This document shows positions 1-35,125 of a stretch of 35,125 nucleotides of DNA, piece after piece (the first letter of the stretch is position 1; each line of letters starts with the position of its first letter). The DNA is from a virus. The stretch is from positions 1 through 35,125 of IMG/VR virus record IMGVR_UViG_3300026142_000152; one strand, given 5' to 3'. Both the position numbers and the translations under genes were made by a program. The notes under the pieces are model-generated. The model did no database searches and was not told where the DNA came from. It was given only the letters and a program-made list of their open reading frames with translations.

Positions 1-2
1 TG

Positions 3-77
3 CAAAACCAAAATAATCCCAGTCCCGGTAAGCCAGCCACTACGCCCGGACAACAACGCCAACAGACCGGACAATGA
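3..77 (+). CDS. C-terminal end of a virion protein, probably portal (5' truncated)
   Basis: Only the last 24 codons lie inside the window, in the frame beginning at base 3. The tail is rich in Gln, Asn and Pro and ends ...PGQQRQQTGQ. Its TGA overlaps the ATG of the next gene (ATGA), so the two are translationally coupled. Phage portal proteins often end in such a disordered Q/P-rich tail and often stand just upstream of scaffold and capsid genes, as here. The portal identity is inferred from position only. The first bases are the right half of the dispersed 19-bp dyad, cut by the window edge. Confidence 0.45.
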   Translation, partial: QNQNNPSPGKPATTPGQQRQQTGQ

Positions 78-310
78 ACATTCAAGTATCCGAGCTAGTT
101 CAAGAAGCAGTTAAAACTTTAGGTGAACATGATATCCACGATCTATTCGAGGATATCCGCCAACAAGAGTACGCGACCGTCCGAATTGTCACGGACAACA
201 ACACAGAGCACTTGACAATGATCCAGAATCGTGTTAACCTATTAGATGAACTGGAGATGTTCTTCTTGCAGGTCCGCGGTTCTAAACCCGTTAGACCAAA
301 AAGCAAATGA
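74..310 (+). CDS. hypothetical protein, 78 aa
   Basis: A small, mostly helical, acidic protein with a basic tail (KPVRPKSK). It starts with ATG inside the stop of the preceding gene (ATGA) and its own TGA overlaps the ATG at 307, so it sits in a tightly coupled chain between the likely portal and scaffold genes. No Shine-Dalgarno sequence precedes it. I recognise no family. Position suggests a head-assembly role, but the sequence does not show one. Confidence 0.7.
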   Translation: MNIQVSELVQEAVKTLGEHDIHDLFEDIRQQEYATVRIVTDNNTEHLTMIQNRVNLLDELEMFFLQVRGSKPVRPKSK

Positions 311-1311
311 GCATCCTAAGTTCCCAAATCCCCGCAGCCAAATTTCTGCTGGGTCGTCGTGGTTTCTTTTTTGATCCCGAGGATAGAAATCCCGGAGGTG
401 GTGCACCATCTCAGGGAAATCAACCCGGACAGAATCAGAACGGAAATCAAAACGGAGTACCTCCCCAGCAGAATGGAGTCCCTGATCCGTTCGCTGACAT
501 CGATCTCGATCTGCTGGATCCAGCAGTCCGTGACAAGATCATCGAAGCCAAGACCCAGTTTGCACAGGTTGCAAATCAAGCATCTCAGGCACGATCGTTC
601 CAGTCACGTTACGATCAAACACAAGCCGAACTGGCACGCGTTCAACAGCAGATTTCCCGAGGGGAACTTGCTCCGCGGCAGTCGCAGCAACAGGGACAAC
701 AGCAACAGCCACCGACGTTTGTTGGTGAACTGGAGCAGTATTACATCGAGCAGGGGATTGAACCCGCTCAAGCAAAAGCATTCGCGAAGTTGAACGCGGG
801 TGCCATGGAACGATTCGGGAATCGTTTCCAAAGTCAGATCCAACAATCGATGGCGCCACTCGCGCAGCAGGTTGTTAACAGCAACGCAGCTTCCGTGTTC
901 GACGAAGTGATGCAGAGTGATCGTTTGGGGATTCAGGATATTCCCGAAGTCGCTCAAGCACTTTGGGAACGGACACAGGCGATGGCTGCCGATGGACAAC
1001 TCGTCAACCGCGACGTTGCCCAGAACCTTGCCCGGATTTTCTGGGCGCGCCACGTTGAAGAACATGGCACCGGAAACACTCCGACTCAACCCGCTAACCC
1101 ACTTCCGATCATCGTGAACAATCCTGCTCCAAACAGCCCTCCTCCCGGCAATCAACAGACGCGCTTCACCTATCCCGGTGCAGGCGCACATTCGCGTCCA
1201 CTGGCACAGCAACAGCAACGCAACTTGCCGATGGATCCGGATACGGATGCAGCGATGGCGGCAACCACAGCCAACTGGCCGGTCAAACCTAAAGCTTACA
1301 AGAACCGCTAA
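307..1311 (+). CDS. putative capsid scaffolding protein, 334 aa
   Basis: The N-terminal third after about residue 25 is low-complexity Gly/Asn/Gln/Pro. A helical Gln-rich middle (about residues 70-125) could form a coiled coil, and the C-terminal part is again Pro/Asn/Gln-rich and ends with a basic stretch. Helical, charged and disordered proteins placed between portal and major capsid genes are typical phage scaffolds; this assignment rests on composition and position. An in-frame copy of the dispersed dyad at 558-576 encodes FAQVAN. ATGA overlap with the previous gene supports this start. Confidence 0.55.
   Translation: MSILSSQIPAAKFLLGRRGFFFDPEDRNPGGGAPSQGNQPGQNQNGNQNGVPPQQNGVPDPFADIDLDLLDPAVRDKIIEAKTQFAQVANQASQARSFQSRYDQTQAELARVQQQISRGELAPRQSQQQGQQQQPPTFVGELEQYYIEQGIEPAQAKAFAKLNAGAMERFGNRFQSQIQQSMAPLAQQVVNSNAASVFDEVMQSDRLGIQDIPEVAQALWERTQAMAADGQLVNRDVAQNLARIFWARHVEEHGTGNTPTQPANPLPIIVNNPAPNSPPPGNQQTRFTYPGAGAHSRPLAQQQQRNLPMDPDTDAAMAATTANWPVKPKAYKNR
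558..576. repeat. dispersed dyad copy (in gene)
   Basis: GTTTGCA-CAGGT-TGCAAAT; encodes FAQVAN in the scaffold-like protein. Confidence 0.8.
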
Positions 1312-1315
1312 CCAC

Positions 1316-1334
1316 TTTTGCAACAGCTGCAAAA
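1316..1334. repeat. dispersed dyad copy (gap), perfect arms
   Basis: TTTTGCA-ACAGC-TGCAAAA, 12 nt before the ATG at 1347. Confidence 0.95.
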
Positions 1335-1346
1335 CTAATTACTTCT

Positions 1347-2003
1347 ATGCCAATCACAGCAGACCAAGTTCCCGCTCGCTCCACTCGTCTCGACCAAGGA
1401 GCGCAGCAACGCAACGATCCATTCCATCTTCTGCAGAAACAGGAGGGAATGACCAATCTCAATTTGGGCGGAAAATTCGCGCTACCAGCCGAGTTCGATG
1501 CCAACAAACACGCCGGTGGATTCTATGCCGAAGGGCAAGAGGCACTGGCAATGCAAGCACGTCAGCCGATTACGGGTTCCCCGTACACTGCTGATGGCTG
1601 GGTGATCTGGAGATATCCAGCCGAAAGGGAAACTGGTCGGTTCAACGAAAAGAACGAGCCGATCATGGAAAAACATCCGATGGCCGGACAGCCTCATAAA
1701 GTCGCTGGGATGAAACCCAATGAAAACTTTGTGCTGATGTTCCGTCCGAGAGAACTTCAGGATCAGATCAATCACGTCTACGGACTGGTTTCAATCGACC
1801 TGATGACTGCGGAGATCAAAGGCGAATCGCTCGCCGCTGACGCAGGAGGAGACGATCCCGGCATGATTCCTGATACTCGCCTCAAACGTGAGATCGGAGC
1901 CGAGCGCGAGATTGAAGAACTCCAAGGGCGCAGCACGGCGGTTCATTCCCATGTGACTCCCGGTGCAGTGATCGAACGCCGATCGCAACGTGTTAGCCGT
2001 TAG
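1347..2003 (+). CDS. virion-associated hypothetical protein, 218 aa
   Basis: Unrecognised soluble protein, with short aromatic-rich segments in the middle (for example GWVIWRYPAERE, ENFVLMFRPRELQ) and a long charged helix near the C-terminus (RLKREIGAEREIEELQGR). It lies between scaffold-like and capsid genes, so a structural or head-maturation role is likely. The ATG is 12 nt after a perfect copy of the dispersed dyad (1316-1334). There is no Shine-Dalgarno sequence. No protease catalytic motif that I can recognise is visible. Confidence 0.65.
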   Translation: MPITADQVPARSTRLDQGAQQRNDPFHLLQKQEGMTNLNLGGKFALPAEFDANKHAGGFYAEGQEALAMQARQPITGSPYTADGWVIWRYPAERETGRFNEKNEPIMEKHPMAGQPHKVAGMKPNENFVLMFRPRELQDQINHVYGLVSIDLMTAEIKGESLAADAGGDDPGMIPDTRLKREIGAEREIEELQGRSTAVHSHVTPGAVIERRSQRVSR

Positions 2004-2033
2004 CAAACCTCAAACAAACAACGTACTTAACTT

Positions 2034-2627
2034 ATGGCAATTGCAGCAATCTCGATGCCGTTTATCCGGATGGAAGGGGGCAATAACGAGCCCTGTGTCC
2101 AGAAGGATGCGGTTGCCGAAGCCGCGGCACAAACGTGGCTGAAAGACTCCCTCGTCTATATCGTCGTGGGAGCAGGTGGTGTACCCACTCTCAACAAGGT
2201 CGCCACTGGTGGCGTCCTCGTCTACGGCCAGTCGCCTGATCCCTCGGTGGGAACTGGATTGTCCACTCCCCCGACAAAACTGTTCGGCACCAATCACTTC
2301 GCCTTCGATGTCCGTGACCGGATCATCGAGATCAACATCGCTTCGGCGACGGCAGGTGGCGGCACTGGCGCACAGATCGGAACTGCGAACGGAGTCACAT
2401 GGGCTGGCGGCGGCACCAACGGTGTCGGTGCTGGTGGCATGGGTCCCGGCCAGCAGTATGGAATTTACGTGCCGACATCGGGTACGTACAACAACTACCA
2501 GTTCCTCGATGTGAACAACGTAGCGACACCGCTATTCGAAATCGTCTCGTTGGCTCCCGGCATGGGCGTCAATGACAACAACCCACGCGTTTGGGTCAAG
2601 ATCATCCCCACCAAAATCCAAGGCTAG
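2034..2627 (+). CDS. putative capsid decoration/accessory protein, 197 aa
   Basis: A Gly/Ala-rich, beta-strand-rich protein with no membrane segment. A loop at about residues 102-142 is extremely Gly-rich (AGGGTGAQIGTANG followed by GGGTNGVGAGGMGPGQQ). It stands immediately upstream of the major capsid gene, where many phages encode a head decoration protein. That role is inferred from position and composition. The gap before it (2004-2033) is A/C-rich, lacks the dispersed dyad found in most other gaps, and shows no Shine-Dalgarno sequence. Confidence 0.6.
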   Translation: MAIAAISMPFIRMEGGNNEPCVQKDAVAEAAAQTWLKDSLVYIVVGAGGVPTLNKVATGGVLVYGQSPDPSVGTGLSTPPTKLFGTNHFAFDVRDRIIEINIASATAGGGTGAQIGTANGVTWAGGGTNGVGAGGMGPGQQYGIYVPTSGTYNNYQFLDVNNVATPLFEIVSLAPGMGVNDNNPRVWVKIIPTKIQG

Positions 2628-2646
2628 TCTTGCACCAGTTGCAAAA
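2628..2646. repeat. dispersed dyad copy (gap)
   Basis: TCTTGCA-CCAGT-TGCAAAA, 20 nt before the major capsid ATG. Confidence 0.93.
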
Positions 2647-2666
2647 CTCTTAACTATCCAAATACT

Positions 2667-3596
2667 ATGGCAGTTGTTGTTGAACGTTACGTGGAGCATT
2701 TCGACCGGAACTTTGACGAGATCAAAGACGAGGCATTCGCGATGACTCCGAAAGAGTACGACTCTTTCATGAAGGTCGAGAACACCACTCGCGCCTTTGT
2801 CAAGAAGTCGTATATGGGAAGTCTGGGAATGCCGATTCCGAATCGGGATCTCCAGCGGCTCCCCTTGGACGAGCCACCTCAGGGTCCGATCGCATACTAC
2901 TCGCCGGTCACGTATCGGCTTGGGTATCAGATCGAACGCCAAGCGGTGGAAGACGAACTCTGGGGACTGCTCGCCAATCGTCCCATGAACATGCTGCGCG
3001 GGTCGCAGTTGGTCATGGACATGGCAGGTGCCAACCTCCTGAACAACGGTGTCACGCTTCAGTCTTACGACTTCGGTGGCCAGCCGCTGTTCTCCCTCAC
3101 GCACACGCGAGAGGATGGCGCAGCCCAGTGGAGCAATCGTATCGCCACCAACCTCCCGATCACGGTGGAAACCGTGGTACAGGCGGTGGTCGATCTGCTC
3201 TACAATCTGAAGGACAGCCGCGGATTTCCGATCGGCTACAATGGGACGATTAACATCTACGTCCCGGCGATCTCCTCTGCGTTGTGGCGCCAAGCCATCG
3301 AGGTGGTGAACTCCATTCAGAACCCGAACACTTCGGACAACCGAGTGAATGCCGCACTGAAGATGTTCCGTTTCAACCTCGTTCCGCTTCGGTTCCTCAC
3401 GAGCCCGGATGCGTGGTTCATCGGCTGGCAGCCCGGTTCCCAGAACTATGGGTTGACCATGATCGTCCGTACCAATCCGGACATCACTCCTCTGAAGCCC
3501 TTCAACGATAACCCGGACGCGTGGTTCTCCCGCTTGCGTCAGCGGTTCGTGCCGGGTTACGAGAACAAGCGCGGCATCGCACGGATTGGTGCCTAA
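2667..3596 (+). CDS. major capsid protein, Mu gpT-like HK97 fold, 309 aa
   Basis: Length and motifs fit the Mu-type major head subunit. An N-terminal amphipathic helical region is followed by MGSLGMPIPNRDL, a central GGQPLFSLTHT stretch and late beta strands (PDAWFIGWQPG, DNPDAWFSRLRQRF) that resemble the end of Mu gpT-like capsid proteins. It assembles the icosahedral shell. It is preceded by a copy of the dispersed dyad (2628-2646) and followed by a strong hairpin (3608-3642), consistent with a separately controlled, highly expressed gene. Family recognition is by eye. Confidence 0.8.
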   Translation: MAVVVERYVEHFDRNFDEIKDEAFAMTPKEYDSFMKVENTTRAFVKKSYMGSLGMPIPNRDLQRLPLDEPPQGPIAYYSPVTYRLGYQIERQAVEDELWGLLANRPMNMLRGSQLVMDMAGANLLNNGVTLQSYDFGGQPLFSLTHTREDGAAQWSNRIATNLPITVETVVQAVVDLLYNLKDSRGFPIGYNGTINIYVPAISSALWRQAIEVVNSIQNPNTSDNRVNAALKMFRFNLVPLRFLTSPDAWFIGWQPGSQNYGLTMIVRTNPDITPLKPFNDNPDAWFSRLRQRFVPGYENKRGIARIGA

Positions 3597-3607
3597 CTGG
3601 CGTGGTT

Positions 3608-3642
3608 GGCTGCCGCTCGTTTTAGCGGGGCGGGCGGCAGCT
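3608..3642 (+). terminator. hairpin after the major capsid gene
   Basis: GCTGCCGC (3609-3616) pairs perfectly with GCGGCAGC (3634-3641). A competing inner stem, CCGCT (3613-3617) with AGCGG (3624-3628), excludes it. The run of T at 3650 belongs to the dyad and lies ~8 nt on, so termination or mRNA protection are both possible. Confidence 0.5.
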
Positions 3643-3649
3643 TCCACCC

Positions 3650-3668
3650 TTTTGCATCAAGTGCAAAA
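3650..3668. repeat. dispersed dyad copy (gap), perfect arms
   Basis: TTTTGCA-TCAAG-TGCAAAA, 6 nt before the ATG at 3675 and after a hairpin. Confidence 0.95.
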
Positions 3669-3674
3669 CTAACT

Positions 3675-4142
3675 ATGCAAACTCATCAAACTGGTTGTCT
3701 CAAAGGCAACCGACTGGGTTCAGTTCTAACGCGGACTTCGTGGATTTTTCCATTCTCGGCACCTCTGACATCAGGGGTTTCGCAGAAGATCTGCACAATT
3801 CCAGCAGGTCCAAATGCTGTTGGCGGACTCTCCGTCATTCAGCCTTCGCCAGCTGCATACAAAGTTCGTATCGCTGTCATCACTGCAAGTGATGCGGCCA
3901 CGAGCGATCTGTTCGATCTCGGAACGTCTTCCGGTGGCAATCAACTTCTGGCTGCCCAGAGTTTGAAAGCCGTAGCTGGAACGATGTATGTGTCACCTCC
4001 AAACGACTTCGCCATCGTCAAGGCCGACACTGAAATCTGGATCACCGAAACGATTGTCGGAGCCAAAACTGTCGGTGAATTCGCTGTTGTGGTTGAGCCG
4101 TTCGAACTGAACACTCTGCCGATCCGTACGCAGGAAACCTAA
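3675..4142 (+). CDS. putative head-associated beta protein, 155 aa
   Basis: A beta-rich protein with small residues and repeated short strands (KVRIAVITASDA, EFAVVVEPFELNTLP). It directly follows the major capsid gene and resembles capsid accessory or fibre-like proteins in composition only. The ATG at 3675 is chosen over an upstream TTG at 3606, because it stands 6 nt after a perfect dispersed dyad (3650-3668), the same arrangement seen before other genes. A terminator-like hairpin follows the stop. Confidence 0.6.
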   Translation: MQTHQTGCLKGNRLGSVLTRTSWIFPFSAPLTSGVSQKICTIPAGPNAVGGLSVIQPSPAAYKVRIAVITASDAATSDLFDLGTSSGGNQLLAAQSLKAVAGTMYVSPPNDFAIVKADTEIWITETIVGAKTVGEFAVVVEPFELNTLPIRTQET

Positions 4143-4157
4143 CCTCTCACATCCATC

Positions 4158-4168
4158 CTCCCCCTCAG
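4158..4168 (+). repeat. second motif copy (gap)
   Basis: CTCCCCCTCAG, part of a hairpin. Confidence 0.75.
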
Positions 4169-4183
4169 ACCGAGGGGTGAGGG
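4158..4183 (+). terminator. GC-rich hairpin, possible terminator
   Basis: CCCCTC (4161-4166) pairs with GAGGGG (4172-4177) over loop AGACC; CCCTCA/TGAGGG offers an alternative stem. A T-rich stretch follows before the ATG at 4204. The left part coincides with second-motif copy CTCCCCCTCAG. Confidence 0.45.
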
Positions 4184-4203
4184 TGGAACTCTTTCTTTAT
4201 TAT

Positions 4204-4464
4204 ATGCAACAGCAACGTCTTTTCGGTGAGATGCCAACACTGGCATTCAACACCATTCTTCCTCTCCAAACTCTACCTGAAGGGGGAGTTGCCACGATTC
4301 TCTGCTTTACGGATTGTGTGTTTCCAATTCTGAATTTTCGTTATCCTGTAGCAGCATCGCAAAGCCTTGCGACTCTGACGATTCCCGCCGGAACCACGAT
4401 ATACGGCGTGCAAAGCTATTCTGTTTCCGCGGGTATTGGTCAAGCATTCCACTCCACTGTTTAA
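4204..4464 (+). CDS. hypothetical virion protein, 86 aa
   Basis: A small beta-rich protein (LATLTIPAGTTIYGVQSYSVSAGIGQAF) whose C-terminal half looks like an immunoglobulin-like or fibre strand pattern. I chose the ATG at 4204 over an in-frame GTG at 4177, because 4177 lies inside the preceding hairpin and the residues added would be RVELFLYY. Its TAA shares one base with the next ATG (TAATG), so the two genes are coupled. An internal copy of the second motif (CTGAAGGGGGAG, 4277-4288) encodes LPEGG. Confidence 0.6.
   Translation: MQQQRLFGEMPTLAFNTILPLQTLPEGGVATILCFTDCVFPILNFRYPVAASQSLATLTIPAGTTIYGVQSYSVSAGIGQAFHSTV
4277..4288 (-). repeat. second motif copy, 12-nt variant
   Basis: + strand reads CTGAAGGGGGAG; encodes PEGG. 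Confidence 0.7.
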
Positions 4465-5219
4465 TGCCAATAGGGTTTCCAGTAGGTATTCCATGGCAGG
4501 CCAATAAGCGGAGAAATCTGCTGTTTGGAATTAACTTTGGATTACGACTTCAGACACATAATGGGGACAGGATTCCCATTAATATGTTCAAGGACATTGC
4601 GCGCACCCAGCCAGCCACACTGGCGGGTGATGCCATTGCTTCTTGGTACGATCCCTATTCAGGGAAAGCTGCTGAACAACCTACACTGGCCAATCGTCCT
4701 AAGCTTCAATTTCTTTCTGGCGTTCCCTATGTGGTGCCAGATGGAGTGGATGATTATTTCTCAGTTGCGGATGCTGCGGATATTTCGTTGCAGAACGATT
4801 CCTCAGTTTTCTACACTGTGCGTAATCTGTCAGCAGGCCAGATCATGGCGAAAGACAATGCGGCTACTCCGGGCGCATATAACTTGTATATTATCAGTGG
4901 GACGGCCAACCCAAATTTGGATCGTCCATTCATTGCTGGAGGTGCGGGAACTACGGGACCTGTCGTCTTTCCATCGGTTGTATCTATCATTGTTAATGGA
5001 ACAGCTGTCACATTTTATAGTGATGGATCACCTAACGGAAGTATTACTCTACCTGTCGGAACCGCGGCAACAGGTAAGCCACTGTTGATCTTTGCGTTCA
5101 ACTCAACAACGCCGGGTTCATTCAGTCCTGTACCTATCAGCAGTATGCTGGTATTCAACTTCTTCATGTCCCCTGCAAATCAAGCAAAGGTCAACAGCTA
5201 TCTAGCGCACGTTAAGTAA
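4464..5219 (+). CDS. LamG/concanavalin-like virion appendage protein, 251 aa
   Basis: After a ~45-residue N-terminal head (PVGIPWQANKRRNLLFGINF), the body reads as a jelly-roll of the LamG/concanavalin type: SWYDPYSG, DGVDDYFSVADAADISL, SVFYTVRN, VSIIVNGTAVTFYSDG, GKPLLIFAFN. Such domains in phages sit on fibres or decorations and bind sugars. The alternating strand pattern and the DDYFSV motif support the fold; the ligand is unknown. The start at 4464 uses TAATG coupling; an ORF extension to 4314 overlaps the preceding gene and was rejected. Confidence 0.6.
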   Translation: MPIGFPVGIPWQANKRRNLLFGINFGLRLQTHNGDRIPINMFKDIARTQPATLAGDAIASWYDPYSGKAAEQPTLANRPKLQFLSGVPYVVPDGVDDYFSVADAADISLQNDSSVFYTVRNLSAGQIMAKDNAATPGAYNLYIISGTANPNLDRPFIAGGAGTTGPVVFPSVVSIIVNGTAVTFYSDGSPNGSITLPVGTAATGKPLLIFAFNSTTPGSFSPVPISSMLVFNFFMSPANQAKVNSYLAHVK

Positions 5220-5238
5220 TCTTGCAACAGGTGCAAAA
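5220..5238. repeat. dispersed dyad copy (gap)
   Basis: TCTTGCA-ACAGG-TGCAAAA, 2 nt before the spanin-like ATG. Confidence 0.93.
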
Positions 5239-5240
5239 CT

Positions 5241-5654
5241 ATGGCAGACCCCCATTCAGTTCCTGATCCCGCGACGGTAATAGCTAGCATCTGGGCTATG
5301 TTGTCGACGATCGCCGCCGGATTCGAACGATATCGCTCAACCAAGAAAAGCAACAAGTCCGAGATCGATGCACAGAGTGTTTCCGACTCCAAGATGTGGC
5401 AAGCCCGCGGAGATACTCTGGCAAAGATGGCAGAAGAGTATAAGGAATACTTTGAGAAGGAGCGTGCAGAACACGCTAAAACACGGGACTACTGGCACGA
5501 CAAAGCCACGACGTTCCAGTCTGATATGGCTAAATGTCAGGAGCAAATCATCAGACTTGAAAGTAGACCAGACCTGACAGAACTCATGCAAGGCATCGAA
5601 AGAATCCTCGCTATCATCGAAAAAGACTACCGTGAATCCCACAAGCAAAACTAA
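5241..5654 (+). CDS. N-terminally anchored coiled-coil protein, i-spanin-like, 137 aa
   Basis: A hydrophobic segment at about residues 11-27 (ATVIASIWAMLSTIAAGF) is followed by a long charged helical region to the C-terminus with heptad-like pattern (EYKEYFEKERAEHAKTRDYW). One N-terminal membrane span plus a periplasmic coiled coil is the inner-membrane spanin (Rz) layout. It opens a cluster with a holin-like protein, a lipoprotein and an endolysin candidate. A phage haemolysin/XhlA-type protein is an alternative. The ATG lies 2 nt after a dispersed dyad (5220-5238). Confidence 0.55.
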   Translation: MADPHSVPDPATVIASIWAMLSTIAAGFERYRSTKKSNKSEIDAQSVSDSKMWQARGDTLAKMAEEYKEYFEKERAEHAKTRDYWHDKATTFQSDMAKCQEQIIRLESRPDLTELMQGIERILAIIEKDYRESHKQN

Positions 5655-5889
5655 GGCGTTCTGGGGTGTATTGGCCACTGCGATTAGTACCTTCTTAGGT
5701 CACGTTGCAGAGATCAATCCTTCCCTTCAGGACAAGTTCATCGTCAAACTACAAGTAATCTTCCCCGTCGAATGGCGTCCGGAGATTGCTGCGATCATGG
5801 ACTTCATCGCATTCTGTGCGATCATCTACACTATCATGCACGCCGCTCGGAGCGGCCCACAGACAGCACCAGCCAACCCTGCAAATTAA
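5632..5889 (+). CDS. holin-like small membrane protein, 85 aa
   Basis: Two hydrophobic segments are visible, about residues 9-25 (AFWGVLATAISTFLG) and 52-70 (EIAAIMDFIAFCAIIYTIM), with a short polar tail. Size, two spans and position between spanin-like and endolysin-like genes fit a class II holin. The only start I can support is GTG at 5632, overlapping the previous gene by 23 nt. Its TAA shares a base with the ATG of the next gene. Function is inferred from topology and neighbours. Confidence 0.5.
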   Translation: MNPTSKTKAFWGVLATAISTFLGHVAEINPSLQDKFIVKLQVIFPVEWRPEIAAIMDFIAFCAIIYTIMHAARSGPQTAPANPAN

Positions 5890-6068
5890 TGGATCTCCTA
5901 ATTCTACTCGTCATCATTCTCCTCCTCTTCGGTGGAGGTTACTCGTACAACCGTCGCGCTGATTGGGGCTATGCCCCTGTCGGCGGCCTTGGTTTTATCC
6001 TACTCGTCATCGTTCTCCTCTACTTCTTTGGCCATCATCATGGTGGTCATGGATACCTTCAAGACTAA
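5889..6068 (+). CDS. tiny two-span membrane protein, 59 aa
   Basis: Two strong hydrophobic stretches (residues 2-17, LLILLVIILLLFGGG; and about 34-49, LGFILLVIVLLYFFG) are joined by YSYNRRADWGYAPVGG. The tail is HHHGGHG. The pattern, a short hydrophobic helix, a GGGYSY-type turn and a second helix, resembles DUF3309-like small membrane proteins. It could be a second holin or an antiholin. TAATG coupling at 5887-5891 fixes the start. Confidence 0.55.
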   Translation: MDLLILLVIILLLFGGGYSYNRRADWGYAPVGGLGFILLVIVLLYFFGHHHGGHGYLQD

Positions 6069-6069
6069 A

Positions 6070-6228
6070 ATGAAATTGCTCCTCGCATGTTCTTGCGCCA
6101 TGCTTCTTGCAATGTGTGCAAGTTCCCCCTTCGATTCCATCAATGGTCAGATCAGCTATCAAGACGAAACTGGTCGAACCATTAGCGCCGGTGCCGGCGT
6201 TCACCTGAAGCAACCCACCCCGAAATGA
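6070..6228 (+). CDS. small lipoprotein, o-spanin-like, 52 aa
   Basis: MKLLLACSC... is a short signal sequence with cysteines at 7, 9 and 16. The best-spaced cysteine (C16) has Met at -1, which is unusual for a lipobox, while LLAC at 4-7 is canonical but very close to the N-terminus. The mature part is short (about 36 residues) and ends Gln/Pro-rich, as in outer-membrane spanins (Rz1-like). Adjacent inner-spanin-like and endolysin-like genes support a lysis role. An imperfect dispersed dyad (6105-6123) overlaps the lipobox codons (LAMCAS). Confidence 0.55.
   Translation: MKLLLACSCAMLLAMCASSPFDSINGQISYQDETGRTISAGAGVHLKQPTPK
6105..6123. repeat. dispersed dyad copy (in gene)
   Basis: TCTTGCA-ATGTG-TGCAAGT; encodes LAMCAS in the lipoprotein. 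Confidence 0.75.
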
Positions 6229-6767
6229 TTCCATCTGAACTTCGAGGAGCGATTCAACAGCTTCTCGCCGATAACGGGTTTAATCCCGGACCAATCGACA
6301 AGGACTTCGGTCCTAAAACATTTGCTGCACTGAACGCACTGGATCTCGCAATAGATCCTGATGAAGAAATTCCCGAGGGCTGGCACAGGGTTAAGGCTAC
6401 ACTTTTCGCCGATCCTGAAGATGTCAAACGATTCAAAAGATGCAAAGCAGAGGGACACTCTGACAACTATTGTTTCCAATTTGGAGACAACGGTATTGGA
6501 AAGTGGGAAGATGACACTACGGTTGATTCTCCTTATTGCGCTTTGCCGCCAGATGATTGGAATCTATTCCCGGAACCGCAACGCGGAACACCCATCAAAG
6601 TGTGGAACCAAGTCACAGGAACCTCCATCACCTGCAAGCTGATGGACACTATGCCTGCCAAAAAGAATATCAAGAACGGCGCAGGCATCGATCTTAACAA
6701 ATGCGCCTTTGACGCTCTGGGGCTGAAGAATGGGGAAGGCAAAGTGCTCTGGGCTTTGGCTACTTAG
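6225..6767 (+). CDS. endolysin candidate: peptidoglycan-binding + double-psi beta-barrel, 180 aa
   Basis: Residues about 1-40 (ELRGAIQQLLADNGF, GPIDKDFGPKTFAAL) match the PG_binding_1 repeat. After a linker with GIGKWEDDT and ALPPDDW, residues about 120-178 resemble a RlpA/expansin-type double-psi barrel: GTPIKVWNQVTG, CKLMDTMPA, GIDLNKCAFDALGL. In RlpA-like transglycosylases the Asp of the DRGP region is catalytic; here the matching stretch reads MDTMP. This architecture would cut cell-wall glycans. ATGA coupling with the lipoprotein gene supports the start. No other endolysin is visible in the window. Confidence 0.6.
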   Translation: MIPSELRGAIQQLLADNGFNPGPIDKDFGPKTFAALNALDLAIDPDEEIPEGWHRVKATLFADPEDVKRFKRCKAEGHSDNYCFQFGDNGIGKWEDDTTVDSPYCALPPDDWNLFPEPQRGTPIKVWNQVTGTSITCKLMDTMPAKKNIKNGAGIDLNKCAFDALGLKNGEGKVLWALAT

Positions 6768-6785
6768 TTTGCACCGATTGCAAAA
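6767..6785. repeat. dispersed dyad copy touching a start codon
   Basis: GTTTGCA-CCGAT-TGCAAAA; final A is the A of the ATG at 6785, and it begins at the last base of the preceding stop codon. Confidence 0.93.
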
Positions 6786-7381
6786 TGACCTACGCCGAAT
6801 TTAAAGACACTGTTACACGGTTCACTCGTATCTCTACGAATGACCCTGCGATGGTGTCTCTTGTCGCTGATGCCATCAACATCGCGATGTATGATCTCGC
6901 CCGCGAGAACAAGTGGAGTGAGCTACTCAAACCTGATGTCTTACTGACAATCGATAATCTTGGGACTCCCGCCCCAATGCCAGCAGACATGTTGGAAGTG
7001 GAACGGATTCGTTACTACGATTCGATCAGCAGCAAGACATGGAAACTGTTTCCGCGACGTGGACTTGTTCCTCCTGCCGAAGTGTATGGAAAGCCCCGAG
7101 CCTTTGAATTGGTTCAGGACCCCGTCACCCCGTCGCAACAGGATGTGATCTACGAGCCGTTTTCAACAGTTCAGGCAACCGACAAACTATTGCTGACCTA
7201 CTGGCGTGCGCCTAATCGTTTGTCCCTCGATGCCGACGTGCCCGTCACTCTTCAATGGGATAACGAGATCATCAAGCGCGCAGAGTTCTATGTCCTGACT
7301 CATCTGAATAAGATGGACCAAGCCAAGGCGCTCTGGCAGACCAAACTTGAGCAGATGAATCCTACTCCCCCTCAGTCGTAA
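6785..7381 (+). CDS. head-tail adaptor-like protein, 198 aa
   Basis: Begins with helices (MTYAEFKDTVTRFTR, LVADAINIAMYDLAREN), followed by MPADMLEVERIRYYD and later strands (YEPFSTVQATDKLLLTYWRAP), ending in helices. This order resembles phage connector/adaptor proteins beginning 'TYAELKxxV...' with an 'LPADFLE' motif. It would join portal to tail. The next gene has the same layout. The ATG shares its A with the last base of a dispersed dyad (6767-6785), so the dyad replaces any Shine-Dalgarno. The C-terminus encodes a copy of the second motif (7365-7375). Confidence 0.5.
   Translation: MTYAEFKDTVTRFTRISTNDPAMVSLVADAINIAMYDLARENKWSELLKPDVLLTIDNLGTPAPMPADMLEVERIRYYDSISSKTWKLFPRRGLVPPAEVYGKPRAFELVQDPVTPSQQDVIYEPFSTVQATDKLLLTYWRAPNRLSLDADVPVTLQWDNEIIKRAEFYVLTHLNKMDQAKALWQTKLEQMNPTPPQS
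7365..7375 (+). repeat. second motif copy
   Basis: CTCCCCCTCAG at the end of the first adaptor-like gene; encodes TPPQS. Confidence 0.8.
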
Positions 7382-7384
7382 ACC

Positions 7385-7969
7385 ATGACCATTGGCGAAT
7401 TAAAAGAAGCTGTTGCATTTGAGGCAAAGATTCCTGACATCGATGCTTTGGGTGGCTGGCTGGATATGACTATCCAGTCAGTTTTTGATGAATATACAGC
7501 TGCGGTGAAATATCCGGAGTTGTATAAATCTGGAGTTATCACGATTGCTAGTGCTCCAATTCTTCCAACTGAAGTACAGCATCTCGATATCCAGAACGTT
7601 CAATACTATCCGGGTAACGATGCAACCAAAGCTTACAAGCTGCGAGTAAACAATCGAGCAACAGGAACGAATACAGGCCCTTCTCGATACGTTTGGAGAG
7701 AAGGTAATTCCTTCAAGCTGTATCCCAATAGTGAAGTGGATGGCAGCGATGTAATCTTTTTCAACTATTGGAAGTTCGCAACATTTCGGGATGGAAATCC
7801 CGGAGAGGATGTGATCCCAGCTGCGCTCATTCAAACGGTCATCAAGGATACAATCGTTCGTTGTTCAATGTTCGGTGATAGCAAAGCTGCGAATCTGTAT
7901 CGGCAACTTGCTAAGGAAGCTCACGGTCGTTCACTTGGAGCGACAGAAATTACACCCATGAATGGATAA
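7385..7969 (+). CDS. second adaptor-like protein, 194 aa
   Basis: Same overall order as the preceding gene: N-terminal helices (MTIGELKEAVAFEA), a PTEVQHLDIQNVQYYP segment matching MPADMLEVERIRYYD, then YVWREGNSFKLYPN, a strand-rich stretch and C-terminal helices. The pair may have arisen by duplication, but identity is low by eye. It likely forms part of the head-tail connector. It starts 3 nt after the preceding stop, and its TAA overlaps the next ATG (TAATG). A degenerate dyad lies at 7411-7429. Confidence 0.5.
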   Translation: MTIGELKEAVAFEAKIPDIDALGGWLDMTIQSVFDEYTAAVKYPELYKSGVITIASAPILPTEVQHLDIQNVQYYPGNDATKAYKLRVNNRATGTNTGPSRYVWREGNSFKLYPNSEVDGSDVIFFNYWKFATFRDGNPGEDVIPAALIQTVIKDTIVRCSMFGDSKAANLYRQLAKEAHGRSLGATEITPMNG

Positions 7970-8826
7970 TGCCTAACGCTCCAATCAATCAGGGGAAGAT
8001 CACCGTTCAAGAACTCAAGGGGCTAAATGAAAGGGAGCAATTCGCCAATCCCGATCTTGGCTTCTTTGATGTTCTGAAGGGGTGTGTCCCGACTAATAAG
8101 AACACTCTCACCAAAGCTTTTGGCTGTAAATTCGCACTCAACTTTGGCGAGCCTATCCTTGCCATCTGCCAAACCAATGACTCTCGAAAGAACGTTATTG
8201 TCCAAACTCAGAGCGCCGTCCGTGTCGTAACTGAGGAGGAGTTGTTTGGCCAGCCTATCGTTAATCCCAATCTAACCCTTGTCGCCGGAGCAGGCGAAGA
8301 AGAAACTATGTCACGCGCAATCATCGTCCATCAAGTTGCCACTGGAACTCACGGTGGTGGTTATACTACTGCCAACGTTTGGCAGCAGGCACCTCTCAAC
8401 GTCATCGTGAGTCAGTTGAATCCTGACGGTATCACCAATCCGGGCTTCGCTTCGCTAGCACTAAATCAAGTTACTCTTGCAACAGGTGCATATCGCATCC
8501 GCGGTTGGAGTATCATGACCAACACTGTTGGGCAGATTGGAGCCGCACGGCTTTTCAATGTGACCACCGGATTTCCGGCATGGAATGGTGCACCGAATGA
8601 AATCAGTCCCACACATGTCCTGTCACAGATTTCAGCAGGAGCGGATAACGTTAAGTTTGAATTCGGAGGAGATCTTCTTCTCGGTGTTCCAACCGTACTG
8701 GAAATTCAAGGAAACATGCACGCAGCCAAAGCAACCAATGGTTTCGGAAGTGCACAGTCTGGTGGTACGCTTGCCGCGGCTTCCAAGGAACTCTATCGCT
8801 GGCTTGAGATTCTGAAGACTGCTTAG
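7969..8826 (+). CDS. tail fibre-like protein with C1q-like C-terminal domain, 285 aa
   Basis: The N-terminal ~105 residues (ELKGLNEREQFANPDLGFFDVLKG) form a separate, unrecognised attachment-like domain. The C-terminal ~150 residues have the strand rhythm of C1q/TNF-like trimeric heads: NQVTLATGAYRIRGWSIM, GQIGAARLFNVTTG, VLEIQGNMHA, YRWLEILK. Such heads are found at the tips of phage fibres and bind host surfaces. The fold call is by pattern only. An imperfect dispersed dyad (8475-8493) encodes LATGAY. Confidence 0.5.
   Translation: MPNAPINQGKITVQELKGLNEREQFANPDLGFFDVLKGCVPTNKNTLTKAFGCKFALNFGEPILAICQTNDSRKNVIVQTQSAVRVVTEEELFGQPIVNPNLTLVAGAGEEETMSRAIIVHQVATGTHGGGYTTANVWQQAPLNVIVSQLNPDGITNPGFASLALNQVTLATGAYRIRGWSIMTNTVGQIGAARLFNVTTGFPAWNGAPNEISPTHVLSQISAGADNVKFEFGGDLLLGVPTVLEIQGNMHAAKATNGFGSAQSGGTLAAASKELYRWLEILKTA
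8475..8493. repeat. dispersed dyad copy (in gene), imperfect core
   Basis: TCTTGCA-ACAGG-TGCATAT; encodes LATGAY. Confidence 0.6.
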
Positions 8827-8830
8827 TCCA

Positions 8831-8849
8831 TCTTGCACCTGTTGCAAAA
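8831..8849. repeat. dispersed dyad copy (gap)
   Basis: TCTTGCA-CCTGT-TGCAAAA, 2 nt before the nozzle-like ATG. Confidence 0.93.
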
Positions 8850-8851
8850 CT

Positions 8852-11173
8852 ATGCCCGGCATCGTTACAATTAGCAACCCGCAGACACGGGTGAAAGATG
8901 TCTATGCTCCTGCGCCCAAGATCGATTTGACCTTGCGAGCTAATGGGGAGGAAGCTGTGTTGGTGATGAACTCACTGGCACAGTGGACTCGTGCTGGATT
9001 GGAAGCACCACCTACGGCTCCGACAGTTGTATCGTTGGGTACAGTTGCAACGTTCACTGCAAATAAGTATTGGTCCTACGCTTACGTCTATGTGGCTAAG
9101 CGTTTGTATCCATTGGTGGAAAATGCTGTGACTGGTGGTGGATCTCCTGCACCTCGTTCCAATCCATCTCCAATCTCAGCAGCTGACTCGACAGTTAATA
9201 CGAATGCAAAGCGTCTGGATATTCCAACCTCACAACGTTACGACATCTCGCATATCTGGGTCTATCGTACCACCTATTTCGATACAGCACCAGAAGCTGC
9301 CGACTTTGGTGCTGCTGGCAATCTGTTCTGGATTGGAGAGGTTGAAAATAACTCGAACATCGCTACCGTCCCATTTGTCGACAATGCGGCAGCACAAGGA
9401 TTGGAGCAGATCGAGAATGATAACTTCATGTCACCGCAGTTTGATAAATGCGTCTATGCTGATCCTTTCTTCTGGGGCTTTGGTAATCTTATATTCGAAC
9501 CTGCCGTCTCTGTTACCACCACCGGACTCGTCACTCTCACCACTGCGGGTGACAAATGGTACGACGGTAGAAACGGACAGATTATCTCCTTCGACGGAAT
9601 TACTTCAGGGGGTTTCGATGGGCACGGGAGTTTCTACTTCAAGCAGATCGATAACACCACAGCTCAATTATATCAGGACATTGCCCTCACTTCAACGATT
9701 GGTCTTTCGGTCAACGGAACAACGATCGCTCACTTGCGGGGACCCTCAACCGTCTTATATCGTAGCAAGCCAAGGAATCCTTTCTCATGGGGTCAAACAG
9801 ATCTGATCGGCGACGTACAAGTTCCGGAGCTATATACGTTCTCGGTTGGTGGCGGGAATGGAACAGCTATCGCGGTGATTCCAAACCTGAATTTGCTCAA
9901 ACTCGACACGGAAAGTCCGAACAAGTGCTACACGCTAAACCTGAAGAATGCAGGAACTCCAAACTTTGAATCGTCTTTGCGTGCGATTGCTGATAACTAT
10001 TGCGTTAGCAATCATCATTCGCAGTTCTCTGCGATTCTAGACAAAGGGCAGAACGTGCTGTGGGGAATCGATTCGAAAGGCTTTGCCATTGTGGAATGCG
10101 ACAGTGCATCACAGCAGCCGATCTCCAGCATGGTCTACAAGACGCTGCGTAACCTTTCCAAGAATGCTCATGATCGGCTTTTCTTCCATGGCTGCTACTG
10201 CCCGCGCGGGGAACTGAATTGCTTGTTCGTTCGGACAGACGATACCACTAGCACCAGTTTCAATAAGATGATCTATCAGCACGGGCCTACTGGCTTGTGG
10301 GGAACGATGGATGTTTCAGACGTTCTATGCTCATCTCAGATCTTTGATCGATTTAGCGGACAGATGAAAATGTTCGTTGGAACTGAAACAGGATTGGTGG
10401 GAGAATTTTTCGCTGAAGGACAAGTGTGCCATTGGTTTGATTCTGTCCACGCCGAGAGCGACATGGGGCATCAATACGGCACAGGATTTCTTCAGCAGTC
10501 ATTCATTGGCAGTCAGATGGTTCTCCTGCCGGGGAATCCCACCTTCAAGAATTTCTTAACAGGCAATGTCTTTGATGGCGTGATCGGGAATTGGGTTACG
10601 ATTCATCACAACTTCAACAATGCTGCCAATCCCAATCGTGAGATCTGGCGTTGTCGCATCTCGGGCGTTTCCGCGGATGGAGTAACTGTCACCTTCGATC
10701 GATGCCTTCAGTACAACTCCAACACCGGAGATTGGAACGATGCCTTTTATACCACAGTCATTCCCGGAATTGCAGCGAATGCAATCTTCTATCTTGGCTT
10801 GATCGAGATGGAGGTGGGTAGAACGTTCAATGCCGCAGTTCCATTCGATACGAAAAAGGTTGATGAACTCTGGTCAACATGGTATATTAACGGTCATAAG
10901 AATATGGATCCGACCATCGAACACTTCTCTGGTTATATCCATATTTCGGGTGGCATGACACAGAGTGATATGATTCTTGCTGGTGGCAACAGTTTTGCAC
11001 TGGATGCAAACACGAGAGTTATCGACGAACCATTCGTGTACCAAACCCCATCTCCCCTTCCGATCACATATGCCCGGCAGCAGGGATTCGTGATGCGTGA
11101 TCGTAATTACGCACAGGTCCAACTGATGAACTATGAACTGAGGTTGAACGACGCCGATGGCAATAACAACTAG
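8852..11173 (+). CDS. large tail protein, nozzle-like, 773 aa
   Basis: A long beta-rich protein with no membrane segments. Early text (APAPKIDLTLRANGEEAVLVMNSLAQW) and repeated strand blocks with Trp/Phe-containing loops (WVYRTTYFD, FFWGFGNLIF, FSWGQTDLIG, LWGIDSKGFAIVE) suggest a propeller-like body, as in podoviral tail nozzle proteins. It follows the adaptor-like genes as nozzle genes do. Two copies of the dispersed dyad lie inside (10768-10786, encoding IAANAI; 10993-11011, encoding FALDAN). The ATG is 2 nt after a dyad at 8831-8849. Last codons overlap the next gene by 17 nt. Confidence 0.55.
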   Translation: MPGIVTISNPQTRVKDVYAPAPKIDLTLRANGEEAVLVMNSLAQWTRAGLEAPPTAPTVVSLGTVATFTANKYWSYAYVYVAKRLYPLVENAVTGGGSPAPRSNPSPISAADSTVNTNAKRLDIPTSQRYDISHIWVYRTTYFDTAPEAADFGAAGNLFWIGEVENNSNIATVPFVDNAAAQGLEQIENDNFMSPQFDKCVYADPFFWGFGNLIFEPAVSVTTTGLVTLTTAGDKWYDGRNGQIISFDGITSGGFDGHGSFYFKQIDNTTAQLYQDIALTSTIGLSVNGTTIAHLRGPSTVLYRSKPRNPFSWGQTDLIGDVQVPELYTFSVGGGNGTAIAVIPNLNLLKLDTESPNKCYTLNLKNAGTPNFESSLRAIADNYCVSNHHSQFSAILDKGQNVLWGIDSKGFAIVECDSASQQPISSMVYKTLRNLSKNAHDRLFFHGCYCPRGELNCLFVRTDDTTSTSFNKMIYQHGPTGLWGTMDVSDVLCSSQIFDRFSGQMKMFVGTETGLVGEFFAEGQVCHWFDSVHAESDMGHQYGTGFLQQSFIGSQMVLLPGNPTFKNFLTGNVFDGVIGNWVTIHHNFNNAANPNREIWRCRISGVSADGVTVTFDRCLQYNSNTGDWNDAFYTTVIPGIAANAIFYLGLIEMEVGRTFNAAVPFDTKKVDELWSTWYINGHKNMDPTIEHFSGYIHISGGMTQSDMILAGGNSFALDANTRVIDEPFVYQTPSPLPITYARQQGFVMRDRNYAQVQLMNYELRLNDADGNNN
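10768..10786. repeat. dispersed dyad copy (in gene), core only
   Basis: AATTGCA-GCGAA-TGCAATC; core exact, outer bases differ; encodes IAANAI. Confidence 0.6.
10993..11011. repeat. dispersed dyad copy (in gene)
   Basis: TTTTGCA-CTGGA-TGCAAAC; encodes FALDAN. Confidence 0.85.
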
Positions 11174-11582
11174 ACCGATTGCTGACAAGCAGTTTACCGA
11201 TTCGAGAGATATTGTTAAACTAATCCGCGATACCTTTGCCGATCTCGAAGATCAACTCAATGCTCGCGCACAAGTCTATGCATCCACTGATGGTCGGATT
11301 CCTGCTGGTCTTAATCGGAATGATATCCTCATCATTTCGTTTAAGGGCAAGATCACAATTCAAATCAAAAACAAGAAAGGATTCGATATACTAACAGCCG
11401 ACATGCTCGGCGGACTGACCAAAGGAAATACCAGATTCCTTGCGTTCCAGAAATCAAACGTAGCTCCAGCACTCGCCAACTTCCCGCTCGTAAACGACTG
11501 GGGCTTCTACCAACATACAGGTACTGCCACATATCTCTGCTTCAATAATAACAGCGTTCTCAAGAAAGTAGCACTCACATGA
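11157..11582 (+). CDS. hypothetical virion protein, 141 aa
   Basis: An N-terminal helix (RDIVKLIRDTFADLEDQLNAR) is followed by a beta-rich C-terminal domain (DILIISFKGKITIQIKNK, GTATYLCFNN). Small proteins with a short helical stalk and beta domain at this position may be tail fibres or tail accessory proteins. I recognise no family. It starts inside the end of the nozzle-like gene (17-nt overlap) and ends with an ATGA coupling to the next gene. Confidence 0.6.
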   Translation: MAITTRPIADKQFTDSRDIVKLIRDTFADLEDQLNARAQVYASTDGRIPAGLNRNDILIISFKGKITIQIKNKKGFDILTADMLGGLTKGNTRFLAFQKSNVAPALANFPLVNDWGFYQHTGTATYLCFNNNSVLKKVALT

Positions 11583-12538
11583 TTAGTCCAACTAACCCCA
11601 CAGAAGTAACCGATAGCGGTACATGGAAATGGATGAACATGCCCGGAGGAACCGGGATGGCTCAGTTCTATCCGAATCCACCGACAGCCCCAGCACCTAC
11701 GACTACAACCCCTGTAATGGGTAATATGGTAGCTGGTAGCGGTTCAGCGAATAACACGATCAATCTGAATAATCAGACTTCGTCCTATTCCAGTTTCATG
11801 GCTCAGCCCGTGAAGCTTCCGCCACCTCCTGCACCGCCGGACTATTCCAATTTGCAAGCACTGCAAAACAAGGTGGAGCGGCAGAAGATGATTAAGCAGG
11901 CGATGTCGCAGTATGACGATCTCGAAGCTTCTACCAAAGCAATGGGAAGTCAAGCTGCGAACAACGCAGGCAATGTCTATGCCAATCGTTTGATTCAGCA
12001 GGGTGTCAATCCTGTTGCGTCAGGCGTTGTCGCGGCTCAAGCCAAACTGCCGGTTTACAATCAGCTTGCTGAGATCAACACTCAGAAGCAGACAACGAGA
12101 CTTGATGCCGTTAACAAGGCGGACTCACTCGCAGCTAACATCGCTTCCACCATGGCGAATATCCAGCTTGGCTACTCCAAGATGTTAGCGGATTACAATG
12201 CACAAGGTGCGGGCTATCAGCTGGATTACAGCAAGTTCAATGCTGGCCAAGCCCAACACGCCTATGAATACGGACAGAATCACGATCTGGATAAGCAGAA
12301 GCTTGCCGCACAGATCGCTGCCATGGGAGCTTCGGGCACCTCGGGAGTTGCTGGGGGTAAGGCTGGTGTACCAACCAATGGTAGTGCCTATCGTGGTACT
12401 TGGAGAGATGCCTATGCAGGGACAATGGCACTAGCACAAGAGAACCCGTTTCAGCAACTCAATCGCGCGAATCTTTCTGGGTATCTTTCCCGGAATGGGA
12501 TGTGGGATGATGCGCTTCCTAACTACGCTGTACTCTAA
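11579..12538 (+). CDS. internal virion (ejection) protein candidate, 319 aa
   Basis: The N-terminal ~90 residues are Pro/Thr/Asn-rich and disordered (PNPPTAPAPTTTTPVMGN, KLPPPPAPPDYS). A long Ala/Gln-rich helical region follows (SQAANNAGNVYANRLIQ, LAANIASTMANIQLGYSKM), then a Gly-rich tail. Ala-rich helical proteins in sets of three after the nozzle gene are typical podoviral internal core proteins injected with the DNA. An in-frame dispersed dyad (11850-11868) encodes NLQALQN. ATGA coupling sets the start. Confidence 0.5.
   Translation: MISPTNPTEVTDSGTWKWMNMPGGTGMAQFYPNPPTAPAPTTTTPVMGNMVAGSGSANNTINLNNQTSSYSSFMAQPVKLPPPPAPPDYSNLQALQNKVERQKMIKQAMSQYDDLEASTKAMGSQAANNAGNVYANRLIQQGVNPVASGVVAAQAKLPVYNQLAEINTQKQTTRLDAVNKADSLAANIASTMANIQLGYSKMLADYNAQGAGYQLDYSKFNAGQAQHAYEYGQNHDLDKQKLAAQIAAMGASGTSGVAGGKAGVPTNGSAYRGTWRDAYAGTMALAQENPFQQLNRANLSGYLSRNGMWDDALPNYAVL
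11850..11868. repeat. dispersed dyad copy (in gene)
   Basis: ATTTGCA-AGCAC-TGCAAAA; encodes NLQALQN. Confidence 0.87.
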
Positions 12539-12556
12539 TTTGCACCGAGTGCAAAA
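12538..12556. repeat. dispersed dyad copy (gap)
   Basis: ATTTGCA-CCGAG-TGCAAAA, 6 nt before the ATG at 12563, beginning at the last base of the preceding stop codon. Confidence 0.93.
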
Positions 12557-12562
12557 CTCAAT

Positions 12563-13984
12563 ATGCCTGTCGATCAATACGGAAGAGTAATCGTCAATCC
12601 TTCTGTCCCTCTGGGGATGGCGGATTTCGCACAGCTGTACACAGCTAACGGCAATTCTCCCCAAGAGAATTCGAGCCAGATGTTCTTCGATGCCCCAAGT
12701 GAGGGACGTTCATACATCAACTCGCAGTGGTCCAAGATGAATCGGGGAACGTCACCCGAACAGTATTTTGCAGACCCTGCAAATGTCGCGGCTGCTCTGG
12801 CAACCGTCCATCCTAATGCAGCATCTGCTCGACGTGGTGCACCTGCTGCAAATCCTGATCTCTCCCCTTCAGTTGGGGAACAGTGGCCTACGTTCCAGAA
12901 TGAAGACGAACGAAATATCGCCATCAATACTGGCGCATATGATCCAAGCTACACCACGCCAACCAAACGGCTAGCTGCGGTAACTGAGCGTTTACATGGA
13001 CATCCCTATGCTGAAGTGATGGCTGACCCCGATCTTCGTGCAATCATCGGAACTGATCCCAAGCGTGGCAAGTATGTTTATGGTGCTATCACTGGCGGGC
13101 GTGACTTCGAGCATGACATGAGTCAAGCCGAATTGAATGCTCGCCAAGATGCACAGGAAGCTGAACGCCAGCAACGCCAGCAGGAAGCAGAGAAACGTTA
13201 CTACGAGCATCAGCTCTCTCAAGAGGAACGTCAAGCTAGGGCTCAAGCTGTTAACGAACAGCGTGCTACCGAACTCCGGCGTATCCGTCAGGAAGAGGAG
13301 GATGCACACAAGGCGGCTATGGCTCACACAGAATTTGGTGCAAAACGATTCGATCAACTCGTGGAGTCGAATGCGCATTACGATCCTTCCACAGGTAATC
13401 TGATGACATGGCAAAATCAAGAACCCGATGCTACTTCTGTCGATGCGCGTCCTGTGCGTAAACTGGTGCAAGCTACACCTGAAGACGAACGAATCTGGCG
13501 TGAGTTCTATCAGTCAAAAATGAATGAGGAACCTCCTCTAAAGCCTATGCCTGAAGCAGCTGCCGCGGCTTTCATGGCACCGACCACTGGTAGTATCCCC
13601 GGTAATCTAATCCCCGCAGCAATCCGCGGAGCGCAGGATATGTCTGTAGCTACTGCTCCGCCATCGATTCAAACACATATTCAGACCCAGCTACAAAAGG
13701 CTATGGCACTGAAAGGTGGACCTTTGTCACCGATGGAGAAGCAAATGGTTATCTCGAAAGCTGCAAAGGAAGCGACACCTTTGTTCTCAGTTGGCGAGAC
13801 TCCTAGCCGATTCAATACGGTAGCAAACAAGACCTTCGGTAATATGATGGGCTTCAATGATTGGGTTCCCGGTCAAGGTGGAACCACGCCAAATGCTCTC
13901 GGACGTTTCGGTCGTGGTATGATCGATAGCTACATCCGTATGGGTTCCGATGAAGCTGCTGCCCGCGGAGCGGCTGGCTGGTAA
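12563..13984 (+). CDS. internal virion protein candidate with central coiled coil, 473 aa
   Basis: A strongly charged, Gln/Glu/Arg-rich helix spans about residues 180-250 (AEAERQQRQQEAEKRYYEHQ-like pattern) and should form a long coiled coil. The flanks are Pro/Ala/Gly-rich. No enzyme motif is visible. Between two other ejection-type proteins, it is probably a core protein. The ATG is 6 nt after a dyad (12538-12556). A second dyad (12766-12784, YFADPAN) and a degenerate one (12835-12853) lie inside, with the second motif at 12862-12872. Confidence 0.5.
   Translation: MPVDQYGRVIVNPSVPLGMADFAQLYTANGNSPQENSSQMFFDAPSEGRSYINSQWSKMNRGTSPEQYFADPANVAAALATVHPNAASARRGAPAANPDLSPSVGEQWPTFQNEDERNIAINTGAYDPSYTTPTKRLAAVTERLHGHPYAEVMADPDLRAIIGTDPKRGKYVYGAITGGRDFEHDMSQAELNARQDAQEAERQQRQQEAEKRYYEHQLSQEERQARAQAVNEQRATELRRIRQEEEDAHKAAMAHTEFGAKRFDQLVESNAHYDPSTGNLMTWQNQEPDATSVDARPVRKLVQATPEDERIWREFYQSKMNEEPPLKPMPEAAAAAFMAPTTGSIPGNLIPAAIRGAQDMSVATAPPSIQTHIQTQLQKAMALKGGPLSPMEKQMVISKAAKEATPLFSVGETPSRFNTVANKTFGNMMGFNDWVPGQGGTTPNALGRFGRGMIDSYIRMGSDEAAARGAAGW
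12766..12784. repeat. dispersed dyad copy (in gene)
   Basis: TTTTGCA-GACCC-TGCAAAT; encodes FADPAN. Confidence 0.85.
12862..12872 (+). repeat. second motif copy
   Basis: CTCCCCTTCAG; encodes LSPSV. Confidence 0.8.
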
Positions 13985-14003
13985 ACTTGCACCGATTGCA
14001 AAA
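13985..14003. repeat. dispersed dyad copy touching a start codon
   Basis: ACTTGCA-CCGAT-TGCAAAA; final A is the A of the giant gene's ATG. Confidence 0.93.
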
Positions 14004-17000
14004 TGGCTAATCCATTCTATCCCGCCCCTCCACTTCCTACCGATGATTCGTCATCGGAAGGGAGTCAGCGTTTACAGCAATGGCTCGCAACTCCCGGTTC
14101 TGCTGCACCTGAATACAGTGCAGCAGAACGCCTTGGGTATGGAGCGATGACTGCACTCCCGAAAGCCATTGAAGGTCTATCGGAATCCGTTGGCAACATC
14201 GCTGATTACGTTCAAGGGCAACCTCGGCAGGACCACAGCTTTCTCCCTCCGGAAGCTTATCTTCCTCGTGGCGTAACTCTACCTCAGCAAGGTGCAGACC
14301 TTGTGGCTGGTGTCTTACCTATTGCCGGAGAGATTGCTGCAACTGGAATGGTTGGTCGTGGACTGTCGGCAGCCACGCAACTGAGTCGTATCCCCTTAGC
14401 GGCTCGGGCAGTCACAGGTGCATTGGAGTTCGGAACTGTAGGAGCTTCTGAGAATACCACGGTCGGTGCTGAACAGGCAGCTGAAGGGGGAGCGATGGGA
14501 TTAATCACGGGACTTCTCCCTAAGATGAGTCTCGGTCGTATTGCTGCGGCTGGTGCTCTGGGCTTGGGATCCAAACTGTTCTTCGATGCTCAAGATCCAG
14601 CAGCCGCGGCACAACCCGGACCAACCCGAGGTGATTACAGTGGACTCATCCAAGGTCTAGCCACAACTTTCATTGGTAAGCCAATCGAGAATCCATTCAA
14701 GTTCTCGGGACTGCCCGGTGAGATTCCTACCAAGGCACCACCAATCGTGGGTGGAGAGTTTGGCGCTCCGAATGCTCCTGCATTTGATCGCTCAGGTGCT
14801 GTCGTTACCAATCCCGGTAAGGTGACTGTGGCTGGTCCACCTCCACGCCCATTGCCACCACTTGCACCGGTTGCAAAACCTCCGATCACGTATTCCTCCG
14901 TGCCCCTCCAAGGTCCGGAGCCGCAGCCATATCGCCCAGTTCCCGAAGCACCATTCGTTCCACCACAGGTATATCCTGCTCCCCCTCAGTTCAACACAGG
15001 ATTGGGAGTGGCACTTGATCGTCCTGCTGTCGTGCCTGAGATTCCTGAGCCAGCACCTCAGCCACCGATCACGTATTCAACGGCTCCGTTGATGCGTCCT
15101 GAGCCTAACCCTGTGAGGTTGTCGACTAATCCCATGGCACCACCGATCACTGCGCCTGCTCCTGTGCTTAACACGGGACTCGGTGTCATGCTTGATCGTC
15201 CTGCCCGCGTGCCGGAGATCCCTGAACCTGCGCCAGTAGCTCCGATCACTTATTCGAGCAAACCTCTGATGGGGGCTGCTGCCGCGCCCGGATGGCATCA
15301 GGAAGCTGCGGCTGTTGGTTCTGTCTATCAAGGCATTGACCATAATGGGATGCACGCTTTCAAGGAACTGACTTCCGGGTCTGGAGGAAACTTCAGTCTT
15401 GCACCTGAAGCCGTTAGTGCTGAAGCCATTGCTGAAAAAGCTGCACAAGTTCGTAAGAACTTTGCTGAACCTCAAGTAGCAGATACGCCAGAGAAGCTGG
15501 AGCAGTGGATGCGCGATCAAGGATATCTTCCTCCCCTCGCTGATGAAGTGATCGCCAAGGGATCCCAGAATCCTACTGAGGCTCCCCCTCCATCACCTAC
15601 GCCAGTCGCTCCCGAGACGGACGAGTTGCAGCGATTGCAAAACTTGCTCAAGCCCGACGAGCCCGCTGCTCCAGCAGGTAGTATCAATCCAATGGCACCT
15701 GTTACGCGTGTGACTAAGACTGTCTGGAATCAGATGGAAGTGGCACACGAACCAACTGCCACTACTCCCCAGATTCGTCGCGATGCAAATGGGGATCTTT
15801 GGGCTTGGCAGAGTTCAGGCAAACGCGTCGAGATGCGTCGATTCACGCCAGAAGCTTCGGCACCTGCGCCTACCGAAGCTGTCAATCCGATGGCTCCGCC
15901 CAAGGCTAAGCGTGCCCCCGACTTCAAGGAGTCTGGTAACTATAATGTCAAAATTGGAGATACAACTTACCAGATCTTCCGTGATCCAGAAACCAAGTGG
16001 TGGTATGTAGACGATCTGCCGGGAGCAAAGCAGACGCATTACACTGAGCGCGTACTGAGCACCGAGAATCAGAAGGATGCTATCGCGCAACTGGTTAAGA
16101 ACCATGAACATGCCGCAGCGAAAGCCGCAGCCGCGGAGCCACCCAAGCCAACGGTTAACCCTACTCCCCTTCAGAAACTTGCCAAGTCTGGGAGCGTTGA
16201 TCGCATGGACTTGGAGTCTGAACTGAATCACTATTCCGAAGAAGAAAGAAAAGCCATTGCAGAATTGGAGGGATTCGCTGACCCCAATCCTCCTGCTATG
16301 GCAGAAGCACTCAAGAATAAATATGGCATTACAAAAGCTACCGACTCGGCTTCCAGTGGCGGAGCTAGTAAGTACGATCAAAAGGAATCGGTTGTGGACG
16401 TTCTCCGTAAAAATCGTCCCGAAGATATTGCTGCATCGTCATCTATCAATGAATCGACGGGGATGCGGAAAAGACAGCGAGGGAGTGAACTAGGTTCCGT
16501 CACTGAAGATATGCGAATGGCTCTTGGTCGTGCATTCTTCAGCAGTGTAGGAGGTGGAACCATTGGCGCACTCACCGATGACAAGGGCGATCATTCCAAC
16601 ATGGTCGCTGGCATGGTCGGTGGTTTCCTCGTGGGCTTCTTTGGTCCCATGGCGATTCGTGCAGCTATCAAGGATACCAAGGAACAGCCAACCCAATTCA
16701 TTCGTCCGCTTAGTCAGATCGACAGATCAACCACGGTGGGTACAGTCAAACGTACCTTGCCGGAGTTGATCGCACAGGCACATCTCAACGTAGGGCGTGG
16801 ACCAGATTCGTCCAGCTTCCTCGATAAAGGATTGGTCAAACTCGATGAATATTTTGGCACGACCATCGGACCTAAGTTCCATCGGATGCTTGAGCAGTCT
16901 GCCGGATCGGCTCGATACTTCACCAACAACATCGAACGTTCTCTGAAGTCGATTGCTTTCCTGAAGCCAGACGCTGAAGCCAAAGCATTGACCAATGAGT

Positions 17001-19207
17001 TCCTCAATGGTGGCGACAAGGCTGAGTACCTTTCCAAGATGGGCAACAACCCTGATCGTAAGGCATTCGCTGATTTTGCAATCGATGCAAGAGACAACCT
17101 TGATGGCTTGATAGAGGTGGCTTCGCGTGGACAGGGTGACGCTGCTCGTACTCAGATGATGCTCGACAGTCGTGGGCAGTATCTGACTCGGCAGTTCCGT
17201 GCATTTACCGATTCATCTTATCAGGCATCCGATGAGGCTATCAATGCTTTGTCCCAGAAGATTCTGAAGGAAGGGACGTGGGGTACTGACAATCTCGATC
17301 AGATCCAGAAAGGTCTGCGTGATTGGGGTGAAGCTGTGCGGAAGACAAAACGCCTGTACTCCCCCTCAGAAGGATCAAAGATCGATCAGACACTATTCAA
17401 GCATCGCCAAGTTCTTGATGCTGAGTGGAAGCAGTTCCTCGGTGAGATCACTAATCCTATCGATCGCGTGCGTCTGACCACACTCAAGCTTCAGCCGATG
17501 GCTAAGTCTTCCAGCTTCCTACATACGGTGGCAACGGGACTTACCAAGTCGGACGAAGGCTTGCCCTTATCATACAATTCGTATCCTGAAGTTCAAGCAA
17601 TGCAGCAGCGAGTTATGCAGCAGTTGCAAAACGCTCCGAGTGATCCCACTCTTCGACGCCAGTTGCTGGAGTTACATCAATATAAGTACGTACCACGTGA
17701 TCCAGCCAACGGTGAATTGCAAGGGATGTTTGTCCATCGCCATGTTAGCGATGTAGTCAGTGCATGGGGCGATCACATGAAACCTGACAGTGCTTTCTCT
17801 CGTACCATGCTTGGGGTGAATAGCTTCATGAAAGCAAATGTTACTTATCGGAATCCGATGAGCATAGTTCGGCAGGTCGTATCGTCTCCGTTCTTCCTGA
17901 CCATTGGCCGAGGATGGAGTCACGTTAAACCTGCGTTCGATGCCTTGCGAGATCCCAGCAGTCCAGAGTATCGCGAGCTAGTCGAGAATGGAATCACCCA
18001 TGCCGATCAAGTTACTCGCGACGTACTGCGCGAAGCTGATAACATCTCGGGTGGATTGGCCAGCGTTCCTTCTGAAGGGGGAATTCAAGCTTATCTCGGA
18101 CGCGTCGATTCGCAGATCGGAGATCTTGGAACTCGACTGAAGTATGCCGATAACAAGATGGCCGATTGGTTCAAGTATCCTGATACCTTGGTCCGTGTCT
18201 CCACCTACATGGCTGCCAAGGCACGTATCGCTGCCGAGCTAGGCGCTGCCATGGATAGCACCGAGGTTATCAACCGAGCCACTGAGTTCACCAATCGCTA
18301 CACGATGAACTACAACATGCTGCCGAAAGCTGTCATGGCTGGGCGTGCTGTGCCGTTCATGAATCTGTTCATCAGCTACGCATCGGAGATGGGACGCATC
18401 CTGAAGAACCTTGGACAAGACCTTGTCGCTGGGGATGCCGCCTCACGCCTGAATGCCGCGGCTTCACTGGGGTTTGCTATCGCCTTGCCCGAGGTGATGC
18501 AAAAGATGAGCGAAGCTAATCTCTCTGAGAAGGACAAGAAAGACTGGGAGAAGGTCAAAGCTGGATTGCCGGTCTACATGAAGGATCGTTATATGGTCGT
18601 GACTGGCCGTGATGCCAAGGGTCGCTTCCAGTTCTACGATTTCAACAACTGGCTACCTGCCGATCAGTTCCAGCAGACTGCCCGTGCGTTGCTGGAAGGT
18701 CGCCCCATGGACGCCTTGAAGAATAACCCGGTCGTCGGATGGGACAACAACCCGGCACTGAATACGGCTGCATCGTGGATCACCCATGAGGATCGCTTCA
18801 CTGGACGTAAGCTCCGTGGACCAACTGACTATTTTGCATCAGGTGCAAAAGAGGTTCTCGGACCATGGACACCCGGCGTTGGATCCCAGTGGAGGAATGC
18901 CGAAGCTGCTCTCACTGGCTCTGTAGATAAGCGCGGCAAGTCTGTGACCGGCATGGACTTCTGGTTGCCGATTGCTACGCAGATCAAAAGCGGACACCTA
19001 GATCTATCGGTAATTCAGCAGAACGCTGTGTCTGACTACAAGAACAATGTGGCGACTGAGATGGCGTACTACAACGACATTGCGAAGATGCAGAATGTAT
19101 CGCTCGAACAGAAGCAAAGGGCTGCTGCGCGAACCAAATTAGCACTGCGTACACTACGCAACCAATTAGCAGTGAAGCTTGGCTTGCCACCCATTTCAGA
19201 GCAGTGA
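14003..19207 (+). CDS. giant internal virion/ejection protein, 1734 aa
   Basis: The largest gene. The N-terminal ~200 residues are Ala/Gly-rich and hydrophobic (VAGVLPIAGEIAATGMVGRG, LGRIAAAGALGLGSKLFF). Residues about 290-430 hold 59-61-residue Pro-rich repeats (PITYSSxPL, NTGLGVxLDRPAxVPEIPEP). A Gly-rich membrane-like hairpin lies near residues 840-895 (MVAGMVGGFLVGFFGPMAIR). The helical C-terminal half includes YRNPMSIVRQVVSSPFF and AVPFMNLFISYASEMGRIL, a style seen in huge injected phage proteins. No transglycosylase motif is evident. Five dispersed dyads lie inside. The ATG shares its A with a dyad (13985-14003). Its end overlaps the convergent resolvase gene by 12 bp. Confidence 0.65.
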   Translation: MANPFYPAPPLPTDDSSSEGSQRLQQWLATPGSAAPEYSAAERLGYGAMTALPKAIEGLSESVGNIADYVQGQPRQDHSFLPPEAYLPRGVTLPQQGADLVAGVLPIAGEIAATGMVGRGLSAATQLSRIPLAARAVTGALEFGTVGASENTTVGAEQAAEGGAMGLITGLLPKMSLGRIAAAGALGLGSKLFFDAQDPAAAAQPGPTRGDYSGLIQGLATTFIGKPIENPFKFSGLPGEIPTKAPPIVGGEFGAPNAPAFDRSGAVVTNPGKVTVAGPPPRPLPPLAPVAKPPITYSSVPLQGPEPQPYRPVPEAPFVPPQVYPAPPQFNTGLGVALDRPAVVPEIPEPAPQPPITYSTAPLMRPEPNPVRLSTNPMAPPITAPAPVLNTGLGVMLDRPARVPEIPEPAPVAPITYSSKPLMGAAAAPGWHQEAAAVGSVYQGIDHNGMHAFKELTSGSGGNFSLAPEAVSAEAIAEKAAQVRKNFAEPQVADTPEKLEQWMRDQGYLPPLADEVIAKGSQNPTEAPPPSPTPVAPETDELQRLQNLLKPDEPAAPAGSINPMAPVTRVTKTVWNQMEVAHEPTATTPQIRRDANGDLWAWQSSGKRVEMRRFTPEASAPAPTEAVNPMAPPKAKRAPDFKESGNYNVKIGDTTYQIFRDPETKWWYVDDLPGAKQTHYTERVLSTENQKDAIAQLVKNHEHAAAKAAAAEPPKPTVNPTPLQKLAKSGSVDRMDLESELNHYSEEERKAIAELEGFADPNPPAMAEALKNKYGITKATDSASSGGASKYDQKESVVDVLRKNRPEDIAASSSINESTGMRKRQRGSELGSVTEDMRMALGRAFFSSVGGGTIGALTDDKGDHSNMVAGMVGGFLVGFFGPMAIRAAIKDTKEQPTQFIRPLSQIDRSTTVGTVKRTLPELIAQAHLNVGRGPDSSSFLDKGLVKLDEYFGTTIGPKFHRMLEQSAGSARYFTNNIERSLKSIAFLKPDAEAKALTNEFLNGGDKAEYLSKMGNNPDRKAFADFAIDARDNLDGLIEVASRGQGDAARTQMMLDSRGQYLTRQFRAFTDSSYQASDEAINALSQKILKEGTWGTDNLDQIQKGLRDWGEAVRKTKRLYSPSEGSKIDQTLFKHRQVLDAEWKQFLGEITNPIDRVRLTTLKLQPMAKSSSFLHTVATGLTKSDEGLPLSYNSYPEVQAMQQRVMQQLQNAPSDPTLRRQLLELHQYKYVPRDPANGELQGMFVHRHVSDVVSAWGDHMKPDSAFSRTMLGVNSFMKANVTYRNPMSIVRQVVSSPFFLTIGRGWSHVKPAFDALRDPSSPEYRELVENGITHADQVTRDVLREADNISGGLASVPSEGGIQAYLGRVDSQIGDLGTRLKYADNKMADWFKYPDTLVRVSTYMAAKARIAAELGAAMDSTEVINRATEFTNRYTMNYNMLPKAVMAGRAVPFMNLFISYASEMGRILKNLGQDLVAGDAASRLNAAASLGFAIALPEVMQKMSEANLSEKDKKDWEKVKAGLPVYMKDRYMVVTGRDAKGRFQFYDFNNWLPADQFQQTARALLEGRPMDALKNNPVVGWDNNPALNTAASWITHEDRFTGRKLRGPTDYFASGAKEVLGPWTPGVGSQWRNAEAALTGSVDKRGKSVTGMDFWLPIATQIKSGHLDLSVIQQNAVSDYKNNVATEMAYYNDIAKMQNVSLEQKQRAAARTKLALRTLRNQLAVKLGLPPISEQ
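14097..14129. repeat. 12-bp perfect inverted repeat inside the giant virion gene
   Basis: GTTCTGCTGCAC (14097-14108) and GTGCAGCAGAAC (14118-14129) with a 9-nt spacer, encoding GSAAPEYSAAERL. The arms could form an mRNA hairpin ~95 nt into the gene. Confidence 0.5.
14481..14492 (-). repeat. second motif copy, 12-nt variant
   Basis: + strand reads CTGAAGGGGGAG; encodes AEGGA. Confidence 0.7.
14860..14878. repeat. dispersed dyad copy (in gene)
   Basis: ACTTGCA-CCGGT-TGCAAAA; encodes LAPVAK, just before the Pro-rich repeats. Confidence 0.87.
14882..15290 (+). repeat. 59-61-codon proline-rich tandem repeats in the giant virion gene
   Basis: PITYSSVPLQ at 14882, PITYSTAPLM at 15065 and PITYSSKPLM at 15242 begin successive units; each full unit contains NTGLGVxLDRPAxVPEIPEP. 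Spacing is 183 and 177 bp; the third unit is partial. Confidence 0.8.
14979..14989 (+). repeat. second motif copy
   Basis: CTCCCCCTCAG; encodes APPQF. Confidence 0.8.
15624..15642. repeat. dispersed dyad copy (in gene)
   Basis: AGTTGCA-GCGAT-TGCAAAA; encodes ELQRLQN. Confidence 0.85.
16164..16174 (+). repeat. second motif copy
   Basis: CTCCCCTTCAG; encodes TPLQK. Confidence 0.8.
17074..17092. repeat. dispersed dyad copy (in gene)
   Basis: TTTTGCA-ATCGA-TGCAAGA; encodes FAIDAR. Confidence 0.8.
17359..17369 (+). repeat. second motif copy
   Basis: CTCCCCCTCAG; encodes YSPSE. Confidence 0.8.
17613..17631. repeat. dispersed dyad copy (in gene), one core mismatch
   Basis: TTATGCA-GCAGT-TGCAAAA; encodes MQQLQN. 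Confidence 0.65.
18072..18083 (-). repeat. second motif copy, 12-nt variant
   Basis: + strand reads CTGAAGGGGGAA; encodes SEGGI. Confidence 0.65.
18832..18850. repeat. dispersed dyad copy (in gene), perfect arms
   Basis: TTTTGCA-TCAGG-TGCAAAA; encodes FASGAK. Confidence 0.93.
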
Positions 19208-19729
19208 TAGTATGTGGCTTGGCTTTACCCCGCCAAGTTTCCCTGATGGCATGTTGCATATGTAATCGTGAAGGGTGAACCTTGCGAGCATGACCGCATC
19301 AATGGCGTGCTCGCTGAGTGTTTGTGGATCTACGTAAGGAAATGACCTGAAGAACCGACGTGCAGTAACAGCCTTGGACACCGTACCTTTCCACTGGTTT
19401 GCAGTGATTGCAAAATGGTGGCGATGATCCATGTGATACCAGCCAGCTACGTAATACGCAATGGCTGCTAGATCGATCGTGTAGTTTTGATGTGCGGCAA
19501 TTTCGCCGCGCTCACAGCTGAAGAACGCTGGACGTTCAGTGACGAGGAAGTCGAACTCTCCGATCTCCTCGCCTATCTTCTGGACGAGATCGTACATCCG
19601 CATCTCCAGATTCATACCCTCAAGCTGGAAGGTGCCCCACTTCCAAGCTCGGGGTTTGACTTTTCGTGTTCCATCGAAGGTTGCCCAGCCTACGTTGTTC
19701 TTAGACGGATCAAGTGATAGGACCTTCAT
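19196..19729 (-). CDS. RuvC-like Holliday junction resolvase, 177 aa
   Basis: RNase H-fold signature: KVLSLDPSKNNVGWA with D7 in the first strand, LVTERP with E65 after the third strand, and EHAIDAVMLA with H141/D144 in the last helix. These match the acidic active site of RuvC-family resolvases, which cut four-way junctions made during replication and recombination and clear branches before packaging. Length is usual for the family. The start at 19729 is fixed by TAATG coupling to the small upstream gene. An in-frame dyad (19397-19415) encodes FAITAN. Confidence 0.8.
   Translation of the reverse strand: MKVLSLDPSKNNVGWATFDGTRKVKPRAWKWGTFQLEGMNLEMRMYDLVQKIGEEIGEFDFLVTERPAFFSCERGEIAAHQNYTIDLAAIAYYVAGWYHMDHRHHFAITANQWKGTVSKAVTARRFFRSFPYVDPQTLSEHAIDAVMLARFTLHDYICNMPSGKLGGVKPSHILSLL
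19397..19415. repeat. dispersed dyad copy (in resolvase gene)
   Basis: GTTTGCA-GTGAT-TGCAAAA; - strand encodes FAITAN. Confidence 0.87.
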
Positions 19730-19863
19730 TAGTCTGTGGAGTAGTTCATGAACTTGTCCCCCACCCACCATCGCCATACAGCGAAGCGGAATGCGGAACG
19801 CTTCAGTATGCCTTGGCGTTTGAGTTGCTTGGCATGTCGATACAGTTGAAGGAATCGTTTCAT
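19729..19863 (-). CDS. tiny basic protein, 44 aa
   Basis: Arg/Lys/Trp-rich (RFLQLYRHAKQLKRQGILK, VWRWWVGDKF), so it could bind nucleic acid or membrane. Its ATG lies inside the stop of the upstream small gene (ATGA), and its TAA shares a base with the resolvase ATG (TAATG). This exact coupling on both sides is the main evidence that it is real. No family recognised. Confidence 0.5.
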   Translation of the reverse strand: MKRFLQLYRHAKQLKRQGILKRSAFRFAVWRWWVGDKFMNYSTD

Positions 19864-19967
19864 CCGAATATGTCAGGTAAAGGATTTGGGATAGGAGGAT
19901 GGTAAATATCTGGCAAGGGATTTGGTATTGGTAATGGTGGAGGAACTGGTTCAGGTTCTGTATTCAT
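19860..19967 (-). CDS. tiny proline-rich repeat peptide, 35 aa
   Basis: A Pro-rich peptide with a tandem repeat: PIPNPLPDIY then PIPNPLPDIF. It is joined by ATGA overlaps both upstream (19964-19967) and downstream (19860-19863), so it fills the space between two genes exactly. Translation of this frame is supported by the coupling and the in-frame repeat. The function is unknown; proline-rich peptides of this kind can be binding ligands. Confidence 0.5.
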   Translation of the reverse strand: MNTEPEPVPPPLPIPNPLPDIYHPPIPNPLPDIFG

Positions 19968-20239
19968 GCTGGCTTCTTGGCGTTGTTGAAATCCATGGCG
20001 AGGAGGTGTGGCGGTAGCCCCTCGCTGAGGAAGGCGACGTAGATAGGCGAGCCAGTCTTCAATAACTCCAACTCCCCTTCAGTAGGGAGCCATGCAGTTA
20101 CGATGACAGGTGAACCTTCCAAGGATGAAGGACCATCAACGGTGCCGCGATAGCAATAGACGGTCGCTACTTGACTCTCGCTCATTCCGAGCGGAGGTCC
20201 GAATCGCATGTTGGCTTCTGGAAATTGTGTGGGGATCAT
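19964..20239 (-). CDS. hypothetical protein, up to 91 aa
   Basis: A small beta-rich protein (VATVYCYRGTVDGPS, GSPVIVTAWLPTEGELELLKTG, IYVAFLSEGLPPHLLAMDF). The long form starts at 20239 and overlaps the polymerase tail by 104 nt. An internal ATG at 20185 (MSESQVATVYC) would cut the overlap to 50 nt and is an equally good start. ATGA coupling with the next tiny gene supports the end. Second-motif copy 20072-20082 encodes PTEGE. No family recognised. Confidence 0.6.
   Translation of the reverse strand: MIPTQFPEANMRFGPPLGMSESQVATVYCYRGTVDGPSSLEGSPVIVTAWLPTEGELELLKTGSPIYVAFLSEGLPPHLLAMDFNNAKKPA
20072..20082 (+). repeat. second motif copy
   Basis: CTCCCCTTCAG; - strand encodes PTEGE. Confidence 0.8.
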
Positions 20240-22244
20240 GGTGGATATAGCCTAAGCCTTCACACGCAAGGCACTTGGTTTTGTCGACGTGACCAGTGGC
20301 TTTGCAGCATGGGCATGGGTCGCCTTTGATAATACGGAGGATGGATTCATGGTCATTGATGTCTACTTCGATTGCATTCTTGGCTGTTGTTTTGCTGAGG
20401 TAAAGCTTTGCTCTGAGGGGGATGTTGTCGAACTTCTCCGAGAACCTCTCGGTCATGTTGAAGTTGAGCTTTTGCAGTAGATGCAAAATGTTGTCACTTC
20501 CGAGTCGGAGATCGATACGACCTCCATTTTCATCGTGGGTGGTGGTGCACATGACCCCGCTCTTAACGGCACGACGGCGCAGAGGTGTGGGCATTTTCTT
20601 ATCCATACGTCTAAGTGTCTCCCAGTTTGCACGAATCTGGGCTTTCGGTAGAGAACCCGTTCCACATCCCTGAATAAGATAAGCAACCACCTTGTATGCC
20701 TGACTCGGAGATCCTGCGTATCGTTTCCCAAAGACGTCAGTAACGTACCCAGTGGAGCGTAGATCGGAAGCCACTCGATTTTGCAACTCTCGAATGGCGG
20801 GGCAAGCGGAATGCACATTGCCGAAGACTTCCTCACCCACGTCACGGTTAAGCCCAAAAAGCTTACAGAACTTAGTGACTCCCATTCCAAAGTTAATTGC
20901 GAGCTTTCCGGTTTTGGTTTCTTTATAAACAGTCCACGTCGGAATTCGGGGAGATAGCATATTCTCCTTATCATCCCAGTAATCCTTGTCCTTATCTTCT
21001 CCATATATGATATTGCAAAGCCAGACATACTCGTTCCAGTCGTAGTTTCCCTCGTATGATGCCCGTCTCGCCGTGTCGTTGGATTCATAAATGTGGACGA
21101 TGTTCTCTACCTGCGTCGAGTCGAACCACCAGCCAAGCTGCCCTTCAGGAACAATCTGTACTGCTTTCGCTCTGTCATTGGGGTTCTGGAAATTAATCTT
21201 GTGGAATGATTGAGACGTCGTACGCCTTGTACGCGCTGAAGACCATGAGTATTGGATCGGGATCCAGTTCGGACCCATGTCTTCATGATATGTTTCGTCG
21301 TCCGTAGCGTTAAGATAGTTCTCCAGATATTTGATGGAACCGTTAGCATCACGAATGTTGAAGGCACACTCAGCCAAGGGATTTTCATCCTTAAGTGACA
21401 CCAGCACACTCTTCTTAACACTGAATTCCCCCGAAGCTGTAAGCTCCAATTCGAGGTTGTCGAACTCAGTGAAATAGCGAGCGAGTTGTTTGGAAGAATT
21501 AGGATTCTGCACCTCACCGTGGGTAAGCTCAAGAGCGCGTTTCGTTTCATTTTGAACAGTCTTTTGCAGTCGTTGCAAACCTCGCCACGTCTCAGGGATA
21601 TCGATGTAGATTCCCCCTTCAGTGTGCATCTCAAGGCTTGGCTCGTAGATCAGAGCATCGTTTAAGTAGGCTTCCCAGAATTCGTTTCTAATGACAACAT
21701 CCCATGACATCCTAAAGAGTTGTTCCAGCTGTACAATATCGTGGGCGTTATAACGGTGGAGAAGTTTCGTTGGAACCTCGTGCATCGCACACCCATGTGC
21801 AGACATGTACTCGAACAGTTCCATCTCCGGGAAATGCGGGTCCCCGAGGAAGTAAAAAGCGGCAAACTTCTGGGAGAAAGCCGGTAGTGTCGGACTGATG
21901 GTTTTAAGGATTTGATAAACGTCGTGAGCGTTCTGAGGATGCACGAAGTATCCATGTCGGTAGCCGACAGTTCGATCAAAGTTGACGCCATTGAAGTCTA
22001 CTTTAATGATGTCTGGCGCAGCAAGTTTACGTTTGAACTCCTTACGACGCGATGGCCGATCGACCATCTCAACCACTCCACTGAATCCATATTGTACTGC
22101 GCATGACTTGATCGAGGCATAGGGCGCATACTGATGATCGGTTTCCCAGTCGTAGAATAGAATCTTATCTTCATCGATTTCGCTGATTGGTTTTCGAATT
22201 AACTTACTCGGGGTCGTCAGGATATTCTGTAATTTTCGGATCAT
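20136..22244 (-). CDS. family A DNA polymerase with 3'-5' exonuclease and C-terminal zinc module, 702 aa
   Basis: Exonuclease domain: D32/E34 in YDWETD, FNGVNFD near residue 90, and YNAHD at 165-169. Polymerase motif A is FDSTQVE with D375, motif B is GKLAINFGMG (446-455), motif C is HDE (570-572). These are the catalytic elements of replicative phage family A polymerases. Unusually, residues 644-665 read CPCCKATG...CLACEGLG, a DnaJ-like two-half zinc module after the palm. The last ~35 codons overlap another ORF and read Ser/Arg-rich, so the functional end may be earlier. Dyads at 20470-20488 (LHLLQK) and 21562-21580 (LQRLQK) lie inside. Confidence 0.88.
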   Translation of the reverse strand: MIRKLQNILTTPSKLIRKPISEIDEDKILFYDWETDHQYAPYASIKSCAVQYGFSGVVEMVDRPSRRKEFKRKLAAPDIIKVDFNGVNFDRTVGYRHGYFVHPQNAHDVYQILKTISPTLPAFSQKFAAFYFLGDPHFPEMELFEYMSAHGCAMHEVPTKLLHRYNAHDIVQLEQLFRMSWDVVIRNEFWEAYLNDALIYEPSLEMHTEGGIYIDIPETWRGLQRLQKTVQNETKRALELTHGEVQNPNSSKQLARYFTEFDNLELELTASGEFSVKKSVLVSLKDENPLAECAFNIRDANGSIKYLENYLNATDDETYHEDMGPNWIPIQYSWSSARTRRTTSQSFHKINFQNPNDRAKAVQIVPEGQLGWWFDSTQVENIVHIYESNDTARRASYEGNYDWNEYVWLCNIIYGEDKDKDYWDDKENMLSPRIPTWTVYKETKTGKLAINFGMGVTKFCKLFGLNRDVGEEVFGNVHSACPAIRELQNRVASDLRSTGYVTDVFGKRYAGSPSQAYKVVAYLIQGCGTGSLPKAQIRANWETLRRMDKKMPTPLRRRAVKSGVMCTTTHDENGGRIDLRLGSDNILHLLQKLNFNMTERFSEKFDNIPLRAKLYLSKTTAKNAIEVDINDHESILRIIKGDPCPCCKATGHVDKTKCLACEGLGYIHHDPHTISRSQHAIRTSARNERESSSDRLLLSRHR
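20413..20423 (-). repeat. second motif copy, one mismatch
   Basis: + strand reads CTGAGGGGGAT; in the polymerase gene. Confidence 0.6.
20470..20488. repeat. dispersed dyad copy (in polymerase gene), perfect arms
   Basis: TTTTGCA-GTAGA-TGCAAAA; - strand encodes LHLLQK. Confidence 0.93.
21562..21580. repeat. dispersed dyad copy (in polymerase gene)
   Basis: TTTTGCA-GTCGT-TGCAAAC; - strand encodes LQRLQK. Confidence 0.87.
21611..21622 (+). repeat. second motif copy, 12-nt variant
   Basis: TTCCCCCTTCAG; - strand encodes HTEGG in the polymerase. Confidence 0.65.
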
Positions 22245-22467
22245 AAATTCTTACAATGTAGCGTCCGTGTTTGAACGTAAAAAGGTGCTTAACCCCAAGG
22301 TAATCTTTCTGTACGCGATTAAGAATCTGACAGAGTTCTCCAATGTTAAAATGTCCGAGGGTGGCTGGCCGTTCTTGGACATTACAGCGGAGACGATCCG
22401 ACTTGCGCTTGTTGTTTGGAAGGTGAACGATCGAGATCTTCTTCTCATAGATTTCATGAACACTCAT
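22204..22467 (-). CDS. hypothetical protein, 87 aa
   Basis: Charged small protein (EIYEKKISIVHLPNNKRKSDR, HLFTFKHGRYIVRIYDP) with mixed helix and strand. It lies between the UDG-like and polymerase genes and overlaps the polymerase start by 41 nt. Its ATG overlaps the stop of the tiny upstream gene (ATGA). It lies directly downstream of a dyad (22471-22489). A DNA-replication accessory role is suggested only by position. Confidence 0.6.
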   Translation of the reverse strand: MSVHEIYEKKISIVHLPNNKRKSDRLRCNVQERPATLGHFNIGELCQILNRVQKDYLGVKHLFTFKHGRYIVRIYDPKITEYPDDPE

Positions 22468-22556
22468 AAGGTTTGCATCAGGTGCAAAAGTGCATCTAAG
22501 TCATCTCGCGTAAAAGCTTTACTGTTCTTCATCGTGTTATATTCTGTAGCACTCAT
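22464..22556 (-). CDS. tiny protein, 30 aa
   Basis: Starts 1 nt after the UDG-like stop and ends in an ATGA overlap with the next gene, filling the gap exactly. The peptide (SATEYNTMKNSKAFTRDDLD, then ALLHLMQTL) is a plausible amphipathic helix. Its last codons are supplied by the dyad at 22471-22489. Alternatively only the shorter form from an internal ATG (MKNSKAF) or no protein is made. Confidence 0.4.
   Translation of the reverse strand: MSATEYNTMKNSKAFTRDDLDALLHLMQTL
22471..22489. repeat. dispersed dyad copy before a start codon
   Basis: GTTTGCA-TCAGG-TGCAAAA, 3 nt upstream of the - strand ATG at 22467, within the tiny 30-aa gene. Confidence 0.9.
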
Positions 22557-22557
22557 T

Positions 22558-23193
22558 CTAGAGGAGGTTCTTCCACTTGAACTTGAAGGGCTTCGGGTTA
22601 ATTTTGGGGTGAAGACCGGCGTCTTCTGCAGCTTTATAAAGCACTCGAAACACTCGCGGGGTATCTGAGGGGGAGACGAGTAGATAGTTAATTGAGTAAC
22701 CCACCCAGACTTCAGGGACAACCTCACGAACGATGGGTTCCCAATTAGCAAACTTCCGTCCTTCGGAATTCTTAAGCTCAGATCGGCCCGTGAAAGCCTC
22801 CATCGATACTTTGCCCAGAGCAACGAGAGCCTTCGGACGAGTGCGAAGAATTGCGTTGAATCTGTATGCAGCGCACTCTTCAATACATCCGGCGCGTTCT
22901 GCTTTAGTGCCCGGTAAAGATTTTGCGGGGTAGCATCGTAGCGTGTACTCGAATCCAACATCTTCTGGAGCCACTGACATGCGCGATAGCAGTTCGAATA
23001 GGAGTTCTTTAACGTCGAGCTTATAGGGGGCATGGGCGTGGTCTGCGAAGTAGTCGGGATAGTCTGTGAAGATAACAAGCTTTCGTGGACCAAGCGAGTT
23101 GAGACCTCTGAGTCCAATAGCTTTTGGATGTGCATATTGATGCAGTTTGCAACGCTTGCAAGATGCGTTTACTTGGGTCGGGGTCTTAATCAT
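22558..23193 (-). CDS. uracil-DNA glycosylase superfamily (family 4-like) Fe-S protein, 211 aa
   Basis: Cysteines C12 and C15 (SCKRCKL), then two more around residues 86 and 102-106 (TLRCYPAKSLPG, AGCIEECAAY), match the four-Cys iron-sulfur layout of family 4/SPO1-type UDG proteins. LVIFTDYPDYF stands where the active-site strand GEAPG normally is, and LVSPSDTPR stands where the catalytic His-Pro-Ser motif is expected, with Ser in place of His. It may therefore bind DNA or assist the polymerase rather than excise uracil. The neighbouring family A polymerase fits SPO1-like context. ATGA coupling fixes the start. Confidence 0.65.
   Translation of the reverse strand: MIKTPTQVNASCKRCKLHQYAHPKAIGLRGLNSLGPRKLVIFTDYPDYFADHAHAPYKLDVKELLFELLSRMSVAPEDVGFEYTLRCYPAKSLPGTKAERAGCIEECAAYRFNAILRTRPKALVALGKVSMEAFTGRSELKNSEGRKFANWEPIVREVVPEVWVGYSINYLLVSPSDTPRVFRVLYKAAEDAGLHPKINPKPFKFKWKNLL
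22665..22675 (-). repeat. second motif copy
   Basis: + strand reads CTGAGGGGGAG; in the UDG-like gene (SPSDT), at the unusual catalytic-motif position. Confidence 0.8.
23145..23163. repeat. dispersed dyad copy (in UDG-like gene)
   Basis: GTTTGCA-ACGCT-TGCAAGA; the only copy read in the third frame, giving the CKRC Fe-S pair. Confidence 0.8.
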
Positions 23194-23387
23194 GAGGGTC
23201 CACGGAGTTGCAGCAATGCTATCTTCTTCGACGCATTGCGAATCAGGTACTTCAATCGGTTGTCACTCATTCCCGATGCTGCACACTGGTCTACAAAATC
23301 CCTGATCTCCCCTTCAGAATTCATAAGGAGTGGGAGTTTCTCGATGTCTACTTGGTCTGGACTCGTTCGCTCTGAGGTAACTGGCAT
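23190..23387 (-). CDS. hypothetical protein, 65 aa
   Basis: Small helical protein (DIEKLPLLMNSEGEIRDFVDQ, MSDNRLKYLIRNASKK) with a layout like a small helical DNA-binding domain, though not recognised. It ends with ATGA coupling to the UDG-like gene. Its first 74 nt overlap the end of the preceding gene in another frame. Second-motif copy 23307-23317 encodes NSEGE. Confidence 0.6.
   Translation of the reverse strand: MPVTSERTSPDQVDIEKLPLLMNSEGEIRDFVDQCAASGMSDNRLKYLIRNASKKIALLQLRGPS
23307..23317 (+). repeat. second motif copy
   Basis: CTCCCCTTCAG; - strand encodes NSEGE. Confidence 0.8.
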
Positions 23388-23559
23388 ATGGTATTTCTGT
23401 TATCCAAGGGAAGTTGCACACCTGTTCGCGTGCCCGCATTGCAGCGACTTCACTTGGGAATGTGGTTGCGTGTTTAATATCGTTGACGTAGGTCCACTTC
23501 TTTCCACCCTGAAGGGCAACCAACTCAGGTCCGCCAACATGGTAGAGAAGCCAACTCAT
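23314..23559 (-). CDS. hypothetical protein, 81 aa
   Basis: Begins SWLLYHVGGPELVALQGGKKW and continues HATTFPSEVAAMRAREQV, a compact mixed alpha/beta pattern. Its ATG overlaps the stop of the primase-helicase gene (ATGA). The last ~24 residues (Arg/Pro-rich) lie in the overlap with the next gene and may be a non-conserved tail. No family recognised. Confidence 0.6.
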   Translation of the reverse strand: MSWLLYHVGGPELVALQGGKKWTYVNDIKHATTFPSEVAAMRAREQVCNFPWITEIPYASYLRANESRPSRHRETPTPYEF

Positions 23560-26450
23560 TTAGATAGACGTTCAATGAAGTCTTCCAAGAAACGCTTGCC
23601 CGCGGGGGTGATATCCCAGAGGTTCCCTTCACCCTTACGCAGTACACGTTCACGCATCATCACACCGATCAGTTGGTCAGCGTGCATTAGCGTCATGCCG
23701 GCAATGGCACACAGTTCATCACGCGAGAAGCGTGTGGAATGTACTAACGTTTCGAGTACCTTGGGAAGCGTCGATCGAGGAATCTTGTCCTTGAATCCTT
23801 TGCGGACAAGGACGACGTCTTTGACTCGTTCTCGATCATACATTTGAGAACTGTACTGACTGTATCCGAGTGATGGTTTCGTATATAGTAGATCGAGGAG
23901 TCTTCCTGCGGCCTTAACATGCTTGGAAGTAACGATGACTTTTCCCTTCGACTCGTCCCAAGCAAACTGAAGACAGGCAATGGCAGCCGCAATCCGACCC
24001 AGCTTATAGCGTCCACTTCCTCCTTTGAAAATAGGAATAGAGGAATGATAAATGGCAGACAACCTCTTAGTCTGCTCAAGGCATTCCTCATACGCCTTCT
24101 GTTCGAATTCAATCTGCTCGGGTGTGAGAGCCCATACAAAATGGATAAGTTTCTGAAACTGATCGGCACCAATGTATTCGTCTTTTGCACTCGATGCAAA
24201 CTGCGCTGAGTTGATGACATTGATTGAGACTTCATTGTCTGTTAAGGTGGTGATAAGGTCGAACCGTGCGATATCTTCGCCGTGTCCAATAAGTTCCTGA
24301 ACCGCATGAATTCCGAATAAGTAGCTGGATAGAGGCTTCTTGATGCTTCGAGGATTTGACAGACAGATAAGTCGAGTTCGACTATTAGTCTCGGCAGAGA
24401 TTCCACCTTTATCAAGGCGTGCCACACCCGATGACCGCACGTCCGACATGTTCGAAATTTCCTCAACCGATAGCCCACTAAGTTCCTCGATGACAACCAG
24501 TTGTTTATCGCAGAGGGGGATTCGTCCCCAGCGTAGCATAAGCTGACCACTACCCATTTTGATTGCTCCGCCAACCAGACCGACGAATGTGCAGTTCTCT
24601 CCGGACATGAAGACCCCGCACTTGAAGAGAGCCTTAAGAGCCAGCGATACCTTAGACTTACCCGTCTCAGTGTCTCCAACTGTAAGAGTATTAATCCAAC
24701 CACGCTGGCATTTGTCAGTGTGTGGTTCGTTTGGAAACCACCATCCGATCGGACTACTCCAAGTAAGTAGAGCCATGAGAGTCCAATCCAGACGATTGTA
24801 AATATGAGTAAACCGCTCTGTAACTTGAGTGGCGAGAGATTCCATCTTGTCCCAAACACTCTCGCCATCACTCGGGCGGAAGGCGTATAGGTCGGCAATG
24901 TTTTCGGGAGAGGCATCAAATCTCTCGATAGATTTGGAGAGTGGGGTGATCTTGGTGATGATGCCGATTGTCTCCTGAGATCTGATCTCGGAGGTGGGGA
25001 TGATTTCGAAGTAGTATGGGACATTGGATTCGATCTTCTTACCGAAGTAGAAACAACGTTGGATAACGTAAGTGGCATCCTGATCGATGGATGCCGTTGG
25101 GATTATCTCAACTTCGGTAGCTGTTAAGTATGCGATGGGTAATACTTCGGCGTTGTTATTGCCGATGATCTTTTGCACTGACTGCAAAATCTGCGTGTCC
25201 GATGATCGGACATAACGAAGCAACTCCCGACTCATTGGGAGTTCATACTCGAAGTCAGGACGTGACTTGATCTTTACCTTAAACTTCCATGGAATCGAGA
25301 AGGTGTTGGGAGACTTGGCTGCTACGATACCCTGTGTCTTGATCCGCTTGTTCAGCAGGTCAGACCGTGAGGAGATGTGCGCCACCTCCATCATCTTCTT
25401 CGTGGCAAAGGGAGGTAGCTCCGGGTAGTCCACTTCCCCTTCAGAGCATGTCACCTCTCCTTCGTCATCCACAGGAGGATGAGGAGTGCTGCCATTACTC
25501 CCAGACTTTGGGACAGACTTGGGTCCATATTTTTTGGCTAATCGCCCAAGCTCAGAACCATTGCGCTTCTCCTTGAGCCTAAAGTCTGCGTAGTCTTTCC
25601 AGTCCTTCCGCTTGGTTCTGAAGGGGAGGAGTATGTTAGTGACAGACTTTGCAGCTTTTTCAATAAGCGGAACCAACCTACGACGGGCTGCTTCGCCACC
25701 CTCATCGACATCGAGTACCGTGAAGACTCGACGGTTAGCCACCACTGAATCCCATTCGGGATCCCATTTGTCTTCGCCGGCAGTAGAGGCAAAGGCATTA
25801 TATCCGTCTTGAAGGGCAAGCATAGCCTCTTTCTCGCTAGCCATAATAAACACCGGATAACCATCTGTGAAAGAAGTAGTTGCTGGCCAAGGAAACAGAT
25901 CAGCACCACCAAACCCCGGAAGGTTGTGTATCTTGGCATTGTCCTTCCCATTCCTCTGGGACGGAAGTCGATAGAATCTGACATTAACAGCTTGCTTGAA
26001 CTGGTCATAGACAGGAATCGTGATTCGATTGGAAAGAGTATCGAGCCCAAGTTGAAAGCGATCAATGCTTTCGGACGTGAGCCCCATCTCCTTTTTGATC
26101 TTCAGAATAAACGCAGTGTTTTCCCTAAGATTCTGGCGATAGATTGCGAGGAGTTTTGCATCAACGACTGGTCGCACGAATTCGCGATAAATTCTCCGAG
26201 CTGCGATGGGTTCTTTTTCTCCAGTTCGCGTTGCCTCAAAGTGGACAATGTTTCCAATTCGTTTTGCACATCGGGTGGAATGGCACCTTGCTCCACCGTT
26301 CCGAAGTCCGATGGCAAGATTTCCGTTGGCGCCGTCTTCGTGAAATGGACATCGGACATTGCTCTTTGCTCTGGGGTTCCATTCGGGGAATCGCTTGGCA
26401 TAATATTCGTCAGGGTTTACTTTTGAAATTACGTATTCTTTTAGAGTCAT
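23556..26450 (-). CDS. TOPRIM primase fused to MCM-like AAA+ helicase, 964 aa
   Basis: N-terminal zinc site: CPFH at 34-37 and CHSTRC at 56-61. TOPRIM-like segment: FIMASEKEAM (E206/E208) and FTVLDVDEGG (D247, D249). An OB-like linker domain lies about 365-510 (LLNKRIKTQGIVAAKS). AAA+ core: Walker A GDTETGKS (592-599), Walker B LVVIEE (651-656), sensor 1 ICLSNP (695-700), and EDIARFDLITTL (725-736), which resembles the MCM SRFDL motif. A winged-helix-like tail covers 870-960. It would prime and unwind at the phage fork. Phage primase-helicases usually carry RecA-type helicase domains, so an MCM-like partner is unusual. Dyads 24183-24201 and 25171-25189 lie inside. Confidence 0.8.
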   Translation of the reverse strand: MTLKEYVISKVNPDEYYAKRFPEWNPRAKSNVRCPFHEDGANGNLAIGLRNGGARCHSTRCAKRIGNIVHFEATRTGEKEPIAARRIYREFVRPVVDAKLLAIYRQNLRENTAFILKIKKEMGLTSESIDRFQLGLDTLSNRITIPVYDQFKQAVNVRFYRLPSQRNGKDNAKIHNLPGFGGADLFPWPATTSFTDGYPVFIMASEKEAMLALQDGYNAFASTAGEDKWDPEWDSVVANRRVFTVLDVDEGGEAARRRLVPLIEKAAKSVTNILLPFRTKRKDWKDYADFRLKEKRNGSELGRLAKKYGPKSVPKSGSNGSTPHPPVDDEGEVTCSEGEVDYPELPPFATKKMMEVAHISSRSDLLNKRIKTQGIVAAKSPNTFSIPWKFKVKIKSRPDFEYELPMSRELLRYVRSSDTQILQSVQKIIGNNNAEVLPIAYLTATEVEIIPTASIDQDATYVIQRCFYFGKKIESNVPYYFEIIPTSEIRSQETIGIITKITPLSKSIERFDASPENIADLYAFRPSDGESVWDKMESLATQVTERFTHIYNRLDWTLMALLTWSSPIGWWFPNEPHTDKCQRGWINTLTVGDTETGKSKVSLALKALFKCGVFMSGENCTFVGLVGGAIKMGSGQLMLRWGRIPLCDKQLVVIEELSGLSVEEISNMSDVRSSGVARLDKGGISAETNSRTRLICLSNPRSIKKPLSSYLFGIHAVQELIGHGEDIARFDLITTLTDNEVSINVINSAQFASSAKDEYIGADQFQKLIHFVWALTPEQIEFEQKAYEECLEQTKRLSAIYHSSIPIFKGGSGRYKLGRIAAAIACLQFAWDESKGKVIVTSKHVKAAGRLLDLLYTKPSLGYSQYSSQMYDRERVKDVVLVRKGFKDKIPRSTLPKVLETLVHSTRFSRDELCAIAGMTLMHADQLIGVMMRERVLRKGEGNLWDITPAGKRFLEDFIERLSK
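24183..24201. repeat. dispersed dyad copy (in primase-helicase gene)
   Basis: TTTTGCA-CTCGA-TGCAAAC; - strand encodes FASSAK. Confidence 0.87.
25171..25189. repeat. dispersed dyad copy (in primase-helicase gene), perfect arms
   Basis: TTTTGCA-CTGAC-TGCAAAA; - strand encodes LQSVQK. Confidence 0.93.
25434..25444 (+). repeat. second motif copy, one mismatch
   Basis: TTCCCCTTCAG; - strand encodes CSEGE in the primase-helicase linker. Confidence 0.65.
25618..25628 (-). repeat. second motif copy
   Basis: + strand reads CTGAAGGGGAG; - strand encodes LLPFR. Confidence 0.8.
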
Positions 26451-26465
26451 TGCGGGGAGCCATAG

Positions 26466-26484
26466 TTTTGCAAGCGGTGCAAAA
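26466..26484. repeat. dispersed dyad copy (gap), perfect arms
   Basis: TTTTGCA-AGCGG-TGCAAAA, 15 nt upstream of the primase-helicase ATG. Confidence 0.95.
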
Positions 26485-26488
26485 GTGA

Positions 26489-26505
26489 AGGGGGATCGGA
26501 CCCCT
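26489..26505 (-). terminator. short GC hairpin between SSB-like and primase-helicase genes
   Basis: AGGGG (26489-26493) pairs with CCCCT (26501-26505) over a 7-nt loop. On the - strand it is followed by CTTCACTTTTGC, whose T run is the first arm of a dyad. Weak but well placed terminator of the DUF669-like gene. Confidence 0.4.
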
Positions 26506-26531
26506 CCACATTCAGGTGTTCAGACTATCTG

Positions 26532-27641
26532 CTAGTCGTTCTCTTCGAGATCTTCGACCGGGACCTTGACGACATCTTCGTCAGCATCCTCGATCGTGGC
26601 GGTGTCGCCCTTGATCTTCTTGATCGTGCCGGTCTGCTCGTCACCCTCATCGTCGGTCCACTTCACTTCGTCACCGACGGCGGGGGTCCATTTCTTCGCC
26701 TTGCCCTTCTTCGCTGGCTTCTCGTCTTCCTCCTCCTCCTCCTCGGACGATTCGGATTCGGCATCCGCATCTTCCTTGGTCAGATCCGACAGGTCCTTGG
26801 TGACAGCCTTGCCGTCATCATCGCCGTCGTCATCGACAGGTTGAACCTTTGCCGTCTCCTTCTTCTCGTTGACCGAGATGACGCGAGCCCGGACCGTGTT
26901 GTCATCGTCATCCTCGAAGGTAACGAAGTCATCCTCGGCGATCGGCTCAGATTCGGCATCGTCTCCGTCTCCGGAGTCATCGCCATCGGCATCCTCATCG
27001 ACCTTGGTCAGGTCTTCGAGATCAACCTTCACCGGCTTGCCATCGTCATCACCATCGTCATCGATGGGTTGGACAGTGGCAACACCCTTGGCTTCGTTGA
27101 TCTTCGTGACCTTACCCTTCACGTCATCACCATCGTTGTCCCACGTGACCGTATCGCCTTCCTCGATATCCGAGGAAGCGGCATCGTCTTCTTCGCCGTC
27201 ATCATCGGCGCCTTTGACTTCGCCGACCAGACCTTGGATGTAGATGTTGACGTAAGCGCCGTTCTCCTTGGCGTTCACGACCACCATCGGCTGCTCGTCG
27301 GAGATCTCCTTCAGAGTCTTCTTGAGCTTGGCTCCGGTGATCTTCTCGTAACCCAGCAGCGCCAGATCACGCATCAGATACGCAAGGCCCGGCCCTTTGC
27401 CGCCTTTGACATCACGCAGCTTGTACAGCTGCCGGCCCTTGAGCCCTTCGATGTCGCCTTCGAGTCCCTCGACTTCGAGGATCGCGGCTTCACCTTTCTT
27501 CTTGTCTTCCTTGAGTTCGATCTTGTTGATCCGAACTTCGTGGGTGCCATTGGGCAGGGTGTTCGTTGCTTCCGACGGGTCCGTATCATCCCAAAGATCA
27601 GCGAGGGAGGGGCGGCCAGCGGGTTTATTGGTTTTAGCCAT
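26532..27641 (-). CDS. DUF669-like ssDNA-binding candidate with three acidic SH3-like repeats, 369 aa
   Basis: Residues about 25-140 follow the DUF669 pattern: LPNGTHEVRINKIELKEDKK, GRQLYKLRDV, AYLMRDLALLGYEK, VVVNAKENGAYVNIYIQG. In many phages such a protein neighbours a Sak4-type ATPase, as here, and is thought to bind DNA. Three repeats follow (about 159-214, 234-290, 319-366), each of the form GDxVTWxDD...GKVxKINEKxxxATVQP...VxLEDLTK, resembling KOW/Tudor/SH3 barrels in very acidic linkers. The start at 27641 (MAKTNK) is preferred; the frame stays open to 27773 across a dyad, so a longer form cannot be excluded. Confidence 0.65.
   Translation of the reverse strand: MAKTNKPAGRPSLADLWDDTDPSEATNTLPNGTHEVRINKIELKEDKKKGEAAILEVEGLEGDIEGLKGRQLYKLRDVKGGKGPGLAYLMRDLALLGYEKITGAKLKKTLKEISDEQPMVVVNAKENGAYVNIYIQGLVGEVKGADDDGEEDDAASSDIEEGDTVTWDNDGDDVKGKVTKINEAKGVATVQPIDDDGDDDGKPVKVDLEDLTKVDEDADGDDSGDGDDAESEPIAEDDFVTFEDDDDNTVRARVISVNEKKETAKVQPVDDDGDDDGKAVTKDLSDLTKEDADAESESSEEEEEEDEKPAKKGKAKKWTPAVGDEVKWTDDEGDEQTGTIKKIKGDTATIEDADEDVVKVPVEDLEEND
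26541..27170 (-). repeat. three acidic SH3-like repeat units
   Basis: The DUF669-like gene repeats a ~55-75-codon unit three times. The first two also share long stretches at DNA level (GACGATGGTGATGACGATGG-type codons). Confidence 0.7.
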
Positions 27642-27701
27642 ACTATGTATCTTCTGTTTTGTTTTGTTTGTTACGTAACGTTGCCGTCTTTCCGGCTGTC
27701 G

Positions 27702-27720
27702 TTTTGCACCGGGTGCAAAA
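27702..27720. repeat. dispersed dyad copy (gap), perfect arms
   Basis: TTTTGCA-CCGGG-TGCAAAA, about 60 nt upstream of the DUF669-like ATG. Confidence 0.95.
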
Positions 27721-27854
27721 GTGTCTTCATCGCACAAGGAATGTGCAACTGCGATATCCATGAAATCGCCCATAAAAGTGGTGCTGCTCAGGGATGGTGC
27801 CGCCCATTCTGCGGCCTGTGGAGAGTTCTTGCCACATATGAAACCCAGTAGCTA

Positions 27855-27880
27855 CCAGACGCAAGGTTACTCTCGTCTGG
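27855..27880. other. 7-bp inverted repeat in the 270-bp gap
   Basis: CCAGACG (27855-27861) and CGTCTGG (27874-27880), perfect, with a 12-nt loop. No T run follows on either side, so it looks more like an operator or RNA structure than a terminator. It lies at the downstream end of the Sak4-like gene. Confidence 0.35.
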
Positions 27881-27911
27881 AATCAATACCAATCTGAGAC
27901 AGCATTTGAAA

Positions 27912-28745
27912 TTACCTCTTGTAAATCTTTTTGTATTCCCGTTCAGCCACAAGGACAGCCTTGGGGTCCACGAAGAACTTGGTGAACTGTTGCCACGGTT
28001 TGTCCGGGCTAACAATGAATCGTTCCGGGAGCGGGGCATCGGAACGGTTGCCTGCCAAGGTATCGAGATCACCTTCGCAGACGAGAATGCGATCACGAAG
28101 CTTGTTCGGGGGACGCTTCTTGCCAAGCTCGCCATGGATCATCACGTCAGCTTGGGAGATACAGAAGCGAGCTACACCTGAAGGCATGGTGGATTCCTTG
28201 CGAGCCGTTTCGCCAGAGGTGAAGCGGGCAATCTCGATCTTCGTGTGGGTGACGAAGCCGACGCCACGCCCAGTCTTGAGAATGGCGAGGATGTATTTCC
28301 GCATCGGACTGTTGAGTGTTACGTCCCAGCCTTTGCCGAAATCACCAGCATCTGAAGGGTGAGCCACTGCCAGCTTCTCACAATGGTAGTCCATGCACAT
28401 CTTCGCTGCCATGTCCACCGTGTCCATGATGACGAAGTTATATTTGTCGGTAGCTTCCAGCACTTCAAGTGCCTGCTCTGCCGTCATGCGTGGTACACCT
28501 TCCTCGTCTTTCTCGATCTCGAACGAGCCGCGGCGTTGGTCCCATTTGACGATTTCGATCTTGTGTCCTCGACGGAATCGATGCCCAGTTTCGAATGCGA
28601 GGAGGAGCGCATCGGGGTTGGACATGAAGAACTTCGTCTTGCCCCACTTAGGTGGTGCCACGAGTAAAAAGACAAGCAGATGTGGTGTGATCTTCCACGA
28701 TGTTGCTTTGTCTGGCAGGAGTGCATTGGCTTGTTTTCTAGTCAT
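27912..28745 (-). CDS. Sak4-like RecA-fold ATPase, 277 aa
   Basis: Walker A is VAPPKWGKTKF (29-39) and Walker B is FVIMDTVD (104-111). The LLLAFETG and later VGFVTHTKIEI stretches fit the compact RecA-core ATPase (AAA_24/Sak4) of phage recombination systems, which aids strand annealing or exchange with an SSB partner. The DUF669-like gene lies directly downstream. Length is usual. It starts right after the stop of the preceding gene (TAA|ATG). No Shine-Dalgarno sequence is present. Confidence 0.7.
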   Translation of the reverse strand: MTRKQANALLPDKATSWKITPHLLVFLLVAPPKWGKTKFFMSNPDALLLAFETGHRFRRGHKIEIVKWDQRRGSFEIEKDEEGVPRMTAEQALEVLEATDKYNFVIMDTVDMAAKMCMDYHCEKLAVAHPSDAGDFGKGWDVTLNSPMRKYILAILKTGRGVGFVTHTKIEIARFTSGETARKESTMPSGVARFCISQADVMIHGELGKKRPPNKLRDRILVCEGDLDTLAGNRSDAPLPERFIVSPDKPWQQFTKFFVDPKAVLVAEREYKKIYKR

Positions 28746-28934
28746 TTAGATTGCGAGGTGCGGGTTGATGTTTACTTGAATCTCAACACCGGGAAGAGCC
28801 TTCTCGATGTAGTCGAATGCTCCTTGAGCAGTCTTGAAGTCCATGCATTCGTCGCCATCGTCCAGAAAATATGGAGGCACGACATCTGCCAGAGTTCCAG
28901 TTGAGGGTGGAGGTGAGTAGCTGAGTTCAATCAT
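28746..28934 (-). CDS. hypothetical protein, 62 aa
   Basis: Acidic small protein (YFLDDGDECMDFKTAQGAFD, YIEKALPGVEIQVNINPH) with one likely helix and a C-terminal strand. Overlaps the previous gene by 8 nt and abuts the Sak4-like gene. No family recognised. It belongs to the same transcription unit as the recombination genes. Confidence 0.6.
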   Translation of the reverse strand: MIELSYSPPPSTGTLADVVPPYFLDDGDECMDFKTAQGAFDYIEKALPGVEIQVNINPHLAI

Positions 28935-29124
28935 AGTCTAAGTTCTTGTTGCGGGCTAACCATTCGGGGATTTCAATGATGCAGATTTCGTCTCGGCTTT
29001 TACAGATGTAGTCTATCAACGAACGAGGAATCCATTCCTCTGAGCCATCAGGTCTTTCGAAAAGTATCGCAGCTTCAGTGCGATGCAATTCCTTCAGCCC
29101 TTTGACTGATACGTTTTCACTCAT
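28927..29124 (-). CDS. hypothetical protein, 65 aa
   Basis: Small mixed protein (KELHRTEAAILFERPDGSEE, WIPRSLIDYICKSRDEICII) resembling short phage proteins with a 'sense signal, W-I-P-R' pattern, unknown function. The start at 29124 (MSENVS) overlaps the nuclease stop by 8 nt. An upstream in-frame start at 29220 would lie deep within the nuclease gene and was rejected. Confidence 0.65.
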   Translation of the reverse strand: MSENVSVKGLKELHRTEAAILFERPDGSEEWIPRSLIDYICKSRDEICIIEIPEWLARNKNLDYD

Positions 29125-30124
29125 TAGCTTCCTCCACAAGTTCGCGGTGTTTAACTTCTCGGCGGTAGAATGCACGCTTCTCGATATCGAGTCCGTTCTT
29201 ACAAGCGGTGATGAATTCACATGGCTGCCCGTACTTGCGGCAGGTGTCCGTATTCTTATTACGAACGATCAAAGTCTTAACCTCGTCGGAGATCTTGGGA
29301 TTGAATAGCATCTTCACCCTCTCCAACTTGGGACGCAGGATGGTAGCTTCGAATCTCTCCATATCCCCTTCCTTGAGCAGCTGAGGATCACGATAGAAAT
29401 ACTTCTCGGGCTTCTGCATCATGTCGATTTGCACTCGCTGCAAATAGGCATCGACAGGTTCGGTGTCGCCCCACTTAAGCTGTGGCTTCTTCACCGCATT
29501 GACCATGAAGCCGCGGGGTCGCTCCTTCTTGAACTTGGGATCACGCATGGCCAGCCACATGTAGAACATGAACTGTAAGCGGAATTCCCAGCCGAGTGCC
29601 GTGTCCTTGTCGAGTCTGCCCGTGGTCTTGTGGTCCCAAATGATGAGACGCTTGTACGCCTTTTGGATAGCCCGCACATCCAACTTCCCCTTCAGTCTAA
29701 TGCCTTCGAACTCGAAGTCGATGATGTCTTCCGTGCCCACGATCTCCCAATGCTTGGGGTCATCCTTGTAGAAGCTGGCATAGATCTCCATCTGAAGCTG
29801 GCCCAGCCGAGTGTAGAGTTCACGATCACGCAGCACTCTCTGCGATGAGAAGCGAAGATCCTTCTCTGCGATGCCGTCCAGTGTAGGTGCCCACGACCAT
29901 CGCTTACCCTTGGTCCGATAGAATTCTTCCAGTGAGTTGTGCATCCACGATCCATACGTGGTAGCCCACGAGAATTGTCCACGCCGTGAGAGCATGAGGT
30001 TGTACCCAAGATACCATTTCTCGGGACAGTTATCCCAAGTTTGCATCTCCGATTGAGTGATGCCCTCCCCGATTAGCTCGGGGTTGATTTCAAATTCAAG
30101 TTCTGGTAGGTGGAGTTTTCTCAT
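29117..30124 (-). CDS. PD-(D/E)XK nuclease with Cas4/AddB-like Fe-S cysteines, 335 aa
   Basis: ITQSEMQTWDNCPEKWYLGY carries C33, and GSWMHNSLEEF carries H62. The nuclease core is GKLDVR (D149) and IIWDHKTT (D164-x-K166), followed by the RecB-type helix FRLQFMFYMW (Q184, Y188). At the end are three cysteines, C295, C302 and C308. One Cys before and three after the nuclease core is the 4Fe-4S arrangement of AddB/Cas4-like exonucleases. It likely resects DNA ends for the nearby recombinase. ATGA coupling fixes the start at 30124. No cas1/cas2 is nearby. An internal dyad (29427-29445) encodes YLQRVQI. Confidence 0.78.
   Translation of the reverse strand: MRKLHLPELEFEINPELIGEGITQSEMQTWDNCPEKWYLGYNLMLSRRGQFSWATTYGSWMHNSLEEFYRTKGKRWSWAPTLDGIAEKDLRFSSQRVLRDRELYTRLGQLQMEIYASFYKDDPKHWEIVGTEDIIDFEFEGIRLKGKLDVRAIQKAYKRLIIWDHKTTGRLDKDTALGWEFRLQFMFYMWLAMRDPKFKKERPRGFMVNAVKKPQLKWGDTEPVDAYLQRVQIDMMQKPEKYFYRDPQLLKEGDMERFEATILRPKLERVKMLFNPKISDEVKTLIVRNKNTDTCRKYGQPCEFITACKNGLDIEKRAFYRREVKHRELVEEANE
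29427..29445. repeat. dispersed dyad copy (in nuclease gene)
   Basis: ATTTGCA-CTCGC-TGCAAAT; - strand encodes LQRVQI. Confidence 0.82.
29686..29696 (+). repeat. second motif copy, one mismatch
   Basis: TTCCCCTTCAG; - strand encodes RLKGK beside the nuclease Asp. Confidence 0.65.
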
Positions 30125-30234
30125 CGGAGTGTAATCTTGCTGATGCCTTGGACAATGTATGCAGTGCGTGCCCATGATGCAGGCACAATGAAACCGAACG
30201 TATAACCTCGGATCACATCTGGATCACACTGCAT
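30121..30234 (-). CDS. tiny protein, 37 aa
   Basis: Peptide MQCDPDVIRGYTFGFIVPAS continuing with WARTAYIVQGISKITLR. It fills the gap between its neighbours: its ATG overlaps the end of the upstream gene by 11 nt and its TGA overlaps the nuclease ATG (ATGA). The coupling is the main support. It is mildly hydrophobic; the function is unknown. Confidence 0.5.
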   Translation of the reverse strand: MQCDPDVIRGYTFGFIVPASWARTAYIVQGISKITLR

Positions 30235-30373
30235 GGTCTGCCAAAAAGGGTCCGAGTCCCATCCCTCGAAGGGTGGTGAACATAATCTCAGTATTTAGCT
30301 TTCGCTTCAGAGAATCGGGATAGAACTGAACGAGCAAGTTGCGATCAGAAGTAATCCGTTCCGTACCAGCCAT
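30224..30373 (-). CDS. small hypothetical protein, 49 aa
   Basis: Sequence includes ERITSDRNLLVQFYPDSLKR and EIMFTTLRGMGLGPFLADHA. The ATG at 30373 stands 4 nt after a perfect dispersed dyad (30378-30396), the same geometry as other gene starts here. An in-frame ATG at 30499 would overlap the upstream gene by 101 nt and was rejected. Function unknown. Confidence 0.55.
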   Translation of the reverse strand: MAGTERITSDRNLLVQFYPDSLKRKLNTEIMFTTLRGMGLGPFLADHAV

Positions 30374-30377
30374 CGAC

Positions 30378-30396
30378 TTTTGCATCAAGTGCAAAA
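30378..30396. repeat. dispersed dyad copy (gap), perfect arms
   Basis: TTTTGCA-TCAAG-TGCAAAA, filling the 25-nt gap between a - strand stop (30399) and the ATG at 30373. Confidence 0.95.
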
Positions 30397-30398
30397 GA

Positions 30399-30656
30399 TC
30401 ATTGGTAGGTGTCGGCCCGATAATTCCGATAGTCGTGGGGTTCGCGGAGCATGAGATCTCCGAAGTCGGCTCGGACGAATCGTTTGCCTGTGTTGTCATC
30501 TTCGTAAACTTGGTTGGTTATCGCAGACGCGATGGCTGGAAGGAACGAGTTAAAGACTGAGTTGAGCGACGACGCATTGGCTGCGCACCATTCCTTAATG
30601 GAAGCGACATCACCTTCGAAGTCATCGTGGATTCTAATGGTAATTTTTTCAGCCAT
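30399..30656 (-). CDS. hypothetical protein, 85 aa
   Basis: Begins AEKITIRIHDDFEGDVASIK then helical KEWCAANASSLNSVFNSF, ending acidic/basic (RADFGDLMLREPHDY). The opening looks like a small domain that binds nucleic acid or protein, but no family is recognised. It overlaps the helicase end by 139 nt in another frame. The protein-like character of this frame in the overlap is better than that of the helicase tail. A dyad begins 2 nt after its stop. Confidence 0.6.
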   Translation of the reverse strand: MAEKITIRIHDDFEGDVASIKEWCAANASSLNSVFNSFLPAIASAITNQVYEDDNTGKRFVRADFGDLMLREPHDYRNYRADTYQ

Positions 30657-32008
30657 GCGTTTACGGATTTAGTTATGAACTCCTCTTCCTTTTTCTTGGA
30701 AGAGAAAACTCTCTGATACACTAACGAGTCCAGACTTTGTTTTGTCTGTAGATAATAGTAGAAGCAGGTCTGATGTTTCGAATCGTGTCGATCCGTTCGC
30801 CCCATTGACTGTTGCATGTCCAGCCATTTGAAAGAGTGGCTGAAGTAAAGGGCATACGCACAATGCCGGAAGTGGTTCACTGAACTCCCAGACCCAACGG
30901 TGGCTACGGCGACCTGTCCGTTCCGATACCAACCCGCGATATCGAAAGGTTTTCCTCCGTGCATACCATAAGCTTTCACGGACGGCATCTTCTTTTGCAA
31001 CGACTGCAAGATCAAGTTCACCGAGTGTTGGAAGGCACACCAGATCACGACCTTCTCTCCGCAAAGAAGCAGTTCCGACACAGCCGAAAGAAGATAGTCC
31101 ATCTTCGCTGACGATATACGGGTAGTCGTTTTCTCCAAGTGAACAAAACCGTCTGATACTTGTTGGCATTTGATGATGATGCTGGGTGTGTTCTTAAACT
31201 CAACCACTCTCCCCTTCAGTTCTATCTCAAAGAAGTTCCGAAGGCTATCGAAGGCGGCAAGTTGGTCACGTGTGGGTTCAATGGATCTGACGATGGATAC
31301 TGCTCGACGTTGATTGTTAGTCGGGAAATAGATGGAGGAAACTGGAACGATTCGAGTTGAGACAAGTTCGACAGCGCCTCTTGCAGCAACCCACTTAGCA
31401 GCTTGGCTTTCTCGGTTGGGGGCAATTTGGAACTTAAACATGTATTGACTTCGGAAGTCCGTGAGAGTTCGAGCGAGCACAGCGTGACGGTTGATGGCAT
31501 AAAGTTGTCCGAATACATCTTCTAAGTTACGAGCAGTCATCACGCTACCAGACAGGATGGCAGCACGACCGACACCTTTGGAAATTCGATTGGCTGCTTT
31601 GCAATGCTTAGTCTGTGAGTTCTTATAGAGGAACCCTTCATCGTAGCAGATCGCTTGGATCATACTGCCGGACTCGGCAATAGCATGGGATAGTTTATCC
31701 AGCATCCCATGTGAGATTAGATAGACCACTGGCTTCGTAGTCTTGATGTCATACAGATCATCCTCACACTCCACTGTCCATGTACGCCATGGCAATTCAC
31801 AACGCTTCATCTCATCTTCCCAATCTGCAAACGCTTCACGACGACATACAACGATGAAACGTGGTAGAACTTTGCAGTCTTTTGCAACGAGTGCAAACCA
31901 TTTGAAGGTGATGCGCGTCTTACCTGTACCGACACGCCACCAGACTGCACCTCCATTGCGGCGATGCAGTCTGTACGCGGTCTTATTCTGGCGGGGCGTG
32001 AGATCCAT
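30518..32008 (-). CDS. SF2 (SNF2/DEAD-like) helicase, 496 aa
   Basis: LTPRQNKTAYRLHRRNGGAV is the Q-motif-like start, VGTGKTR (26-32) motif I, YDEGF (122-126) motif II in place of DEAH, and ILSGSV (151-156) motif III. The second half has VVIWCAFQHSV, VAVATVGSGSSVNHF and DMQQSMGRTDRHD, motif VI of SNF2/Rad54-type translocases. It probably remodels DNA or protein-DNA complexes in replication or recombination. Start at 32008 is chosen because upstream codons overlap the zinc-ribbon gene. The last ~46 codons lie over another ORF and read Arg/Ser-rich. Dyads 30993-31011 (LQSLQK) and 31880-31898 (FALVAK) lie inside. Confidence 0.82.
   Translation of the reverse strand: MDLTPRQNKTAYRLHRRNGGAVWWRVGTGKTRITFKWFALVAKDCKVLPRFIVVCRREAFADWEDEMKRCELPWRTWTVECEDDLYDIKTTKPVVYLISHGMLDKLSHAIAESGSMIQAICYDEGFLYKNSQTKHCKAANRISKGVGRAAILSGSVMTARNLEDVFGQLYAINRHAVLARTLTDFRSQYMFKFQIAPNRESQAAKWVAARGAVELVSTRIVPVSSIYFPTNNQRRAVSIVRSIEPTRDQLAAFDSLRNFFEIELKGRVVEFKNTPSIIIKCQQVSDGFVHLEKTTTRISSAKMDYLLSAVSELLLCGEKVVIWCAFQHSVNLILQSLQKKMPSVKAYGMHGGKPFDIAGWYRNGQVAVATVGSGSSVNHFRHCAYALYFSHSFKWLDMQQSMGRTDRHDSKHQTCFYYYLQTKQSLDSLVYQRVFSSKKKEEEFITKSVNAWLKKLPLESTMTSKVMSLPLRNGAQPMRRRSTQSLTRSFQPSRLR
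30993..31011. repeat. dispersed dyad copy (in helicase gene)
   Basis: TTTTGCA-ACGAC-TGCAAGA; - strand encodes LQSLQK. Confidence 0.82.
31209..31219 (+). repeat. second motif copy
   Basis: CTCCCCTTCAG; - strand encodes ELKGR in the helicase. Confidence 0.8.
31880..31898. repeat. dispersed dyad copy (in helicase gene)
   Basis: TTTTGCA-ACGAG-TGCAAAC; - strand encodes FALVAK. Confidence 0.87.
31941..31973. repeat. 9-bp perfect inverted repeat inside the helicase gene
   Basis: CAGACTGCA (31941-31949) and TGCAGTCTG (31965-31973), 15-nt spacer, near the 5' end of the helicase gene. Isolated and may be chance. Confidence 0.4.
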
Positions 32009-32058
32009 TCCTAACTGTGGACATCCATTGTATAGGAATGTACGACATTTGTCAAGAG

Positions 32059-32265
32059 CTAAAACGGCAGGAAATGTCCATTGAACAGCGCCCAGATCAC
32101 CACCAGCCATACACACAGCAGCAGGACAAAGCAGATGATTGCATTCGTCGGAGACTGAGGGGGAGTGGATAGGACTTTGCCACAGTTGAGACAGAGCAGA
32201 TTATCTCTCCCGTCATCATACATCTGCTTGAGACAACGCGGACATTTGTTTTCAGTGATCTTCAT
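32059..32265 (-). CDS. zinc-ribbon membrane protein, 68 aa
   Basis: N-terminal CPRC and CLNC pairs (residues about 8-11 and 25-28) make a zinc ribbon. Residues about 43-62 (AIICFVLLLCVWLVVIWALF) form one membrane span. It is coupled to the upstream gene by ATGA. Zinc-ribbon plus TM proteins are common in phages with unknown roles. A copy of the second motif (32155-32165) encodes TPPQSP. Confidence 0.65.
   Translation of the reverse strand: MKITENKCPRCLKQMYDDGRDNLLCLNCGKVLSTPPQSPTNAIICFVLLLCVWLVVIWALFNGHFLPF
32155..32165 (-). repeat. second motif copy
   Basis: + strand reads CTGAGGGGGAG; - strand encodes TPPQS. Confidence 0.8.
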
Positions 32266-32774
32266 AAGGTGTAGCTAATGGGTTGGGGTTCGTCGAACTC
32301 TACGATTTCTTGTTGGGATTCTTCGGAGCAGAAATACTCCTGAAGTCTAATAGCTCGGCGCAACTTCGCTTTGACTTTCTCTTCGTCATAGAAGTTGCAC
32401 TCGATCTGCATTGTACCTATCCACACATGGCGTGCAGCTTGGTATGTTCCACCCGGATGCACTTGCAGATACAATTTGCAGGCATGGGGTCCAGTGGTGG
32501 GGCACATAAAGTTCTGTTCCACCACCACATAATATCTTGCACCGGGTGCAAATCTCAGACCGTAGTAGATGGCTACATACATGTCCTGAGCGAATGGATC
32601 ACCCGGCATCACGAACGGTGCGGGGTTCACCAAGAAGGAGATCGGGCGCATTGCCCGCCACTCTCCTTTCTCCTTATAGCGGTGTACTTTGTAGAACAGC
32701 CGAAGTAATTGTCCAAGCGATCGGACGGGATACGTCTTGGAGACTTCCCACTCCTGAACGTATTTCTGTTTCAT
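32262..32774 (-). CDS. hypothetical protein, 170 aa
   Basis: Aromatic-rich and mixed alpha/beta (SLGQLLRLFYKVHRYKEKGE, AQDMYVAIYYGLRFAPGARY), with a HACKLYLQVHPGG stretch and an acidic C-terminus (SEESQQEIVEFDEPQ). No catalytic motif recognised. ATGA overlaps on both sides bind it to the AAA+ and zinc-ribbon genes. An internal dyad (32535-32553) encodes FAPGAR. Confidence 0.65.
   Translation of the reverse strand: MKQKYVQEWEVSKTYPVRSLGQLLRLFYKVHRYKEKGEWRAMRPISFLVNPAPFVMPGDPFAQDMYVAIYYGLRFAPGARYYVVVEQNFMCPTTGPHACKLYLQVHPGGTYQAARHVWIGTMQIECNFYDEEKVKAKLRRAIRLQEYFCSEESQQEIVEFDEPQPISYTL
32535..32553. repeat. dispersed dyad copy (in gene)
   Basis: TCTTGCA-CCGGG-TGCAAAT; - strand encodes FAPGAR. 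Confidence 0.82.
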
Positions 32775-33580
32775 TCAGCAACGATGTGCTTTCCATTCTC
32801 ACGCTCACAGAACTGAATGAATAGACCGAGCGACGGTCTTACGTTTCGCCGGATGGCATTTGAGATTGCAGCTACGATGACAGTCTCGATCTGTCTGCCA
32901 TTCAACTCGTACTTGGCAAGCTTCTTCAACTCCCCTTCAGAAGGTTGGAAAGGTAGCTTCTTCGGAATCTTGTGACGCCACAGCTTCACTCGCATCGGGA
33001 AGTCTGGCTCGCCCACATGCACAATGGCGAGGAACCTATTCGATAGGGCGGGGTCGAGATTGTGGACGTGATTGGTGGCACAGATGACGAGTCCCGAGTA
33101 CACGTTCATCTCCATCATGAGAGTCTCGATAGTCCCAAGCTGCCAAGTCTTTCCATCGGGTGAGATCTTCTCACGGTTGCCAAGCAAGTGATCGCACTCA
33201 TCAATGAAGATGGTTGCGTTGTGCCTCTTCTTCGCATCGGCGAAGAACTCCACCACTGCACGCTCAGTTGCACCGGGCTCACCTCCACCAATCTGCGCGG
33301 CACTGAGTTGCTTGAATCCTTTCTTGATCCTCTCTGCCATCCACTTGGCAATGGTAGTCTTGCCAGTTCCGGATGGTCCTTCCAAAAGAATAGCGGACCC
33401 TTGCTCGCGGATATTATTCATACCCCACTGGATCCACTTGTCTCTGTTCTGATACTGCGATATCGCATCGAGTACATCTGACTCGACGCCATCTGACATA
33501 ACGGGTTTGTTCATGGTAGGTTTAGATTTGACTCTAGGTGTAATGATGAAGTCATCAGTTTCGTGTTGGGAATGATTCAT
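32771..33580 (-). CDS. AAA+ ATPase, 269 aa
   Basis: Walker A EGPSGTGKTT (67-76), Walker B TIFIDECDHLL (123-133), sensor 1 ICATN (166-170), and an Arg-finger candidate SNRF (R182). The layout is that of small AAA+ proteins such as clamp-loader-like, FtsH/Vps4-like or phage-encoded unfoldases; which one cannot be told. It may load a helicase or remodel proteins during infection. The start at 33580 overlaps the end of the terminator hairpin U-tract upstream. Second-motif copy 32930-32940 encodes PSEGE. Confidence 0.75.
   Translation of the reverse strand: MNHSQHETDDFIITPRVKSKPTMNKPVMSDGVESDVLDAISQYQNRDKWIQWGMNNIREQGSAILLEGPSGTGKTTIAKWMAERIKKGFKQLSAAQIGGGEPGATERAVVEFFADAKKRHNATIFIDECDHLLGNREKISPDGKTWQLGTIETLMMEMNVYSGLVICATNHVHNLDPALSNRFLAIVHVGEPDFPMRVKLWRHKIPKKLPFQPSEGELKKLAKYELNGRQIETVIVAAISNAIRRNVRPSLGLFIQFCERENGKHIVAE
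32930..32940 (+). repeat. second motif copy
   Basis: CTCCCCTTCAG; - strand encodes PSEGE in the AAA+ protein. Confidence 0.8.
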
Positions 33581-33615
33581 AAAAATTGCTGCTGAAGGAA
33601 TTACCTCCAGCAGCA
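33581..33615 (-). terminator. intrinsic terminator overlapping the AAA+ start
   Basis: TGCTGCTG (33587-33594) pairs with CAGCAGCA (33608-33615); after one A:C mismatch, AGG pairs with CCT, loop AATTA. On the - strand the hairpin runs into TTTTT and then the ATG at 33580. It fits rho-independent termination after the coiled-coil gene, with the U-tract touching the next start codon. Confidence 0.75.
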
Positions 33616-33622
33616 TACCTAG

Positions 33623-33641
33623 TTTTGCAGTCAGTGCAAGT
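33623..33641. repeat. dispersed dyad copy (gap)
   Basis: TTTTGCA-GTCAG-TGCAAGT, between a - strand stop (33641) and the terminator hairpin. Confidence 0.85.
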
Positions 33642-33964
33642 TAAATCTTCTCGTGGTAATCGTTGTCCCTGTCCTGAGGGGGAGTGGGAGCGAGTTGCCC
33701 ACTACCGATAGGTGTACCTTGATCGCAAGGGCGTTCACACATATCACCCTGAGCCATGGCCATGGTTGCACCTTCGTCGAGCTTGGATGCACCAATGACT
33801 GTCTTGCCAATGGATCCGAGCTTCTCCTTCAGGTCTTGGACTTGCTTCCGGAGTCTTGCATTCATTGCAAGTGCGTCCTGCATTTGGATCTGTAGCTGCT
33901 GGACGTAGCGGGTGAGGTTGGAAACCTCTTGTTCCTTTTGGATATAGGCTTGGAGTTCGGTCAT
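33641..33964 (-). CDS. coiled-coil hypothetical protein, 107 aa
   Basis: Residues about 1-55 form a Gln/Leu-rich coiled coil (QKEQEVSNLTRYVQQLQIQM, ARLRKQVQDLKEKL); the remainder is Gly/Pro-rich and ends TPPQDRDNDYHEKI. ATGA coupling to the GroES-like gene. The dyad at 33854-33872 lies in the coiled coil (LAMNAR). Its stop is followed within the same sequence by another dyad (33623-33641) and a terminator. Confidence 0.65.
   Translation of the reverse strand: MTELQAYIQKEQEVSNLTRYVQQLQIQMQDALAMNARLRKQVQDLKEKLGSIGKTVIGASKLDEGATMAMAQGDMCERPCDQGTPIGSGQLAPTPPQDRDNDYHEKI
33674..33684 (-). repeat. second motif copy
   Basis: + strand reads CTGAGGGGGAG; - strand encodes TPPQD. Confidence 0.8.
33854..33872. 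repeat. dispersed dyad copy (in coiled-coil gene)
   Basis: TCTTGCA-TTCAT-TGCAAGT; - strand encodes LAMNAR. Confidence 0.75.
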
Positions 33965-34332
33965 GGTAGCGGTAGTTCAGTTTGGTTGGGGTCGGTTGTT
34001 TGCAGTTCAGCCAGCGGGATTCGCATGGTGCAGCTGCTTTCGTTCACGAGAACGAATTTTACACCGTCCACATCGAGACGGTATTCGGAGTTCTGATCCC
34101 ATGTCACACAGTCTCCGACTTGGACGTTCTCTGTACACTTGGGACCTTTCTCCACGATGTGTCCCTCATTCATCTGAATGGTGGACTTCTCCGGCAGGAT
34201 GATGTTGCCAACCTTGGTGATGCCGGGAATTGGTACAACCATCAGCAGTTGGCTGAGCGGATGGTATTGGGTTTTGAGACTATCCCGAGTGGGAATAATC
34301 TCTCGCTTCTTCTGATCTTCAGACTTTTCCAT
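33961..34332 (-). CDS. GroES-like co-chaperonin, 123 aa
   Basis: Cpn10 pattern: LSQLLMVVPIPGITK then VGNIILPEKSTIQMNEGHIV, with GNIILPEKS in the mobile-loop position that contacts GroEL. It continues VEKGPKCTENVQVGDCVTWD and VDGVKFVLVNESSCTMRI. An N-terminal ~25-residue charged extension is extra compared with cellular GroES. Like T4 gp31 it could help the host GroEL fold phage proteins such as the capsid. Identification is by motif order, not sequence search. Confidence 0.72.
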   Translation of the reverse strand: MEKSEDQKKREIIPTRDSLKTQYHPLSQLLMVVPIPGITKVGNIILPEKSTIQMNEGHIVEKGPKCTENVQVGDCVTWDQNSEYRLDVDGVKFVLVNESSCTMRIPLAELQTTDPNQTELPLP

Positions 34333-34361
34333 TAATGGTGGTGCCTAACTGGGAGGTTTAT

Positions 34362-34676
34362 TTATTCTTTCTTGTCGGCGAGCGGGTCGACGAGGGGCGC
34401 GGTCGGCGCCAGCGGGTGAGTCGAGTCAGCCAGTTCCTCCGGCGTCATCGTCTTGTCAGTGGCGGACAGCCGCGTGATCTCCGCGGAACCGGGACCACCG
34501 CCTTGTCCACCGACAGTATTACTGCCAGTAACCGCGGCTTCGATTCGCTTCTGATCCTCGGACTTCACATCCTCCGCGGCTTGCGCCGCAGCTTCGTTTG
34601 GGTCCTTGTTCTCCTGCCCTTCCGGGGGCATGGGAGCGGGTTCGGGATCGCTTGCTGCTGCTTTGGGCTTGCTCAT
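34362..34676 (-). CDS. disordered acidic protein, 104 aa
   Basis: Rich in Pro, Ala, Glu and Gly throughout (DPEPAPMPPEGQENKDPNEA, NTVGGQGGGPGSAEITR, STHPLAPTAPLVDPLADKKE). No fold is visible. The start codon lies inside a perfect 14-bp palindrome (34674-34687). The preceding gap holds a dyad and a terminator-like hairpin, so this gene may begin a new transcript. Confidence 0.6.
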   Translation of the reverse strand: MSKPKAAASDPEPAPMPPEGQENKDPNEAAAQAAEDVKSEDQKRIEAAVTGSNTVGGQGGGPGSAEITRLSATDKTMTPEELADSTHPLAPTAPLVDPLADKKE

Positions 34677-34687
34677 ATACGTATATG
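34674..34687. promoter_or_regulatory. perfect 14-bp palindrome at a start codon
   Basis: CATATACGTATATG equals its own reverse complement and contains the - strand ATG of the 104-aa gene. It could be an operator or simply a chance AT-rich palindrome. Confidence 0.35.
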
Positions 34688-34726
34688 TTTAGTGCAGTGA
34701 CCATACCATTTTCGCCACGAAATTTG

Positions 34727-34745
34727 TTTTGCATCGGATGCAAAA
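34727..34745. repeat. dispersed dyad copy (gap), perfect arms
   Basis: TTTTGCA-TCGGA-TGCAAAA, right after the terminator stem on the - strand. Confidence 0.95.
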
Positions 34746-34777
34746 CGGGTAGCCCACCCCAACAGTGGACTACCCGT
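34741..34777 (-). terminator. intrinsic terminator whose U-tract is a dyad arm
   Basis: ACGGGTAG (34745-34752) pairs with CTACCCGT (34770-34777); after a C:A mismatch, CCAC pairs with GTGG around loop CCCAACA. On the - strand the next bases are TTTTGCA, the first arm of the dyad at 34727-34745. It follows the basic protein gene. Confidence 0.7.
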
Positions 34778-34810
34778 CTGCACCTACCATTACCTACAGA
34801 AAGGTTTGGA

Positions 34811-35068
34811 TTACTTGATGCCGTTCTTCTTCAGAGCCGAGCCGATCTGGTTGAGCACGGATGCCTTGTCCATGCCGCCTTCCTTGGCACAGGCGACGAT
34901 CTGAGAGACAGCCTTCGTCATCCGCTTGTCGAGGTTCTCTTTCTTCTTCGCTGCGTTCGGGTTCTTCTGAGCGCCGCGGACTTTGCCCTTCTCCTTCGCG
35001 GTCTTCAGATCAATCTCACCGGAGCGCAGAGCTTCGAGCAGATCGGGGTCCGTGAGGATTCCCTTCAT
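34811..35068 (-). CDS. basic helical hypothetical protein, 85 aa
   Basis: Lys/Ala-rich and helical (GEIDLKTAKEKGKVRGAQKN, AAKKKENLDKRMTKAVSQIV), with a helix-rich C-terminal half. The first ~18 codons upstream of the ATG at 35068 also look coding-like (SSAESQYSRM) but a TGA lies at the window edge in this frame. Composition suggests nucleic-acid binding, unproven. A hairpin terminator follows the stop. Confidence 0.6.
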   Translation of the reverse strand: MKGILTDPDLLEALRSGEIDLKTAKEKGKVRGAQKNPNAAKKKENLDKRMTKAVSQIVACAKEGGMDKASVLNQIGSALKKNGIK

Positions 35069-35125
35069 GCGGGAATACTGGGACTCAGCCGAAGACTTCT
35101 CGATGCCGCGTGAAGGGAATCCTCA

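Follow-up and report, generated by a model that had tools for sequence, protein, structure and literature searches.

The 964-residue protein encoded on the minus strand at positions 23556–26450 of the window (the whole analysed stretch of 35,125 nucleotides) is a fusion of a TOPRIM/DnaG-type primase with an MCM helicase comprising an OB tier, an AAA+ motor and a winged helix. The fusion is real and widespread, and it is most likely the replicative primase-helicase of the phages that carry it. The core of the original prediction, a DnaG-type primase paired with an MCM motor, is supported by sequence profiles, by two confident models with structural matches and by the conservation seen in 67 relatives. 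The domains follow each other in the order CHC2 zinc ribbon, TOPRIM primase core, linker, MCM N-tier OB domain, MCM AAA+ motor and winged helix:

23556–26450, minus strand: primase-helicase ORF, 964 aa
26268–26351, minus strand: ligands of the CHC2-type zinc ribbon, C34, H37, C56 and C61 (residues 34–61)
25521–26171, minus strand: DnaG-type RNA polymerase core, residues 94–310, with TOPRIM at about 197–292
25401–25520, minus strand: flexible linker, residues 311–350
24927–25397, minus strand: predicted MCM N-tier-like OB domain, residues 352–508
23841–24926, minus strand: MCM AAA+ motor, residues 509–870
24654–24677, minus strand: Walker A (GDTETGKS), residues 592–599
24525–24596, minus strand: helix-2-insert hairpin region, residues 619–642
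24483–24500, minus strand: Walker B, residues 651–656
24384–24425, minus strand: presensor-1 hairpin, residues 676–689
24354–24356, minus strand: sensor 1 asparagine N699
24255–24278, minus strand: arginine-finger motif (EDIARFDL), residues 725–732
23559–23822, minus strand: C-terminal winged helix, residues 877–964

The reading frame is open over all 964 codons, and full-length fusions are found in cultured phages as well as in many independent assemblies, which rules out chance, a frameshift or an assembly join as their origin. The window record is itself a fragment of a longer contig: over the compared stretches (window positions 13559–35112) its identity with IMG/VR contig 3300005616_000009, of 50,619 bases, is 100%. 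An ORF of this contig (L111:12312–14372) reads like a terminase large subunit by its sequence, which is in keeping with a tailed phage.

The MCM half

The Pfam MCM model matches residues 580–739 of the protein with E 9.4e-13, and SsoMCM is the best phmmer match (2.7e-8), the PDB sequence matches shown being all MCM. The family profile is collinear with archaeal and haloviral MCMs, the alignment extending through 532 columns with Prob 99.1 and E 1.2e-18, and with archaeal MCM this collinearity runs through the N-tier, the AAA+ part and the winged helix. The comparison with MCM families proposed at the outset was thus answered in favour of MCM. The Pfam model also matches control bacterial genomes that have no replicative MCM; it is therefore not diagnostic by itself and was dropped as a sole criterion.

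The full-length model was built on the 67 relatives and has a mean pLDDT of 89.8, with values below 50 in the linker at residues 311–328 and 331–350. All 50 PDB matches listed by Foldseek for this model are MCM chains (best E 9.8e-24). In the VIA alignment with SsoMCM (6mii) model residues 339–871 superimpose over 452 residues with Z 31.4 and rmsd 6.0, whereas alignments that begin only at residues ~507–513 span 312–322 residues; the N-tier therefore contributes to the match. The predicted strands at residues 370–503, which align with the MCM N-tier, bear out the OB-like middle that had been proposed from the sequence. When this region is taken separately, its profile does not match archaeal MCM significantly, and the Pfam matches of the window protein do not include MCM_OB, so that residues 352–508 are assigned to a putative OB tier on the grounds of modelled structure and collinearity. 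The alignment with 6mii begins at residue 93 of SsoMCM, that is at the OB region, and the N-terminal A subdomain that precedes it in MCM thus appears to be absent from the model. Most relatives have a four-cysteine zinc site in the N-tier; the window protein is without it, the site being absent in P0001, L011 and L012. Such a site is not universal in MCM, some cellular members being devoid of it.

The catalytic residues of the motor are conserved. K598 of Walker A, E656 of Walker B, the sensor 1 residue N699 and R729 of the ARFDL sequence are invariant in 67/67 relatives, as are E725 and D726; the motor motifs named in the original prediction are borne out. The predicted elements at residues 879–963 likewise agree with the winged-helix tail, which is also reached by the profile alignment with archaeal MCM. 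An SF3 or other AAA+ clade devoid of the presensor-1 insertions had been named as the outcome that would speak against an MCM motor. This outcome was not observed: the model contains both a helix-2-insert hairpin at 627–641 (strands 627–631 and 637–641, aligned with archaeal MCM) and a presensor-1 hairpin at 676–689 (strands 676–681 and 684–689, with K681 conserved in 53/67 relatives). No SF3 family is found among the Pfam matches of the window protein, and the fold lists are filled by MCM. A different origin of the AAA+ part, from some other clade with a helix-2-insert or of SF3-like type that merely resembles MCM, might be suggested by an identity of only 15–20% in the structural alignments, and by the Pfam matches in bacteria without a replicative MCM. 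With all 50 listed fold matches being MCM and including the N-tier beyond the AAA+ core, the profile collinear from the N-tier to the winged helix and both hairpin insertions predicted, we regard this as highly improbable.

The primase half

The profile of residues 1–310 of the family matches Aquifex DnaG with E 4.2e-28, other DnaG proteins also, and T7 gp4 with about 1e-9. A separate model of this half (pLDDT 93.7) superimposes in VIA on Aquifex DnaG (2au3) over 202 residues with Z 21.7 at 2.3 Å, and on T7 gp4 with Z 18.0; the fold lists for the N-terminal half are filled by primases and TOPRIM proteins. Residue patterns agree with this assignment. The window protein is a divergent member: Toprim_2, which matches 38 of 43 relatives, gives 0.055 here, under the Pfam cut-off. 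Zn_ribbon_DnaG is matched in 35 of the 43 relatives and not in the window protein itself; the profile match to 2au3 extends over the zinc ribbon. The zinc site was recognised correctly, since C34 and C56 are invariant (67/67), with H37 kept in 65/67 and C61 in 50/67 relatives.

The TOPRIM positions of the window protein are A204, E206, E208, D247, D249, D286 and D289. The acidic residues expected from the original prediction were found in part. The DxD pair (D247 in 67/67 and D249 in 65/67 relatives), D286 (67/67), D289 (61/67) and the invariant E206, two residues past position 204, are all present, whereas in the residue-level alignment with DnaG the canonical glutamate (the E of “EGYMD”) corresponds to Ala204 and the Asp four residues on to Glu208. 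For this reason the label “DnaG-type fold” is more suitable here than that of a demonstrated primase. Position 204 is Glu in 53 of 74 relatives. In the 21 others it was changed, and the tree of the helicase part calls for a minimum of two and a maximum of four independent events: it is Ala in the window protein, Thr in its two closest relatives and Gly in 13 others. One clade of 13 sequences without E204 carries Lys at position 208 as well.

These replacements raise the question of priming. As in Twinkle, the TOPRIM half might not prime and serve DNA binding or loading, the protein being a helicase for which host DnaG makes the primers. The replacement of the canonical acids by A204 and E208, together with the repeated loss of E204 and the K208 clade, points in this direction. 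However, D247, D286 and E206 are invariant and D249 nearly so, each of the 21 sequences that have lost E204 retains the zinc ligands in the order C, H, C, C as well as D247 and D286, and the records without E204 were found to contain no further recognised primase, the GenBank genomes W03 and W06 included. We consider a non-priming TOPRIM half possible but rather doubtful.

Relatives, neighbouring genes and the role at the fork

Among phage records 54 have a match, and in 45 of these it spans 80% or more of the protein. Cultured phages of Bacillus, Weizmannia, Paenibacillus, Microbacterium and Arthrobacter encode full-length relatives, whose annotation goes no further than primase or primase/helicase; in a few haloviral records the match is confined to the MCM core. 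One scan of IMG/VR with two short patterns found 309 stretches encoding relatives, of which the best 80 were kept. A scan of cellular genomes, non-exhaustive in scope, gave a single full-length relative (L089, a Microbacteriaceae MAG) that is split into separate ORFs, all other matches being parts of the primase only, which suggests that the majority of relatives belong to phages that are not part of a host chromosome. The architecture had been described as distinct; the TOPRIM-MCM pairing is upheld, but it is widespread in phages and not peculiar to this one.

The gene lies among genes of DNA replication and recombination:

20136–22244, minus strand: family A DNA polymerase, a likely replicative partner (Pfam DNA_pol_A E 3.9e-8, narrowly missing the curated threshold)
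26532–27773, minus strand: acidic protein immediately upstream of the primase-helicase, SSB-like in its N-terminal part (phrog_6015 E 5.5e-4)
27912–28745, minus strand: Sak4-like RecA-fold ATPase (phrog_124 E 1.1e-17, AAA_24 E 2.1e-18)
29117–30175, minus strand: PD-(D/E)XK exonuclease (PDDEXK_1 E 5.8e-21)
30518–32116, minus strand: SF2-type helicase (phrog_62 E 5e-44)
32771–33616, minus strand: AAA ATPase, speculatively a helicase or clamp loader (Pfam AAA E 1.4e-21)

UDG is also found among the neighbours of the primase-helicase, and in Paenibacillus phage API480 the gene order is SSB, primase-helicase, PolA. DnaB_C was matched in none of 12 records, six of which are complete genomes according to their GenBank descriptions, while the control gave a match in 14/14 genomes; PF03796, the RecA-fold DnaB-type helicase domain, is absent from the whole window record. 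Nine records contain one MCM and one Toprim_2 match each, both inside the primase-helicase gene, and AEP primases (PF01896, PF09250) are found neither in these nine nor in the window record. This absence of another recognised DnaB or primase from the searched records is an observation, as are the domains, the conserved catalytic residues and the fold match. Since a DnaB-type helicase is missing from 12/12 records and a further recognised primase from nine, the fusion is likely to be the replicative helicase-primase, although the phage might still draw on host DnaB or DnaG.

The protein might instead bind origins or restart forks, the MCM ring melting or remodelling the origin or, together with Sak4 and the exonuclease, restarting recombination forks, with host DnaB to follow. 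The proximity of the recombination genes (Sak4, exonuclease, SF2 helicase) is consistent with such a role, and many phages do borrow host DnaB. On the other hand, no recognised host DnaB loader or adaptor was identified, though the AAA ATPase at 32771–33616 could be one, and the fused primase along with the absence of DnaB in 12/12 records suits a fork enzyme better. An origin or restart factor is thus improbable.

Our preferred reading, which we hold to be quite probable, is a one-chain replicative primase-helicase with the MCM ring on the leading-strand template and the TOPRIM half priming the lagging strand. The C-terminal MCM part would assemble into a ring of six subunits whose composite ATPase sites receive Walker A and B in cis and R729 in trans. 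Such a ring would encircle the leading-strand template, translocate 3′ to 5′ and unwind the duplex by exclusion of the other strand, while the zinc ribbon and the TOPRIM core would be tethered by the flexible linker to the N-terminal OB tier. In the eukaryotic CMG helicase the excluded strand exits at the N-tier. By analogy, the excluded lagging strand of the phage fork may emerge at the OB tier, where the primase could supply it with RNA primers for the phage polymerase. For the window protein we infer hexamer formation, 3′–5′ polarity, this choice of strand and priming with a replaced glutamate. Only tentatively can one go further, to a one-chain analogue of CMG-primase in hundreds of phages without DnaB, with E206 replacing the lost TOPRIM glutamate in several lineages, that of the window protein among them.

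At textbook phage and bacterial forks a TOPRIM primase works with a 5′–3′ DnaB/SF4 ring, and the ring travels along the very strand that receives the primers. If the TOPRIM primase is instead attached to a 3′–5′ MCM ring, it would have to prime the strand which the ring excludes. The coupling of a primase to a leading-strand helicase thereby becomes testable in one protein, in phages of B. subtilis and Microbacterium; as several relatives come from laboratory-grown phages, such as gene 45 of B. subtilis phage BSP7 and gene 47 of Microbacterium phage Krampus, the working of the TOPRIM-MCM fusion can be tested directly. Annotations such as “DNA primase” or “DNA primase small subunit” would be corrected for the TOPRIM-MCM proteins.

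Evolution and comparison with known systems

The helicase halves of the phage TOPRIM-MCM and AEP-MCM proteins form one clade with support of 100/100, and the stem that sets it apart from the MCMs of archaea and haloviruses measures about 5 changes per site; a recent capture of an archaeal MCM finds no support in this tree. AEP-MCM proteins are encoded by vB_BboS-125 (gp45; DNA_primase_S 3.9e-10) and by plasmid p3 of B. velezensis LBY-1, each having a homologous MCM half behind a primase of the AEP type. The single clade suggests that the primase, TOPRIM or AEP, was exchanged on one phage MCM lineage. An AEP-MCM scan of viral contigs gave two loci, and in one of these the identity with vB_BboS-125 is 100%. 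Agromyces (L090) has a related TOPRIM half as well, but the sequence behind it resembles a RecA-type ATPase as far as can be read by eye. Exchange thus seems to have gone both ways, with primases as well as motors being swapped. Bacterial viruses would accordingly hold an MCM lineage separate from archaeal MCM, with the primase exchanged on it.

Fusions of a primase with MCM are already known. MCM joined to AEP primases was described in bacterial elements (Kazlauskas 2018, PMC5862659), and for BcMCM, an AEP/MCM prophage protein of Bacillus cereus, 3′–5′ helicase, primase and polymerase activities were reported (PMC4538821), in agreement with the earlier statement that a Bacillus phage MCM carries an archaeal-type primase. 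No description of the TOPRIM-MCM variant in phages was found in the searched literature, a mention in the 2016 Kazlauskas survey of viral replication being possible. BcMCM, vB_BboS-125 gp45 and the p3 protein resemble the window protein in the position of the primase before MCM and in their occurrence in bacterial mobile elements, but their primase is of the archaeo-eukaryotic AEP type and not of the DnaG/TOPRIM type. The MCM-containing PrimQH proteins (PMC5862659) likewise combine a primase with an MCM-like helicase, the primase again being AEP and not TOPRIM. Cch and Cch2 of SCCmec are 3′–5′ MCM-like helicases of bacterial mobile elements for which, unlike the window protein, no fused primase is described (PMC7581432).

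With archaeal and eukaryotic MCM the window protein shares the OB N-tier, an AAA+ part with helix-2-insert and presensor-1 hairpins, and the winged helix; it differs by the DnaG-type primase ahead of them and by the apparent lack of the A subdomain. With T7 gp4 and Twinkle it shares a TOPRIM primase core (in T7 gp4 together with a zinc ribbon) fused to a helicase that is hexameric in these two and probably so in the window protein, whereas their motor is of the RecA-fold SF4/DnaB type and that of the window protein is an MCM AAA+.

TOPRIM and N-tier sites of the primase-helicases

The canonical TOPRIM glutamate is absent from residues 204–208 of the primase-helicase (ORF 23556-26450, minus strand; window 25827-25841) as well as from 20 other relatives. 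Its loss is spread over separate lineages, and wherever it is lost Glu206, Asp247 and the zinc ligands are kept. The four-cysteine site of the N-tier, the MCM-like OB domain (residues 352–508; window 24927-25397), is present in most relatives and absent from the window protein, L011 and L012.

Neighbouring genes and accompanying replicases

Two genes lie close to the primase-helicase gene:

22558-23193, minus strand: uracil-DNA glycosylase superfamily protein (E 2.2e-8), flanked by the polymerase and primase-helicase genes
26532-27773, minus strand: acidic 413-aa protein with SSB-like N-terminal part, just upstream of the primase-helicase

The acidic protein contains repeated acidic segments; its Tudor/HAS-barrel matches are weak.

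Different replicases accompany this one primase-helicase family: DnaE-like polymerases in actinobacterial phages (L004, L007) versus family A polymerases in Bacillota phages (L003, L006, L009).

Split and possible motor-swapped forms

The primase-helicase occurs in a natural split form at L089 (7986-11639), a locus in a Microbacteriaceae MAG, with two small ORFs separating its parts:

within 7986-11639: ORF 1, zinc ribbon, TOPRIM and OB together
10284-11639: ORF 2, MCM AAA+

In the Agromyces protein (L090:7878-10010) a related TOPRIM half is followed by a region that, read by eye, resembles a RecA-type ATPase, which suggests that this protein may represent the reverse exchange of motors.
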